Assembly: GCA_002726245.1 (NCBI GenBank)
Contig: PBSM01000188.1
Coordinates: 1 to 64,000 of the forward strand
DNA length: 64,000 nucleotides
From: Planctomycetaceae bacterium
GTDB taxonomy: Bacteria; Planctomycetota; Planctomycetia; Pirellulales; Pirellulaceae
Direction of reading: 5' to 3'
Part shown: positions 1 through 64,000 of the stretch, one piece after another
Layout of the letters: every line of letters starts with the position of its first letter
Numbering within the stretch: the first letter of the stretch is position 1
Position numbers and translations under genes: made by a program
The notes under the pieces: model-generated
What the model was told of the DNA's origin: nothing
The model's database searches: none
The model's input: the letters and a program-made list of their open reading frames with translations, nothing else

Positions 1-9
1 AATTACCGT

Positions 10-75
10 CGTAGCGAAACTCGCCAAGAGTTTCGACCGGCTCGCGTTCCGAAAGTCTTGGCGACTTTCGCTACG
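10..75. repeat. Imperfect long inverted repeat (intergenic hairpin)
   Basis: A 26-base left arm (10-35) pairs with a right arm (50-75) across a 14-base loop, with two mismatches. The outer stem is CGTAGCGAAA / TTTCGCTACG. No gene is seen in 1-293; the remainder of this stretch (76-293) shows no recognisable feature apart from the upstream region of the first gene. Large palindromes of this kind occur as dispersed intergenic elements in planctomycetes, but I cannot count copies from this window alone. It could also act as a terminator for a gene to the left. Confidence 0.6.
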
Positions 76-293
76 AGCAAATCGGACGTTATTTATCGAA
101 CGATTCTTACGCTTCGGGTTACGATGCGAATAGCCGAACTGCACCACTACCAAAGCTGTCCAAGCGTTGTTTTCGCACGCGATCCCGACTAGACTGAAAC
201 CACTCCAAGTGCCAGCGGCTATCGTGAGCCTCGCAGTCTTCTTGTTTCGCTTGGTGTTCATTTCTCCTCGGGAAAGCGGTGTGGTAGGCTCTG

Positions 294-1535
294 TTGCAAG
301 TATCCCACGCTAAGCCCTGTTCAACCGTTTGCGCTCTCCTGTGCGCTTGGTGTTGTGTTTTTCACTCGTTGGACGCATCCGCTCAAACCGAGCAGCAACT
401 GACACAAGCCCGTTTGAAGATGGTGCGGGAAGAAGTGGAAGAGGCTGGGATCAAAGACGAACGTGTTCTCGAAGCATTGTGCAAGACACGTCGCCACTTG
501 TTCGTTCCGGGACAGCAGCGCCATCTTGCCTACCTCGATATGGCACTGCCGATCGGGGAAGGGCAAACCATCTCGCCCCCTTTCGTCGTGGCATACATGA
601 CCGAAGCTCTCGCGCCGCATCCCAGTCACAAGGTGCTGGAGGTTGGCACGGGCAGCGGCTATCAGGCGGCAGTCCTCAGTCCCCTCGTTGCCGAAGTGTA
701 CTCGATCGAAATCGTGGCATCCTTGGGGCGAGACGCGGCTCGCTTGCTGCGCCGACTCGATTATAAGAACGTTCACACGAAGATCGGCGACGGGTTCCAA
801 GGTTGGGCCGAGCACGCGCCATTCGACAGCATTATCGTAACGTGTTCGCCTGAGCGCCCTCCGGCGGCGCTTGTCCAACAGTTGCGTGAAGGCGGGAGGA
901 TGGTGATTCCGGTTGGTCAACGCTACCAGCAGACACTCGTCCTCTTTACGAAAGTGAACGGCAAGCTCGAAGCGGAACCGTTGCAACCGACGTTCTTTGT
1001 ACCAATGACGGGTCGAGCAGAACGATTGCGTGCGAAGAAGAACGACGATGGCATCCCGCGGCTGTTGAATGGCGGCTTCGAAGTGACTGACGGTGACGAC
1101 GAATTACTGGCTTGGTACTACGTTCGCCAGGCCGAGATCACACGGACCTCGGAGGCTCCGAGCGGCGAAGCCTTCTTGTTGTTCCAGAATGAAACTCCCG
1201 GCCGCAGCGCTCAAGCGCTTCAGGCCGTTGGTGTCGATGGTCGCAAGATATCCGCACTTGAGCTGTCTATGTCGCTTCGCACGACCGACGTTCAGCGCGG
1301 CCGATCCATTCGAGAGCTGCCGCGGATCGACGTTAGTTTCTTTGACGAGAAGCAAGCGCCTTGCGGGTCGAAGTCCGCTGGGCCTTGGTTTGGCACGATC
1401 AGTTGGATCAATAAGCGAGCGACGATAGCTGTTCCTCCGAAAGCCAAGTTAGCCGTTCTCGCGGTCGGTATGTTCGGTGCGACCGGCGAAATGGGCGTCG
1501 ATGCCATTCGACTGAAAGTTGCCCAAAAGCGTTAG
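294..1535 (+). CDS. Secreted protein-L-isoaspartate O-methyltransferase with C-terminal extra domain
   Basis: The core (about residues 35-240) is a PCMT, which uses S-adenosylmethionine to methylate L-isoaspartyl residues in damaged proteins. Visible motifs are ISPPFVVAYMTEAL (93-106), the SAM-binding loop VLEVGTGSGYQAAVL (114-128), GDGF near 166 and GGRMVIPVG (200-208). A hydrophobic, Cys-rich N-terminus ending in DASAQ looks like a signal peptide, so the enzyme probably acts outside the cytoplasm. Residues about 255-413 are not part of standard PCMT (usually near 210 aa) and resemble a jelly-roll/carbohydrate-binding type domain (NGGFE start). The start is TTG at 294, because an in-frame stop lies at 285-287 and only CTG 291 or TTG 294 precede the leader. 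The Shine-Dalgarno is weak. The next gene follows on the same strand after 80 bp. Confidence 0.88.
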   Translation: MQVSHAKPCSTVCALLCAWCCVFHSLDASAQTEQQLTQARLKMVREEVEEAGIKDERVLEALCKTRRHLFVPGQQRHLAYLDMALPIGEGQTISPPFVVAYMTEALAPHPSHKVLEVGTGSGYQAAVLSPLVAEVYSIEIVASLGRDAARLLRRLDYKNVHTKIGDGFQGWAEHAPFDSIIVTCSPERPPAALVQQLREGGRMVIPVGQRYQQTLVLFTKVNGKLEAEPLQPTFFVPMTGRAERLRAKKNDDGIPRLLNGGFEVTDGDDELLAWYYVRQAEITRTSEAPSGEAFLLFQNETPGRSAQALQAVGVDGRKISALELSMSLRTTDVQRGRSIRELPRIDVSFFDEKQAPCGSKSAGPWFGTISWINKRATIAVPPKAKLAVLAVGMFGATGEMGVDAIRLKVAQKR

Positions 1536-1615
1536 TTACCTACTTCCAATCCCTTCGCCATTCCTTCGTTTCACCTCGTCGTGGCGCGATTGCTGGCCGC
1601 TTCCAGTTACCGCAC

Positions 1616-2944
1616 ATGAATAAGTTACGCCTTCTCGCTTTACTTGCGATTGGATTCGCCAGCGGGCCGGTCTCCTCGGCTCTGCCAGCAGACGGGCCGG
1701 CGGACAGTCCGTCGTCAACATCGGCCCACCGCCAAGTACTCGACTATAAATCGAAGCGTCTGCATGTACAGACGGACCTCGCGCCGGCCGAAGCAGAGGC
1801 GTTGTACGCCAGGCTGGAAGAGACGCTGAAGTTCGCAGCGAAATACTGGGGACGCGATCCTCGCGGTCAGATCGAGTGTTATGTCGTCGAAGACCTTGAC
1901 AACTGGTCCGACGCCGAACTTCCGCACCGGCTCGCCCGGGTTATCGTCTCGGGAGTTGGCGGCGCGACAGTGCCAAGAGCTGTCGGCACCGGCAGCCGAA
2001 CGCGAAACGTACCAACGGTCTTCGCATCAAGTCGTCCGGGCGTTGCCGAACATGAAATCGTTCACGCCTATTGCACGCAGACTTTCGGATCGACCGGGCC
2101 GGAGTGGTATCGAGAGGGGATGGCTGAAATGGTGGTCCGTGGGTGCACGCGCGAATCGGGAGTACAATGCTCGCGTGAGCAGTTCGCCTCGCTTCGCATC
2201 GGCAAGGGCACAACCGTGCAACAGATCCTGTCAGTAGGAACGACTGGCCGGCAGATCTCCGCTGCGCTAAAGTTGATGATGGACGATCCAGCTCATGATG
2301 GGCATCACGTTTCGTCAGCCGCTTGGACTCAGCGGGACTCAGATAATGTCGTGCAGGCACGAGACGAGTATTTGCGTAGCTGGGCCTTCTGCTACATGCT
2401 GCTGCACAACCCGAATTACGCAAAGCGTTTTCGCACTCTTGGAAAGCAGTTCGTCACGAAGCAACCTCGAGCGTTCGACGAAGTCTTTGCCGCGGTTCGA
2501 GACGAGATCAACTTCGAATACAGCTTCTTGCTCGAGCACGTCGCAGAAGGCTATCGAATCGATCTCTGCAGGTGGGACTGGCGAACACGGTTTCGCCCAC
2601 TCGATCTCGGCCGCTCGCACAAGACACGCGTTGTCGCCGCACGCGGTTTTCAAGCTTCGGGGCTTTCCGTGGTGGCGGGCGCTCGATACACGTATCAAGC
2701 GGATGGTCGATGGTCGATGTCCGCCGATGCAAACGATACCGATGCCGATGGTTGTGTAGGGAACTCTGGCCGGCTCGTGGGCGTCGTGATGGATGCATTT
2801 GAACTCAGTGCCCCATTGCTGCTGGGGAGGCATGGCAGCTTCGAAGCACCGACGAGCGGCCGTCTCTACTTGCGTTGTAACGACCCCTGGAATGAAGTTG
2901 CCGACAACGCCGGCCAAATCGCGGTTACGTTCCGCTCACCTTAG
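1616..2944 (+). CDS. Secreted HExxH metallopeptidase-like protein with C-terminal LecA-like lectin domain
   Basis: An N-terminal signal peptide (residues 1-25) is followed by a peptidase-like domain with HEIVH at 146-150 and a downstream EWYREGMAE; Glu167 is a plausible third zinc ligand, as in gluzincins and DUF1570-type proteins. Residues about 340-442 match the fold signature of the Pseudomonas galactophilic lectin LecA (PA-IL): GRLVGVV (386-391), a SFEAP strand and CNDPWNEVADNAGQIAV (421-437). Asp423, Asp430 and Asn431 have the spacing of the LecA calcium/galactose ligands Asp100, Asn107 and Asn108. I infer a secreted peptidase targeted by a sugar- or calcium-binding module. Substrate is unknown. 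The ATG at 1616 is chosen for its leader; no clear Shine-Dalgarno is seen. Confidence 0.8.
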   Translation: MNKLRLLALLAIGFASGPVSSALPADGPADSPSSTSAHRQVLDYKSKRLHVQTDLAPAEAEALYARLEETLKFAAKYWGRDPRGQIECYVVEDLDNWSDAELPHRLARVIVSGVGGATVPRAVGTGSRTRNVPTVFASSRPGVAEHEIVHAYCTQTFGSTGPEWYREGMAEMVVRGCTRESGVQCSREQFASLRIGKGTTVQQILSVGTTGRQISAALKLMMDDPAHDGHHVSSAAWTQRDSDNVVQARDEYLRSWAFCYMLLHNPNYAKRFRTLGKQFVTKQPRAFDEVFAAVRDEINFEYSFLLEHVAEGYRIDLCRWDWRTRFRPLDLGRSHKTRVVAARGFQASGLSVVAGARYTYQADGRWSMSADANDTDADGCVGNSGRLVGVVMDAFELSAPLLLGRHGSFEAPTSGRLYLRCNDPWNEVADNAGQIAVTFRSP

Positions 2945-2996
2945 TCGATAACGCCACTTTGAGGCCTGATAGCATCTGCAAAGTCCTGTAATCAAA

Positions 2997-3071
2997 TCGT
3001 TTAACCCGTTGCCGTAGGCGAGGCAGCATGGCGGCGTTACCTCGCCTACGGCTACGGGTTAAGTTAAACGA
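2997..3071. repeat. Long hairpin between convergent genes
   Basis: Arms 3001-3023 and 3040-3062 (TTAACCCGTTGCCGTAGGCG and its near complement) form a 23-bp stem with one mismatch and a 16-base loop. A second pairing, TCGTTTAAC (2997-3005) with GTTAAACGA (3063-3071), gives an alternative register. It sits between a plus-strand gene ending at 2944 and a minus-strand gene ending at 3158, so it could serve as a bidirectional terminator. Its size also fits a dispersed palindromic repeat. Confidence 0.7.
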
Positions 3072-3157
3072 CTGATGAAAAGCGACTTATGCATGCTAGC
3101 CTCAATCAAAGTGGCGCTGTCCAATTAGCCCGGCCACGTCGCTACGAGCCGTTGATA

Positions 3158-4558
3158 TCACGAAATCAGTTCGCGAATCGGCCGTCCCGGGCAAATCACG
3201 GCCGGACGGTTGAGATGATCGCGCAACTCAAGCTCTTCTGGTACACCAAGCTGTTTGTAAATCGTGGCGACAAGATCGACGGGATTGACCGGGTTCGTTT
3301 CCGGATACGCGGCTTGCCGATCCGACGAACCGTAAACCTGCCCACCTTGGATGCCACCACCCGCCAAGACCGATGTGAAGCAATTCGGCCAGTGGTCACG
3401 ACCATCCGCGCCGGCTCCGGCGTCGCTGTTTCGTTGGCCGACCTTTGGTGTTCGGCCGAACTCTCCGGTCCACACGACCAACGTTTCATCCAACATTCCC
3501 CGATCAGCAAGATCGTCGAGCAAGGCCGAAAACGCTTGATCCGCGGGTGGCATTAGTCGCGTCTTGTGATCGATGAACTCCTTGCTGTGCGTGTCCCAAT
3601 AAACACTGACGTTCTTGATTCCATCGTTCGGCCAAAAGACGGTCACCAACGGAACACCTTGCTCGACCAACCGACGAGCCTGCAGAACGGATTGCCCGTG
3701 CGGATTGCCCCCATAACGGTCGCGCACCGAATCGGGCTCCTTGGTTAAATCGAAGGCCGCTCCGCCGACGGCGGACACCAACAAGTCAAACGCACGGCTG
3801 TAATGCTCGCTCATCGCATTCAGCGCTGCCGACGAGTTCACTCTTTCCAACTTGTTCTCAAGCGATTGCAACAACGAACGCCGTTCGGTGAGCCGGTGAT
3901 CGGTGATGCCCTCCTGCAACGCGAAGTCACCAACACGATAGTCTGGCTTCGAAGGGTCGGCGTCGATCGTCAGCGGATCCCAATTCGGTCCCAGCCAACC
4001 CGCGAACTGGCCGTGGCTTTGCTCGACAAATCGCGGCACAGTGTTTTCAAGTTTCGGACGCATCGACACAAACGGAGGCAACGGACCTCGCCCGCGCCCC
4101 AGCCGAGAGAGGACAGAACCGATGTGCGGCCAGTCCATGCGGAGGTCATCGACCGGTGGTGGTGATTGACCGGTTAGCAAGTAATGCGTGGCAGTCAGAT
4201 GATTAACGTCTGTGTGCGTCATCGATCGGATGATCGCCAGCTTGTCCGTCCGAGTTGCAAGTTGCGGGAAGTGCTCACAAATCTGAATTCCCAGGATGTT
4301 GGTTGAGATCGGCTTGAACTCGCCGCGAACCTCCGCCGGAGCGTCAGGCTTCAAATCCCATGTGTCTTGATGTCCCGGTCCACCCCACATGAACAGCAAG
4401 ATGCAAGATTTGGCTTTGGCAACGGGCGCATTCGCGGCTTCAGCAGCTAAACTCTGCGCAGCCATCAACTGCGGCATCGACATCCCGAACAGGCCAATCG
4501 AGCCAGCACGAATGACGTCGCGGCGGGAGAGCCTAGCGGGTTTGTTCCGTGAGTGCAT
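3158..4558 (-). CDS. DUF1501 domain protein, Tat-exported
   Basis: The protein begins with a twin-arginine signal (SRRDVIRAGSIGLFG, residues 11-25). The body is a DUF1501 domain, a family of the alkaline phosphatase/sulfatase fold that is abundant in planctomycetes and biochemically poorly defined. Signature segments are LLFMWGGPGHQDTWDLKPDAP (about 54-74), GEFGRTP (365-371) and GRDHW (386-390), which carry putative metal ligands (His, Asp). Length (466 aa) is normal. Family members usually sit beside a DUF1553/DUF1549 cytochrome-type or DUF1800 partner; none is present here. It is divergent from the CocE-like gene, sharing a 169-bp intergenic region. Substrate unknown; sulfatase-like hydrolysis is only an inference from fold. 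Confidence 0.9.
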   Translation of the reverse strand: MHSRNKPARLSRRDVIRAGSIGLFGMSMPQLMAAQSLAAEAANAPVAKAKSCILLFMWGGPGHQDTWDLKPDAPAEVRGEFKPISTNILGIQICEHFPQLATRTDKLAIIRSMTHTDVNHLTATHYLLTGQSPPPVDDLRMDWPHIGSVLSRLGRGRGPLPPFVSMRPKLENTVPRFVEQSHGQFAGWLGPNWDPLTIDADPSKPDYRVGDFALQEGITDHRLTERRSLLQSLENKLERVNSSAALNAMSEHYSRAFDLLVSAVGGAAFDLTKEPDSVRDRYGGNPHGQSVLQARRLVEQGVPLVTVFWPNDGIKNVSVYWDTHSKEFIDHKTRLMPPADQAFSALLDDLADRGMLDETLVVWTGEFGRTPKVGQRNSDAGAGADGRDHWPNCFTSVLAGGGIQGGQVYGSSDRQAAYPETNPVNPVDLVATIYKQLGVPEELELRDHLNRPAVICPGRPIRELIS

Positions 4559-4727
4559 GGCTGAAGCTTCGATACTGCGAGTCCATTGATGTCAGCACCC
4601 ATTCTACTTCAGTTGCATTCGGTCGTGGGCAGATTGAAAGCCTTGTACGCTATTCAACTCACATCGCAACCGCGGCCGAGCTATGATGGCGACGTGGGCC
4701 AAATCGACCGCATCCGAGAGACTCGCT
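4559..4727. promoter_or_regulatory. Divergent intergenic region between DUF1501 and CocE-like genes
   Basis: The two flanking genes point away from each other, so both promoters should lie here. I could not identify convincing -35/-10 boxes. A GAGAG stretch (about 4715-4719) upstream of ATG 4728 may be the ribosome binding site of the plus-strand gene. Confidence 0.4.
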
Positions 4728-6599
4728 ATGAATCGGTTCCTACTCCTTCTCGCCCTTCATTGTGCTTTGATCGCGGCGACGACTTCAGCCGACGTCGTGC
4801 AAGTCCGCATTCGCAAGAACGTCATGATGCCAGCTCGTGATGGAGTGCGTTTGGCGACTGATGTCTATCTCCCTGACGGTGAGTCAACTCCAGAAGGTCC
4901 TTTCCCCGCAATCTTGATTCGCACACCTTATGACAAGTCCGGCGTCGCGGGAACGGCTGAGTTCTTCACTAAACACGGATACGCCGTCGCGGTGCAAGAC
5001 GTTCGCGGACGCTTCTCGTCGGAAGGCACGTTCTATATCTATACACAAGAAGGGTCGGATGGCTATGACGCTGCCGAGTGGGTGGCCTCGCGGCCGTGGT
5101 GCAACGGCGACGTCGGAACGTATGGCGGCTCGTACCTGGCCGCGACTCAGAATGCGCTCGCGGTGCTGCGGCCTCCGCATTTGAAGACCATGTTCGTGCT
5201 GGTCGGCACATCGAACTACATCGAAGACGGGGCCGGACGCGGCGGCGCGTTTGCCCTGTTGCACAACGCGACGTATGGATTTCGACTGGCCTACACCGGC
5301 AAAGAGGCCCGGACCTACGATGCGGAAGAGCCTGAAGACACTGCCGCCGGTCTGGCCGTAAAGCAGGCGTATGACAAGTTGGGTGATTGGCTCAAGGCGG
5401 CTCCGCTGAAAGACAACTCGCCGCTTGCATGGACGCCGTCTTATCGCAAGTGGTATGCGGATTGGCGAGCACATCCCACGTACGACGATTACTGGAAGCA
5501 AAACGGATACAACTTCGAGGAGTACCACTCGGAATACCCTGACATTCCGATCTGTTTCGTCGGCGGATGGTACGACATCTTCAAACGCGGAACGCTAAAC
5601 AACTTCATCGGACTCTCGCGCCGCAAGTCGTACACGAAGCTGCTGATGGGGCCCTGGACTCACTCGACCGGTAAGACGTTTGCGGGCGACGTCAACTTTG
5701 GCCCGGAAGCTGAGATGAAAATGAACCACGAAGCAGTGCGCTGGTTCGATCATTTCTTGAAAGGCAAGGATCAGGGAATCGAGGAGGAGCCGCCGGTGAA
5801 GTACTTCGTGATGGGCGCGGGAGAGATGGCGAAGGACGCGGACGGGAGGCTGCAAAGTGGCGGCCGATGGAAAACGGCGGCGACGTGGCCGCCAAAAGGT
5901 CTGGCGGAGCAACGGTTCTACCTGTGCGACGATGGTAGCTTGCAATTGACTCCCGCATCGAACGCGGGCCAGAGCACTTTCGAATACGATCCGCAAGACC
6001 CCGTCCCCACGATCGGCGGCAACATCGACTCAGGTAAGCACCTGGTTCGACGTGGAGCGCAAAACCAGGTCTCAATCGAAGGCGACTTCGCTGCCCGCGA
6101 TGAGTTGCCACTCTCGGCCCGCAGCGATGTTCTCACCTTTGAGACAGGAGAACTGGCGTACAATGTCGAAGTGACTGGGCCGATCCGCGCCGAGCTTTGG
6201 GTTTCGTCAATCGCGAAGGACACGGATTTTACCGCGAAGTTGATCGACGTCTATCCACCTTCGAAAGACTATCCGGAGGGTTACGCCATGAACCTGGAAG
6301 ACGGAATCTTGCGGATGCGTTTCCGCAACTCGCGCGAGAAGGAGGACTACATGATTCCTGGCGAGGTCTACAAGGTAACGATCGATTTGTGGTCAACTGC
6401 CAACGTGTTCTACAAACGCCACAAGATCCGACTCGACATTTCTAGCAGCAACTTCCCCATGTACGACCTCAACCCAAACACCGGCGAACCGCTAGGACAG
6501 CACACGCGGTTGGAGTCAGCTTTGAACACGATCCACTTCGGTGGCGAGCAATCGTCGTGTCTTGTGTTGCCTGTCAAGCGTGAAACGACTTCGCAGTAG
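4728..6599 (+). CDS. CocE/NonD family hydrolase (peptidase S15 type), secreted
   Basis: The protein (623 aa from this start) has a signal peptide (MNRFLLLLALHCALIAATTS), then an alpha/beta-hydrolase domain of the X-Pro dipeptidyl-peptidase/cocaine esterase family, and a C-terminal beta-sandwich typical of S15. Catalytic residues are visible: Ser135 in GTYGGSYLA, Asp283 in WYDIFKRG and His312 in GPWTHS. RDGVRLATDVYLP and TPYDKSG are classic family segments. The family cleaves esters, amides or peptides; substrate cannot be assigned. An ATG 45 bp upstream (4683) is possible, but it would put a non-signal extension before the leader, and GAGAG precedes 4728. It is convergent with the isomerase-like gene ending at 6646. 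Confidence 0.9.
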   Translation: MNRFLLLLALHCALIAATTSADVVQVRIRKNVMMPARDGVRLATDVYLPDGESTPEGPFPAILIRTPYDKSGVAGTAEFFTKHGYAVAVQDVRGRFSSEGTFYIYTQEGSDGYDAAEWVASRPWCNGDVGTYGGSYLAATQNALAVLRPPHLKTMFVLVGTSNYIEDGAGRGGAFALLHNATYGFRLAYTGKEARTYDAEEPEDTAAGLAVKQAYDKLGDWLKAAPLKDNSPLAWTPSYRKWYADWRAHPTYDDYWKQNGYNFEEYHSEYPDIPICFVGGWYDIFKRGTLNNFIGLSRRKSYTKLLMGPWTHSTGKTFAGDVNFGPEAEMKMNHEAVRWFDHFLKGKDQGIEEEPPVKYFVMGAGEMAKDADGRLQSGGRWKTAATWPPKGLAEQRFYLCDDGSLQLTPASNAGQSTFEYDPQDPVPTIGGNIDSGKHLVRRGAQNQVSIEGDFAARDELPLSARSDVLTFETGELAYNVEVTGPIRAELWVSSIAKDTDFTAKLIDVYPPSKDYPEGYAMNLEDGILRMRFRNSREKEDYMIPGEVYKVTIDLWSTANVFYKRHKIRLDISSSNFPMYDLNPNTGEPLGQHTRLESALNTIHFGGEQSSCLVLPVKRETTSQ

Positions 6600-6645
6600 T
6601 TCTGCACGGTGGCCTTCTAAAGCCCCTTCCAAGCCATCGTACATC

Positions 6646-7578
6646 TTATGCTCCAGATCGATTTGCCGACTCGGTCATCCAACCGCGGAGCATGTCGCGC
6701 AGCAAGCCGAGTTCCCGTAGTAAGACCTTCGTGTCGGCGTGGGCATGCTCGAAACACCACGGCCCACGGAAACCGGCTTGCCAACCGGCGTCGAAGCATC
6801 TCTTCAAGTCGTACAGTTCGTGTTCGCCGTTAGCACCGAGCGCGCGGGCTTTGAAGTCGCAGGTGACGGCGATTGGAAACGTCTTGGCTAAGCCATCATA
6901 GCGGATCTTGTCGCTGTCCCAATTACCGGTATCGGGACAAGCCGCCACGTTGCCGCCGATCGCTTTGATTAGCTTGACGACCGAGTCGGAATCAGCCTGC
7001 ATCCAGCCAAAGTTCTCGACCAGCATCTGTACATTCCGCTCCGCGGCGTAGTCGCAAAGCTCGCGGTAGCTGGCAACGTGAATCTCCATGTTGGGCAGTT
7101 CTTTGCGCGGCAGCGGTCGCGCCCATTCGAGTTTGAGATGGGCGGCAACGTCGATCGAACGCTTGTACTCGGTCAACGCCTTGTCACGCACCGAACGATC
7201 GGGGCTATTCATATCGAGATCGCGCTGGTTCATCTTGAGATTGGTGAGCACGCAACCCGCATCGTCGGCTGCCTGGCGAAGGTGGTCGAGATACGCTCGA
7301 TCAACGGAAGCTAATGAAGAGGTATTCAGATCGATGATTCGCATGTCGAGTTCATCTCGTAGGAGCCGAGGCAACTCGAGCAACGTGAACTTCCCATTGT
7401 TTGAGCGCCCGGAAAGCTGTTGTCCAACGGAGGAGGTCGTGATGCCGAGTTGGCTCTCCAGCGGATTTGCGCTGTTACCTTTTTTGGGGTCGTCCGCGTG
7501 GATTGCGGTTTCTCGCAGACAACCGACCGCAATCGTACAGCCAGCCACTTTCAAAAAGTTCCGCCTCGTATCACTCAT
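6646..7578 (-). CDS. Tat-exported sugar phosphate isomerase/epimerase family protein
   Basis: The leader TRRNFLKVAG is a twin-arginine signal. The rest is an AP-endonuclease-2-like TIM barrel, with plausible metal ligands Glu188 (LVENFGW), Asp216 (CPDTGNW), Asp241 (TCDFKAR) and Glu277 (CFEHAH). Members isomerise or epimerise sugars or related polyols with a divalent metal; the substrate is unknown. ATG 7578 is preferred over ATG 7593, because AGGA lies eight bases upstream of it and the twin-arginine motif then starts at residue 5. It follows the glycosyl-hydrolase-like gene by 25 bp on the same strand, so an operon is likely, and export fits a joint role in extracellular sugar handling. Confidence 0.85.
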   Translation of the reverse strand: MSDTRRNFLKVAGCTIAVGCLRETAIHADDPKKGNSANPLESQLGITTSSVGQQLSGRSNNGKFTLLELPRLLRDELDMRIIDLNTSSLASVDRAYLDHLRQAADDAGCVLTNLKMNQRDLDMNSPDRSVRDKALTEYKRSIDVAAHLKLEWARPLPRKELPNMEIHVASYRELCDYAAERNVQMLVENFGWMQADSDSVVKLIKAIGGNVAACPDTGNWDSDKIRYDGLAKTFPIAVTCDFKARALGANGEHELYDLKRCFDAGWQAGFRGPWCFEHAHADTKVLLRELGLLRDMLRGWMTESANRSGA

Positions 7579-7603
7579 GTCGTCATTCCTCATCGTTGGC
7601 TCA

Positions 7604-9112
7604 CTACCGCCGATCTACGTGTAATTCGAGCGCTGTCACCGTACGCGGCTCGGCCGACTTGTCGGAACGCTTCACTAGTTGCAGCGCTGCGCGGTTGATG
7701 CCGGTCAGGAGCTGCGTCGGCTTGATCGAAGCCGCAAGTCGGTTGCTGCCGTATCGCTGCAATCCTTTAACGGCCTTTCCGTTCAAGGTCACCAAGACCT
7801 CGTCGTCATCTTGCAAGTTTTCGACTTGTAGCTGGAGCGTTAACTTCGTGCTGCCGCCGAACTCCTCGAAGACGCGCATCGCGGTTTCAACTGGCTTGCC
7901 ATCTGGCAGCGCCGCCGGCAAGACACAATGCAGCCAGTTGTACTGATACGCGCGTTGCGGGCGGCCACGGTCGGCGGGAAACATCAAACGCTCTTGTGCC
8001 GTGCGTAACGTATCGGGATCACCAATCTGTTTCATCAGTCGCGCCATGTACGTGCCGGTGTCCTCGCTGTTGTTCTTGGTATGAGGAAACCAGTTGAACA
8101 GGTAGATGCCGTCGGCACCTTGTGCGTGGTAGTTCAACGCAAGTCCACTCGCGAGTTCGGCGGAGATGGGACTGTATTTGCTCGGCCAGCCGTAGAGACA
8201 GGGATAAACATGGATGCCCTTCGGCCCGGCAAGCTTCTTGAACTCGCGAAGTTCGATATCCATGACACCACTGCCGAGCGTCACGATATCGACAAGGCCC
8301 TTATCGATCCACGTCGGTACGTCGTAGCCATCCAGTCGGCACGAACGCAGGCTTTCATTCACACGCACGGCAAGCCGTATCGGGCGGCCTCGCTCCTTGC
8401 CACGCTTGTTCAAGTGCTGCCGCACGCGTTGCAAAAGCTCGGTCAGGAAGTGAGCGTTCTTCGATTCAGTTCCTGGCAGAAAATAAGGCGAGCTTCGCAG
8501 GAAATCAATCTCCAGACCATCGAAGTCGTACTTCTGAAACAGTTCCTCGACAACTCGAAACTTCAACTCGCGCACCTCCGGCACGGCGAAGTTCAAGGCC
8601 GACTTAAAACTCGTGACGCCGCCGTAGTTCTGCTCGCCGATCATCCATTCCGGATGTTCGACCTTGAAGGTTGGCATCTCGTCAGGGATAAAGGAATCGT
8701 GGATGTCGTTGATGCGAAACGAATAGAAGACATCAAGCTTACGCTTCCTCGCCTCGCGAGCGACAACCTTCGGCGGGTCGTTCCCTTGATCGATCCACTT
8801 GTCGATATAAGTGCGAGGCTGGCCCGAGCGGACTCCGGTGCGTTCTAGCACCTGGCTGTCATAGTTCGCCGTGTTGCCGCCCGCGCCATCGCACCAGAAG
8901 AGCACATCGACGTGACTGTTCTCCAGCGGACCGAAGAGGTTTTCGATCCACTGATTCAAGTCGCCTTCGGCGTCCTTCGCCACTGCATGCCCGTCGCAAT
9001 TGAAGATGACGCGGTACGGCTTTGCGGGCTTGTTTTCCTCGGCAGCCCCGGCTGCCACAAGGAACAAACATATACTGAGCGGCAACAAAACATGTTTCGT
9101 ATTAGTCTTCAT
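7604..9112 (-). CDS. Secreted TIM-barrel glycosyl-hydrolase-like protein
   Basis: A signal peptide (residues 1-24) precedes a barrel resembling the family-10-like or GHL putative glycoside hydrolases. The clearest strand end is YDFDGLEIDFLR (195-206), where Glu201 and Asp203 could act in catalysis; other barrel segments are DVFYSFRINDIHDS, RLAVRVN, VDIVTLGSG and IHVYPCLYGWP. The C-terminal ~110 residues look like a beta-sandwich. Length 502 aa. The polysaccharide substrate cannot be deduced. It lies between a DUF4198 gene (14-bp gap) and an isomerase-like gene (25-bp gap), all minus strand, suggesting one transcript. Only a weak Shine-Dalgarno (GAG) precedes ATG 9112, which may fit translational coupling to the upstream gene. 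Confidence 0.75.
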   Translation of the reverse strand: MKTNTKHVLLPLSICLFLVAAGAAEENKPAKPYRVIFNCDGHAVAKDAEGDLNQWIENLFGPLENSHVDVLFWCDGAGGNTANYDSQVLERTGVRSGQPRTYIDKWIDQGNDPPKVVAREARKRKLDVFYSFRINDIHDSFIPDEMPTFKVEHPEWMIGEQNYGGVTSFKSALNFAVPEVRELKFRVVEELFQKYDFDGLEIDFLRSSPYFLPGTESKNAHFLTELLQRVRQHLNKRGKERGRPIRLAVRVNESLRSCRLDGYDVPTWIDKGLVDIVTLGSGVMDIELREFKKLAGPKGIHVYPCLYGWPSKYSPISAELASGLALNYHAQGADGIYLFNWFPHTKNNSEDTGTYMARLMKQIGDPDTLRTAQERLMFPADRGRPQRAYQYNWLHCVLPAALPDGKPVETAMRVFEEFGGSTKLTLQLQVENLQDDDEVLVTLNGKAVKGLQRYGSNRLAASIKPTQLLTGINRAALQLVKRSDKSAEPRTVTALELHVDRR

Positions 9113-9126
9113 CGGCGATACTCGAA

Positions 9127-9842
9127 CTACAGGGGCAGATTCATAATCAATGTGCCGTGGTGGCGGATTAGCTGGTAGTCCTTACCGTCGTCGGTGCCAT
9201 CCTTCTTTTCTTCGACATTCGTGTGGAATGTGTAACGCCCTTTGGCTTTGGGCTCAATACGGACGTAGCCGGATTTGTCTGTCTTGAGATTCTGCTTGAA
9301 ACCGCCTGGGCCACGGATCGCCATCGAACGCCCGAGCGCGGGCTTGCCTTGCCACAACACTTGCAACCGCACTTCGCCCTCTTCATCGTGAGGGACAATG
9401 TCGAGTTTCATCTGTTTGGCTCCCCCAGTTCGTGCAGGTCGTCGTGATCCTCGACGTCGAGATAGCGGGCATGGTAATGCAACAGCACGTCTGTTTCGCC
9501 GTATCGATAGACTCCCCATTTGCCATAGCTGTCGATGCTACGAGGACCGGCGGCGGTAAGCGATCCCGACAGCCAACGCTTGTTGCCCTTCTTCGTGTCT
9601 TCGACTTTGAGTTCCGTCGGCTTGCTTTGACCAAGCGTTCGAATCCAGGTCGTGCCGCGTTCGACAAACGGATCAAGATACTGGCCGTCGCCCGCGCCCG
9701 GTACACCCTCGAAGTAGATGTTGGTCGTACCATGTTCACCCGACTTGGCATCGATTGTCACCCACAAGTAGTGAGCGAAGCCTTGCGACGCAAACGTTGC
9801 CAACACCAAGCAAGCGACAGCCCCGATCAGAGAGCGTTTCAT
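9127..9842 (-). pseudogene. DUF4198-type secreted protein, split by a frameshift in a G5 run
   Basis: The first part (9842 to 9408) starts with a signal peptide ending QGFA-HYLWV, with His24 at the mature N-terminus as is usual for DUF4198, and runs to HDDLHELGEPNR-stop. The second part, in another frame (about 9430 to 9127), holds KLDIVPHDEEGEVRLQVLWQ and ends HHGTLIMNLPL, the expected C-terminal half of the same family. Adding one G to the GGGGG run (9422-9426 on the plus strand as CCCCC) joins the frames as HELGGAKQMKLDIV. This is a single-base deletion, a sequencing slip, or -1 slippage. DUF4198 proteins are extracytoplasmic and some are linked to metal uptake; the role here is unknown. 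The start is fixed by GGAGG. Confidence 0.8.
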
Positions 9843-9849
9843 GGTATAG

Positions 9850-9854
9850 CCTCC
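9850..9854 (-). promoter_or_regulatory. Ribosome binding site of the DUF4198 gene
   Basis: GGAGG on the minus strand lies 7 bases before ATG 9842. It decides the start against the longer frame that opens at 9953, and the signal peptide begins directly at this ATG. Confidence 0.8.
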
Positions 9855-9915
9855 GTTGAGCGAGTGGGAATACAGCGGATATTGTCCGCGATATGAAGCG
9901 AAAAACAACTGAGCG

Positions 9916-9965
9916 GGTCGGAGGGTAGTGATACCGTTTGAAAACGGTATCACTACCGGTCGGAG
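9916..9965. repeat. Perfect palindrome flanked by 8-bp direct repeats
   Basis: GGTAGTGATACCGTTT (9924-9939) and its exact reverse complement (9942-9957) are separated by two bases. Directly outside on both sides stands GGTCGGAG (9916-9923 and 9958-9965). A 34-bp palindrome bounded by an exact 8-bp duplication is the signature of an inserted miniature element with target-site duplication. It sits in the divergent region between the DUF4198 operon and the FGE-like gene, and it would also form a strong RNA hairpin. Confidence 0.75.
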
Positions 9966-10048
9966 ACCAGCGTGTCATCCGCACGCCACGAATAGTATAA
10001 TGGCGGGTTGCCCCACACTTCCGCCCTGCCGAGAGACTTGATGGCTCG

Positions 10049-11230
10049 ATGAATAACACGACTCCCATTGCCTTACTGCTGCTCGGATCGATCGTTGTAA
10101 CACCAGCTTTCGCCAACGACCTGCCAATCGGACTTTCGAAGACAAAGCCCGAAGAAGGGCGATATGTCGAAACAGACAAAGGCTTTATGGTCCCTTACAC
10201 GATGCCTATTCCGGGCACGGACGCTGAGTTCTCGATGGAGCCGATTCCAGGCGGAAGGTACAAGCTCGGCAGCCCGGCTTCGGAAGCGAACCGCAATGGC
10301 GACGAGGGGCCTCGGACCGAGGTCAAAACCGAGCCATTCTGGATGGGCAAATACGAAGTGACTTGGGCGGAGTACAAAGAGTTCATGGGCTTGTACGCCA
10401 TCTTCAAGGACTTCGACGCAAAGAAGATTCGCCGGGTGAATGACGAGAACAAGGTCGATGCCATTACTGCACCGACGGAGCTTTACGATCCAAGCTTCAC
10501 GTTCGAGTATGGCGAAGAGCCCGAGCAGCCAGCCGTAACGATAACCCCATACGCTGCCAAGCAGTACACGAAGTGGCTGTCCGCGATCACACGCAACCAG
10601 TATCGCTTACCTGGCGAAGCGGAATGGGAATATGCCTGCCGCGCTGGTACGACGACAGCGTACCACTTCGGCGATGATCCGAGCAAGCTTGGCGAGTATG
10701 CCTGGTTCTTCGACAACTCCGACGAGATGCTGCACGACGTTGGCGCGAAGAAGCCGAACCCTTGGGGCTTGCACGACATGCACGGAAGTGTGTGGGAGTT
10801 GTGTCTGGATGAATACTTCGAGGAAGGATATGCGCGGCTCAAAGGCAAGGATATCGACGGAAGAACAGCGATCGCGTGGCCGACGAAAGCGTTCCCGCGA
10901 GTCGTTCGCGGCGGTTCATGGGACGATGACCCACAGGATTGCCGCGCCGCGTCGAAACTGGCGACACACGACGTCGATTGGAAAGCCCAGGACCCGAACC
11001 TACCTCTCAGCCCCTGGTGGTACACCGACGACCCGTCGCGCGGCGTTGGCTTCCGGCTCGTCCGGCCGTTGCATGAGTTGCCGAGGAAAGAGATGGTGAA
11101 GTATTGGGAAGCTGACGTCGAGGATGTTCAGTACGACATCCAAGTCCGGCTCGAAGAAGGCCGCGGTGCGATCGGCATCGTCGATCAAGAGCTGCCGGCC
11201 GCGATTAAGAAGCTGCAAGGTGGCGGATAA
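10049..11230 (+). CDS. Secreted formylglycine-generating-enzyme-like (SUMF1/FGE) protein
   Basis: After a signal peptide (1-23) the protein shows the FGE-sulfatase fold: IPGGRYKLGSP (66-76), EPFWMGKYEVTWAEYKEF, QYRLPGEAEWEYACRAGT (184-201), NPWGLHDMHGSVWELCLD (237-254), VVRGGSWDDDPQDCRAA (285-301) and GFRLVR (334-339). True FGE converts a sulfatase Cys to formylglycine and needs a pair of active-site cysteines in the GGSW region; here only Cys298 is kept and the partner position is in a DDD stretch. The protein is therefore probably not a classical FGE but one of the many secreted family relatives of unknown role in planctomycetes. The C-terminal ~55 residues are extra and charged. No sulfatase gene is in the window. 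Confidence 0.88.
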   Translation: MNNTTPIALLLLGSIVVTPAFANDLPIGLSKTKPEEGRYVETDKGFMVPYTMPIPGTDAEFSMEPIPGGRYKLGSPASEANRNGDEGPRTEVKTEPFWMGKYEVTWAEYKEFMGLYAIFKDFDAKKIRRVNDENKVDAITAPTELYDPSFTFEYGEEPEQPAVTITPYAAKQYTKWLSAITRNQYRLPGEAEWEYACRAGTTTAYHFGDDPSKLGEYAWFFDNSDEMLHDVGAKKPNPWGLHDMHGSVWELCLDEYFEEGYARLKGKDIDGRTAIAWPTKAFPRVVRGGSWDDDPQDCRAASKLATHDVDWKAQDPNLPLSPWWYTDDPSRGVGFRLVRPLHELPRKEMVKYWEADVEDVQYDIQVRLEEGRGAIGIVDQELPAAIKKLQGGG

Positions 11231-11297
11231 AGCGCACAAGTGTGTTTCAGTACAACACACGCCAGCACGGTTACGCTGGAACGTAACCAAATACGGG

Positions 11298-11852
11298 TCA
11301 ATCCACCTTCGCGACCGTGTCTGGCGTCAGGTCATAACTCAAGATTGGTTTTCCGCCTTGTAAGGCTGGAGCTTGCTTCAAGACGTTCTGCTGATCGTTC
11401 GAGAAGTGGATGTGGATCATTCGCCACTTCTGTTCGTATTGATCGATGACCACCAGGAAAAGGAACGGACGGAACCTGCCGTGGGCGATGAACGAAAAGA
11501 CGTGAAGCCGCGTTGAGAGTGACTTGACTGAGGTCACTTCCAGCCGTTCGAACTTTTGTGGAGGCAGCTTTCGTAGTCCTCCCATGGCGCCTTCCAAACG
11601 CTTGAGTTCCTGAGAGTTCGGTGAACCAATACCAAGTTCTCCGACGCGAGCAATGACCGCATCGACGTCTCCGTGGCCAAGCGTCTCGATCATCTTGGCG
11701 ACTTCATCGAGAAAGTTCTTCAAGCCCGGTTGCTTCAGCGGATCGAGTCGCTGCGCTTCGGCAGCTTTGGGCGCTTCCTGGCCATCGACTCGAGGCAATG
11801 CTGTGAAACTCGCGCTGCAAGCAAACACGCAGAGCAGAAAGTTCGTTCGCAT
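11298..11852 (-). CDS. Small secreted protein of unknown function
   Basis: The 184-residue product starts with a signal peptide (MRTNFLLCVFACSASFTALP). It contains a helical segment (about 35-100) and a beta-rich C-terminal half with RLHVFSFIAHGRFRPFLFLV and WRMIHIHFSND, which recalls small DUF-type alpha+beta sensors, but I do not recognise the family. ATG 11852 is preferred over an upstream ATG at 12107 because GGAGG lies 8 bases before it and the leader follows immediately. It is convergent with the FGE-like gene (67 bp between stops). Confidence 0.7.
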   Translation of the reverse strand: MRTNFLLCVFACSASFTALPRVDGQEAPKAAEAQRLDPLKQPGLKNFLDEVAKMIETLGHGDVDAVIARVGELGIGSPNSQELKRLEGAMGGLRKLPPQKFERLEVTSVKSLSTRLHVFSFIAHGRFRPFLFLVVIDQYEQKWRMIHIHFSNDQQNVLKQAPALQGGKPILSYDLTPDTVAKVD

Positions 11853-12197
11853 CGAGACCGCCTCCGTTTCTTCGGTTAATGAACGCAGCAACGTTGGGCG
11901 ACAGACGAGAGTCCGTGCGGTTTCAATCTGTCGAACGTTGCGGCCAATGGTCAATCCACACCATAGCGGGCCTTCGGCCGCCATGCCAGAAGGAAAGCAC
12001 GGATGCGTCAACGTGTTCTGAATATCGTCCCATCTGAGTGGGGCAGGTTTCCAACCCGTCAAGAACGCGTTGCCAACGCCATGTCGGAAACCAGCCCCGC
12101 CGATCATGATTCGGTTGCGATTGGCTTGGCCAGCTCAAATCGAATAAACTACTCGGATTGACTAACTCTCACAAAGAACATCACTCGGCGAAGTCCC
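11853..12197. other. Divergent intergenic region, possibly with dispersed repeat sequence
   Basis: This 345-bp stretch separates a minus-strand and a plus-strand gene. GGAGG at 11861-11865 belongs to the minus-strand start. The segment around 12039-12060 (GGGGCAGGTTTCCAACCCGT) resembles short repeats I know from planctomycete intergenic DNA, but no second copy is in the window. No convincing promoter boxes were found. Confidence 0.35.
11861..11865 (-). promoter_or_regulatory. Ribosome binding site deciding the start at 11852
   Basis: GGAGG on the minus strand, 8 bases before ATG 11852, favours the short form of the small secreted protein over the frame opening at 12107. Confidence 0.75.
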
Positions 12198-13532
12198 ATG
12201 CTCACACTGTTCGGGAAACGAATCGATCTTTGCGACCGAACACCACGACGCGATTTTCTCGCGATCGGCTCTCTGGCAATGGGAGGATTGTCGCTGCCGC
12301 AGTTGCTGTCGGCCGAGCAAGCAGCAGGCATCCGCAACTCGCAGAAGTCGGTCATTTTAATCTACCTGACGGGCGGACCGCCGCATCAGGACATGGTCGA
12401 TTTGAAGCCGGACGCACCGAGCGAAATCCGTGGCGACTTCTCACCCATCGAAACGAACGTCCCGGGAGTTCAAATCAGTGAGCTGATGCCTCGCTTGGCC
12501 AAGATCACAGACAAGCTGGCGATTGTTCGTTCATTAGTCGGATCGGATGGACGCCACTCGTCGTTCCAGTGCGTTACGGGCCGACGTTTCGCTTCGCAGC
12601 CACAAGGAGGTTCGCCCGAAATCGGAAGCGTTCTGTCGAAGTTGAAGCCACAGGTGGATTCGTCAATCCCGTCCGCGCTTGACTTGTCGATTCATATGGC
12701 TCATTTGCCGTACAACTTGCCAGGGCCGGGTTTCCTCGGAAAAGCCTATGCGCCATTCAAGCCCACCGGCCATGCCATGGAAGATACGGTCCTGCAAGGT
12801 ATCGACGAGAAACGGCTTGGTGATCGCCAGACGTTGCTGGCGCGCTTCGATGAACTACGTCGCAAAACCGACGAAGGAATCGGAAACGATACGAATGAGT
12901 TAACAGCACGGGCACTGCAGTTGCTCACATCGAACAAGCTGGCCGACGCCTTGGATATCTCAAAGGAAGATCCGAAGATTCGCGAACGATACGGCAAAGA
13001 CGATACGAAGGTGCTCTCTTACTCGCACTTGGGCTATCAATCGCTAACGTCGAAGTTTTTGCAGGCGAGGCGGCTGGTCGAAGCGGGCGCGCGCTGCGTG
13101 ACCGTTGCTTATGCCGACTTCGATTGGCATGGCGGAAACTTCGCGAACGGCAGGAAGGTGATTCCGCTTCTTGATCAAGGTCTATCGGCTTTGATCAGCG
13201 ACCTGCATGAACGAGGACTCGACAAGGACGTGAGCGTTGTTGTCTGGGGCGAATTCGGCCGCACGCCTAAGATCAACAAGAGTGCCGGTCGCGACCATTG
13301 GCCCAACGTGGCGTTCGCTCTCTTGGCCGGGGGCGGAATGCGAACCGGTCAAGTCATCGGCGCGACCAACCGCTATGCCGAAGAAGCCACTGAACGCCCC
13401 GTCCACTTCCAAGACGTCTTCGCCACGCTCTACGAGCAGCTTGGCATCCCCGCCTCGACCACCATCCCAGACCTCACCGGCCGCCCGCAGCATCTCGTCG
13501 ATAACGGCCAGCCGATTGCGGAGTTGATCTGA
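12198..13532 (+). CDS. DUF1501 domain protein, Tat-exported (second copy)
   Basis: The leader TPRRDFLAIGSLAMGG (15-30) is a twin-arginine signal. The body is DUF1501 with LIYLTGGPPHQDMVDLKPDA (about 54-73), DFDWHGGNF, WGEFGRTP (350-357) and GRDHW (364-368). It is only moderately similar to the copy at 3158-4558 (compare GGPPHQDMVDLKPDA with GGPGHQDTWDLKPDA), so the two are old paralogues rather than a recent duplication. As with the first copy, no DUF1553 or DUF1800 partner is adjacent. No clear Shine-Dalgarno is seen before ATG 12198. Function in the cell envelope is inferred from export only. Confidence 0.9.
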   Translation: MLTLFGKRIDLCDRTPRRDFLAIGSLAMGGLSLPQLLSAEQAAGIRNSQKSVILIYLTGGPPHQDMVDLKPDAPSEIRGDFSPIETNVPGVQISELMPRLAKITDKLAIVRSLVGSDGRHSSFQCVTGRRFASQPQGGSPEIGSVLSKLKPQVDSSIPSALDLSIHMAHLPYNLPGPGFLGKAYAPFKPTGHAMEDTVLQGIDEKRLGDRQTLLARFDELRRKTDEGIGNDTNELTARALQLLTSNKLADALDISKEDPKIRERYGKDDTKVLSYSHLGYQSLTSKFLQARRLVEAGARCVTVAYADFDWHGGNFANGRKVIPLLDQGLSALISDLHERGLDKDVSVVVWGEFGRTPKINKSAGRDHWPNVAFALLAGGGMRTGQVIGATNRYAEEATERPVHFQDVFATLYEQLGIPASTTIPDLTGRPQHLVDNGQPIAELI

Positions 13533-13539
13533 GGAAGAC

Positions 13540-13599
13540 GATTCATCCTACTTGCGATCCTCGTGGCGACCGCCGGACGTATGCCAGCGAGGATGAATC
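13540..13599. terminator. Inverted repeat downstream of DUF1501 gene
   Basis: GATTCATCCT (13540-13549) pairs perfectly with AGGATGAATC (13590-13599) eight bases after the stop. The loop is 40 bases and there is no T-run, so an intrinsic terminator is only weakly supported. Confidence 0.3.
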
Positions 13600-13863
13600 T
13601 CAGAACCGGCATCGCGTCTCCTAGCCAACCCTGCTAATCAAAGAATCGTCTCTCCACTCGGCGGTTTAGTTCCATCCGTTCCTCGCGCACGTTATTCTGC
13701 GTCCCCGGGCAAAAAGAACGGCACACTCCGCCGTAGAGCCTCGCCGGCGCGGCACTCTCGCGATAAGCTGCCTACAAATACGTGCGCGTTATTTTGCAGA
13801 AGCCTGCACATCGACCTACACGGCGCGCGTGAGAATTAATCGTTACGGGCGAAGTTCGCAGGC

Positions 13864-14172
13864 ATGATTGACGGCGTGCTGGTGCGTCACGAAGCCTTCT
13901 TCGCGCATTTTCATGGTCACGCCCTTGTCACATCGGCCGCGTTGTCCGAGAGTGGCGTATGCACCTGGGGGAAGGTGACTGTCTTGGCGGGTCCGTGCGT
14001 GCTTCGTGGAGCCATACCAGTCGATGACTCAACCTGGGCGCGAAGTCGCGGCTGGGCCTTGTGGAAAGGATTGATTACACTTGCCGAAAATATCGACACC
14101 CAGCCGCTGGAAGCGGCAGCGGCCAGACAAACCGTTGATGAAGTGCTTGCCGACTACCAGCGTGCGGCATAA
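13864..14172 (+). pseudogene. Remnant of a phosphotransferase (APH family) C-terminus
   Basis: The last ~55 residues, with PVDDSTWARSRGWALWKGLI and then QTVDEVLADYQ, match the C-terminal helices of aminoglycoside-phosphotransferase-family kinases. The kinase N-lobe and the catalytic HGD and DFxD motifs are absent both from this frame and from the DNA upstream, so the gene is truncated and probably dead. The first ~45 residues of the frame do not fit the family and may be non-coding. A small expressed protein cannot be excluded. Confidence 0.55.
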
Positions 14173-14523
14173 CAAGCATGCACCGGGTTGCCGGCCGGGC
14201 CGAGTTCGAAATCAACGTCGCTGGCGGCAATTGCGATCGCGAGGGCTACATCGTTCTCGACGGTACGATGCGCATAGCATGGACGAACGTAAACAGTTCG
14301 CAAATCGCCACCGGTGGCACGAACAATTGGCATGGAGCGTTTCGCTTAGCCTTGGGCGACGAACCGAGGTTTGCAGGCGGCGAAAGTGGCGAGGCCATTC
14401 GGCCAAAGAAGGCCGCTGAAAGTTTATTGTGGCAGGCGGTCGGTTCGGATGAGAGTCGGAGCGGAAGGGCTACACTTTACGACGCGATGCTCCTGACCGC
14501 CGCATCAGGAAGACGACGGAGAT
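14173..14523. other. Interval without a recognisable gene
   Basis: Frames open here (for example from ATG 14178), but their products show no motif, leader or family resemblance, and the largest runs into the region antisense to the zinc-ribbon gene. With the remnant next to it, the interval looks like decayed sequence. The stretch 13600-13863 is likewise empty. Confidence 0.5.
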
Positions 14524-15222
14524 TTACAAGCTCTCGCCGGGTGCGGACGCACGAAACGTCAGGTTCCCCACGCTCGGCAAGGAGACGTGAAGCCGTCCGC
14601 CCGACATGCGGACGATCATCGTTTCGCTGCTGCCGTCTGGCCACTCGATCAGCACCTGTGCGTCGTCGCCACGCACCTTGCTAACTTCCCACCTGCCGTC
14701 CAGCACTTCGCCTTGGCCACCGGCTTGCAGGAGCACTTGGAACTTACCATCTGTGTGAAAGGCGAATGCTCCACGGTCACGCTCGGTCTGACCACTAACG
14801 AGCTCCCAATTGCCGGCTAGATCATTTCGCGTTTGTTCTCGTTGTTTGGATGCAGTGTCAACCAGAAAGCCGATCACGCCGACACCGATGAGAATGAATA
14901 TGCCGAACATCACCGAAATGAGAAGCACAGGGTTCGAGCGACGCCGGACGAGATCTGCTGCTTTCGGCGCTCGCCCGCTATCTCCGCCTGAGGTGTTAAC
15001 ACCAACGTTGAGAGAGACATTCGTTTGCACCGGCTGTGGAAGTTCCGGGGCTGGTTCTGGAGGTCCGGGCATCGACGCCACGGGAGCCTGTCCGACAGGA
15101 GCCAACGCCGGCATCTGTAACTGCGCCTGACACTGCGGACAGGCGACGATCTGCCCAGCGATTGCCGAAGTGTTCTGCAGATTCGTACCACAATGCGGGC
15201 ACGCGACCAGTTCGGTTGACAT
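14524..15222 (-). CDS. Zinc-ribbon, single-pass membrane protein with lipocalin-like C-terminal domain
   Basis: The product (232 aa) begins with a zinc ribbon, Cys8-x2-Cys11 and Cys28-x2-Cys31, followed by a Pro/Ala/Gln-rich linker (about 38-85), one transmembrane helix (about 98-121) and a soluble C-terminal domain (136-232) starting DLAGNWELVSGQ, reminiscent of lipocalin-like DUF domains in planctomycetes (GNWEL...FHTDGKF...GRWEV). The ribbon should be cytoplasmic and the C-terminal domain outside. ATG 15222 is preferred over 15252 because GGAAAG precedes it and the ribbon starts directly after it. Function unknown. It is downstream of the first giant gene on the same strand (131-bp gap). 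Confidence 0.75.
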   Translation of the reverse strand: MSTELVACPHCGTNLQNTSAIAGQIVACPQCQAQLQMPALAPVGQAPVASMPGPPEPAPELPQPVQTNVSLNVGVNTSGGDSGRAPKAADLVRRRSNPVLLISVMFGIFILIGVGVIGFLVDTASKQREQTRNDLAGNWELVSGQTERDRGAFAFHTDGKFQVLLQAGGQGEVLDGRWEVSKVRGDDAQVLIEWPDGSSETMIVRMSGGRLHVSLPSVGNLTFRASAPGESL

Positions 15223-15302
15223 CAGTTCTTTCCGAGACCACACCAGATGCATCGCTCACCCACCCGCCATCGTGGGCTCGCATTCGAGTAGCGTAAATGA
15301 CT

Positions 15303-15332
15303 GCGACGCGACAGGCAACGCCTGTTTGTCGC
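15303..15332. terminator. Hairpin downstream of the 7746-residue giant gene
   Basis: GCGAC(303-307)...ACAGGC (311-316) pairs with GCCTGT (320-325)...GTCGC (328-332) with a small internal loop. It starts about 20 bases after the stop of the giant gene on the minus strand and could terminate its transcript. No clear T-run follows. Confidence 0.4.
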
Positions 15333-15353
15333 TACCACTTCCTACCGCTTCGC

Positions 15354-18300
15354 TTACATCAGATCATCGAAGCTGCTGCCAAACAATTCCTCGAGTGCAT
15401 CGGCAAAGTCGTCTTCCTTCACGTCGGCGACGTCTTCGCTAGCCCGAATGGCCTGCTCATCAGACGCGGCCTGCTCTTGATCGCCGAGGCTACCGAAGAA
15501 TTCCTGGTGCTCGTCGGCAATCGGAGCACCGTCCGGGCTTACTTGTGTGATGGGGCTTTCCGGTTGACCGACGACGTTGTGCCCGAATACTGCTGACGTG
15601 GGAGGTGCCACATCCGCTGCAACCCGAACCAAGCCTGCGGGCGCCGATGATTCTCCCTCGGGAAGGCCACTGTTGTTGTTGAGGAAGTTGATCACCTGGA
15701 CCACGTCGATGGGGCTAATCGTGCCGTCGCCGTTGGTGTCCGGGAAAGGCACGTTGGCCAGCGCCGTCGTTAGCGCATGGGAGCCGTTGGCGTTGATCTC
15801 GTTGGTCAACAGTAAGGCATCGATTGGCGAGACGAAACCATCGTTGTTTACGTCGAGCGGGTTGCGGGGGTTCTGGAACGGGTTCGTATCAAGCACGTTG
15901 ATGACGACGGTCGTGTCGAGTGAACGCAGGCCCTCGCTGTCGATTGCGCGGTAGGTGAACGTATCCGTGCCGACGAATGATGCGTTGGGAGAATAGGTGA
16001 ACGAGCCGTCGCTGCTGCTGAGTTGCAGATCGCCATTGAATGGATCGTTGACCAACTCGACCGTCAGCGGGAATAGCTGATCTGGATCGCTGTCGTTTCG
16101 TAAGACGCCGTCGGTTGCGTTGACGGCTAGCGTAGTATCTTGATTGACGCTGTAGACGTCGCCACCAGCGACGGGGGCGTCGTTGCCCGGGGCTACGGTG
16201 ATCGAAACCGTTGCTGGGTTCGAGTTGGTTAACCCATCGTTGGCACGGTAGACGAACGTGTCGATGCCATTGAAGTCAGGATTTGGCGTATACGTAAACG
16301 TGCCGTTCGCATTCAGGTTCAGACTTCCGTTGCCCGGTCCGCTCACGCGAACCGCTCGCAGGCTGCCAATCATCGGGGCACCGACCTCTGGCTCTTCGGC
16401 ATCGGTATCGTTAAGCAAGATGCTGTTGGAAGTTGCAACGGACAGTTGCGAGTCCTCATCGACGGTGAATCCTGTATCGTCCAGAGCGACTGGCGCGTCG
16501 TTACGGCCAGAGACGGAAATGCGGACGGTCGCTTCGTTGGATGTGGTTGTGCCATCACCAACCGTATAGCGGAAGCGGTCAAGATCCGACTGACCATCCG
16601 CCAATGACTGTAGAGCGGCTGACGAAGTCGGATCGTAGCTGAACGTTCCGTCAGAAGCTATCGTGACCGTCGCTCCCAAATCGGTCGTAATCTGTCCTGG
16701 ATTGACGACCGTCAGAACATCTTTAGGGACATCGATATCAAAGTCATTGCCGAGCACACCCTCACCAGCGACCTGGAGAATCGCATCCTCGTTGCCAGCA
16801 AACGCGTCGCTGACCGCCGTCGGAGCGTCATTTTGCGGTGTGATGTCGATGGTGTAGGTGCCGGTTGACGAACGAGGATCGAGTGTGCCGTTTGTTTCAC
16901 CGTTGTCAACGGCTGTGTAGACAAAGGTGTCCAAGCCGTTGAAGTTGGCCGGCGGCACGTATGCGACCGTCATGCCATTGATTGTGTTGACCAGCGTGAC
17001 TGTTCCGCCACGTTCACTCGTACCGCTGACTGACGTTGCTGCCAGCGTTTGAACGCCGGCCTCATCGGGTGGCCCCGCCGAATCATCGAGGAACAGTTCG
17101 GAGGGGGTCAGGATCAACGTGTCGTCTTCAAACATCGTGGCGACCGCGCCGCGGAGGATGGGAGCATCGTTGACTTCCGACACAGTGACTGAAACAGTTC
17201 CGCTCGCGCCCTTTGGATCCGGATCGTTGCCCGTTCTGCCGTTATCGACGATCGTGTAGGTGAACGTATCCAAGCCGTTGAAGTCGGCTGGCGGCGTATA
17301 AGTCAGTGTGCTTCCAATCAACGTGACCGTGCCACCTTCGCTACTGTCCTGGCTGACATCTGTGATCATCAACGTTTGGGTCTCTTCTTGGTCAATCGTC
17401 GGATCGGCGGGCCCTCTCAAGTCGTTCCCCAAGAGTACGCTGGCTCCCAAGACCAAGGCGTTATCCTCCGGAATCGTGTGTTGGTCAGTGACGGCCACTG
17501 GCGCGTCGTTAACAGGAGTCACAGTAACCGTGACCGTTGCTGTCGCAGTTTTCGGCTCAAGTACTCCGTTTGTCAGGCCGTCGTCGCGAATCGTGTATGT
17601 AAAGGTGTCGTTGCCGTTAAAGTCTTGCTTTGGGTTGTAAGCAATCTCACCGGTCGCTGCATTCAGAGTAACGGTTCCGCCCTGAGCACTCGCCCCAACT
17701 GCCGTGATCGTCAGGTTTTGGCCGCTCTCGTTCGAGGGTCCTCGTGCGTCGTTGATTGCAAGCGAACTCCCCGTGATGACCAGCGGTTGATCTTCGGCGG
17801 TGGTCGCAGTGTCGGAAGTAGCGGTCGGCGTGTCGTTCACGGCTGTCACTATCATCGTGACGGTGCCCGTCGTCGTCTGCACATCTGATGAGCCACTCGT
17901 AAGGCCGTTGTCTCGAACCGTATAGGTAAACGTGTCGATGCCGTTATAGTCGAGCGGTGGCGTGTAGCTAATCACGCCAGACGTGAGCGCAACCACTCCG
18001 CCATTTGAGCTGGTGCCGCTAACCGAAGCTACCGTCAACGGCTGATTCGACTCGTTCGCTGGACCCGGCTCATCATTCAACGTCAATACCGAGGCGTTGA
18101 ACACATGACGAGTGTCTTCCGCGGTTGTTCTCGTGTCGTCAGTGACGACCGGCGGATCATTGACTTCACGCACGGTCACGTTGACGGTCCCGATGAAACT
18201 CTTGCGGTCCAAGACTCCGTTCGATTGCCCGTCATCCACAACCGTGTAGGTGAAGGTGTCGGTCCCAGCGAAGTCTGCCGGCGGAAGATACGTAATGGCA

Positions 18301-21300
18301 CCCGAAACCAGCGATACCGTGCCACCTTCATCCGACGTCGGACTCACGCCCGTCACGGTCAGGATCTCGAGTACTTCGTCAATCGCTGTCAAAGGCCCGG
18401 TCCCGTCGTTTACAAGTAGGTCGATTGCGTCGAAGACCAGCATCGTATCTTCGTCGGCGATCTTCGTGTCCTCACCCGGGACGGGCGGGTCGTTGACGGA
18501 CGTGATTGTCACGGTGACCGTGCCGAGGGCACTTTGGTTGATGGGCAAGCCATCGTCGGTCACTTCGTAGACGAACGTATCGGTGCCAACGAAGTCGATC
18601 GGAGGAGTGTAGGTTATCTCGCCGTTGCTGATCGAGGCCGTGCCACCGTTCGTACTGTTGATCTCTATCGCCCCGCCCGGCAACGCTGCCGTCAGGTTCT
18701 GCGCACTCTCATTGGCTGGCCCACGAGAATCGTTGGCCCGCAGAATCGAAGCGTTGAAAGTGACAGGCACGTCTTCCTGCGTTGTCAGGACGTCCGGACC
18801 GGCCGTTGGTGGATCATTGACAGCGGCCACCACAATCGGAATAGTCGCGTCTGCCGACAGAGTTGCCGTAGCTCCGGGAGGATTGCCAGTGTTGCCCTGA
18901 TCGTTGGCCGTAATGACCAGCATGTCGGTGCCGTTGAAGTCCTGGTCACCGCGGTAGGTCAGCCCAGTGGCTGCTGACAACATGCTTGCCAGCGATGCAG
19001 CGCTTCCGCTCAATGCGATGCGGTTCGTGCCGTTCGTATTGCCGACAATCGACAAGCCGCCGACCGAGTTGATCGTCAGAATACCGTCGCTGACTTCCAG
19101 CGTGACATCTAATTGGCCAGTTGCCGAATCGACATCAGTAATCGACAAGTTCTCCAGAGCCGATACGACGTCTTCGGTCGCGGGCAACGTCGTTGGGCCG
19201 GAGATGACCGGGGCGTCGTTGACGGCGGTCACCGTAACGGTAAAGGTGTCGGTGACCGACGTCCCAATTTGATCGGTTGCTTGAACGATAATCTCAGCAA
19301 CACCACTCTGATTCTCTTGATAATCCAGCGTCAGGACAGACGACGGCAAGGTGCAAGTGGCTGCGCCGGTGGGGCAGCTTTCGACGAGCCCTGGATTCGT
19401 GTTGCCAACCACCGAGAGCGTCAGGCTATCACCATCCCAGGGGTTGATGTCTGGATCCGCGAAGACACTCGGGAAGAGCTCGATCTCAGTGCTCGCAGAG
19501 TCTTCATCAACGTCCACATCGGCGATGGGATTCGCCACAACCGGCAGATCATTGACAGCGTTGACCGACAAAGTAAACGTCTGCATTCCCGAGGTATTGA
19601 TGTGTGGAGCTGAGCCATTTCCATCGTCGCTCAACCTGACGGAGATCACGGCCGCACCGTTGGTATCTGGCGCGGCACGGAAACTCAACTCGCCAACGTC
19701 TGAGATGCTTGGAGCGACGTCGAAAGTAAGCGTGCCGGCCAGAGTTTGTACCGTCAGGTCGAAGGCCAACTGCTGTGCGTCCTCGTCGCTTGGTCCTCGT
19801 GAGATGCTTGTCGCAAAATCGGTCACCGTTTGCACGGGGTTCGGCGACCCACCGACTGGTGGAACGTCGTTCTCATCGACAGTCAGATCGACTTGAGTAG
19901 TTGCCGCGTTCTGATCAACCAACTGGAACGTTGGCGGGTCGTTAATGGGATCAACCGTAATCGTAAACGATTGCGGCACGGACGCATTGACGTTCAGCGT
20001 CACACTGCTACCACTGTCCACGAGCGTCAGCATGACGACCGCGGACCCATTCGAGTTCGCCTGAGGCTGGTAGATCAGCGTTCCCGTGGATGCATCAACT
20101 TGTGGCGGAACGTTGAACGTCAGGTTGCCCGTGAAGTTGACGTTGAACTGCAAGACTTGGCCATCTTCGTCGGAAGGAGAAGGCGGCCCGGGCGAGATGT
20201 CGGTCACGAAGCCGGGCAGCGTCTGCAACAATGCGTCTTCGTTGATTGTTTGGCTGAGGCCCGCGATGTTGAACGTGGGAGCGTCGTTGACGGCGTCCAC
20301 GGAAATCGTAAACGTCTGGAACTGCGATGTATTGATGTTGGGAAAGACGCCGCTCTCATTGTCCTGCAGTGCAACGCGGAAAACCGATAGGCCATTGCTG
20401 TGAGCCGCGGTTTCAAAGCTCAACTTGCCGGACGGGTCGATTACTGGCGGAGAAGAGAAGACGAGTTCGCTGTCACTATTCAACAGCAGCGGCGTAGTGA
20501 AAGTCTTCGTCTGCACACCTTCATCCGTGGCCGTGGGTGGGCCAGCGGCGACGCCGGTCGCCCAATCAGCCAGCTCCTGCGCGCCAGAGTCTTCGTCAAT
20601 CGTGATATTCGGGCCCTTGACGAATTGGGGTGCATCATTGATTGCATTGACCGTGATATCGAACGTCTGGACGGCTGAGGCGACGCCACCGAGCAAGCAG
20701 TTGTCAGACGGCGTGCCAGGCGAACCGTTATCACATAGCCGAACACTGACCGTAGCCGTTCCATTCGTATCGCGAGCCGCTTCGTACGTTAAGGTGCCGG
20801 TGATCGAGTCGATCGCTAACGACTCGAACGTCAGCGTGTCGCTACCTTGCGTCAGAATGTTGACGATTTCGAAAGACACGATCTGAGACGTCTCGTCAAC
20901 GGCTGCTGCGGGCCCACGCAGGATATCCGTTACGAAGCTAGATACAGTCTGAAAACCGGCATCTTCATTCGACGGCGGAGGATTGCTGGCAATGGTGAAT
21001 GAAGGCGGATCGTTCACGGCAACTACAGTGAGACCGACCGTCCGAGACACGACGTTATTGCCACTGGCCAGCGAGCCGGGCGTGTTGCCAAGGTCATCGA
21101 CAGTGATCACAAAGCCGGACAAACCGTTGAAATGCGCGGACGGCCGATAGGTCAAGCCATTGATCGCTTTATCGATACCAACCAAGGTTCCCTGAAGCTC
21201 GATGAAGGACGAGCCGTCCAGCGTGCCATTGAGGAACAGCACGTCCGATGCGTCAACGAGTTCCAGTATGCCATTGTCCACATCGAGCGTGGCTCGAAGA

Positions 21301-24300
21301 TCTCCGCTGCCGGCGTCCGCATCCGAAACGGTCAAGCCCGTGAAAGTCTCAGAAGTGTCTTCGGCGAGCGTGCCGAAACCCGTCGTGGAGGGCAGCGTGA
21401 TGATCGGCGCATCATTCGTCGCGGTCACGGATATCGTGATTGTCCCAAGCCGCTCCTGGTCTGGTGCCGGACTATTGCCATTGTCATTAACGCGAACGAC
21501 GACTTCGGCGTTTCCGCTGAATTCGAATCCGCCGGTGTAGATAAGACCAGTCCCCGCCGCGAACGTGTTGTTAATGGCACCGATCGAACTCGTAATCGTG
21601 ACGGTGCTGGTGCCGTTGTTCTGCACGTCGCTCAGAGAGACGCCGTTCCCTAGATCCGTCTTGACATCGAGCCGTCCACTCGGAGCACTAAGCGTGACAG
21701 TAATGAGGCCCACCTGCGGCCCATTGCCTTCGTCAATGTCGATGTCGCCAACGACGATTCCAGGAACGTTCTGCGGTGTCTCTTCGAAGCCGGACTGATT
21801 CGGTGGCAGCAGCAATGTCGGTTGATCGTTCACAGCTTGAACAACCAACGTGAAGGAAGTTTCAACGGTTCTTAGTGCATGATCCGTCGCGCGAAGCGTG
21901 ATAACTGCCTCGCCGTGAGCGTTCGCGGTCTGTGTCAGATTCAGCATCGTGCCCGTCAGAGAACTCGTGCTGCCGCTGAGACTCGCCTGGACGATTGCGG
22001 GATTGTCATTGCTGACGATCTCAATGACCAACTTGTCATTGCGTGGAACGATATCAGCGTCGTCGAATGTATTGGTCAAATCGACCACCAACTGACTGGG
22101 ATCGACGTCGATCTGATCTTCAAAGATCGGACCGTGAGACATCGGCGTGGCCGTCGGTGCGACGTTCGAAATAATGGTCACGACATGATCTTCGACCTCC
22201 CCATCTACGACAATACCGTCGGGCGCAAGACCGCCTACCGTACTAATACGGAATCGAGCGAATGTCGTACCGAGCTTGGCTCCGACCGGCGGTGCTTCAA
22301 GATTGCGCTGATTGAATCCCGTCACGACCGGTTCGCTGTCCAGCACTTTCTCGTTGTCTTCCCAGTCACCGTCTTGATCAAAGTCGATCCATGCATCGAC
22401 AAAGCCGATGCCCGAGGATTGGATCGTCACGGGTGTGCGGAAAGCGAAGACCTCGCCACTTTCGATCACGGTGGGCGTGATCACTCCGTTGATGCTGATG
22501 CCGTTGCCGAGCAGTTCGTCGTTGTCATCAACAAGATCGTCCGTCAACCCCGACGCGGGTGTCGGTGCGTCCGTTTCTGTGTCGATCGCGGTATCACTCC
22601 CCACAGGTCCAAAGAACAGCGGGTTACGCCGCAGGACCGCGTGACGAGCACCGTCGTTTGCCAGCAGCGTCGGATAGCGTCCGGGAATCTCATCGAATGG
22701 AAGAGGGCCATCGAACGGGTCCGGAGCATCGCCAAAGTCGAGTCCTGTACCGACCGTCAGAATCGTAAACCGTGTCTCGCCGTCTGGTTGATTCGCCCGC
22801 AGAGCGTTGCCCGCTGTATCGCGAATCGCGGGGATCGCCGTTTGGTTGATTCCGGTTACGGTTGATGCGCCATCGAGGATGATCTTTCCATCGCCCGTCG
22901 CGCGGGCCACAACGTCAACCAGTTGGCTGCGGTTGATCTCCTTAACGATTCGCCCAGCAATGCGCGTCTTTGTGAATTCAGGAGTGTTCTTCACGGGAAT
23001 TGGAATTGCTCCACCCGACACTCCCGCACTGCCAATGTTCCCGATGAAGTTGATCGTCAGGTCGAAGTCTACTGCCCCGGTGGGTTCGCCGAGTAACACA
23101 TCGCCGTTGGGAAGCTTCTGAGGATTCAAGCCGAGATTTGCCGCCTGCAGTGCCGCAAGGACGTTGTTCGCAACATCGTCTTTCGAGAAGGTGGTATCAA
23201 CGATGATGCCAACCGTATTCGCCGTCCGTAGTCCATCGTTATCGAATTCAAACGTGACACTCTGCGTGCCGCTACGAACAGTGAACTGATCACCGTCAAA
23301 GACACCATTCAATCCGCCGCCGCTCGCTGGCAGAAGCAACTGAAGCGGGCCCGTGACACCTGGCATTCCGATTTGGATGAGGTTCGTGCCTGCCGTGTCC
23401 AAGATGTGGCCGACCTCGCCTCCAATGTGGATGATTCCGTTGCCGAGATGCTCGATGTCCGGCAAGTTAAATCCCGCAGCCTGAAGTGCAACGACGATCC
23501 TGTCAGCGAGGTCTTCGTGCGTGTCTTGGAGGACATACGGCAGTTGCGTGTTGTTCGGATCGAAGATGCCGTCTCGATCGAACTCGAACATCACGGATTG
23601 GACCGTTGTCCCATCATCAAATGAGAAACTGAAAAGGTCACCGTCGCCGACGACTTCCGCTGTCCCAGAGAGCGCGATCCGTGTCCCGGTGAGGTCGATG
23701 GAATGTGTTCCCGGTATACCGAGGTGAACCCGGCCGTTACCGAGATTCTCGGGCTCCAGGCCGATACCGGCACCGCCAAGAATGTTGACGATCGAGTCCG
23801 CAACGTCATCTAACGAGTCGTTGAGTGTAAACGGAATGAGCACATTGTTCGGATCGAAGATGCTGTTCCGATTAAACTCAAACACCGTCGGCGTGGGAGC
23901 GCCACCTGTGATGGTGAACGTATCACCGTCCCGAATACCACCTTGAACGCCGACAATCGGAAGTTCGAATGTCAAGAGTTCGGGCACTTCCAACGTGTAG
24001 CCACGCTCAAACTCGAAGACAGCCGTTCCGTTCGAGTTGTCGGAGACCGTAAACTGGTCGCCGTCTGCGATCTCAAGGACGCTCGGCGGGTTGAGCAGAA
24101 GCCGATCCTTGTTGTTGAGCAGAATGGTATAGGCACTCGCGGGACGCCAAACGCCGGAGGCTGGCGTCAACAGGATGGTCGCGCTCGTATGGGCGTAGCC
24201 CAAAGTGAAGTCAACACCGGCAAACAGTTCGCGACCGTTCTCGAACAGCCGCACGGTGTTCTCGTTGATCGTAGCTGCATCGATTCCAGTGCCCTCAAAC

Positions 24301-27300
24301 GGGAGTCTGCCTCCGCGACCATCCTTGAGAAGAATGGAGAACTCACGAGGGTTACCTTCCTTGACATGCACGACCGTCTCGTTCGGATCCAAGTCCCGAG
24401 CCAGATCCTCTTCAATGGGCGGCGTGAGTTCGCCAATGCGGTCCACCGGATTGGTTAGGACTGCGAATGGACCGAGCACATCAGCGCGGTCCACCGCTCC
24501 GCGATCCTTGAAGACGTCGGAGCCAAAGCCGAATGACGAGTTTTGCGAAGGATCATCGACTCGCAATTGGCCGAACACGTCTCGTTCCGGCGCGAGGATT
24601 GGCGAAGGCGGAATGCCCAGAGGAGCCTTGACATTGACGTACGACCCACGGTCAGCTAGCGAGTTGCGCGAACTGTCAATCGCCAACGATCCGGCAACGA
24701 GGTAGAAATTACCAGTGTCGGCATCGACGAACAGAGGGTCGGTATCGGCGATCTCAATGGCATCGGCGCCTTGAGCGGACGTCATGTGGAACAAGTTCGC
24801 GCCAAGGATTACCTCGGCGGTTCCGTTATCGCTCGCAACCACCACGCCGTCGGTCACATCCGAGAAGATATTATTGAGAATCGTCGCGCTGACTTCGGAG
24901 CTAAGTTCCACGCCATTGGAGTCATTACCGCCGAAAAACGTGTTGTTCACGATTCGCAGGAATGGAACCGTGCGGCCATTGCCCGACGCGCTCACAGCGG
25001 CCATGCCTGCTTCAGCAACGATGTTGTTGACGAGTGTGATCCCGGGAACTAAGTTCGCCGTGTTCGGCTCTGGACCACGCAGGGCAGAGTTCGGTGATAC
25101 CCCAGGCGAAACCAGAATTCCCACCCCGCTGACCCCCGTGATCCTGTTAGAACCGATCACGATGTGGCCTTGCTCACGCTCTAGATTGACGTCGCCCAAT
25201 CGTTCGTAGTCGTTGGCATTGTCCACCGACTCGACGTTGACAACGGCCGTTCCGGTGAGGTGTTCCGACGCGGTCGCCATGATCGCCACGTCCGTGAATG
25301 GACCGTCGGTAAGCAGCTCATCGACAGCGTCGATCGAGAAGTCAACCCAATCGAGACCCGCGGGAATCGTTACCGTCGGGGCCGTTCGCGCTTCAGTCGG
25401 ATCGCTGCTCATCAGCGAAACAACAAGCGGCTGATCATTCGGTGTGTTTCTCGTCACACGAGCCGAACTAGCACCCGCTCCCGCATCTTCCGCAAAGCTG
25501 ACGGGGCCGAGAATGCTGACCGTGAGTTCGGCAATGTCCAGATCGACGATATCTAGCTGGTCCGTAATGATGTCGTAGCCGTTAAGTTCTGGCGTGGACC
25601 GATCAACATCGACGATCACAGTCCGCGTGCCGTCAGCAAGACCATCGACAACGCCCAAGATAGGAATCGTCATCATCGCGGTCGCTTCACCCGCATTGAA
25701 GGACAACACGGCCGGCATGCCGCCGTTGAGTTCCACTTCCGGCGAGCCAACAACCGTGACTGTCAGCGGCAATGTGACGTCGCCGGTTCGCGTGACGCGA
25801 ACTTCCGCTGCGTTACCCTCATCAATGGCATCGACGTCAGAGCTGCTGCCATCGACGACTTCGATGAGCAACCCGCGTGGTGGCGGTGGATTATCGGCAA
25901 CGGTGAGGGTGCTCGATATACCTCCCAGCCGCGGGTCGGACGCCGTTAGCGCAAAGTCGATGGCCTGATTTCCGTCGAGCAACAGGTCGTCCAAAGAGTC
26001 GATATCGAACTCGACGGTACTCGAACCGGCCGGCAAGATCACCTGGAGCACGTTGCTCAAATCGCCCCCGTAGATATTCACTTCGTCGCCAGTCGCGTCC
26101 GCTCCGCCGGCGTCCGTCGCCTGGACTGTGAAAGTGATTGGCGCACTATTCGCGTCTCTCCAGACCGACCGTGTGTCACGGCCTTCCAGATTGTTGACCG
26201 TAATAACACCACGCGCGGCTCGCATCCCATCGCGCTCGTTGATCGAAGTCGTTGGATTTCCGTTCCGGTCGAGGAACGTCAACTCCACCAAAGAAAGCGG
26301 CAAGTCCGCATCGTGCACGTAGATCGACGCAATGGCTCGGTTGTGCAGCACAGCCGACGTAGGCAAAACCGAAGCGGAAACAACAGCTCGCTGGCGCGAA
26401 CCGTCACCATCCAAGTCGTAGTCCGCGTCAATGATGCCGTCGGGAAGGCCCTCGATGAAGAAGCTTATTTCGGTACATTCCGGAACCGTCGTCGTGGCGT
26501 CGCAAGCCGGAATGATCAGGGCCAGCGATGGCACGAGAGCGCCAGTGATCGGACTCACGATCGCGACTTCGTCGCTGGCCGGGCTTCCCGCACGCTCGGG
26601 ATCGAAAACTGCCAGGAAGACCTGTAGTGGCGAACCGGTCTGCGAGTTGTTCTGACGGGTTACGGTAACGCTCGCCCGCTCGCCAGCTTCGGAGATCACC
26701 GGACGGTCGATCGTAACGGTCAAAGACGGATCCTCGTCGTCCGCTACAAACAGGCTCGTCGTTGCGCCTCCGGTGACGGTGAACGTTACCTCGCGTTCAT
26801 GATCGGTCACTGCGTTGGGGATGGTATCAAGCGTGATCGGGCGAGCCGTCTGATTCGCGGCAAAGATGGCGTCTGCCGTGTCGGGCGCGAACGTATCACC
26901 AGCAGGGATGCGAACACTCCCACTCGGCGACGCATCAACCGTGACCGTAAAGTCATCACCCGTGAACGGTCTACGCACTACGACATTCGCCGTATTCGCA
27001 ACACTACCGCTGTCTTCTAGGATTACGCCTTGGGCAACAACACCGACGCTGTCCTCAAACACACCGACAATGTAGTTGTCTTCGTTGTCGTCGATCTCGA
27101 GCGTGGCCGTTGCAAAAATCGTGGGACTCAGGCGAGCGGTAATCACCGTCGGAGTCGGGCTTGGATCGTTCGGCGCGGCGAGCGTATCGTTAATTGTCAG
27201 GACAGGTACATCGACAAAAGCTCGCCCTGCCGGAATCGTGACCGTGCTGAAAGGGAGCGTGATATCCGGGCCGGTCGCATCAAACGTGACCGTGGCATCG

Positions 27301-30300
27301 TTGTCTAAATCGCCACTTCGTACAATACGGATGTACGTCGCGGGCAGGGGCTGTGCAAAGCTGTTACTGTACGCTTCGCTCAACTGCGAAGTACCTACCT
27401 CAATCGAGAGCGTTGGATCGTTCGCGTCAATCACGTCGAGCAGTTCGCTATCGATTCGCTGCAACGAGTTGATCGTCGCTTTTGCCACGATCTCGATCGT
27501 CTGATCGCCGTCGGAAATGGAGTCAAGGCGCGCGGTAATGTCGAACGTCGCAAAAGCCGCTCCATCAGGAATCTCGACCGTCACGGGATTCCCAACGGCG
27601 ACGCCAGTTAGATCGACTTCGTCCGAAAAGGCGAAAGGAGACTGAAGGTCGCGTGCCTCAATGGTGACCGTCAGAATTCCAGCCGTCGAACCGCTGCGCG
27701 TCACCCTCCCTGTGGTCATTGTCACCGTTCCAGGTGGCTCATCGATTTGAGTCGCCGTCAATTCGAGAAGAAGATCGCCTTCATCCAATACCGTCAGCGT
27801 CTGCGTATCACTTCCTAAACCATCCGAGAAGGCGGTGACGCTGACAACCTGATCGCCATCGAAGAAGTCGTCATCGATGGCGGTGATCGCGAAAGTCACG
27901 TCATTGGCATTCGCCGGAATTGTGACGGAAATCGGAATCGAGATCTCGCGGGCAGCCCGCGGATCAATCGTTCCGGTGCCGGGGTTGGGGTCCACGTTCG
28001 TTAAGTGTGCAACTAAATTGACGTCCAACGGCCCGGTATTGGTTGTGTTGCGGGTAACCGTCCCGACAGCACTGCCGCCGAGTTCGGAGATGGAAGCGAG
28101 ATCGATACCGAGGGTTAACTGAGCCGACTCGACATCTAAAACGTCCAGGTTGCCGGGGGTAACTGGGATTGAAGGTCCGGTCGGCGCCGCGACTACGATC
28201 TTAACCGGCTGGGTCAGGTCAGCGATCAAGTCCGCGTTACCGGTAATCGTGACTTGAGCCGTCGCAACACCCGAGACGAAATCGACGGTGGCCGAAGACA
28301 ACGTCACTTCGTCCGTTATCAATCCGGTTGCCGGGTCAATAGCCATCACCGTAACACCCAACAGATCGCTCGACAGGTCGCCCGTCCGTGTAATCGTGGC
28401 GATGGTCGAGTTGTTGGCACCAGTTTCGGCAATCGTCGCGTCGGCTACATCAACAAACAAGTGTTCTCGCTCGTTGCCCGTCGTCACATCGATCAGCGTC
28501 GCATGCAGTAGATCAATGGTAGGGCTGTTCGCGGCCAGAGGTTTTGTCATCGGAATGACAACGAAGTCGGCAATCCCATTGATCGCATCGACGACCAGAT
28601 GCGCCACTTCGCCGGCCGTCTCAGTTCCGGCGATTTCAAGGCGGACATGGTTTGAATCCCAGACACCATTCGAATCGAATTCGAAGACCGGCGGAGGATC
28701 CAAGATTCCGTCGCTGATCGAGAACAACTGTCCGTCCAGGACAGACGCACCTTCGGGCACGCTCAAGGAACGGCCCGACGTCAGGCGATCATTCGTATCA
28801 AACTGGCGGAAGATCAGCGTCTCGGTGCTCGCTTCCGACACTGGGTTGCCAAGCTCGCCGAGCCGAGACTCGATGATCTCCGTGCTGCGGCGGATTTCCA
28901 ACTGATAATCACCCGTGAGAAGTTCTTGCGGTGCGTCCGGATTGCGCGGCGGGGCGGTGAACGCTGTGGAGCCTTGCGGTGCGCCAGTGACTAGTTCACC
29001 ACGCTCGGTAAACCCGACAATGATGTCATCGACATAGAAGCCTTCGAAGCGATTGTTCAAGGCTCGATCGAGATCGTTCAAACCCTGGCCGGAAGCTTCT
29101 ACAATCGCGGGAAGCGTAGGATCGTTCAGATTGCCCGCCGTGCTAAAGTCGAATCGCAGTTGTAGGTCCGACTCGCCGGCGAAGTCCGCGAGATCGATGC
29201 GAGCCTGCCGCCAGCCTCCGCCGTTGTACAGTTGTTGCACGCCTTGATTCGGGCTGACTGCCCAAGCATCTCGAGAGGCGCTGGCGAAGCTAGGCAGTTC
29301 GGCGTCGCCGGTATCATCCGTCGATGTGAGCGAGTTGTTCGTGGCGACCAACTCCCACGAGGCTCCTTCGTCTCGAGAGACAAAGACGCGAGCGCTGTCC
29401 AAGAAGCCGCCGTTGTTACTTCCCGTAGCGTTTTCCGTTTGCAGGAAGTAGTTGAAATACAAAGTTGGCTTGTCAGTCCCGCTATATCCTTGCAAGCTGA
29501 ACTCGTCTGTCACCAAACTCCCTTGGGATCCACCGGGCAGGTTATACGTATTCCGAATCGTCGAGTTGCTGGACAGATCGAACTGGGCGTTCGCATCGAT
29601 GATTCCGAACTGATTGCTTCCGTGATAGCGATAGTTGGTGAACTGCGTGTTGCTAACGAACTGGTCCAGCCCGAAATAGAAGCTCGCTCCACCTTGCGAG
29701 TCTTGTTGAATTCGGTTCTCGGGGTCGCCCGGTAATCCAATATTGTTGCGTTGGAAGGACGTCAGCTTGCTATCGTCAAAGGCCGATGTAACACCGTGCC
29801 CGGGCTGGTCCGTCTGGCCGCGACGTGCTGTCGGATGCCAGAGATTGAAGTCCAGAGGCGAGAAGGCTAGACCCTGAGCATTGGCGATCGAAATCGGGAC
29901 GCCGAATGCGTCCGATGCGTCCGTCGCGCCATCCCCATTGGCGTCGCCGCTTGGCGTGAAGACGTTCGCAGGCTTACCGAACTGATCCATCGCATACATC
30001 CAGCCATTGGTCGTCACGGCAAAGAGCGTGTCGGCATAGGCTCCGCCTTCAACATTCTGTGGGCCGAGCGTCAAACCAGAGAAGGGCACGCCGCGACCGA
30101 CCACGTTCGCGCTGAAATCAACGACCGAGGTCGCGGCCGCATTGATGGGGTTGATTTCCGCGAACTCACCAGCATTGGTAACAGCAAACAGACGTGAGCC
30201 AACAGCCTGGAGCCCCGTGATGAGGCCGTTCAATCCGCTAACTAGGCCGATGTTCGTCGGAGTTACGCCGAGTAGTCCGGGCGAGTTGAACAACCGCGAG

Positions 30301-33300
30301 TTACTCCCCTCGTGTACGGCCAGGAAGTACCGATACGAGACGGTCGGCGCTTGCGTTGTCGTTCCCCCGTTCCGCGACGAGACGAAGGAGGTCAACGCGG
30401 CAGCGTTTGGAGTGCTAGGTAGGTTGACATAGTCTAAGGAGTCTAGCAGAGCCCCCGGTATTGTCCCGACGTCAAACTCATCGAAAACACCTGCCACCGT
30501 AGGGTTCGTCGGAATGTCGCGATACCCGACCAACCGCCCGTCGGAGCGCATATCAAGATCGACGAACCCGGTAGCCTGGAACAAGGGGCCGCTCGCGGCA
30601 AGATTCGACAATACGACTTCACCCGTTCGCGGATTGATCGTCGAGACTAGGGTGGGATCCGTGACGAACAGTTGCACGTCTTCTAATGAGAAGGGACGCA
30701 CACTCGTACTGAGCGACTCGATGCTGTGGATGTCGAGGATCGGTTCCTCATGTTGAGGCAACACTTCGACGGCCCGCCCGTCGGCATCGATGTTCGAGAC
30801 GAAGCCCGTGAAGCCGATGTGATCTTCCACGATCCTCTGGACCGAGCTAATCGGCTCTAACCGAACGCTCGTGTTTGGTGCCCCGGACAGGGTGGAAGTG
30901 ATGGCCGTGGGGATCTGGCCATTCGAGGCGACAGCCACGAAGTACGTGTGGCTCGAGCCAGCCGCCCGGTTGCCGGCCGGCAGTTGCACGGTGCCGATGA
31001 AGGGATCCAGAACGCCAACCGTCCCTCGCGAGAGGTCGTCCAGATCACTGCTCTCGTTAGGTTTTGGCCGGTCGTCGGAGATGTCGGAATCTCGGCCCAT
31101 AAGAATCAGACGGCCGTTCTCGTCGTAGACGGCCAACACGGTGTCGGCGCGAGTCAACCCGTCGGCATAGTCGATGTCAAAAGCGGTGGCGAAGGACTTA
31201 TCAGCTCCGAGCGAAGCATCGACCAGGTTATAGTCGAGCGTGAAGCTGTACCAATCGACCTCGTTGCTGGCGGCCAAGTCGCCTCCAACGCTAATCGTAT
31301 TCTTATCCGTGATCAGCAGGTTCCCCAAGCTCTGAGCACTGCCAAGAGAGTTGTGCGTGGCCGTTGTTTCACCCTCGTCGCCGGCGAGCGATGAGTGTTC
31401 GGGGAGTCCTTGAATGTGGATACCGTTGGTAGCAAAACGGATATCCGCGTGGCGAACCGTCGAGCCCGGCTCTTCATCTTTCTGACGCAAACGGACTTGT
31501 AGTTGGTAGTCGCCACGTGTCAAACCACCGCTTGTGTCGTTTTCATTACCAGGAGCTGGTTGGCTGCGAACTCGAACGAAGTAGGTGTTCAAGCCGGGCA
31601 GTCCGGGCAGAACAACTCGCATACCAGCGTCGCGAAGGTTGGACGAAAACCAGTCGGGACCATCGTGTTCGTCTTTAAGCAGGTGCAGTGCGGTAACGCT
31701 GGGCTGCACGCCGCCACTCAGAGTGTCGTTGTCGAGCGACCTCGCCAAAAACTGACCTTGGGAATCGATCAATTCGACGACGGTGTCTAGCGTGCTGGCG
31801 GTCCGGTCGATGTCAAACCAGACTTCGGTTCCCGATTCGGCGGAGAAGCTGTACACATCCACATCGCCTGGATCATCAAAGCTGACCGCACCGCGAACCT
31901 CAAACCCTAGCCGACGATTTTCGTCGCCACTCTGTTCGTTGGGTGCAAGATCGCCCAGGAACTGCGCCTGTCCAGGGATCGCGTTCGTATCTAGCCCATC
32001 CGAGAAGGCTGGCTCAATCTCGTTAAATACGGCAACGTTTCGATCATTACTGAATTGATCCAGCGTAACGCCGGTGAAGCCGCCGGAGACCGCGCCTCCG
32101 CAAGCTCCCCCCAACGTCTCCAACTGCGCAAGACCTTCCGATGTAAATCCGGCACCGACGGTGCAATCCGACAGAGCCGTCAACACAACAGGGAAGCCAG
32201 GTTGTCCCAGGACTTGAACCGCTCCTCCGATGCGATCGGAGATATCTGAGGGCAACCCTGTTGCTGTAAACCCAGCCCCGCTCGCCCCGCTCTGGAACTT
32301 GATCACCAGACTTTCTGTCGGCTTGCTTTGCAAGGTCAAGCCGCCGAGCCCATGCAGATTTGGCACCTGGATGTTACTTGTCACCACATGAACAATGTCG
32401 GTGTCGTCCCAGACACCTTCTGTCGTGAGTTCTTCACCACGCACAAAAATACCGTTCACGCCGTTGCTGACAAGCCGATTCTCAAGAACGAGCGGACCGT
32501 GATTGCTCTCCGTCTCACGCAATTGGTCCAAGAAGCCTGTCGTACGACCTGGGTCGCTAATTCGCTCCGAATTCAAGGCATTGGTGTTGATACTGATCGC
32601 GGCAACCGTACCACCTGGGTCGTTGTTGCGTCGAATAACGTTGTTGATGATGGTGGGCTGCGACCCGCGAACGAAGATCGTGGCTGCGGCGTTGGCCGTC
32701 AAGGTTCCTCGGTCGAGGACAGTACCGCCACCTCCGGTGCTACCGCTGGTCGCCGTAATACCGCCGGCGTTCTCTTCGATCAAGCTGTTCGCGATTCTGA
32801 CGTCCGCTTGATGGATCTCGATCGCATTGAAATTCGCGAACGTACCTTCGATGGCGGTCTGGCCACCGGCGAACGCTTGGTGGATGTGATCCAAGCTGCC
32901 TTCCGACGTCGGGGTGAAGACTAGGCCTGCCCAATCGCCACCGGCGGGCACGGTCGCGTTGCCATCGCTTTGCGTATCGAACGTGCCACCAACTCCGAAC
33001 CTGTCGTCGGCTACCGATGTGAAAAGAATCGGAAGGTCGCCCGTTCCTTCCGCGATCAATTGAGCGCCAACTTCCGCGTGAATTCTCGCAGAGCTGAGCT
33101 TCACGATCACACCAGGATCGATCTGCAGGCGAGCGTCGAGGCGATGGTCGCTCACTCCGGCGTCAGCCAAGTCGGTCACGGTCGGTGTAGCACCAACGAC
33201 GGCATCCGTGTCGATGGAAACGCCTGGAATATCATGCGCCGTAAACTGGCCCGCAAACTGAAGCCTAACCGGAGCTTGCGACAGCGGGCCACCGGTCAGT

Positions 33301-36300
33301 TCAAAGTCGTTGGGAGAGATGCCGGCGAGCAATTCCAGGTGTTCGCGGACAGACATCACGGCATCCGCGACGACTTGGATATCGACGGGCTCAATGTCGG
33401 ACACGGCAGGTCCGACGTCCAAAGTGTTTGCTGAAACGCTGAGCGCTGGAACATCCATACCCGCAAACGCTCCGGTGAACTCGACCTCGATCGGCGCCAC
33501 ATTCAACGGGCCGCCTGTTACGAGGATGTCGCCATTGTTAATCGTGCTCAGCGATTCAAGTGCCGCTTGGACATCGACGGTATCGGCATTAAAGTTGATC
33601 GGCACCTGCAGCGCAACCGAAGCTTCGTCAAACGAGAGATTGAAGGTGCCGACCGTCGCACCAGTCGCGTCAATCGACTGGGTGCGATTGATCGTGTTGT
33701 TCACGACCGACAGCAGCGGAACGTCGGTCCCCGTATGCTGGCCAACGAACTCAACCTCTACAGGACTGAATCCCAACGGGCCGCCGGTAACGACGACATC
33801 TCCACGCTCGATCGTGTCGAGCGACTCCAGCGAGTCTCGTACTTGAATCGCGGTGGCGTTGTACGGAATCACTTCCTGTCGAAGGAGGGACGAGCCATTA
33901 AACCCTAGATTGAATGCGCCGCCTGTCGCTCCAGCCACGGCAATCGACTGAATCTCATTCGTTGACGTGTTGAGCGGCGCATCGAAGCGAATGTCGCCAG
34001 TGACCCGGACAGCGTCGCCGTCGTCCAACTGCAGCCGGAAGGTTCCATCGGTCGGCGTTCCGACGTAGTCGAGTTCTTGCGTATCGTACGTCAATAAAGG
34101 CCCGCCGGGTGTACCCGCGATTAGCAGGTTCTCGGACAAGACATGCACAATGTCTTTGTCGTCCCACCGGGCGAAACTCGTCAACTTGTCAACCGCGCTG
34201 CCGAACTCGGTCTGAATACGAACGAAGACGCCGTTGACACTGTTGCCGATGACTCGGTTACCGTGAATGCTGGGTCCGACGCGACCGCGTGCGTCCGAGA
34301 AACTGTTCGGATCAGCCGACAACGCCGCGTCGGAGCTATTGGTGATCGTGTTGAAAGTGATTGCTGGCCGGGATTCGATCAGATGAATCGCTGAAAACGT
34401 CTCTTCAATCGAAGAGACAAAGACCTTGCCACCACCGTTGTTGATGTCCGCCTGCTGGACGACGTTGAGGACGCCGCCTTCGGCTTCGTTGTCGTGATCG
34501 GAATCGTCACGGAACACGATCCCGCCCCAATCACCGCTGCTAGCCGCTCCATTGGGGCCATCACTGTCACCACCTTCGGCGTCGTTGCGATAGGAGCGAA
34601 AGAAGACAGCGTTGTCCGGCGTGCCAAGCACCTGCAGCGCGCCACCGCTACGAATGTTGTTCTGGGCCGACGTGCCGACATCAACATTGGCGCGATGAAG
34701 CTTCAGCAACGCCCCTTCGTCGATCATCACCGTAACGTTTTGCGGAACTTCAAGATGCACGCCGTCGGGCAGTGGCTGGCTCAGATCGTCCAAGCCGATC
34801 AGATACGGCAGATTGTCTGCCCGCATCTTCAAATCACCATCGCTGCCAGGGTTACCAACGATGCGAACGATCTTGTCTGCTGCCGAATTATTCGCCGCCA
34901 ACAGCGCGGCGGGAATGTTGTCAAACGGGTCGTTGATCGTGCCGGTACCATCAGACAATCCCGGTCTGGGGTCGTTGGTTTTGTCAACGAAGACCGTGTT
35001 GCCGGCTTGAAACCAGAAGTCGAATGCTCCGCCAGGCTGGCTATCGAAGTCGCCGTCGAGCGGGATGTTCGTATCATCTTCGATGTTCGACGCCGCATGT
35101 GACGCGAAGCCAACTTGCAGGTCGTAGACACCCTCGGTTCTCCCTCCGCTGCCGGTGTCGGAGATCGTTGGGTCGTAGTCCGCGTTGCCGGTGCTTGAGA
35201 CGCCAAGGTAGTACGTGCCGGCAGCAAGTTCGACTTCGATCAGCGAGTCACGACTGAAGTAGTCGTCGTTCCTGGCGATCAATTCCTGATTGCCCAAGGC
35301 ATCTTCAGCGAACAGGGACAAGGTGGTGTCCAGCTTGCTCGCTTCTGGAAGCCGTTCCGCGATCGTTTCGGCCGTTAAGATGCCGGTCGATGTGAGTTCG
35401 AACCGATACAGATCGATATCGTTGCTGTCCGGCTGATGAAGCCGTTGAAGGTGTAGGATGTCGTGGTCGCTGGGAAAGACAGGCTCGGCAGTCAGATTCA
35501 GCCCGACGATCGACGGTAGATCGTTGGCATCGCCCAACCCCAGCAATCGTCCGATCTCTCGCATCATCGTCTGGAACCAAACGCCGCCATATTCGCTTTG
35601 GCCGAAGTCATGCGTTCCGTTTAGAATCACCTTCCCGTCACCGAGGACAGCATCCAAGCCGTTTGGATTGAGCGTTGGGTCGATGGCTCGAATATCACCC
35701 GTGGCAATCGTCAGCCCAGCACACGAGCCATCCAAAGTGCCGGTGCAATCGGCCTCTTCAAACTGCACGCCCAGACGGTCTCCGAGCAGTTCGAAAACTT
35801 CCCGAGCACGTTGCCGTTGTGTGGGGGTGATTTCATTTTCTTGCGCTGTCCCCTGCACGGTGCCGTAATTGGTCTGGAAGTTGTAAGTGATCGTGGTTAG
35901 ACCGGGTGTCGTGTCATAGTTCGTTCCAAGCACTAGACCGAACTCGTTAAGATGATCACTAACCGGAATGTGGCGATGGCCAGGCTCGTCGTTTCCGCCG
36001 ATCGGCACAGGCGAGTTGATAAAGAACTGCTGTTCAATCTGTGCCGAGAGGTCTTGTCCGGCAATGCCGAGAACCCCCAATCCGGTAGCTGTGGCGAAGC
36101 TCGAATTGTCGTCTGACAGCGAGACAGGGTTACCGGCGACCGCCTCGACTTCGAGAGAATAACCCCCGAATGTCGCGCCTCCAGTACTGCCACCCGCCGT
36201 TGTCGGATCGTAGACATCGCCACTAGAGATGCCGATGTAGTAGGCAGCATCTGGCGGTGCCGAGCCGTCGGTCGGCGCAGTAAAGCTCAGCGTCTCCACC

Positions 36301-38594
36301 GCTGCGTTGCCGCCGGTGTTGACGATATCGAGTTGCGTACCTGCTTCGTCAAAGACACGTACGATCGCATCGAGACCAGCGGCCGGACCAACCGTGACTT
36401 GAATCTCCTGTCCTTGCAGCAGCCGGACCTGAAACAAATCGACATCATCAACGCTCTCGCTACCTGTCGATACGTCGTCGCCTAGATAGGTCAACGTTGT
36501 GAAGATTCCACCATCGAACAACGTCCCTACATTCGAAGCAGAAGCGATCGTGTTGTTCGACTCATCGGATTCGCCGACACTCAAGCGATACGTCCCGGCA
36601 GGAATGTCGCTGGCAAACTCAAGCGTGGCCGCGTTTGCAACGGCGTCGAAAGTAACTTGCTTCGGCAGTAGCAACGTATCGTCTATCTCCGTCGCTGTCA
36701 GGTTCGTCTCGATCAATCGATAGAACGTCGGTGACTCGACCGTTGACTGGTTCAATCCTTCGTCCGAGAAGTAAACAACGATCTTCTTTGCGTCTTGTGC
36801 AAGCCCGCCCGATGAATCTCGTGTGACCGGTTGTGGGATGACCGCTGTAACTTGGGGAGCCAATTGAAGATCGAAGAAAATCGTATCGCGATCCGTGCCT
36901 GCGATCTCTGGCTCGAACGGAGAACCTGTTAAGTTGCGTACCGCAACGATTCCCTCCACCGGAATATCGACACCGAAAACTTCAATGCGATACAGATCGT
37001 CGGGCAACGCTTCTGCAAATCTGGCGATCACCGTGGAGCCGGTCTCGCCAAAGTCGAGATAGCCAGGCGTGATGACGTCGAAGCCGTTGTTGAAATCGTC
37101 GTCGCCACCGCTTCTCGTGATGCGGATACCACCGAGCGTGTTGGGATCCAGATCCTCGGCACTTGTGAAATGAAACACTAGTTCTCGCGGCCCGAAATTG
37201 AGGACATTCGCCGTTAGCGGGTCTAAGATCCCGCCATCGTTGGGATTCACGCTGACGAGCGCCGGCGGCGGTGGCAGTTCCTTCGCATCCAGATTCAAAG
37301 TGTAGAGTTGAGTCGCGTCGTCTGCACCGGTGATTCGGATCGTATAGTTACCGGGCTCGAAGACCAATGTGTTGATCTGCTCTGCGAAGCCGATCGCAGC
37401 GTTCGTGGAAGACGCGATCACATCTCCTCGTGAATTGATTAGTTCAAGACTCAAGTCGTTCTGCATCGACGAGTCGAACGGCGCAAAGGGTCCGCCCTGC
37501 GGTCCTTGCAAGTAGCTGAAGCCGGCCGGCGTGACGCGGAGATCGAGAATCGCACCTTCCGGCAGCGAGATGCCATACAGATCGGTATCCGAGTCGTCAT
37601 CGATACTGACGTTAAGTACGGCCGTTTTACCATTCACGAACGTACCGAGTTGAGTGGCATTAACGAGCGAGTCATTCGGCTCTAAGGCATCGCCATACAA
37701 ACGCTGCACGCCTTGGATGTCATCGTGCTGCGGTCCGTCGAACGCGAAGCTGATAAACGGCTCCATTAACTTGGTCTGGTTAACCGGTTCGACGTGCATC
37801 AACCCGATACCGTGGCCGATCTCGTGCCGAAGCATGTTTCGGATGCCGAGGTTCTGGCCGCCGGGCAGTGGATCGGCATTGAGTGAGTAGAAAATGTCGC
37901 CGGTATCGATCACCATGTCGCCACCAGTCGCAACGCTTCCACTGGGAAAGAAGTTGAAGGCTAGAACACCGTAGTTGCCATCAATGTTGCGACCCCCGAT
38001 CCGGAGATCAGGCCGCACACCTAGCTGTCCGATGCCAGTGGTGAGTTGGGCGCCGTCATCATTCGGCTCGAAGACCATGTTGATCCCGCTGAGCGCACCC
38101 CAGTCGTTGTAAGCGCCTTCAAACAGCGGGAACCAGACCCGGCTGCTAACGGGGCCTGTGCCACCACCGTAGATGCCGTCCATGAAGGCGACCAGATCGC
38201 TCTGCGAAGTGCCGTCGTCAAGAATCGTGCCGTCGGCGACAATGCCCCAAGTTAACGTGACCTGATCGCCGAGATTCGGACTGGTTCCACTCGCCGTCGT
38301 CGTCCAGCGGGTCGGCGTGAGCTGGAACGGCGATGCACCCGGCGGCAGGTTCCCGGTTCCGCCGTTGTTTTGTCCATTGGGATCCGCGCCCTGAGGGTAT
38401 TGCCAGTTATCGACATACTCCTGGGGTGTTCCGGGCGCAAAGATAGGGTCTGCCACGAGATCTGCTGCCAGCAGGACTCGATGTTCCAATTGCTCCAGGA
38501 ACATGGAACGTTCACTAAACGTCCGCTCGCGTTTCCGCTGCCGCTTGCTACGTAAGGACTTGCCTAGAGAACGTCCAGAACGTCGGTTGGACAT
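15354..38594 (-). CDS. Giant multidomain surface protein (7746 aa): LEPR-XLL-like leader, metzincin domains, Calx-beta and cadherin-like arrays, dockerin
   Basis: The N-terminus is very basic and carries a variant LEPR-XLL motif, LEHRVLLAAD (36-45). Domains in order: metzincin with zinc motif (45-302); PPC (303-437); two Ig-like; PPC (about 670-815); degenerate metzincin (about 855-1050); PPC; beta-helix (1190-1500); three VTGGPL repeats (1540-1780); beta-helix (1810-2110); PPC pair (2200-2575); propeller-like (2620-2930); jelly-roll-like (2960-3210); nine Calx-beta (3375-4465); beta-helix (4470-4680); Ig-like plus FEFD repeats (4690-5275); GEVED (5280-5480); about 18 cadherin-like/tandem-95 repeats (5480-7560); type I dockerin (7575-7645); acidic tail. 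I infer a surface adhesin or matrix protein with a possible protease. No stop or frame break interrupts the frame. ATG 38594 is preceded by a weak GGGTGG site, a hairpin and a promoter. It is paralogous to the next gene. Confidence 0.95.
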   Translation of the reverse strand: MSNRRSGRSLGKSLRSKRQRKRERTFSERSMFLEQLEHRVLLAADLVADPIFAPGTPQEYVDNWQYPQGADPNGQNNGGTGNLPPGASPFQLTPTRWTTTASGTSPNLGDQVTLTWGIVADGTILDDGTSQSDLVAFMDGIYGGGTGPVSSRVWFPLFEGAYNDWGALSGINMVFEPNDDGAQLTTGIGQLGVRPDLRIGGRNIDGNYGVLAFNFFPSGSVATGGDMVIDTGDIFYSLNADPLPGGQNLGIRNMLRHEIGHGIGLMHVEPVNQTKLMEPFISFAFDGPQHDDIQGVQRLYGDALEPNDSLVNATQLGTFVNGKTAVLNVSIDDDSDTDLYGISLPEGAILDLRVTPAGFSYLQGPQGGPFAPFDSSMQNDLSLELINSRGDVIASSTNAAIGFAEQINTLVFEPGNYTIRITGADDATQLYTLNLDAKELPPPPALVSVNPNDGGILDPLTANVLNFGPRELVFHFTSAEDLDPNTLGGIRITRSGGDDDFNNGFDVITPGYLDFGETGSTVIARFAEALPDDLYRIEVFGVDIPVEGIVAVRNLTGSPFEPEIAGTDRDTIFFDLQLAPQVTAVIPQPVTRDSSGGLAQDAKKIVVYFSDEGLNQSTVESPTFYRLIETNLTATEIDDTLLLPKQVTFDAVANAATLEFASDIPAGTYRLSVGESDESNNTIASASNVGTLFDGGIFTTLTYLGDDVSTGSESVDDVDLFQVRLLQGQEIQVTVGPAAGLDAIVRVFDEAGTQLDIVNTGGNAAVETLSFTAPTDGSAPPDAAYYIGISSGDVYDPTTAGGSTGGATFGGYSLEVEAVAGNPVSLSDDNSSFATATGLGVLGIAGQDLSAQIEQQFFINSPVPIGGNDEPGHRHIPVSDHLNEFGLVLGTNYDTTPGLTTITYNFQTNYGTVQGTAQENEITPTQRQRAREVFELLGDRLGVQFEEADCTGTLDGSCAGLTIATGDIRAIDPTLNPNGLDAVLGDGKVILNGTHDFGQSEYGGVWFQTMMREIGRLLGLGDANDLPSIVGLNLTAEPVFPSDHDILHLQRLHQPDSNDIDLYRFELTSTGILTAETIAERLPEASKLDTTLSLFAEDALGNQELIARNDDYFSRDSLIEVELAAGTYYLGVSSTGNADYDPTISDTGSGGRTEGVYDLQVGFASHAASNIEDDTNIPLDGDFDSQPGGAFDFWFQAGNTVFVDKTNDPRPGLSDGTGTINDPFDNIPAALLAANNSAADKIVRIVGNPGSDGDLKMRADNLPYLIGLDDLSQPLPDGVHLEVPQNVTVMIDEGALLKLHRANVDVGTSAQNNIRSGGALQVLGTPDNAVFFRSYRNDAEGGDSDGPNGAASSGDWGGIVFRDDSDHDNEAEGGVLNVVQQADINNGGGKVFVSSIEETFSAIHLIESRPAITFNTITNSSDAALSADPNSFSDARGRVGPSIHGNRVIGNSVNGVFVRIQTEFGSAVDKLTSFARWDDKDIVHVLSENLLIAGTPGGPLLTYDTQELDYVGTPTDGTFRLQLDDGDAVRVTGDIRFDAPLNTSTNEIQSIAVAGATGGAFNLGFNGSSLLRQEVIPYNATAIQVRDSLESLDTIERGDVVVTGGPLGFSPVEVEFVGQHTGTDVPLLSVVNNTINRTQSIDATGATVGTFNLSFDEASVALQVPINFNADTVDVQAALESLSTINNGDILVTGGPLNVAPIEVEFTGAFAGMDVPALSVSANTLDVGPAVSDIEPVDIQVVADAVMSVREHLELLAGISPNDFELTGGPLSQAPVRLQFAGQFTAHDIPGVSIDTDAVVGATPTVTDLADAGVSDHRLDARLQIDPGVIVKLSSARIHAEVGAQLIAEGTGDLPILFTSVADDRFGVGGTFDTQSDGNATVPAGGDWAGLVFTPTSEGSLDHIHQAFAGGQTAIEGTFANFNAIEIHQADVRIANSLIEENAGGITATSGSTGGGGTVLDRGTLTANAAATIFVRGSQPTIINNVIRRNNDPGGTVAAISINTNALNSERISDPGRTTGFLDQLRETESNHGPLVLENRLVSNGVNGIFVRGEELTTEGVWDDTDIVHVVTSNIQVPNLHGLGGLTLQSKPTESLVIKFQSGASGAGFTATGLPSDISDRIGGAVQVLGQPGFPVVLTALSDCTVGAGFTSEGLAQLETLGGACGGAVSGGFTGVTLDQFSNDRNVAVFNEIEPAFSDGLDTNAIPGQAQFLGDLAPNEQSGDENRRLGFEVRGAVSFDDPGDVDVYSFSAESGTEVWFDIDRTASTLDTVVELIDSQGQFLARSLDNDTLSGGVQPSVTALHLLKDEHDGPDWFSSNLRDAGMRVVLPGLPGLNTYFVRVRSQPAPGNENDTSGGLTRGDYQLQVRLRQKDEEPGSTVRHADIRFATNGIHIQGLPEHSSLAGDEGETTATHNSLGSAQSLGNLLITDKNTISVGGDLAASNEVDWYSFTLDYNLVDASLGADKSFATAFDIDYADGLTRADTVLAVYDENGRLILMGRDSDISDDRPKPNESSDLDDLSRGTVGVLDPFIGTVQLPAGNRAAGSSHTYFVAVASNGQIPTAITSTLSGAPNTSVRLEPISSVQRIVEDHIGFTGFVSNIDADGRAVEVLPQHEEPILDIHSIESLSTSVRPFSLEDVQLFVTDPTLVSTINPRTGEVVLSNLAASGPLFQATGFVDLDMRSDGRLVGYRDIPTNPTVAGVFDEFDVGTIPGALLDSLDYVNLPSTPNAAALTSFVSSRNGGTTTQAPTVSYRYFLAVHEGSNSRLFNSPGLLGVTPTNIGLVSGLNGLITGLQAVGSRLFAVTNAGEFAEINPINAAATSVVDFSANVVGRGVPFSGLTLGPQNVEGGAYADTLFAVTTNGWMYAMDQFGKPANVFTPSGDANGDGATDASDAFGVPISIANAQGLAFSPLDFNLWHPTARRGQTDQPGHGVTSAFDDSKLTSFQRNNIGLPGDPENRIQQDSQGGASFYFGLDQFVSNTQFTNYRYHGSNQFGIIDANAQFDLSSNSTIRNTYNLPGGSQGSLVTDEFSLQGYSGTDKPTLYFNYFLQTENATGSNNGGFLDSARVFVSRDEGASWELVATNNSLTSTDDTGDAELPSFASASRDAWAVSPNQGVQQLYNGGGWRQARIDLADFAGESDLQLRFDFSTAGNLNDPTLPAIVEASGQGLNDLDRALNNRFEGFYVDDIIVGFTERGELVTGAPQGSTAFTAPPRNPDAPQELLTGDYQLEIRRSTEIIESRLGELGNPVSEASTETLIFRQFDTNDRLTSGRSLSVPEGASVLDGQLFSISDGILDPPPVFEFDSNGVWDSNHVRLEIAGTETAGEVAHLVVDAINGIADFVVIPMTKPLAANSPTIDLLHATLIDVTTGNEREHLFVDVADATIAETGANNSTIATITRTGDLSSDLLGVTVMAIDPATGLITDEVTLSSATVDFVSGVATAQVTITGNADLIADLTQPVKIVVAAPTGPSIPVTPGNLDVLDVESAQLTLGIDLASISELGGSAVGTVTRNTTNTGPLDVNLVAHLTNVDPNPGTGTIDPRAAREISIPISVTIPANANDVTFAITAIDDDFFDGDQVVSVTAFSDGLGSDTQTLTVLDEGDLLLELTATQIDEPPGTVTMTTGRVTRSGSTAGILTVTIEARDLQSPFAFSDEVDLTGVAVGNPVTVEIPDGAAFATFDITARLDSISDGDQTIEIVAKATINSLQRIDSELLDVIDANDPTLSIEVGTSQLSEAYSNSFAQPLPATYIRIVRSGDLDNDATVTFDATGPDITLPFSTVTIPAGRAFVDVPVLTINDTLAAPNDPSPTPTVITARLSPTIFATATLEIDDNEDNYIVGVFEDSVGVVAQGVILEDSGSVANTANVVVRRPFTGDDFTVTVDASPSGSVRIPAGDTFAPDTADAIFAANQTARPITLDTIPNAVTDHEREVTFTVTGGATTSLFVADDEDPSLTVTIDRPVISEAGERASVTVTRQNNSQTGSPLQVFLAVFDPERAGSPASDEVAIVSPITGALVPSLALIIPACDATTTVPECTEISFFIEGLPDGIIDADYDLDGDGSRQRAVVSASVLPTSAVLHNRAIASIYVHDADLPLSLVELTFLDRNGNPTTSINERDGMRAARGVITVNNLEGRDTRSVWRDANSAPITFTVQATDAGGADATGDEVNIYGGDLSNVLQVILPAGSSTVEFDIDSLDDLLLDGNQAIDFALTASDPRLGGISSTLTVADNPPPPRGLLIEVVDGSSSDVDAIDEGNAAEVRVTRTGDVTLPLTVTVVGSPEVELNGGMPAVLSFNAGEATAMMTIPILGVVDGLADGTRTVIVDVDRSTPELNGYDIITDQLDIVDLDIAELTVSILGPVSFAEDAGAGASSARVTRNTPNDQPLVVSLMSSDPTEARTAPTVTIPAGLDWVDFSIDAVDELLTDGPFTDVAIMATASEHLTGTAVVNVESVDNANDYERLGDVNLEREQGHIVIGSNRITGVSGVGILVSPGVSPNSALRGPEPNTANLVPGITLVNNIVAEAGMAAVSASGNGRTVPFLRIVNNTFFGGNDSNGVELSSEVSATILNNIFSDVTDGVVVASDNGTAEVILGANLFHMTSAQGADAIEIADTDPLFVDADTGNFYLVAGSLAIDSSRNSLADRGSYVNVKAPLGIPPSPILAPERDVFGQLRVDDPSQNSSFGFGSDVFKDRGAVDRADVLGPFAVLTNPVDRIGELTPPIEEDLARDLDPNETVVHVKEGNPREFSILLKDGRGGRLPFEGTGIDAATINENTVRLFENGRELFAGVDFTLGYAHTSATILLTPASGVWRPASAYTILLNNKDRLLLNPPSVLEIADGDQFTVSDNSNGTAVFEFERGYTLEVPELLTFELPIVGVQGGIRDGDTFTITGGAPTPTVFEFNRNSIFDPNNVLIPFTLNDSLDDVADSIVNILGGAGIGLEPENLGNGRVHLGIPGTHSIDLTGTRIALSGTAEVVGDGDLFSFSFDDGTTVQSVMFEFDRDGIFDPNNTQLPYVLQDTHEDLADRIVVALQAAGFNLPDIEHLGNGIIHIGGEVGHILDTAGTNLIQIGMPGVTGPLQLLLPASGGGLNGVFDGDQFTVRSGTQSVTFEFDNDGLRTANTVGIIVDTTFSKDDVANNVLAALQAANLGLNPQKLPNGDVLLGEPTGAVDFDLTINFIGNIGSAGVSGGAIPIPVKNTPEFTKTRIAGRIVKEINRSQLVDVVARATGDGKIILDGASTVTGINQTAIPAIRDTAGNALRANQPDGETRFTILTVGTGLDFGDAPDPFDGPLPFDEIPGRYPTLLANDGARHAVLRRNPLFFGPVGSDTAIDTETDAPTPASGLTDDLVDDNDELLGNGISINGVITPTVIESGEVFAFRTPVTIQSSGIGFVDAWIDFDQDGDWEDNEKVLDSEPVVTGFNQRNLEAPPVGAKLGTTFARFRISTVGGLAPDGIVVDGEVEDHVVTIISNVAPTATPMSHGPIFEDQIDVDPSQLVVDLTNTFDDADIVPRNDKLVIEIVSNDNPAIVQASLSGSTSSLTGTMLNLTQTANAHGEAVITLRATDHALRTVETSFTLVVQAVNDQPTLLLPPNQSGFEETPQNVPGIVVGDIDIDEGNGPQVGLITVTLSAPSGRLDVKTDLGNGVSLSDVQNNGTSTVTITSSIGAINNTFAAGTGLIYTGGFEFSGNAEVVVRVNDNGNSPAPDQERLGTITISVTATNDAPIITLPSTTGFGTLAEDTSETFTGLTVSDADAGSGDLRATLDVDNGILELVDASDVLFLNGTLDGSSFIELQGTLVGIDKAINGLTYRPSAHFNGLSGFVITVDDLGNTPGSLASGNNVVSRTVGLTVVAVNDPPSFTIASNPPPSNEDAGFQTVSSFVTDILRGPAAAVDETSQIVSFEIVNILTQGSDTLTFESLAIDSITGTLTYEAARDTNGTATVSVRLCDNGSPGTPSDNCLLGGVASAVQTFDITVNAINDAPQFVKGPNITIDEDSGAQELADWATGVAAGPPTATDEGVQTKTFTTPLLLNSDSELVFSSPPVIDPSGKLSFETAAHSNGLSVFRVALQDNESGVFPNINTSQFQTFTISVDAVNDAPTFNIAGLSQTINEDALLQTLPGFVTDISPGPPSPSDEDGQVLQFNVNFTGNLTFNVPPQVDASTGTLIYQPQANSNGSAVVMLTLVDSGSSVTLNVNASVPQSFTITVDPINDPPTFQLVDQNAATTQVDLTVDENDVPPVGGSPNPVQTVTDFATSISRGPSDEDAQQLAFDLTVQTLAGTLTFDVAPSISDVGELSFRAAPDTNGAAVISVRLSDDGNGSAPHINTSGMQTFTLSVNAVNDLPVVANPIADVDVDEDSASTEIELFPSVFADPDINPWDGDSLTLSVVGNTNPGLVESCPTGAATCTLPSSVLTLDYQENQSGVAEIIVQATDQIGTSVTDTFTVTVTAVNDAPVISGPTTLPATEDVVSALENLSITDVDSATGQLDVTLEVSDGILTINSVGGLSIVGNTNGTNRIALSGSAASLASMLSAATGLTYRGDQDFNGTDMLVITANDQGNTGNPPGATATLSADATIPIVVAAVNDPPTAGPDVLTTQEDVPVTFNASILRANDSRGPANESAQNLTAALPGGAIEINSTNGGTASISNGEITYTPPIDFVGTDTFVYEVTDDGLPINQSALGTVTVTITSVNDPPVPGEDTKIADEDTMLVFDAIDLLVNDGTGPLTAIDEVLEILTVTGVSPTSDEGGTVSLVSGAITYLPPADFAGTDTFTYTVVDDGQSNGVLDRKSFIGTVNVTVREVNDPPVVTDDTRTTAEDTRHVFNASVLTLNDEPGPANESNQPLTVASVSGTSSNGGVVALTSGVISYTPPLDYNGIDTFTYTVRDNGLTSGSSDVQTTTGTVTMIVTAVNDTPTATSDTATTAEDQPLVITGSSLAINDARGPSNESGQNLTITAVGASAQGGTVTLNAATGEIAYNPKQDFNGNDTFTYTIRDDGLTNGVLEPKTATATVTVTVTPVNDAPVAVTDQHTIPEDNALVLGASVLLGNDLRGPADPTIDQEETQTLMITDVSQDSSEGGTVTLIGSTLTYTPPADFNGLDTFTYTIVDNGRTGNDPDPKGASGTVSVTVSEVNDAPILRGAVATMFEDDTLILTPSELFLDDSAGPPDEAGVQTLAATSVSGTSERGGTVTLVNTINGMTVAYVPPANFNGLDTFVYTAVDNGETNGTLDPRSSTGTYTIDITPQNDAPTAVSDAFAGNEDAILQVAGEGVLGNDFDIDVPKDVLTVVNPGQITTDLGATVTIASDGTFSYDPTSSAALQSLADGQSDLDRFRYTVGDGTTTSNEATVRISVSGRNDAPVALDDTGFTVDEDSQLSVATSNSILLNDTDAEEPEVGAPMIGSLRAVRVSGPGNGSLNLNANGTFTYTPNPDFNGIDTFVYRANDGLTNSNPATVSITVAPGNDAPVAGGDVYSVNQDTTLAVNATDGVLRNDSDPDQLFPLTVELVNDPFNGDLQLSSSDGSFTYSPNASFVGTDTFTYRAIDSEGLRSLDTTVVINVLDTNPFQNPRNPLDVNNDGFVSPIDALLLTNEINANGSHALTTALANVPFPDTNGDGTISPIDVVQVINFLNNNSGLPEGESSAPAGLVRVAADVAPPTSAVFGHNVVGQPESPITQVSPDGAPIADEHQEFFGSLGDQEQAASDEQAIRASEDVADVKEDDFADALEELFGSSFDDLM
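15665..15875 (-). other. Type I dockerin domain of the 7746-residue protein
   Basis: Two EF-hand-like calcium loops, DVNNDGFVSPIDALLL and DTNGDGTISPIDVVQV, each keep the D-x-N-x-D-G-x6-D ligand pattern. They stand directly before the acidic C-terminal tail. In clostridia, dockerins bind cohesins; no cohesin-like domain was recognised in the window. Confidence 0.9.
15890..22165 (-). other. Array of about 18 cadherin-like / tandem-95 repeats
   Basis: Repeats of about 95-130 residues each end in a linker such as VNDAPV, INDPPT or RNDAPV and begin with an EDT/EDS strand. Phrases such as YTPPADFNGTDTFTYTV and GTVTVTVT recur. The linkers resemble the calcium-binding inter-domain junctions of cadherin-like folds. 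Upstream members (toward 22165) are longer and more diverged than those near the dockerin. Confidence 0.9.
25205..28475 (-). other. Array of nine Calx-beta domains
   Basis: Nine units carry the pattern of an acidic start (ISEAG, IDEGN, FAEDAG), a V-T-R-x-G strand, and a later D-G-x-Q/T/F strand followed by V-x-V/I-D. Calx-beta domains bind calcium in Na/Ca exchangers and are common in large bacterial surface proteins. Confidence 0.85.
35440..36030 (-). other. Degenerate metzincin (serralysin-like) domain
   Basis: The segment follows the layout of a serralysin/matrixin-type domain, ending in a helix where HExxHxxGxxH is expected. Here it reads REIGRLLGLGD (1012-1022): the catalytic Glu1013 and the Gly remain, but all three zinc-binding His are Arg, Arg and Asp. 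It should not bind zinc. Confidence 0.75.
37690..38465 (-). other. Metzincin metallopeptidase domain with intact zinc site
   Basis: HEIGHGIGLMH at residues 257-267 matches HExxHxxGxxH, and KLMEP (275-279) fits the Met-turn. The domain lies right after the LEPR-XLL-like leader and before a PPC domain, a usual arrangement for secreted proteases. No propeptide cysteine switch is apparent. Confidence 0.85.
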
Positions 38595-38655
38595 GAAGCC
38601 ACCCTTAGATCAGGGGAAGTGCATATGAACCTACGAAGCAGCAAGAACCTACCAA

Positions 38656-38709
38656 AACCGGACCTCTCCCCTGGTCGTTTTAATAAAACGCACCTGAGAG
38701 GCCGGTTTG
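38656..38709 (-). promoter_or_regulatory. 5'-UTR hairpin of the 7746-residue giant gene
   Basis: An outer stem (38656-38669 with 38697-38709, AAACCGG and CCTCTC pairing across one bulge) encloses an inner perfect repeat CGTTTTA-A-TAAAACG (38777... recounted at 38677-38691). On the minus strand it is followed by TTTTGG, and it lies between the predicted promoter and the ATG. It could be a leader attenuator, an RNA-stabilising structure or a dispersed palindrome. Confidence 0.6.
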
Positions 38710-38756
38710 TAGCTGTAAGTGCTGTCCAGGCTTTTAGTTTGTGTCTATTCGGTCGA

Positions 38757-38784
38757 TTATAGTTGCGGTAGAACCTATTGCAAG
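38757..38784 (-). promoter_or_regulatory. Predicted sigma-70-type promoter of the 7746-residue giant gene
   Basis: The minus strand shows TTGCAA (38784-38779), a 16-base spacer and a perfect TATAAT (38762-38757). Transcription would start near 38750, leaving a leader of about 155 bases before ATG 38594. Planctomycete promoters are not always of this consensus, so this is a prediction. Confidence 0.55.
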
Positions 38785-38876
38785 AAATATGAATCAACTC
38801 AACGTAGGCTACCTATTCAACTCATTATTAACGCACCTCGATCGCTGAACGAACGACCCTTGCGGGGAGTTAAGAA

Positions 38877-38894
38877 ACCACCTACACGAGTGGT
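38877..38894 (-). terminator. Terminator-like hairpin after the upstream giant gene
   Basis: On the minus strand ACCAC/GTGGT form a 5-bp stem with an 8-base loop, one base after the TAA stop, followed by TTTCTTAA. The stem is short but the placement fits an intrinsic terminator. Confidence 0.45.
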
Positions 38895-38895
38895 C

Positions 38896-41800
38896 TTAGT
38901 CGGACTCGCCATCGATCCAGTCACCGAACGCCTCGTCTAGCACGCTGCGTTCAACATCGATTTCGAGTTCGGCCAGCTCGACGAAAGTTGCCGCCAATCG
39001 CTCGGTCGATTCCGCTTCGGCTTCGGCCGCGAACAACTCGTCCACCACCCTAGAAACTGGATCCACCGGGGCGGGCGTCTGCTGTCGCACGAGTTGTGGT
39101 TGTGCCACCCAGAAGTCGTGGGGCACAAACCCAGCAACCTGCTGGGACCTCGCATTGGTGGAGCCAGCGGTGGTACCTTCGCCCTCGGGCAATTGCCCGC
39201 CGCCGCCGTTGTTGTTTAGGAAGTTGATGACATTGAGGCCATCCAGCGGATCGACGAAACCATTCCCGTTAACATCCCAGAACGGAGCGATTGCCGGGGA
39301 GTTCGCAGGGATCGCGTGCGAGCCATTGCGATTGATCTCGTTGACGATCAGCAGCGCGTCGATCGGAGAAACCGTGCCATCGGCGTTGACGTCCAGCGGC
39401 TCTTCAGAATTACGACGTGGACGAGTATTCACTACCTCAATACTGACGGTGACTGGCGAGGACTGAGCCCCGCTGCCATCCTGCGCGAAGTAGCGGAAGG
39501 TGTCGGTACCAAAGAAGCCACTGTTGGGCGAGTAAGTCAGGGACCCGTTGGTGTTTACTGCAAGCACACCATTCTGTGGGCCGCTTCCGGCGACAAGAAC
39601 AGCGCGAAGTTGTTCCTGATCTACGTCGATGTCATTCTTCAGCACTCCATCTTCGGCCGGGACGGTCAGTGTCGATCCTTCCGCCACAGAATAGGTGTCG
39701 GGGATCGCAATCGGAGCATCGTTGACAGCCTTCACGTTGATCGTGACGGTACCGATGGCCGTCGCCGAACCATCGCTCAGGGTGTAGGTAAAGGTGTCGC
39801 TGCCGTTGAAATCCTGGTTGGGCTGGTAAGTGAAGAAGCCACTTGAGTTCAGTACCGCCGCGCCGTTGGCGGCGTTGCTGGCCAGAGCGGCGGCCAAGGG
39901 GCTACCTTCAAGATCGCTATCGTTGACCAGCACTCCAATCGCCGAAGCCACGGTCAATCGCGTATCCTCGTTCACATCGTAGCTATCTGTTTGCGGGGTG
40001 GGAGCATCGTTGCGGCCATCGACGGTTACCGTGACAGTGCCCTCATTGGACAAGCCTGTTCCGTCTGCGATTCGGTAGGTGAAGGTGTCTTGCAGTGACT
40101 CGCCGGGCGCGAGACTCTGTAACTCCGCAACGGCGCTAGGATCGTACGTGAACGTTCCATCGGCATTCACCATCACCGGCGCACCCTTGGCACTCGTAAC
40201 GTCGAACGTTCCGACGTTGAGTACGTCCGTGGCGTCTGCGTCGGTGTCGTTGCCAAGCACTCCGACTCCGGAGACGCTGAGAGTGGAATCCTCATCGACG
40301 CGGTAGTTATCGTCGTTGGCGACGGGCAGGTCGTTCGCGCCGTTGACGGTGACCGTCACCGTAGTCGTTGCAGTTCCGCCCTTGCCATCCGCGATGGTGT
40401 AAGTGAACGTATCGTCCAGCGACTGGCCTATGGCCAAGGCTTGTATGTCTGAAACACCGGCCGGATTGTAGCTGAAGGCACCGGTCGAGTTCACCGAGAT
40501 GGAGGCACCTCGTGAGCTAGTCCCGGCAAAGGGGGTTACGTTGAGGAAGTCGTTATCGATGTCGGTATCGTTGACCAATAGGCCCGGCGCACCAACAACA
40601 AGCGAGACGTCTTCGTTGGTATTAAACTGGTCAGCGACCGCCACGGGCCGATCATTAACTCCCGTCACTGTAATCGAGACAATTCCTTCGGCGGTCGAGC
40701 TGTCCAGGCCGTCCGAAGCTCGGTACGTGAAAACATCCACGGACGTGGCACCGGTTGGTAACGCACCGAGTGTTGCCGAAGTACTCGGGTCATAGGTGTA
40801 GTCGCCACCAGTATCAACCCGCAACGTGGCGCCAGACGGCAGAACGAACGAAGAGCCGACGTTAGCCGTCGAGCCGTTGACTTCCGAAACGCTCAGGATG
40901 TCACCCTCGGCATCCGTGTCGTTGCTGACGAGGCCGTTCACAACCGGAACCGTAATGGCTGTGTCTTCAATCGTCGAGGCACTATCGTCCGCCGTCACCG
41001 GTGCGTCGTTGACGCCGCTTACCGTCACAGAGACGGTCGCGGTCGATTGCAACCCCAACGCGTCAATAATCGAATAGGTGAAACTGTCGGACAACGCTTG
41101 TCCATTGGCGAGTTCCTGTAATTCTTGCGAGCCGCGCGGATCATACGTGAACTCGCCGGTCGGAAGAATGGTGACGGCCGCGCCACGTTGGCTGACCTGA
41201 TCGAACGAAGACAGACCAAACGCGTCGCCGGCGTCGGGATCGAAGTCGTTGGAAAACAAACCAGCCGCGCTGGGGACTCGCAGCAGCGTATCTTCGTCCG
41301 TGCTGGCCAGGTCGTCGTCGGCGACAGGGGCATCGTTCGCACCGATCACGGTGATAGAGACCGTGCCGATCGTCGTCAAACTCGCGTCGAACACCTCGTA
41401 TGTGAAGGTATCAACGAGCGACTCACCTTGTCGCAAGGCTTGTAGTTGTGACGCAATGGTGGGGTTGTAAGAGTATCCTCCCAGGCCGCCAGTTCCTCCT
41501 CCCGAAGGCGGACTGGTGATCTGCACCGTAGCACCGTGTTGGCTTGTGACGAAACCGGGTGTTACTCGAAGAGTTGCGGTCTCGCCAGTGTCTGGATCGA
41601 TATCGTTGGCGAGAACTCCTGGTTCGATGAACGTCAGAGTTCCGTCTTCTCCAACGACAGCGCGATCGGCTTGTGCGATCGGCGCGTCGTTGGCACCGGA
41701 AACCGTGATCGAGACGGTGGCGGTATCGGTCACACCCTGCGCATCACGCACGTTGTAGCGGAACGTATCGACCAACGGCGCCGACGTCGTGCTGAGAGCT

Positions 41801-44800
41801 TGCAGCGACTGCGATTCGGTTGGGTCGTATGAATAACCGCCAGCAGCATCGACGTTGACCCGAGCACCGAGCGAGCTGAACGAATCGAAGCTGGTGACGG
41901 TCAATGTGTCGCTCACATCAATCTCCACATCGTTCGCCAAGACCGCGGCGGCATCGCTGCTGGAAACGGTTAACGCGGTATCCTCATTGGTCGAGTTCGT
42001 ATCATCGGCAGCGTCTGGCGCGTCGTTCAAACCGGTGACCGTGACGGTGACGGTTGCAACATTGCTGTTCGTGTCCGGATTTCCCGCCGTATCCAGATCG
42101 GCGGCACGATACGTGAAGGTGACCTGGCGTGATTCACCGACGGCAAGACTCTGGAAATCATTCAACGGATCGAAGCGGAAGGTATCAGCACCGCTGATGG
42201 TCGCCTCGCCGTTACCCGTGCCAGGCGGGCTGAGAATGGTGTACTGCAAGACGCGGTCGTCGGCATCAGTAGCCGAGAACAGATCGTTGATCGGCGGACC
42301 ATTTTCCGTCGTCGATACACTTACATCGCTGGCCACCGGAACGTTGTTCACGCCCGCCACCGTGACGGTCACCGTGGCTGTATTGCTGAGACCTTGCTGG
42401 ATGTCTTTTGCGCGATACGTGAAGGTAACTTGGCGGCTGTCGCCGTCGCCTAGGTCCTGGAACTCCTGGCCCGGATCGAACGTGAATTGCGTGCTGCCGG
42501 GCGTTCCGCTGGTCGAGACGTTCCCTTCACTCGGACCCAACAGAATTTCATAGGAAAGCGTCGCGAGTTCGCCGGTATCGATATCCGCCGAGTTGAAGTT
42601 TCCGTTCACGGAAGAGTCGAAGCTGGCAGGGACGGAGCGCGGCCGTTCCGTCGCCGCAATACTCACGTCCGCGGAGGTTGGCAGGTCATTCATGCCAGTG
42701 ACTGTGATCGTGACGGTCGCTTCGTTGGAGATCAGATCGTCCGTGTTGGTGCCGTTGTCTTGCACTCTGTAGGTGAAGGAGTCGCGTCGTGTTTGGCCAG
42801 CCGGAAGTTGCTGCAGGCTGTTGGCGGCGAGTGGATCGTAGGTAAACGAGCCGGTCGGGTTTACAGTCAACGTCGCGCCCAGATCGCTCGACGTGATCGA
42901 ACCTGGATCGACGACCACCAAGGTTTGGGCAGGGATGTCCACGTCGGTGTCGTTTTGCCGCAATCCCAAGCCCGACACCGTCAGGCGAACATCTTCCGTC
43001 ACGGTGAACGAATCATCGCTGGCGACCGGATTGTCGTTTCGGTTTTCAACAGCGATCGTGGCGACCTCGACCTTCGTGCTGAACGCGGTTGCGCCACCGT
43101 TGACCGATGCGTCGCCCAAGCCGCCGGCGGTACCACTCTGCTGGTCCCAAGCTCGAAAGCTGACCGTCGCCGTTTCGCCGTTAAGCTCTGTCGGTATGTA
43201 ACGCAAACTTGCCGTCGCAGGGAGCAAGCGTGCGGCTCCGTTGGAGACATTCCCAACTGGCAGGAATGTGGCACCACCGTCGAGAGAGTACTCCCAACCA
43301 GCCGCATTCGCGCCAGTCGTGCCAATAATCGCGAAGCCTTTGTCGAAGGGATCGTCGTCATCATCGATGAGATTGGGGGCGACGGTCGCGTTCGGGTCAA
43401 TCATCTTAGACACCAGGGTCCCCTGGTTCGAGATTTCGTCCTCGTGGATTGGATCAAGCGTCACTGAACCACTGTTATCGAGGCGAGGTGCATCGTTCAG
43501 GGAGGTGACGACAAGTGATGATGTGTTTTCGGTGGGGCTGAAGGCTGTCGTCCCGCCGGTCGGTGTGGTCGATGCTTGCATTCCCTGCTGACCCGCGGTT
43601 GTACCGCTTTGATCCCAGGCGCGGTAAGTCACGGAAACCGTTTCGCCATTCTTAAAGTCTGGCACATAACGCAGCAAGTCAACGGATCGCAGCAGAAGCC
43701 CCGGGTTGGTGAAGGTGACCGTGTCCAGAACAGGGACATCGACGTAGTTCGTCCCGCCGTCCAGAGAGTACTGCCAGATACCGTTGCCGCTGAAGCTGGT
43801 CAACGCGATCCCGCGTGACGCGCCGTTATCGACGTCATCGGTGGCGCCCATGAAGTTGTCAACGAGGTCACCATCGCTGGCAACATCTTCGTTCGTGCCC
43901 GTCAACAAGCCCGCCGCGGCTGTCGTAAACAGCGGGGCATCGTTCACGGCTTGAATCGCAATACTGGCCGTGTCCAGATCCGTACTGAATGGCGTAGCGC
44001 CACCGTTGGAACTGGTGCTGACCTTCATCCCTTGTTGGCCGACCGTCCCGCCACTCTGGTCCCAAGCACGATAGGTGATGGTTGGCATCTCGCCGTTTTC
44101 GTTGTCGGGGATGTAACGGAGATCGTCGGTTTGACGCAACAACAACGCCTCTGTTTCGGAAATGTCCATAATGTCCACGAAGGAACCACCGGTCGAGTAT
44201 TGCCAGCGGCCATTGCCGGCGACCCCGGTGACGGCCATTCCGACGCTGGCTCCGACATCGACGTCCGATGCTGTCCCACCCAGAACGTTAGCGACACTCG
44301 CTGTTGTTGAAGCGTCATCTTCGGTAACCGAAGGCAATGTCTGCGCCCCGGTAGCCGTCAATACGGGAGCGTCGTTGATAGCATTGATGAAGATCTCAAC
44401 GGAGCCGACGTCGGTTTGGAAGTCGTCAACGCCGTTCGTCGTTCCGTTGTCTTCAATCGTGTACGTAAAGAAGTCACTGTTGCCGAAGTTGTTTTCGGGG
44501 CTATTGAAGTCCGCGGGCGGGGTATAGGTGATCTGTCCCGTCGCTTGGTTGAAGGTCACGATGCCGCCCCGGTCGCTCGCGGGCGCAACGCTCACGACGT
44601 TCAAGGTTTGAGACGATTCATTGGGGTCGCCAGCCTGGTCGCGCAAGTCGTTTGACCGCAAGGTCGCCGCGCTGATGTTCAACAGCGTATCTTCATCCGT
44701 GTTGAACTGGTTGTCCGTCACCGCGGTTGGAAGATCGTTGACTTCCCAGACGGTGATCAACAGCGTGTTGTCGATCTGTTCATTGTCTGTTGGAGTGCTG

Positions 44801-47800
44801 GCGGTCAGGTCTTGGCCTGTATCGGTTGCACGAATGGTCAGATTGAACGTGCCGTGCTGCTCGGCTTTGTAGTTGATATTCAAGTAGTCACCATTCGCAT
44901 CCGGCGTGCCAGCGGCGTCGGCAAGCTGGGCGGTTAACAGCGGATTCGCAGGAGTGGTTGCGACACAAGTGCCGCCGACGACGAGACAGAAACTGAGTTG
45001 GTCGCCATTGGTCGCGACATCAGGATCGTCGAAGTACGTCCGCAGGTCGATCAGCGAATCGCCCGAATCCTCCGGAACCGTGATATCCACCGCTGCCGCC
45101 GCGACCGTAGGTGGATCGTTCACGGCGGCGACGTCCAACGTCAGGAAGTCGGTTGCCGTCAGGCCCGCCGCGTCGGTTGCCCGGACCTCGATGATGGCGG
45201 TGCCGTTCTGATTCGGCACGAAACCGACGATCATTTCCGAACCACCCGTCACTAATTGCGAATCGTCTATCGTTACCAACGACGGATTGTCATTGGAAAC
45301 CACCTCGAACGTCAGCGTCTCGCCCGTGTTGTCGGCAAAATCAACGTCGTCGAAGACGAGCAGCAGCAGTTCGAATTCGATGTCATCGGCATCTTCATTC
45401 ACCATCTCAGCGCCCAGCGGATTGGCGACGAACGGTGCATCATTAATGGCCGCGATGGTGATCGTTGTCGTTGTGTCAACCGACAGTTGTCCACCGATCC
45501 CTGTATTGCCGTTGTCGTTGACGGTGATTGTCAACAACACATCGCCGCCGTTGTTGATGCTGTTGAAATCGTTGCTAGGAACGGTGTACCGCAACTTGCT
45601 GGCCGCTCCCGTATCACGGAGCGTGCTTTGAATCTCGGCTAGGGTGCCGACTATCTGCACTGTCTCTGTTCCCTGCCCCGTAAGCGTGTTCAGATTCGTA
45701 TCTGGAGTGAGGAGAGTCAGGCTGCCCTCGCCAAGCGGAACCGACAGCGTAACGGTGACTTCCCCATTCGTGGTATCTGCGGCATCCACGTCGTCAAACG
45801 CGCTGACCAGGATGTCCCGCGTGCGGAGTGGATCCCCTGGGTTTGTCTGCGGCGGATTCTGGACACCTCCTTCGTTGATCGAAACTGTTGTCTCCACGGT
45901 CACAGTCGGGGCGTCGTTGACAGCCGTCACAAACAACGGGAATACGCCCACGCTCGACATCGCCGGAGGTGAACCGCTATCGGTCACCGAGATCGACAAG
46001 AGTGCTGTGCCGTTGCTGTGCTCAGCCACTTGGAAGCTAAGGTCCCAGTTATCAGTCGTTGGATTCTTGGTGACGGTTGGGAAGGTCGCAAACGTGACGC
46101 TACCGCCAGTCTGAACGATGTTGAAAGAGAGCGGCGTTTGCGACACTTCATCGGCGGCGCCGGCCGGACCGGGGACCACGTTGGCATCGAGAGCCCAGTC
46201 GGAGATGACAATCGGCCCGGCGTCTTCCAAAATTGGTTGCAACGTTGTTCCAGTAAACTCGGGCATGTCATTGACTGGATTGACAACGATGTCAAACGTT
46301 CCACTCGGCTGAATCGCCCCCACATCGAGCCCGCTGTTTCCGTTGTCATCAACGCTCACAGTAACGACGACGTCGTCAAAGTTATTGACGCTGTTGAAGT
46401 CTGAGTTCGGCACGGTGTAGGTCACACCGCCTCGGCTGGGGCCGGCGGCGTCGTTCAACGTGGCGTCGATCTCGGTCAGCGTTCCCGTCAGAGTCACCGT
46501 GGTTCCGTCCTGGCTGATTTGGCCAGCCGGCACGCCGCCCGTCGTGTTGGGGTTGACGGCGATCGTGCCCTCGCTGGGATCAACAAGCGCCAATGTCACG
46601 GTTAACAGATCCGATGGACCGGATTCGTTCGCATCGATGTCGTCAATCGTGATGTCGCGGATCGTGACGGCGCCACGCAAGAGTGACGCATCGGGAGTCT
46701 CAGCATCCAGCAACTCGTCGATTACGGGGGCCGTCGCAGGCAGCATTAACGTTGGAGCATCATTCGTCTGCCTGACGGTAATGGCTGCCGTTTCCGTTAC
46801 ATCTCCATCAGCCCCTGAACCAACGTTGCCGCCATCTTCGGCTCGGACGGTTAGCAGCACATCTCCGCCGTTGTTGTCGCTGTTGAAGTCCGCGTCCGGC
46901 AGCGTGTAGGTCAGGCTGGCTAGCGTCGTGCCGATCTCGACCTGTGTGCCTTGCAGAACGATCTGAGTGTTGCTGCCGTTGGGTGTGATCGTCGCACCAC
47001 CTGGTCCTGCCGTCACTGCGATCGTTCCGTCGCTACTATCGAACGGTACTGTCGTGGCGACCGTCAAGATCACAGTCAGTGGGGCCGTACCGATATCGAT
47101 GTCGGTGACCGAGACACCTGAAATCGCATGCGTCAATGCGGGCAAGCTCGTTCCAGCCGTGCCTTCATCAATTGTCTGCGCAGGGGCTACGATCACCGGA
47201 GGATCGTTAACGGGCTCGATCACGATCGTGAACGTTGCGGCAGTCGATGCGTTCTGGTGCGGTGCTCCGACCGGACCGTTATCTTTGGCAACAGCCGTAA
47301 CGATGGCGGAGCCAACCGCATTCTCGGCCAGTGTAAATGTTAGAGTCCCGGTTTTGCTAATTCGTGGTTGGACGGTGAAGAGCGAAGTATCGAGCGTGAA
47401 AACGTCCAGCGGATCGAGAATATCTTGCTCCGGCAACTCTTCGTCCGCCACGCCTGTAGGGCCGGGGATCGCTGTCGAAAAACCCGTGATCGTGTGCGCA
47501 TCAGTCGTCACAGGATTCGCACGCGTGCTGTATTCGGCGACCACCACTTGCGTGCCGGGTGTCCCTGTATCCTGGTCGATCTGCAGCGTCAGTTCCGGAG
47601 GATCATTGACCGCGTTGATGTCCAGAGTTACCACGCCAATGTCGGTGCTGAAGGCAGTCGCTCCGCCGTTGATTTGCGTATCCGCACTGCTCCCGTTGGC
47701 CGTCATGAACTCTTGGTCCCAAGCACGCACGCTGATCGTGGCCGTGCCGGTCGTGTTCTCGGTGTTGAAGTGGGGGTCGGGAATGAAACGAATGCGAGTC

Positions 47801-50800
47801 TGGACCGCATCGTCCAGCAACAGTGCTTGAGTCTCCGAAGGCCCTGTCGTGCTGTTGTGTCCGTTCACTGCGGTCCAGGTTGTGCCGTCGTCAATCGTGT
47901 ACTGCCAGACACCGTTCGACTCGTCGATCGCCACGACCGCCACGCCGAGCGGTGTGGAAGAACCGTCGACATCCATGATCAAGCTGCTGTGCTGCGCCAC
48001 GAGCGAGGAAATAGTCTGCCCTTGCGGGTCGGCGATGGGCGTCCCCGCCGCGTTGATGTTGTCTTCATTGATCGGAGACAGTGCGATTCGGCCGGGCAGG
48101 ATCTCGGGCGCATCGTTCACGTCCGTCACGCTGATCGTGAAGGTCTGGACGGCAGTGGTCCGATCGTCGTCCGGAATAAGCGGCGTCGCGTTGTCGTCCT
48201 TGAGTTCCACGGAGATGACAGCCACGCCATAAGCGTCCTGGGACGTCGTGAAAGTCAGTTCGCCGGTCAGCGAGTTGATCGCCGGAGCAGCCGGAGCAAC
48301 ATCAAACGCCATGACCTCGGTCAGGCTGTCGATCGTGACGATGAATTCGAGGGCCTGTGCGGTCGACGCTGGAAGTATCTCGTCCGTTGCATCGCTTGGG
48401 CCGGCCTGAAAGGGATCCGCAAAGAGCGGAAACGAGTGCACTCCCACGCCCATCCCGACGTCTTCGTCTTCTTCGACCGTTACATCGATGTCCGGCGTGG
48501 TCGTGAGATCCTGATCGTTCAGCGTAAACTCCGGAACGTCGTTGACCGGGGTAATCTGGATATCGATGCTCGAAGTCGTCGCCTGCGGGTCAAGAGTTGG
48601 TGGCGGACCGAATCGACCCTCGTCCTCGCTCAAGATCGTGATGCTCGTCAGAGTTTGTGCGATGAGATCGTTGTGATTCGCCGGCGGCGTAAAGACGAGT
48701 CCGTTGATCGCGGCGTTGATCTGGGCGACCGTGCCCGTAACGGTGATGACCGGGTCGTCGATACCGTCTTGTCCGGCGCCAAACGTCAAACCAGTGACGC
48801 CCTGCAAAGTCATAATGCTGCCGTGCGACGCGGTCAAGGTCACCTTCAAGACGCCGTCGTCCGCTGTCACCTGTCGATCCAACATCGGCATCTGAGCCAG
48901 GTAGGCGTCTGGATCAAACACGGCGATCGAGTTGTTTGCTCCGCGCGGCCCGGCGACCGGCGAGACAAGTTCGGTGCCGGTCGTACTCTGTGTCATATCG
49001 ACCAACGCATTCGCCAGCAACGAACCCTGAACCGCCGTCACGACTTCATCGGTCGTCGAAGTGATCGTGAACGCTCCGCCAGGTGTCAACGTGCCATCGG
49101 TGGCCAGCGTAACCGTGATCGTGGCGTTACCCGAGCCGATGTCTGTTACATCCACCTCGATCATCTGATCCACAACCGTCGGCTCGACGAAGACTACCTG
49201 CAGACGATCGTTCACCGTTGGCCGCTTCGTGAACGTGACGTCTTCTGCACCGAAGGCGAACGTGATGATACCGCCGACTTCCTCCGTCGTCCCCGCTTCG
49301 ACGACGCCCGTACCACTAGACGTGATCGTTACCAAGGCATTGGCGTCGGCGTTACCTTGAAGGGCCGCCGCTAGTTCGTCGGTGGTGGTCGTGATGTTCC
49401 CAAGTCCATCCGTCGCCAGATCAACAATGATTTGCGAACGCCCGCTACCTGTACCAAGCACGCTAACATTCAGCGTCGTGTTCGCAACACCCGAGTCGCG
49501 GAGTTCCAGAGTAATGACGTCCGTCGTATCTACTTTCTCGGTAACGAAGATTTTCTCCGCGCCGGCTGGCAATGCCAGGATCGCGCCACCGCTGGACAGA
49601 GTGACCGTTGAACCTTCTTCAATCTGCTGCTGCCCAGGTTTGGTGGTGATTGGTGGATCATTATCGTTATCCGTCAGGACGATATCGAAACGAATCGTGC
49701 CATCCGTTTGATTCGGCAACAGCAAGTTGCCGGCCAAGTCGCGAATACCGATCGCCGGGCTGCGATCCACGGTGATGGTGTAGTTATGCTCCAGCTCGAA
49801 TGTCGTGGTCGCCGTGAAGATGGCACGGTTTGAGTTCGAGTTGTAAGTGAACTGATAGTCAACGGCGTTTTGCAGCTGCCGCCCATCCTGAAAGAGGCTG
49901 AACTGCAGGGCCGATACCAACGTATCGTCGATACCAACGCCATCGTCCACAAGCTCGACAATCAGTTGATTCGGGGAGGCTGGCGAATCGAGCCATACCT
50001 TGTTTGCTCTTGGATCGAGGTCGGTGATACCGTCGTTGGTGTCCCGCGGTAAGTCCAATCTGGCAATGCCTTCGTCGAAGTCCGCGCGCTCGATGGCTCC
50101 ACGATCCTTAAAGATGTCAACGCCCAGACCCGCGGGGCTGACCTTCGAGGAATCGTCCAATCGCTTTTGACCGAAGGCGTCGAACTCGGGCGCCACGATC
50201 GGTGAAGCAGGCAGGCCCAGCGGCGACTTGACGGCTACGAAGTTGGGGCGATCCTGAAAACTGTTCAAGGAACTGTCGATGGCGTCCGTTCCCTGCACGA
50301 GATAGAAGTTCCCTTTGCGTGCGTCCACGAACAGGGGGTCGGCGGTTGTTCTTAGGGTCGCGTCCGTCCCCACGAACGCATCGGTCACATTGCCTTGGAA
50401 CATATTCGCGCCAACAACCGTGTTGCCTGCGGTGCCCGCGATGTTCAAGCTGCTAATCGTGTTGACGATCAGGTTATTCAGGATCGTCGGACTGGCTCCG
50501 CCCGAGATCGACAAGCCAATACCCGCCTGGGAACTGGAGATGGCTTGCACGAATGCTTGCGAGAAGGTCACGAAGAAGCCACTCGGATCTTGACGGAACA
50601 CCTCAATGTCGAACGTTGCACCGCCGGTGGCGTTGGCGTAGGTCACATAGGTGTCACGCGTGTTGTTGACACCGCCGTCGATCGGGTTGAACGGCAAGTT
50701 CGGATCAAGCGTGATACCAAAGAAGACCGCATTCTGGGTCAACAACTGGCCCAGGGCTTGCTGCTGATCCGCCTGCGACGAGTCGTCGTCTTCGTCGGTC

Positions 50801-53800
50801 ACGATGATCGGCACAGGAATCGCATTCGGACGGAAGTTGACAGTAGTAGCTGGCTCGAACTGATTGAGCGCTTCGAGAACACCTTCGCTGCCTGCTCCGC
50901 GGACCGCGAACTCGATGTCGAGTAAATTAAACGGACTGCCCGGAGCCGTAAAGGTCGCGAAGTCTACGAGATCCTGAATCAGCAACGGAGTTTGCGGTCC
51001 GGGGAACGGATCGCCTGGCATCACGACTAGCCCGTAGCGAGCGTCGATGTTCGAGTTGATCATCTGCTGCTCGAACTGCGGCAACTGCTGCTTAATCGCG
51101 ACAATGTCGTCGAACATGCTGCCGGTCACATCAATAATGAACACGATGTCCGCCGAGATCGGTCCGGACTGTTGCTGTACAAAGACCGGCTCGCCGAAGA
51201 TCGTGTTGTTAAGGACGCGTGCGAACGAGTTGGACGAAGGAATTCCGGAAGTATCGCCGCTGACTCGAATGCCGCCGACCCCGCCGGACAAGTTCGCAAC
51301 GACGTTGTTAACGATCACCGCGCCCGGCACGATATTGTCGGCGCTGAGTGTCGGGAAGTTTCGTAGCGGTCCCGGATGCGTTTGGGTGCCGTTGTCGATG
51401 TCGGACGCTTCGACATTGATGCCCCATTGGCTGGCAAAGCGAATCGTATTGCCTTCAATCCGCAATTGACCTTGCTCGCGTTCCAGGTTCGCGTCGCCGA
51501 GCCGATCGAATTTGTCGACGTTATCGACGGCGATCACATCGAGCGAGTCACTCGCACTAGAGACACCGTTGGTGAAGGCCGTGATGGTTACGTGGTTCGT
51601 GCCATCCGACACAAACTCGTCGATGATATCCACGTTGAATGTGATCGAAGTAATGCCCGACGGAACGACGATCGATGGGGCGACGGATGCCTCGCTAGTA
51701 TCACTACTGTGCAGGAAGAACGTGACATCGCGATCGAACGGAGCAGAGAGAACCAGAGTCGCGGTCACGGCGCCGACCTCTGCATTCTCGAATACCTGCG
51801 GAACGTTGAGAGTGAGTGTGGTGGTGACTGGTGACTCGTCGTCGAGAATATCGACGACGTCGTTTACGGAATCATAAACGCGCGGGATGGCGGGAAGCTC
51901 AGCCGCACCGCCGAAAGCGCTGGGGAAAAACGAAAGATTGACCTGATTCAAGAGGAGACCGGTTCGATCGTAGACGTCAAATTGCTGCAAGTTGCCTTCG
52001 GCAACATAGATTTCGTTATCAATGACGGCCAAGCCGGTTACAAAGCTTAAAGCATTGACGGTGTTGAAGGTGCCATTCTGTATCCCGGTAAACGGATCAA
52101 GCATCACGATTTCCGGGCTGAAGGTGACTGTGGCGACCAATTCACCTGGATTAGTGAGCGCTTCGAGACCGCCTGCCAAATCGATCGCGGCACCGAGGCT
52201 GTCAACGGCCGCAATCGGAGCCGAAATTGTGTTGGTGATGGGGTTGAATCGGTAAAAGGTATTACCTGCGACATCTGTCATGTAGACGAAGCCATTGAGC
52301 ACCGCCAACCCGTCAATCACTACTGCAGGAGGCAGCCCCAAGATGCTTGCATCCCGAACCGCGCCCGTATCAGGATCCAACTCGTACAAAGTCTCCGTCG
52401 CGCCGTTAATGAAGTACAGATTTGTTCCGTCGAAGGCGAGTCCATCGATGAGATTCCCGGTCGAGTCTGGTGCCGTAAACCGGTTCAGTTCAAAACCGGT
52501 CACTGGGTCGACTTCGATGATCGTGTTGAAGGAAGTCCGGGAGGTCGCAAACAAACGATCCCGACTGAAAATCGGTTGTGGAGGAATTGCACGGATGATC
52601 GACGTCTGAGTTCCGTCCGCCACGGTGTCGTCAACGGCTTGCAATGGAGTTGTTGTGGCGGAGGAGAAATTGAAGAGAGTCACACCGCCGCTAGGCACAA
52701 CTGCCTCTGTCAAATCGCTGCTCGTGAGGGCAACGGACAGGTCAAGATTTGTTTCAGCGCGGGAGACCCGCACGAGTGTGGCCAGGAAGCCCAAGCTCTC
52801 GCTGACCGCATCTGGCGGCCCCACCGTCACGACAACGGTCGGAGCAATATCGTCTGCCGAGTCGAGAACATCAATGACGGCGGCGACCGAGTCGAAACTG
52901 GGTACGGACGCTGTCACGATGACCGTCTGCGTTCCGTCGGTCAACTGATCATCGACCGCGTCGAAGTCGACCACGACCGATGAATCACCATCGAGGATCG
53001 TTGCTGTGATGCTGGAACCGGTGTTGAACAAAAGCGGATCCGTTAGGACGGCTTCGGTGTCGTCACTACTGGAGATGGTCACTACCAAATCGCCCGAGGT
53101 AATCAAATTGCCTGCGGCGTCTTTTCGCGTGATGGTGGCGGTCGTTGCCGCTGGACCGTCGTCTTCCACAACTTCGGCGGCACCGAGAGCCACTTCGAGG
53201 ATGTTGCCCATGGCCACGCCGCTGGCACTTGTCGAGAACGCTCCCCGACCCATCGTGCCGGCGACCAACAAGTCATTCGATTCGCTGAGGGCGAACTCGT
53301 ATACCGCCGCATTGGGGAGTCCCTGACCGTACAAGGACCAAAACGCCGGATTCGTGGTGTCCATCCGGTAAACGCCAGCACCAGTGCCAACGTAGACTAC
53401 GTCCGAATTTGTGCCGCTGCCGCGGACGAAACTGACCGAACGCATCTGGCTGGCAACCAAGTTGCCGGTCAAATTGTTCCATGTGCCGCCTGAGTTGGTG
53501 GTCATGTAGACGTTGGTGCCGTCGATAACGAAGGCTGTTGCCCAGTCATTCGGATCGAGAACGATGTCCTGCACGAAACCGCCGGGATAAGAAAATGATG
53601 GCGACAGAGCCCCGCCGGCGCCAGTCCGCACCAAGACTTGGCTGCCAGAGCCAACATACAACACGTCCTGATTGGGGACGCCGAACCGAGTACCGCCATA
53701 GGCGATTGGCTCAACGTCCATACCGTTGACTCCGACGGTTGCGATCTCAGTAAACGTGTCAGCTTGATCGAACGACTCCCAAACCGAGTTTAAGCCACCG

Positions 53801-56800
53801 ATGATGACGCGCGTGGGGTCGATGGCATTCAATTCAACCGGAGTGTTGAAATTTGTGTTCCCGCCGATTGCCGTACCACCACCCAGCACGGTCAGTGTCG
53901 GAAGCGCGGAGTTGACGATCTGATTATTGATGTCATAGGTCACACGCTCAAAGTTCTGTAGGGATTGAGACGACATGTACCGGATGGATTGGTCGCTGGC
54001 AGCTAACGTAATGTTGTCCACGTCGACGTCTCCGCCATCTCCAGACGTAATCTGCTCCCAGACCGTGCTGCCAGGAGAGATCTGATGATTCGTCGCGTTA
54101 TCCTGCAGGCCGGCGATCAGGACATCCGAGTTCTCGTCATAGGCGATGTCATGGATCTCGGCTACTTGCAGGTTGCCGGAAAGTGCGAACCAGTTACCGG
54201 TGTTGTCTTGTGGGCTGGTACGGCGATAAATGCCGCCGTCATCGACTTCGATAAGCGTACCGTCTGCAGCGAAGACCATCTCGCGTGAATCGGCATGAGG
54301 AGCGCTGCCGAAGGACGTTCCACCGTTGGGTATCGCCGGCACAGAATCCGAGTGTGTCAGGTGATCCCATTGTGGGGAAGGAACAGAGTTGGTCGGGGAA
54401 GCGCCGGCGTCGCCTCGGAACAGGCTGCCCGTGAAGTCGTTGGCTCCGATGAAGTTGGGCGAGGGGAAGTCCTGCCGATCGCCGCCAACATAGACGAGGT
54501 CCGGATCGGTAGAATCCGCTACGATCGAGAAGTGAATCTCTCCTTGTCCGCCCGCCTTTTGCCGCGGATTCACGCCGGTAACTTGTGCCCAAGTGCCCGT
54601 GTTCGTAACGTAAGTTCCGTTGCCGGTCGTTTGATTGAGCTCAAAGGTGTTAGCTGTCAGCACCGTGATGCGGTGGTTACCGTTCGCTGCTGTGTTCCCC
54701 AGAACATTCTCGACGAGAACACGGTTGCCCGTCACTAAGCCGTGACCATTGGAAGTGATCACGATCGGAGAAGTGTTCGTCGCACCAGTGATAGCAGTTG
54801 GCAAGCCTTGCGGAATGCCGGGCAAATCCATCGCGGTCCAAGTGAGACCTTGGTTGTCGCTGTAGCCGACGTAGTCAAGCTGGCCCAAACCCAGGACGCC
54901 GACGTACAACCGCCCAGTAATCGGCTGCACAGCCATTTCCGTGTTCGTGTTCTCTGTACCGTTTTGGATGACGTCCGCCAGGCCCGCCGTATCATTTTGC
55001 GAGATATTCATCCAGTTCAGGCCTGAATCATCGCTGCGATAGATGCCGTCGTCTTTCAGCGCCGCGTAGAAACGGGTCGAAACAAGGGGGTCGCCGACCA
55101 GGTCGTGCAAGGAACCGGCCGGGAGTCCGCTGCCACCTGCACCGGTGATCTCCGTCCAAGTCGCACCGTTGTCAGCGCTGCGGAACAGACCGCCTGTGCC
55201 AAAGCTGAAGTTCGAGGCGGCCAAGAGAGTGCTCCCGCGAATGGCGACGCCCGAGACATTCGCGCCCGTGAGCAGCGGGTCGTTGATTTCTGTCCAAGTG
55301 GCTCCACCGTCCTCCGTCAACAGCAGTCCGTTCAGGTCGCCGCCAACGCGGGAGAAGCTGCTGAAGCGCCCGATTCCGGCTAGCAGCCGATCTGAATCGG
55401 CCGGATCCATCTCCAAGGCACCAGTCGATAGCGAGGATTGAGTATCGGTGAGTGGAGTCCACGTCGGGAAGGTCGCAGTCGCATTGTCCGTCCGCCAGAT
55501 ACCGCCGTTCACAGCGCCGACGAACAGGATGTTAGCGTCCGCGGGATGCGCGACGACAGTGTGGATGGCACCGACGACACTGTTGTCGGGACCTACGTTC
55601 TCGACTTGCGCGTTAATGATCGGGGCTGGCCCCTGTGGAATCCACGCGATGTCTCCCGGCATCAAAACATCCACAGCGACGCCGTCGGTGACAGTCAACG
55701 TCAACTCGGCACGGCTAAAGTCTGGTGCGTAACCGACGATCGTGACGGTTTGATCGCCATCGAGGAGCAGGTCGTCGATGGCGTCGATGGGGAATGGGGC
55801 GGAAGTCGTTTGCCCAGCTAGAATGTCGATGGTTGCCTGAACAACCGCTTCACTCTCGTCAAGGCTCAACAGATTGATCGTCAGGTCAGTCGTCCCGACA
55901 GGGCTGCTCGAAATAGTCGCCATTGTGGCACCGGCGCCTGCGTCTTCGTCGAACGTACTGCTGAATGTAGGCTCGATACTCAGCGTCAACGTCGGCACTT
56001 GCGCCGTGTCGATCACCGTCGTTCTATCCGTGGCCGAGGAAAACCGACTGGCAAATGCAGTCACGTCCGCCGGCTGATCGCCGTCGGCTTCGTAGTCCTG
56101 GATCGGCGTTAGCGGAACGGTTATCGAGTTGGAACCTGCTGGAATGATGAACTGCCGTTCATCCGATAACTCGGACAACGGATGTCCTTCCACGGAGACA
56201 TGCAGTGTGTAAGTGTCTCCGACTTGAGGCGTTGCCCCGAAGACGCCAAAGCCGGAAAACGCATACGAGTTGAAAGCGCCAACGGCGATTGTGTAGACAC
56301 CGGTTATCGGGAACGTGACATCCAGGAAAGAATCGAATCCGCTTATACTACCGCCCTGGCCGAAGCTCGTCGGCGAGTCATTATTCGAGCCGCCTGGAAC
56401 GAGGTTGCCGGCCGCGTCGAACAGGAACAACTCGGTATCGAAGTTAGCCACGTCGATGTCAAAAATGCCACGTGTGCCACCAGTGGCGGTAAACTGGTAA
56501 TAGTCAAACGTCGAGTCACCGGAACCGGAGATGGTCACGTGAGGGATGAGTATCGACGTGTTGACTGTGGCATCCCCGATGTTCGGGTTGGTTTGCAACG
56601 TCCAATCCGCCGTATCGATGTCTTGCGCTGTCGAGAGCGTGCTGTTCGGCTCCAACTCGGCGATATCACCGGTTCCGGCTGTATCACCGATTAGCAATTC
56701 CGATGCGTCATGGCTCAGAACTGTCACCACGACATCTTCATCCGTCAGGATGTTGTGGCTGATGACGGCTTGCAGCGAGTTGAAACCAGCGTCTTCGGCA

Positions 56801-59800
56801 ACCCCCGTCCCATCTGGTAGGCCGCCCAGCCGGTGCCCCTCGACCGAGACCTGCAGCTCGTACGAGTCTCCTGGGTCGGGTGTCGAGCCGCCTAGAACGC
56901 CGGCGGTGACAGAGGAGTCGAATTTACCGACCGCAAGCGTATAAAGACCGGTTGTTAGGAACGTAAATTCGAGGAACGAATCGCTCGTGACGGTGCTTCC
57001 GCCTTCTCCGTCGCTCGCCGACGCCGCGTTATCGTTGGCAGCGAGTTCGAAGCCCAACTCGTCGAACAGGAAGAGTTCGGTATCGAAGTTAGCCGCATCG
57101 ATATCAAAAATACCACGCGAGCCAGCGGAAACTGTGAACTGATAGTAGTCAAACGTCGAGTCACCGGAACCTAAGATGGTCAAGTGCGGGATCGACATTG
57201 ACGTATTCATCGAGGTATCGCCGATGTCGCGATCCGAGGCGAGGCTCCAGCGTTCGCCATCGAGGTTTTGCGGCGCAGCCAGGGTGTTGTTTGGTTCCGC
57301 GTCTACGACTGGGATCGTATCGGAAAGTTCGATCGTCAGAGTCGGCGTCTCGTCGTCAAGAATGTCAAGCAGGTCGGTAACGCTGCTGAAATTCGTTGCG
57401 TCTGCCGTCACGATAATCGTCTGTGTTCCTGTCGCGATGTCGTTGTCGATTGATGTGATTTCGAAAGTAGCATACTCACTGCCGTCCGGAATCGTCACGG
57501 CAATGGTGGAGCCCGTATCGCCCGAAACGGGATCCCTCAGTACGACCTGTGTCGGGTCGCTACTTGTAATCGTCACCACTAAAGGGCCCGAAGTAGATCC
57601 TTCCCGGCTGACCAGGGCCAAGACGGAACCGACGTTGGTTCCATCAAACTCGAGGATCTCGTTTTCGAAGATCGTGACCGTCAAATCGTTAGACGACGTG
57701 AGTGGAATGATGGCCGTCGCGCCGGAGAGATGCACGAGTTCGCTGGTCGCGGTGTTCGAGGCCGTCACATTTAACGGAGATGCGGCGTTGATCCTATCCG
57801 TGACGCGTTGCGCGATTTGCGCGGCATCGTCCGTCGTCAGGAACTGGATACCAATGCGATCGGGGCTGCTTAGACTGTTGTCGTCGTCGAACTCGAACGT
57901 CTGAATGTTGATACTGTCGCTGATCGAAAACGCGTCGCCGTCTACTAAAACGTTACCTTCAAGCATGACCAACGTGAGCGATGTGCTAAACCGTTCGTTG
58001 GTATCGAAGGTTGTCAGAATCTTCATTTCGTCCCTGAATGGAGTCGTGCCATCAATCGGCGACAGCGGCTGGCCGATCCCAACCGGGTTCGTTGGATCGT
58101 TGAAGTTGAGCTTGGTGACATCGTTGCCGATATACTCAGTACCGCGACGGAACTCCAGTTGATACTCACCCACCAGCGACTCTTCGGGAGCGCCGAAAAC
58201 CGGGTTCTGGGGAACCTGGAACTGGCTGCTGTTGTTACGCTGGTCGGTCGGACCGGTGACCATCTCGCCGCGCTCGGCGAAACCGACGATGATGTCGTCG
58301 ATGTAAAAGCCTTCCTGGTTGTTATTTTCCATCCGGGTGCGATAGATAGGGCCTCCAGAACCGAAACCACGGCTAGTCTCGTCGCCAGGCATCGAAAGGT
58401 CGTGCGTGATCGCACCTGCCGTGCTGAAATCGAACCGCAGGCGGAGGTTCGGTTCACCGGCAAAGTCCGCCAGATCAACACGCGCCTGCCGCCACGAATT
58501 CGGAGCGTTTTGGTCGCCGATGTCGAAAAGTTCCTGCACACCCTGGTTGGGCGCCACCGGGAAGGCATCCCGCGACGTCGTCAGGTAGGTCGGCAGCTCG
58601 GTCTCTGGACTGGTGAAATTACCTGCGCTCGTCAAGTTTGAGTTATTCGTCGCCAGCAGTTGCCAAGTCGCCCCGTCATCGTTGGACGCAAAGACTCGAG
58701 CGCTGTCCACCATGGCGCCGTTGATCGTCGTACCGGAAGCGTTCTCGGTATCCAGGAAGTAGTTGAAATACAAGGTCGGCTTGTCCGTTCGATCATAACC
58801 CAGCAGACTGAACGAATTGGTTTGCAGCGTCCCGTGCGCGCCCCCGGGGAGGTTGTAGTTGGTGCCGATGGTATTGTTGAACTGGGTCAGCTGACGCTGG
58901 TAGTTGTAGGAAGCCTGATCCTGCACACCGTACTGGCCTGGGATGATACTGTCGGAGGGACTATTCGGGTCATCGTAACAATAATACTGGTCAAGCGGAT
59001 TACAGTACAGGGAATACTCCTCCAAGCCGAAGTAGAAGCTCGCTCCGCCCTGTTCTTCGTCGTGAACCTTCGTGTTTGTACCGGCCGTCGCTTGCTGGAC
59101 GTTGGAGAGCGTGTCGCGACTGTCATCAAACGCTTCATTGATCCCGTGCCCAGGATCCGTTCCCCGAAGTGTTGTCGGGTGCCACAGATTGAAGTCCAGC
59201 TGCGAGAACGCTAGCCCTGTCGCAGAGATCCCCATGGAATTGCTGAGGAAGCTGTCAGGCCTGCCATCGAGGTCGGTATCGAAAGCATTAACCGTGTTAC
59301 CCGCACTGTCAAAGGCAAACAGTTGTCCAAAATCGGTCGTGGCAAAAAAAGTATCCACGTACGCGCCGTTGGCGAGATTGGGCGGCCCCTTAGACAAGCC
59401 CGAGAACGACGAGAAGCCCAGCTCGGCGCTGAAGTCAGCGATGAGATTGGCGATGCCGAAGCCGAGACCACCACCCGGAATGAACTGTGAACCGACACTG
59501 TAGAACTGTCCGTCGTCCGTTACACCGTAGACTTGCCCATCGTTGGCCACAGACAAGCCGGTTGTCAAACCCGTCACGCCGATGCCGAACAACTCTCCCT
59601 GGTACCCGCAGCCCAGGTTCTGTGGAAATACTTGAATCGAATTGTTCTGCGAGACATACAGTTCGGAGTACCCGCCCGCGAGATTGTGGACTCCATAGTA
59701 GAAGTTAAAAATGCCAATAGCAGAAGCGTGAGTCGACGTGATGGCGCCAACGCTATTCGTCGTGACCCCACAAGCAGTGTTACTTGAATTCGGAATCGCA

Positions 59801-62800
59801 TCCGTTCCCGTAATCAAGCCGGGGCTGGTTTCCAGATCTAATTCCACGACACGACCAGCATAGTTGTTCGTGATGCCAAAGATACTGTCGCGGTACGCAA
59901 AAATGCGGCCATCGGCGCGGGCCACGATGTCCTGGACCTGCTCGACACCGCGCCCGGGATAATTGTCCCAGACCGTGTACAGCGGTTGGCCGTTAAAAGG
60001 ATTCACGGCGACTAAGGAACTCGTTGACGTGACGAAAAGAGTCGCGTCTTCAAGTTCCCACGGAACGACGTTGGCGCTAAGCTGCAAGCTATCTTCGACG
60101 TCAAACAAGGGAGCCGGGGTGTCCGGCTGAAGGTCGCGCGGCCCGGCATCTTCGGTTCCCACCAGCGTGCTGCCGGTCGTGTATCCCGTGAAAGCAATGT
60201 GATCTTCGACGATGCGCTGAATGGAATTCACCGGTTCCAGCCGCACCAGCGGAGAACTTGTGTTGGCAACGAATGTCTGATCGAGCGGGCTAGGTATTTG
60301 CCGATTCGACGAGATCGAAACAAAATACGTCTCGGTCTGCCCGGGGATTTCTGCGGGAAGGTTGACCGGCCCGATGAACGGATCCAAGACTCCCAAACTT
60401 CCGCGGCCAAGATCGTCGAAGTCATTGGCCTGGCCTGTCAGCGGCTGATCGTCCAGAATATTCGAGTCGCGACTGATCAGAATCAACCATCCAAACTCAT
60501 CCCAGACGGTCATCACCGCATCGGCGCGTGCCAATTGGTCTGCGTAGTCCAGGTCAAAGATCGTCGCGAACGCTCGCTTCGAATCGTTGACCCCGCTTGA
60601 ACCGGCCGGGCCAGCAATCGCTTGGATTTGTTCGTAGTTCAGTTCGACGCGATACCAGTCGACGTCCAACTCGTCAGTCAGACTGCCGGCCACGGAGATC
60701 GTGTTGCGGTCTGTCGCCAGGAGGTTTCCGACATCTTGCGCGGTGGTGAGGGCGTCGTTCGCCACGTTGTCGCTTTCGGCAGCCTCGCCAGTCAACGGTG
60801 AGTGTCCCGGCAGACCACGCGCATGGATTCCGTTTGTCGCATACAAGATGTTAGCGAATCGGATGTTTGAACCGCCCTTTTCATCTTCTTGGCCGAGACG
60901 TACCTGCAGTTGGTACTCGCCGTGTGTCAGGCCGCCATCAGTATTGGTGATGTCGCCGCTGGCAGGATTACTGCGGACCCGCACAAAGTAGGTCCCGAGG
61001 GCCGTGCCGGACCCCGGCAATGGAACTCGCATTCCCGGATCATTTGGATTTGTTGAATAGAAATCGCCACCCAAACGGTCGTCGTGGATCACATTGTGAG
61101 CCGTGACAGACTGCGAACTCGTCAGCATCTGATTGTTGATCGAGCGGGCCAGCAAGCTGCCATTTTGAGCGATCAATTCCACCACAGCATCCAAAGACGC
61201 TGCGGTGCGATCGACGTCGAGCCACACCTCAGTGCCAGGAACTGCCTTGAAGCTAAACACGTCCACATCGGTCGGATCATCCACGGCGATGAAGCCGTTG
61301 ACGGTATAGCCCAGCGCGAGATTTTCATCACCGCTCTTCTCATTCGGTGCTAACTGGCCGAGGAACTGCGCGAGAACGGGAGTTCGGTTCTGATCAATAC
61401 CATCCGCGAAGGACGGTTCCTGTTCGTTCACCACAACCACGTTGCGGTCATTGCTGTACTTCTCAAGCAAGATTCCGCGCCAATCGCCCGGTGTCGCATC
61501 CGTTGCATCGCTATCGTTGTTGGTATCGCTGTGCGGTAGCCCATCGACGGAGAAACTCGCACCTTGCGAATCGTCACCCAGCGATGTGAGGATCACCGGG
61601 AAATCGGCAAATCCGAGCACCTGCAGCGTGCCGCCGATCCGATCATCGATGTCGAGTGCCGTCCCGCTCGCAGTGAAACCGGTGACTTGGCCATTCGTAT
61701 TGGCAGGATCGTTCGGATTACTCCCCAGCTTCACGACTAAGCTCTCGCTAGGACGGCTCTGCAGCCGCAACCCGCTGAACGTGTGATGGTTCAGGACGAC
61801 GATCTCGTCTCGCAACACATGCACGATATCGGTATCGTCCCATACCGTTTCCGTTGTCAGTTCTTCACCGCGCACCTCCATGCCGTTGCCGCCGTTGTTA
61901 TCGACCAAGTTGCGGCGAATCAGCGGACCTCGATTGTTGGTGAAGATGGGGGCATTGCTGGTCGGGTCACGAACCAGATCCACGGCACCTGTCGTTCGCC
62001 CGTAGTCGCGCAGCACCGTGCTAGTCAATGCATTCGCATTGATGCTGATCATGTGGGTGCCCAGCGGAAAATGAGTGGGCGTTAGCGAATTGTCGTGGGT
62101 GTTGTTGCGGAAGATGTTGTCGATGATGATCGGCTGAGCACCGCGGACAAACACCACGGCTTCTGTGTTGGTGCCGCGCCCGTTGCGATTGCTGCTGGCC
62201 AAACCGGAGGAGTTATTCTCCAGAATGCTGTTCGTCAGTCGCAGATCAGCCTGATGTACTTCGATCGTGTTGAATTGATCGAAATCACCGTCGATCGGGA
62301 TCTGCCCGCCGGCGTTGGTAATCAAGACGTGATCGAGACTGACGCTGGCGCCAGCGTTGAAGATCAGACCGCCCCATTGGCCCGGCGCGGAGCTGGATGC
62401 CGTGCCGTCATTGGTCAGATCGAACGTTCCACCCGCACCAAAACCATCATCGCGGCGCGAGGTGAATACGATCGGGCGCTCCGCCGTTCCTTCCGCGATG
62501 AATTGGGCACGGCCGGGCTCGGCTTCGATGCGAGAACCTTCGAGCTTGACAACGATGCCAGGATCGACTTGCAAACGAGCCAGCGGTCGGCTTTCGATTA
62601 CCGAAGACGACACGACGGAAGTTATAACGGTCGAATTGTTACCCAACGCCAGCGAAGACGTAGCAGCATCGTCAAAGTCGGTTGCTGCAAAGGGGTCCAG
62701 ATGCAGCAAGGGAACGTTGTTGCCCGTGTTTTGCCCCACGAATTCAATGCGGATCGGAGACGCTGGCAACGGGCCGCCGGTGACAATGATGTCGGCAGGT

Positions 62801-64000
62801 ACGTGAAAGGTTGTGATCTCACCGCGTTCGGCAGTGTTAATGTTGAACAGGTCTTCCAACTGGCTGCGGATACTGAAGACCACCGGGATAAAGTCGTTTT
62901 GCACCGTTGGCACAATGGTTCCGCCGACGCCGGACACCGAACTGAATTCCACCGACAGCGGATTCATGTCAGTTCCAGCGAAACGCCCGCGGAATTCTAT
63001 ATCGACGGCAGCCGGCAAGTTGCCGCCGGTAACCAACACGTCACCCGGTTGGATGTCGCCGATGTCTTCCAATGCGGCTGCGATATCTCCAGGAGAGGCA
63101 TTGAAGCCGATCGAACTCGAGATCGTCAGCGTCTGTAGCTCGTTGTCAGTGATCTGAGGAGTCAAACTGGAGGTACCATCCGTGAGCGTCGACTCGACAA
63201 CTTGCATCACGTGGACATTCAACCCGGCGTATCGCCCCGCGAACACCACTCTCAGAGTGTTCGGTAAAGGACCGCCGGTGACAACGACATCACCGGGTTC
63301 GATGTTGTCCATATTCTCTAAGGCCATCATCAACTCGTTGTCGCTGGCGTTGAACCGAACCGGAGTCGAAATGCCGACGCGGCCATCGGGCGACTCAAAG
63401 GCGAGCCGGAAGTCACCCTGTATTGGCGAACCACTCAACAGAACTGTCTGCACTTCGTTCTGTAACGCCAGCATCAGCGAACCCGACGTTGCCACACCAG
63501 GTATCTCGAGGCGTTGTGTTTCGTTCGAGTTGTCATTAGCCGGCGCGTTAAAGGCGATAGGCCGAGTTTTTTCGCCATCGAAAGTCAGCGTAAACGTATC
63601 ACCTGGGTTCGGTGTGCCGGCGATGAGGATTTCCTGAATTTCATCAGACACGACCGGGCCGCCTGGCGCGCCGACGATCTGCAAGTTCTCCGTGATGACG
63701 TGCGTGACGTCGCGGTCATCAAAGCGGGCAGGAACTTCGAGCTTATCAATCGGAACACCCGACTGTGTCTCGATCCTGATAAAGAGGCCATTGATCGAGT
63801 TGTTGATCAGGCGGTTGTTGTGCAAATCAGGGCCGACTCGATCCAGTGTGTCTTCGAAACTGTTGGGATCTGCGGAGATCGCCGCGGACGCGCTGTGAGT
63901 GATCAAGTTGTGGGAGATCGTCGGGCGAGCGGTCTCGAGGTGAATGGGTGTGAACAGCGACTCGATCGAATCGACCTGAACCTTGCCACCGCCGTTGTTC
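38896..64000 (-). CDS. Giant multidomain surface protein (>8360 aa in window, N-terminus missing): vWA, BNR propeller, Calx-beta and cadherin-like arrays, dockerin
   Basis: The frame is open to the right edge; translation of the last 94 bases continues the beta-helix, so the gene is partial. From N to C (descending coordinates): beta-helix (to 63700); VTGGPL repeats (63645-62690); beta-helix (62580-61790); PPC pair (61400-60300); propeller-like (60080-59150); jelly-roll-like (59050-58250); Calx-beta with twin PPC inserts (57690-55690); BNR propeller (55680-53210); Calx-beta, one holding a second propeller (53200-51540); beta-helix split by a vWA domain (51500-50200); Ig-like (50080-49680); two short repeats (49600-48900); about 25 cadherin-like repeats (to 39430); dockerin; acidic tail. 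By alignment with its neighbour, roughly 1400 residues should be missing, giving nearly 10,000 in all. I infer a cell-surface or matrix protein. No frame break is seen. Confidence 0.94.
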   Translation of the reverse strand, partial: NNGGGKVQVDSIESLFTPIHLETARPTISHNLITHSASAAISADPNSFEDTLDRVGPDLHNNRLINNSINGLFIRIETQSGVPIDKLEVPARFDDRDVTHVITENLQIVGAPGGPVVSDEIQEILIAGTPNPGDTFTLTFDGEKTRPIAFNAPANDNSNETQRLEIPGVATSGSLMLALQNEVQTVLLSGSPIQGDFRLAFESPDGRVGISTPVRFNASDNELMMALENMDNIEPGDVVVTGGPLPNTLRVVFAGRYAGLNVHVMQVVESTLTDGTSSLTPQITDNELQTLTISSSIGFNASPGDIAAALEDIGDIQPGDVLVTGGNLPAAVDIEFRGRFAGTDMNPLSVEFSSVSGVGGTIVPTVQNDFIPVVFSIRSQLEDLFNINTAERGEITTFHVPADIIVTGGPLPASPIRIEFVGQNTGNNVPLLHLDPFAATDFDDAATSSLALGNNSTVITSVVSSSVIESRPLARLQVDPGIVVKLEGSRIEAEPGRAQFIAEGTAERPIVFTSRRDDGFGAGGTFDLTNDGTASSSAPGQWGGLIFNAGASVSLDHVLITNAGGQIPIDGDFDQFNTIEVHQADLRLTNSILENNSSGLASSNRNGRGTNTEAVVFVRGAQPIIIDNIFRNNTHDNSLTPTHFPLGTHMISINANALTSTVLRDYGRTTGAVDLVRDPTSNAPIFTNNRGPLIRRNLVDNNGGNGMEVRGEELTTETVWDDTDIVHVLRDEIVVLNHHTFSGLRLQSRPSESLVVKLGSNPNDPANTNGQVTGFTASGTALDIDDRIGGTLQVLGFADFPVILTSLGDDSQGASFSVDGLPHSDTNNDSDATDATPGDWRGILLEKYSNDRNVVVVNEQEPSFADGIDQNRTPVLAQFLGQLAPNEKSGDENLALGYTVNGFIAVDDPTDVDVFSFKAVPGTEVWLDVDRTAASLDAVVELIAQNGSLLARSINNQMLTSSQSVTAHNVIHDDRLGGDFYSTNPNDPGMRVPLPGSGTALGTYFVRVRSNPASGDITNTDGGLTHGEYQLQVRLGQEDEKGGSNIRFANILYATNGIHARGLPGHSPLTGEAAESDNVANDALTTAQDVGNLLATDRNTISVAGSLTDELDVDWYRVELNYEQIQAIAGPAGSSGVNDSKRAFATIFDLDYADQLARADAVMTVWDEFGWLILISRDSNILDDQPLTGQANDFDDLGRGSLGVLDPFIGPVNLPAEIPGQTETYFVSISSNRQIPSPLDQTFVANTSSPLVRLEPVNSIQRIVEDHIAFTGYTTGSTLVGTEDAGPRDLQPDTPAPLFDVEDSLQLSANVVPWELEDATLFVTSTSSLVAVNPFNGQPLYTVWDNYPGRGVEQVQDIVARADGRIFAYRDSIFGITNNYAGRVVELDLETSPGLITGTDAIPNSSNTACGVTTNSVGAITSTHASAIGIFNFYYGVHNLAGGYSELYVSQNNSIQVFPQNLGCGYQGELFGIGVTGLTTGLSVANDGQVYGVTDDGQFYSVGSQFIPGGGLGFGIANLIADFSAELGFSSFSGLSKGPPNLANGAYVDTFFATTDFGQLFAFDSAGNTVNAFDTDLDGRPDSFLSNSMGISATGLAFSQLDFNLWHPTTLRGTDPGHGINEAFDDSRDTLSNVQQATAGTNTKVHDEEQGGASFYFGLEEYSLYCNPLDQYYCYDDPNSPSDSIIPGQYGVQDQASYNYQRQLTQFNNTIGTNYNLPGGAHGTLQTNSFSLLGYDRTDKPTLYFNYFLDTENASGTTINGAMVDSARVFASNDDGATWQLLATNNSNLTSAGNFTSPETELPTYLTTSRDAFPVAPNQGVQELFDIGDQNAPNSWRQARVDLADFAGEPNLRLRFDFSTAGAITHDLSMPGDETSRGFGSGGPIYRTRMENNNQEGFYIDDIIVGFAERGEMVTGPTDQRNNSSQFQVPQNPVFGAPEESLVGEYQLEFRRGTEYIGNDVTKLNFNDPTNPVGIGQPLSPIDGTTPFRDEMKILTTFDTNERFSTSLTLVMLEGNVLVDGDAFSISDSINIQTFEFDDDNSLSSPDRIGIQFLTTDDAAQIAQRVTDRINAASPLNVTASNTATSELVHLSGATAIIPLTSSNDLTVTIFENEILEFDGTNVGSVLALVSREGSTSGPLVVTITSSDPTQVVLRDPVSGDTGSTIAVTIPDGSEYATFEITSIDNDIATGTQTIIVTADATNFSSVTDLLDILDDETPTLTIELSDTIPVVDAEPNNTLAAPQNLDGERWSLASDRDIGDTSMNTSMSIPHLTILGSGDSTFDYYQFTVSAGSRGIFDIDAANFDTELFLFDELGFELAANDNAASASDGEGGSTVTSDSFLEFTFLTTGLYTLAVGKFDSSVTAGVLGGSTPDPGDSYELQVSVEGHRLGGLPDGTGVAEDAGFNSLQAVISHNILTDEDVVVTVLSHDASELLIGDTAGTGDIAELEPNSTLSTAQDIDTADWTLQTNPNIGDATVNTSILIPHVTISGSGDSTFDYYQFTATGGTRGIFDIDVANFDTELFLFDAAGNLVPGGSNNDSPTSFGQGGSISGFDSFLDVTFPITGVYTIAVGAFNSYAFSGFGVFGATPQVGDTYTLHVSVEGHPLSELSDERQFIIPAGSNSITVPLTPIQDYEADGDQPADVTAFASRFSSATDRTTVIDTAQVPTLTLSIEPTFSSTFDEDAGAGATMATISSSPVGTTDLTINLLSLDESEAVVQATIDILAGQTTSAPFPIDAIDDLLLDGDQTVTIVGYAPDFSRAELTLTVTDGVAVDVLMPGDIAWIPQGPAPIINAQVENVGPDNSVVGAIHTVVAHPADANILFVGAVNGGIWRTDNATATFPTWTPLTDTQSSLSTGALEMDPADSDRLLAGIGRFSSFSRVGGDLNGLLLTEDGGATWTEINDPLLTGANVSGVAIRGSTLLAASNFSFGTGGLFRSADNGATWTEITGAGGSGLPAGSLHDLVGDPLVSTRFYAALKDDGIYRSDDSGLNWMNISQNDTAGLADVIQNGTENTNTEMAVQPITGRLYVGVLGLGQLDYVGYSDNQGLTWTAMDLPGIPQGLPTAITGATNTSPIVITSNGHGLVTGNRVLVENVLGNTAANGNHRITVLTANTFELNQTTGNGTYVTNTGTWAQVTGVNPRQKAGGQGEIHFSIVADSTDPDLVYVGGDRQDFPSPNFIGANDFTGSLFRGDAGASPTNSVPSPQWDHLTHSDSVPAIPNGGTSFGSAPHADSREMVFAADGTLIEVDDGGIYRRTSPQDNTGNWFALSGNLQVAEIHDIAYDENSDVLIAGLQDNATNHQISPGSTVWEQITSGDGGDVDVDNITLAASDQSIRYMSSQSLQNFERVTYDINNQIVNSALPTLTVLGGGTAIGGNTNFNTPVELNAIDPTRVIIGGLNSVWESFDQADTFTEIATVGVNGMDVEPIAYGGTRFGVPNQDVLYVGSGSQVLVRTGAGGALSPSFSYPGGFVQDIVLDPNDWATAFVIDGTNVYMTTNSGGTWNNLTGNLVASQMRSVSFVRGSGTNSDVVYVGTGAGVYRMDTTNPAFWSLYGQGLPNAAVYEFALSESNDLLVAGTMGRGAFSTSASGVAMGNILEVALGAAEVVEDDGPAATTATITRKDAAGNLITSGDLVVTISSSDDTEAVLTDPLLFNTGSSITATILDGDSSVVVDFDAVDDQLTDGTQTVIVTASVPSFDSVAAVIDVLDSADDIAPTVVVTVGPPDAVSESLGFLATLVRVSRAETNLDLSVALTSSDLTEAVVPSGGVTLFNFSSATTTPLQAVDDTVADGTQTSIIRAIPPQPIFSRDRLFATSRTSFNTIIEVDPVTGFELNRFTAPDSTGNLIDGLAFDGTNLYFINGATETLYELDPDTGAVRDASILGLPPAVVIDGLAVLNGFVYMTDVAGNTFYRFNPITNTISAPIAAVDSLGAAIDLAGGLEALTNPGELVATVTFSPEIVMLDPFTGIQNGTFNTVNALSFVTGLAVIDNEIYVAEGNLQQFDVYDRTGLLLNQVNLSFFPSAFGGAAELPAIPRVYDSVNDVVDILDDESPVTTTLTLNVPQVFENAEVGAVTATLVLSAPFDRDVTFFLHSSDTSEASVAPSIVVPSGITSITFNVDIIDEFVSDGTNHVTITAFTNGVSSASDSLDVIAVDNVDKFDRLGDANLEREQGQLRIEGNTIRFASQWGINVEASDIDNGTQTHPGPLRNFPTLSADNIVPGAVIVNNVVANLSGGVGGIRVSGDTSGIPSSNSFARVLNNTIFGEPVFVQQQSGPISADIVFIIDVTGSMFDDIVAIKQQLPQFEQQMINSNIDARYGLVVMPGDPFPGPQTPLLIQDLVDFATFTAPGSPFNLLDIEFAVRGAGSEGVLEALNQFEPATTVNFRPNAIPVPIIVTDEDDDSSQADQQQALGQLLTQNAVFFGITLDPNLPFNPIDGGVNNTRDTYVTYANATGGATFDIEVFRQDPSGFFVTFSQAFVQAISSSQAGIGLSISGGASPTILNNLIVNTISSLNIAGTAGNTVVGANMFQGNVTDAFVGTDATLRTTADPLFVDARKGNFYLVQGTDAIDSSLNSFQDRPNFVAVKSPLGLPASPIVAPEFDAFGQKRLDDSSKVSPAGLGVDIFKDRGAIERADFDEGIARLDLPRDTNDGITDLDPRANKVWLDSPASPNQLIVELVDDGVGIDDTLVSALQFSLFQDGRQLQNAVDYQFTYNSNSNRAIFTATTTFELEHNYTITVDRSPAIGIRDLAGNLLLPNQTDGTIRFDIVLTDNDNDPPITTKPGQQQIEEGSTVTLSSGGAILALPAGAEKIFVTEKVDTTDVITLELRDSGVANTTLNVSVLGTGSGRSQIIVDLATDGLGNITTTTDELAAALQGNADANALVTITSSGTGVVEAGTTEEVGGIITFAFGAEDVTFTKRPTVNDRLQVVFVEPTVVDQMIEVDVTDIGSGNATITVTLATDGTLTPGGAFTITSTTDEVVTAVQGSLLANALVDMTQSTTGTELVSPVAGPRGANNSIAVFDPDAYLAQMPMLDRQVTADDGVLKVTLTASHGSIMTLQGVTGLTFGAGQDGIDDPVITVTGTVAQINAAINGLVFTPPANHNDLIAQTLTSITILSEDEGRFGPPPTLDPQATTSSIDIQITPVNDVPEFTLNDQDLTTTPDIDVTVEEDEDVGMGVGVHSFPLFADPFQAGPSDATDEILPASTAQALEFIVTIDSLTEVMAFDVAPAAPAINSLTGELTFTTSQDAYGVAVISVELKDDNATPLIPDDDRTTAVQTFTISVTDVNDAPEILPGRIALSPINEDNINAAGTPIADPQGQTISSLVAQHSSLIMDVDGSSTPLGVAVVAIDESNGVWQYTIDDGTTWTAVNGHNSTTGPSETQALLLDDAVQTRIRFIPDPHFNTENTTGTATISVRAWDQEFMTANGSSADTQINGGATAFSTDIGVVTLDINAVNDPPELTLQIDQDTGTPGTQVVVAEYSTRANPVTTDAHTITGFSTAIPGPTGVADEELPEQDILDPLDVFTLDTSLFTVQPRISKTGTLTFTLAENAVGSAIVTAVAKDNGPVGAPHQNASTAATFTIVIEPVNDPPVIVAPAQTIDEGTAGTSLPALTHAISGVSVTDIDIGTAPLTVILTVATTVPFDSSDGTIAVTAGPGGATITPNGSNTQIVLQGTQVEIGTTLASLTYTLPDADFNSDNNGGDVLLTVRAEDGGNVGSGADGDVTETAAITVRQTNDAPTLMLPATAPVIDELLDAETPDASLLRGAVTIRDITIDDIDANESGPSDLLTVTLALVDPSEGTIAVNPNTTGGVPAGQISQDGTTVTLTGTLTEIDATLNDAAGPSRGGVTYTVPNSDFNSVNNFDDVVVTVSVDDNGNSGLDVGAIQPSGTFDIVVNPVNDMPEFTGTTLQPILEDAGPIVISDWALDANVVPGPAGAADEVSQTPLSFNIVQTGGSVTFATFPTVTKNPTTDNWDLSFQVAEHSNGTALLSISVTDSGSPPAMSSVGVFPLFVTAVNDAPTVTVETTVSINEGGVQNPPQTNPGDPLRTRDILVSAFDDVDAADTTNGEVTVTLSVPLGEGSLTLLTPDTNLNTLTGQGTETVQIVGTLAEIQSTLRDTGAASKLRYTVPSNDFNSINNGGDVLLTITVNDNGNTGIGGQLSVDTTTTITIAAINDAPFVANPLGAEMVNEDADDIEFELLLLVFDDVDFADNTGETLTFEVVSNDNPSLVTIDDSQLVTGGSEMIVGFVPNQNGTAIIEVRATDAAGLTATDFLTLDVAAVNDPPTVAAAAVDITVPEDSGDSLIDLRTYFDDPDVATNGDQLSFCLVVGGTCVATTPANPLLTAQLADAAGTPDANGDYLNINYKAEQHGTFNLTIRATDTGQDLTASTPTDNEQIDNTLLITVWEVNDLPTAVTDNQFNTDEDTLLNISAATLRSNDLRDQAGDPNESSQTLNVVSVAPASDRGGIVTFNQATGQITYTPPADFNSPENNFGNSDFFTYTIEDNGTTNGVDDFQTDVGSVEIFINAINDAPVLTATGAQTLPSVTEDDASTTASVANVLGGTASDVDVGASVGMAVTGVAGNGRWQYSTGGSFVDIMDISETEALLLRQTDDLRYIPDNENGEMPTITYRAWDQSGGTVGQQGMKVSTSSNGGATPFSTDLDTASIAIQAVNDAPLFTTAAAGLLTGTNEDVASDGDLVDNFMGATDDVDNGASRGIALTSFSGNGIWQYSLDGGTNYVDVPVLDTVTFTNPGLLLRSVDLLRYVPDFKNGETVSVTYRAWDQSGTTAGQQGMQASTTPTGGTTAFSPTENTSSLVVTSLNDAPRLDNSGSVTLDPIHEDEISNQGTLVSKMIDPNATVAPNLIDDDDDPFDKGFAIIGTTGANAAGWEYSLDGGATFLPVGNVSNGAARLLPATASLRYIPTELNGETATVSFRAWDQQSGTAGGLGDASVNGGATAFSTKVEVATIAVENRNDNPVASDDSFTVTEDVRLTVSGLGLRQNDTDVDIPAQTLVVVDPGSITSSDLGATLTVNPTGSFTYDPLAANSLQQLPAGQTRRDSFTYRVQDNGTNTDDLISNEATVTITVTGMNDLPTSADVSIAATERPRSVPASFDSSVNGNFNSADIDTGELATLSYEILLGPSEGNVSTSGTPGSTQFTFDPGQEFQDLGDGDSRQVTFTYRAKDIQQGLSNTATVTVTVAGVNNVPVASDVSVSTTENGPPINDLFSATDADDRVLQYTILSPPGTGNGEATISGADTFRFDPLNDFQSLAVGESRQVTFTYRAADLDTAGNPDTNSNVATVTVTVTGLNDAPDAADDTNSTNEDTALTVSSSDAAAVLANDVEIDVSDTLTVTSFDSFSSLGARVNVDAAGGYSYDPTESQSLQALSTTSAPLVDTFRYNVRDAQGVTDTATVSITVSGANDAPIAQADRAVVGEDGTLTFIEPGVLANDIDPDTGETATLRVTPGFVTSQHGATVQITSPPSGGGTGGLGGYSYNPTIASQLQALRQGESLVDTFTYEVFDASLTTIGTVSITVIGANDAPVADDDLASTDEDTLLRVPSAAGLFSNDFDPDAGDAFGLSSFDQVSQRGAAVTILPTGEFTYDPRGSQELQELANGQALSDSFTYSIIDALGLQSTATVSVTVSGVNDAPVTADDSASTIEDTAITVPVVNGLVSNDTDAEGDILSVSEVNGSTANVGSSFVLPSGATLRVDTGGDYTYDPSTSATLGALPTGATSVDVFTYRASDGLDSSTAEGIVSITVTGVNDRPVAVADQFNTNEDVSLVVGAPGLLVNDTDIDNDFLNVTPFAGTSSRGASISVNSTGAFSYNPAGVSDIQALAIGQSLDDTFTYTIADGKGGTATTTVTVTVNGANDLPVANDDNYRVDEDSTLSVSGVGVLGNDTDADATDVLNVGTFDVTSAKGAPVMVNADGTFTYDPSAVAELQSLAPGESLQDTFTYRIADGTGLSNEGTVTVTVDGRNDAPTPQTDSYDVNEDTRLTVASAIGVLVNDSDLEGSPLAAALASNAANGAAVLNSSGFFTYQPNQDFNGSDTFTYTLSDGSATAIGTVTINVKAVNDAPIAIPDTYSVAEGSTLTVPAEDGVLKNDIDVDQEQLRAVLVAGSGPQNGVLAVNTNGSLTYSPNSGFFGTDTFRYFAQDGSGAQSSPVTVSIEVVNTRPRRNSEEPLDVNADGTVSPIDALLIVNEINRNGSHAIPANSPAIAPFWDVNGNGFVDPLDGLNVINFLNNNGGGGQLPEGEGTTAGSTNARSQQVAGFVPHDFWVAQPQLVRQQTPAPVDPVSRVVDELFAAEAEAESTERLAATFVELAELEIDVERSVLDEAFGDWIDGESD
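39205..39415 (-). other. Type I dockerin domain of the larger giant protein
   Basis: Loops DVNADGTVSPIDALLIVNEI and DVNGNGFVDPLDGLNVINFL keep the calcium pattern, the second with Asn in place of the third ligand Asp. The flanks (NRNGSHAI, FLNNNGG, LPEGE) match those of the neighbour's dockerin almost word for word. Confidence 0.9.
39430..49660 (-). other. Array of about 25 cadherin-like / tandem-95 repeats
   Basis: Units of about 90-140 residues are separated by VNDAPV-type linkers, with recurrent NEDT/DEDT starts and, near the dockerin, TFTYTVADG-type strands. The last ten units (39430 to about 42700) are short and regular; those near 43000-48600 are longer and more diverged, including three similar units with QSGTTAGQQGM-like segments. 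Confidence 0.9.
50540..51180 (-). other. von Willebrand factor A domain inserted in a beta-helix
   Basis: ADIVFIIDVTGSMFDDIV opens the domain and carries the MIDAS pattern D-x-T-G-S. Later segments PIIVTDEDDDS and AVFFGITLD fit further vWA strands. The flanks, RVLNNTIFG before and PTILNNLIVN after, are consecutive beta-helix coils that are joined directly in the neighbouring protein. Confidence 0.85.
51875..52600 (-). other. Beta-propeller (SMP-30/NHL-like) inserted in a Calx-beta domain
   Basis: About 240 residues with repeats such as IIEVDPVTGFELNRF, LYELDPDTGAV, FYRFNPITNTI and IVMLDPFTGIQ form propeller-like blades. The host Calx-beta strand is interrupted after DGTQTSIIRA and resumes at YDSVNDVVDILDDE. 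Confidence 0.75.
53210..55680 (-). other. BNR/Asp-box (sortilin or GH74-like) beta-propeller
   Basis: At least five Asp-box motifs are visible: TEDGGATW, SADNGATW, SDDSGLNW, SDNQGLTW and TTNSGGTW. The domain sits between two Calx-beta domains. An FCCH-like segment (about 54580-54815; HGLVTGNRVLVENVLGN, then TANTFEL) interrupts it. The GH74 catalytic acids were not identified, so binding rather than hydrolysis is more likely. Confidence 0.8.
56170..57320 (-). other. Twin PPC domains embedded in a Calx-beta domain
   Basis: Two pre-peptidase C-terminal-type domains start DAEPNNTLAAPQ and ELEPNSTLSTAQ and share long near-identical stretches (SGSGDSTFDYYQFT, RGIFDID, ANFDTELFLFD, VSVEGH). The sequence around them (GVAEDAGFNS..., FIIPAGSNSITV) is Calx-beta. 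DNA similarity is also high, so the pair is a recent duplication. Confidence 0.8.

Follow-up and report, generated by a model that had tools for sequence, protein, structure and literature searches.

Planctomycetes possess many proteins of 5,000–10,000 residues whose role is largely obscure. The stretch of DNA analysed here (the window, 64,000 nucleotides of contig PBSM01000188.1 from a Planctomycetaceae bacterium) carries two neighbouring giant genes, which we call BIG and NB. It raises the question of why a vWA domain should stand in the middle of a beta-helix in one of them and be missing from the same place in the other. The two genes are arranged head to tail, both on the minus strand:

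38896..63999, continuing past 63999, minus strand: BIG, giant ORF; the last 8367 aa of an open frame of 10,385 codons
15354..38594, minus strand: NB, neighbouring giant ORF and empty-socket homologue; 7746 aa, complete

In the genome, the BIG frame spans 10,385 codons, part of which fall outside the 64-kb window. The protein probably starts at Met 29 of this frame; a LEPR-type motif (RLEPRQLLAA) is found at its N-terminus, and the vWA motif is at residue 6308 of the frame. Pfam, run on the 8367 C-terminal residues of BIG, found cadherin-like/Big_9 repeats and Dockerin_1 and no match to an RTX family; the C-terminus is dockerin-like.

A clean insert in one beta-helix coil

BLASTP aligned BIG 4042-4269 with NB 4340-4555 (34% identity) and BIG 4495-4747 with NB 4561-4829 (39% identity). 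Between these homologous flanks lie 223 aa in BIG and only 5 aa in NB. The junction in BIG reads ..ARVLNNTIFG, followed by the 223 aa and then GIGLSISGGASPTILNN.., the insert being bounded by NNTIFG and GIGLSISG; that of NB reads ..LRIVNNTFFG, GNDSN and then GVELSSEVSATILNN... The parts of this site, all on the minus strand, are:

51193..51522, minus strand: left flank (BIG 4160-4269), covering beta-helix coils 1-3 as far as ..ARVLNNTIFG; from NB homology, the flank profile and AlphaFold2 strands in the BIG and NB models
50524..51192, minus strand: socket cargo, vWA and its short linkers, BIG 4270-4492 (predicted vWA fold at model residues 120-330); from family scan, AlphaFold2 model and structure comparison
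50080..50523, minus strand: right flank, comprising what is left of coil 3, then coils 4 and 5 and a C-terminal cap, from GIGLSISGGASPTILNN.. to ..KDRGAIERAD (BIG 4493-4640); from NB homology and AlphaFold2 model
24915..24929, minus strand: empty socket of NB, GNDSN between NNTFFG and GVELSSEVSATILNN; from NB homology and the NB-model loop between strands 92-94 and 100-105
24417..25214, minus strand: NB beta-helix modelled without cargo; from AlphaFold2, Foldseek and VIA

The original prediction had placed a vWA domain cleanly within a beta-helix coil of BIG, and both the flank homology (223 against 5 aa) and the two predicted folds bear this out. The coil motifs that it quoted, NNTFFG and ATILNN, are correct for NB, while BIG itself has NNTIFG and PTILNN.

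The scaffold was modelled on NB, folded together with 40 empty-socket homologues. The model (pLDDT 80, pTM 0.80) is a regular beta-helix of successive stacked coils, with three short parallel strands per coil. Foldseek E-values were weak (best 4e-3), and the best VIA match was the GH136 lacto-N-biosidase BsaX with a Z of 16.9; further top VIA rows were almost only beta-helix enzymes (PL6, pectate lyases) and tailspikes. These comparisons support a predicted right-handed parallel beta-helix on both sides of the socket, which in the NB model is the coil-3 loop between strands 92-94 and 100-105.

For the cargo, we modelled BIG 4160-4640 with AlphaFold2 from an alignment of 36 sequences taken from the window and genome contigs (mean pLDDT 81, pTM 0.77). 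Strands and helices alternate in model residues 120-330. Here the Foldseek matches were integrin I domains and further vWAs (best E-value 9e-7), and VIA gave Z 16-17 with an rmsd of 2.6-3.5 over 172-194 residues (integrin I domains, BatB and a TFIIH subunit). The models thus support a Rossmann-like vWA/integrin-I fold for the cargo. Structure prediction, which had been proposed as the check on this region, accordingly returned both a vWA fold in the insert and beta-helix flanks, with a VIA Z of about 17 each.

Profile searches had more difficulty with this domain. Pfam missed it on long pieces and picked it up in scans of the bare insert or of the insert plus short flanks. Scanned alone, it reached E 1.8e-4 and 22.2 bits with PF00092, just below the cut-off of 23.8, and 8e-5 with VWA_4, again just under the cut-off. 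Siblings in the same socket exceed the PF00092 cut-off (G082:C83, 9.7e-11, 42.6 bits; L061, 1.6e-6, 28.9 bits). The NCBIfam scan gave no match for the BIG vWA. A PF00092 search of its own genome listed 24 other vWAs and lacked the socket vWA, because the latter is too divergent for the profile.

Two parts of a MIDAS motif can be read from the sequence:

51118..51132, minus strand: MIDAS loop 1, DVTGS (BIG 4290-4294)
50779..50802, minus strand: MIDAS loop 3 region, VTDEDDDS (BIG 4400-4407), a conserved acidic stretch

Loop 1 has Thr in the second position, loop 3 contains TDE, and the loop-2 Thr is not recognisable. Among the siblings, L056 and L058 have lost the loop-1 Asp, and L057, L059, L060 and L061 have lost the loop-3 Asp. 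Metal binding is accordingly not constant among these domains, and the metal-dependent adhesion first proposed for the BIG vWA is a putative function. It is plausible that the BIG vWA depends on a metal, given its DVTGS and TDE, and this would not be general across members.

One loop, many cargos

A search with BIG 3900-4900 in 60 relatives found homologues in 40 genomes, with the flanks contiguous in most and split in some. When 149 genomes of the family to which the window belongs were searched with a consensus of the fused flanks, 118 of them (54 of 68 genera) had matches. A scan of genome contigs yielded 348 relatives, from which we kept 79 loci, from planctomycetes or entries assigned only as 'bacterium'; this list is biased to vWA carriers because the query contained a vWA.

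The socket is empty (0-26 aa) in most sampled members and the cargo is therefore dispensable. Where it is filled, eight groups of cargo occur that are mutually unrelated, as judged by BLAST clusters without cross-matches and by Pfam and NCBIfam names. The vWA is represented by 13 distinct sequences, among them BIG, a paralogue on contig C168 of the same genome and a pair from a different family of the class; six or more lineages of the window's family have it, as does that one other family. A cargo of 150-190 aa with an SFAD motif and no family assignment occupies 14 loci in the BLAST clustering, and more elsewhere. There are four NIDO domains (PF06119, 4e-25 in L087), an unnamed domain of 200-218 aa (L043, L046, L143, L144) and a PPC-containing stretch of 333-342 aa in L047 and L138, for which the PPC match is weak (0.008). 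Single loci carry a choice-of-anchor L domain (L075; NF038133, 1.5e-64), an M8 (leishmanolysin-like) metalloprotease with the HEXXH motif HEMGH (L072; PF01457, 1.6e-7, 30.9 bits against a cut-off of 21) and one more unnamed domain (L044). NCBIfam offered no family for three of the cargo groups. The locus L035 (G079) was rejected as a socket member, its vWA being in a short protein.

In a 268-position profile of 119 homologous beta-helices, inserts of at least 30 aa fall at only two sites. The first is the socket loop (positions 105-119, the scatter being alignment jitter) and the second the turn after GGIRFSGD (positions 81-87). The vWA is not merely, as had been proposed, a functional difference between BIG and NB: their shared loop holds it in at least six lineages, and seven other domain types in further homologues.

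Most loci, the window included, come from metagenome bins, and assembly or binning errors might in principle create insertions and mosaics. We consider this scarcely credible. Socket vWAs are also present in the complete one-contig genomes G262 and G428, the reading frames are open across the junctions, and BIG, L056 and L057 each carry the vWA independently.

We favour the view, with a probability of roughly 0.7, that the coil-3 loop serves as a display socket, in which modules that bind ligands or act as enzymes can be exchanged while the scaffold is kept. The loop is read as a display site by analogy to the split domains of RTX adhesins. Domains whose ends are probably close together would be tolerated there with the beta-helix left undisturbed, and would project sideways from the giant, exposed at the surface. 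The cargo may be the part that binds or cuts, as the modules of RTX adhesins suggest; in BIG, the integrin-I-like vWA would most likely be a ligand-binding module. Several of the cargo types lack an assigned function, and ligand binding is therefore a putative role for the class as a whole.

It is also conceivable that the modules work within the scaffold, cross-linking or stiffening neighbouring giants or binding envelope components instead of outside ligands or substrates. At their C-termini the giants have a dockerin-type domain, which mediates protein-protein contacts in other bacteria, and several giants adjoin on one contig (NB and BIG; four in G090:C183). The predicted metalloprotease, the NIDO domain, the many empty sockets and the diversity of modules fit outward functions better than a single structural role, and we regard the inward role as unlikely.

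Relation to known systems

Displaying a domain from a split scaffold has precedents. In RTX adhesins, ligand-binding domains emerge from split domains, and in AhLap of Aeromonas hydrophila two turns of an RTX beta-roll solenoid precede the point where a vWFA domain emerges, which itself contains an insert (PMC12077191); for FrhA of Vibrio cholerae, split domains are described that orient binding modules outward (PMC10865825). The architecture was expected to be unusual, and so it is, but the vWA emerging from a beta-solenoid in an RTX adhesin (PMC12077191) means that it is not without precedent. In BIG, too, a domain of ligand type comes out of a split scaffold, here as a 223-aa insert inside a beta-helix coil, and the vWA of the C168 paralogue, like that of AhLap, contains an extra segment, of about 100 residues. 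Unlike in RTX adhesins, the scaffold is a predicted pectate-lyase-like right-handed beta-helix, in place of an RTX roll or an Ig fold, and the visible C-terminus of BIG is dockerin-like without an RTX repeat match. The accessible portions of PMC12077191 and PMC10865825 describe no fixed slot for many unrelated domain families.

The integrin alpha I domain, which has the vWA/I fold, a MIDAS-type motif and a function in adhesion, sits in a loop of the alpha-subunit beta-propeller. BIG resembles this arrangement in that a predicted vWA/I fold with a partial MIDAS-type motif occupies a loop of a repetitive beta scaffold. It differs in that the scaffold is a beta-helix and not the propeller of a eukaryotic receptor, and in that eight domain types use the loop where the propeller loop has I domains only. 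In TRAP, I domains are functionally interchangeable (PMC7351488); a literature search on swapped modules in RTX adhesins brought up this paper as its sole relevant result.

Giant genes of planctomycetes have been noted before (Reva and Tummler 2008, as cited in PMC5177795), and Big_9, Cadherin_4/5 and Dockerin_1 are named as typical of their huge proteins in PMC11573180. BIG, very long, of secreted type and with these domains, matches that description. The accessible parts of both papers catalogue size and domain content and report neither a socket nor module exchange. Polymorphic toxins also carry variable modules that are swapped by recombination on a conserved carrier (PMC3482391); there it is the C-terminal toxin that varies, whereas in the giants an internal domain varies and the scaffold continues beyond it. 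The vWA, the beta-helix, split-domain display and planctomycete giant genes (PMC5177795, PMC11573180) are therefore known already. In the open literature searched, we found no planctomycete socket of this kind and no fixed socket with eight interchangeable domain types for planctomycete giants.

A defined plug-in site makes the label 'giant surface protein' a testable idea, in which the scaffold would be constant and the cargo would tell the function. The domains tolerated at one beta-helix loop form a natural set that may be of use in protein engineering, and the socket cargo could serve as a marker for adhesion or degradation specificity among aquatic bacteria.

Gains and losses of the vWA

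A vWA that was ancestral to the beta-helix and lost in NB and most other members had been named as the case that would speak against an insertion. In its favour, the vWAs of the socket can be recognised as members of a single domain family, and vWAs occur in two families of the class. On a flank tree of 109 rows, the vWA appears at six places, which parsimony explains by 6 changes, against 22 precise losses if it were ancestral. A more careful flank tree of 31 rows forces at least 4 changes and rejects monophyly of all vWA carriers (p-AU 6.6e-5). Deep flank branches are weakly supported, and the exact number of gains is uncertain. Together with the seven other cargo types in the same loop and a vWA tree that departs from the flank tree, this makes ancestral presence very improbable.

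A gain or loss private to BIG and NB was rejected as well, the closest relative of BIG on the flank tree not being NB. BIG, L056 and L057 form one flank clade (100/100). An alignment of these orthologues, another of the proposed checks, shows the vWA in all three, so the insertion is stable within this small group.

Exchange of modules between giants

The vWA of L057 does not follow its flanks. In the vWA tree it groups with the vWAs of C168, L059 and L060 (98/96) and the clade of BIG, L056 and L057 is rejected (p-AU 0.0002), while the flank tree rejects a grouping of L057 with the C168 group (p-AU 1.2e-5); the L057 grouping had been noticed before the latter test was made. Compared with its orthologue L056, L057 is 77-92% identical in most windows of the nearby flanks, 55-69% in a small number of them and only 49% in the vWA. 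Compared with L059 and L060, nearby flanks are 31-52% identical and the vWA 62-64%. Donor-like sites number 51 against 21 inside the socket and 15/8 against 76/158 outside. The best foreign segment spans columns 1575-1904/1915, the socket borders are 1575-1912, and 0 of 200 permutations reach it. L057 thus has a vWA closest to that of a paralogue, with switch points at the socket borders.

One could suppose instead that the vWA entered the BIG orthologue group once, was inherited purely vertically and evolved fast in L057. It has indeed diverged faster than the flanks between L057 and L056 (49% against mostly 77-92%). A fast rate, however, cannot make the L057 vWA more similar to paralogues (57-64%) than the flanks of L057 (mostly 30-50%), nor does it agree with the distribution of donor-like sites or the rejected vertical clade. 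Convergence or rate as the source of the mosaic is disfavoured by the AU tests of both trees and by the segment permutation test, and we hold strictly vertical descent to be improbable.

A cleaner case of exchange than L057, and one that no rate effect can produce, is the swap of protease and vWA among close relatives. The flanks of L072 (150 and 250 residues) are 84 and 88% identical to those of L147 and 86 and 78% identical to those of L148, but the cargo is unrelated: an M8 metalloprotease in L072 and a vWA in L147 and L148. L150 is a wider copy of the L148 locus. Its vWA remains in the beta-helix socket, and a protease 66% identical to that of L072 lies in a loop of an upstream domain, between RLRFDFS-type and EGFYIDDII-type segments. 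The same module is therefore found in two different loops in close relatives.

In terms of the display socket, paralogues and orthologues have swapped modules, with the switch points lying where the socket begins and ends, and what the giants bind or cut would thereby vary on a constant scaffold. A broader version, which we offer tentatively and hold at somewhat below even odds, is that the giants are standardised multi-socket platforms. These would draw their binding and enzymatic modules from a common pool, moved by ongoing recombination between paralogues, and would provide every lineage with a fast-changing surface repertoire. The sockets would be the coil-3 loop, the second turn about 20 residues upstream and the loop in the upstream domain. 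The mechanism of exchange may be homologous recombination between giant paralogues, of which no molecular intermediate was seen. It is suggested by the proximity of the giants to each other: NB and BIG adjoin, and four matches lie on the single contig G090:C183.

Additional insertion sites

Profile scoring of the beta-helix homologues revealed a second insertion site at the turn after GGIRFSGD (profile positions 81-87), which is filled in loci L026, L047, L055, L138, L141 and L142. Measured by profile gap, these inserts range from about 60 to 490 residues, although a portion of the largest gaps may be insert of the first socket, the loop that holds the vWA domain in BIG.

A third insertion place lies in an upstream domain of L150, the wider copy of the L148 locus:

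L150 frame, residues about 2055-2322: M8-like protease

The protease is flanked by an RLRFDFS-type and an EGFYIDDII-type segment; at the matching motif, the neighbouring giants BIG and NB have short loops instead.

Variation among homologues and surrounding genes

The vWA of L041, the own-genome paralogue on C168, contains an additional segment of ~100 residues within the domain. L060, like the BIG orthologue L057, is a mosaic, here upstream of the socket: in alignment columns 855-975 it shares 59–75% identity with L057 but only 35–38% with L059, which is its nearest relative elsewhere. In L006 (G020:C2:147343-148077), an in-frame TAA lies within the homologue match and the left flank is split over two frames; the giant gene may be disrupted, or sequencing may have introduced an error.

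A Pfam scan of BIG gave a weak Sortilin-Vps10 match and an E1_FCCH-like one at residues ~2811-3140, and the BLASTP alignment of BIG with NB is broken in the stretch that holds them:

54000-55700, minus strand: weak Sortilin-Vps10 match and E1_FCCH-like match

On the low-coordinate side of the giants, two DUF1501 genes lie near two others:

3158-4558: DUF1501 gene
7604-9112: GHL10 glycosyl hydrolase-like gene
10049-11230: FGE-sulfatase-type gene
12198-13532: DUF1501 gene
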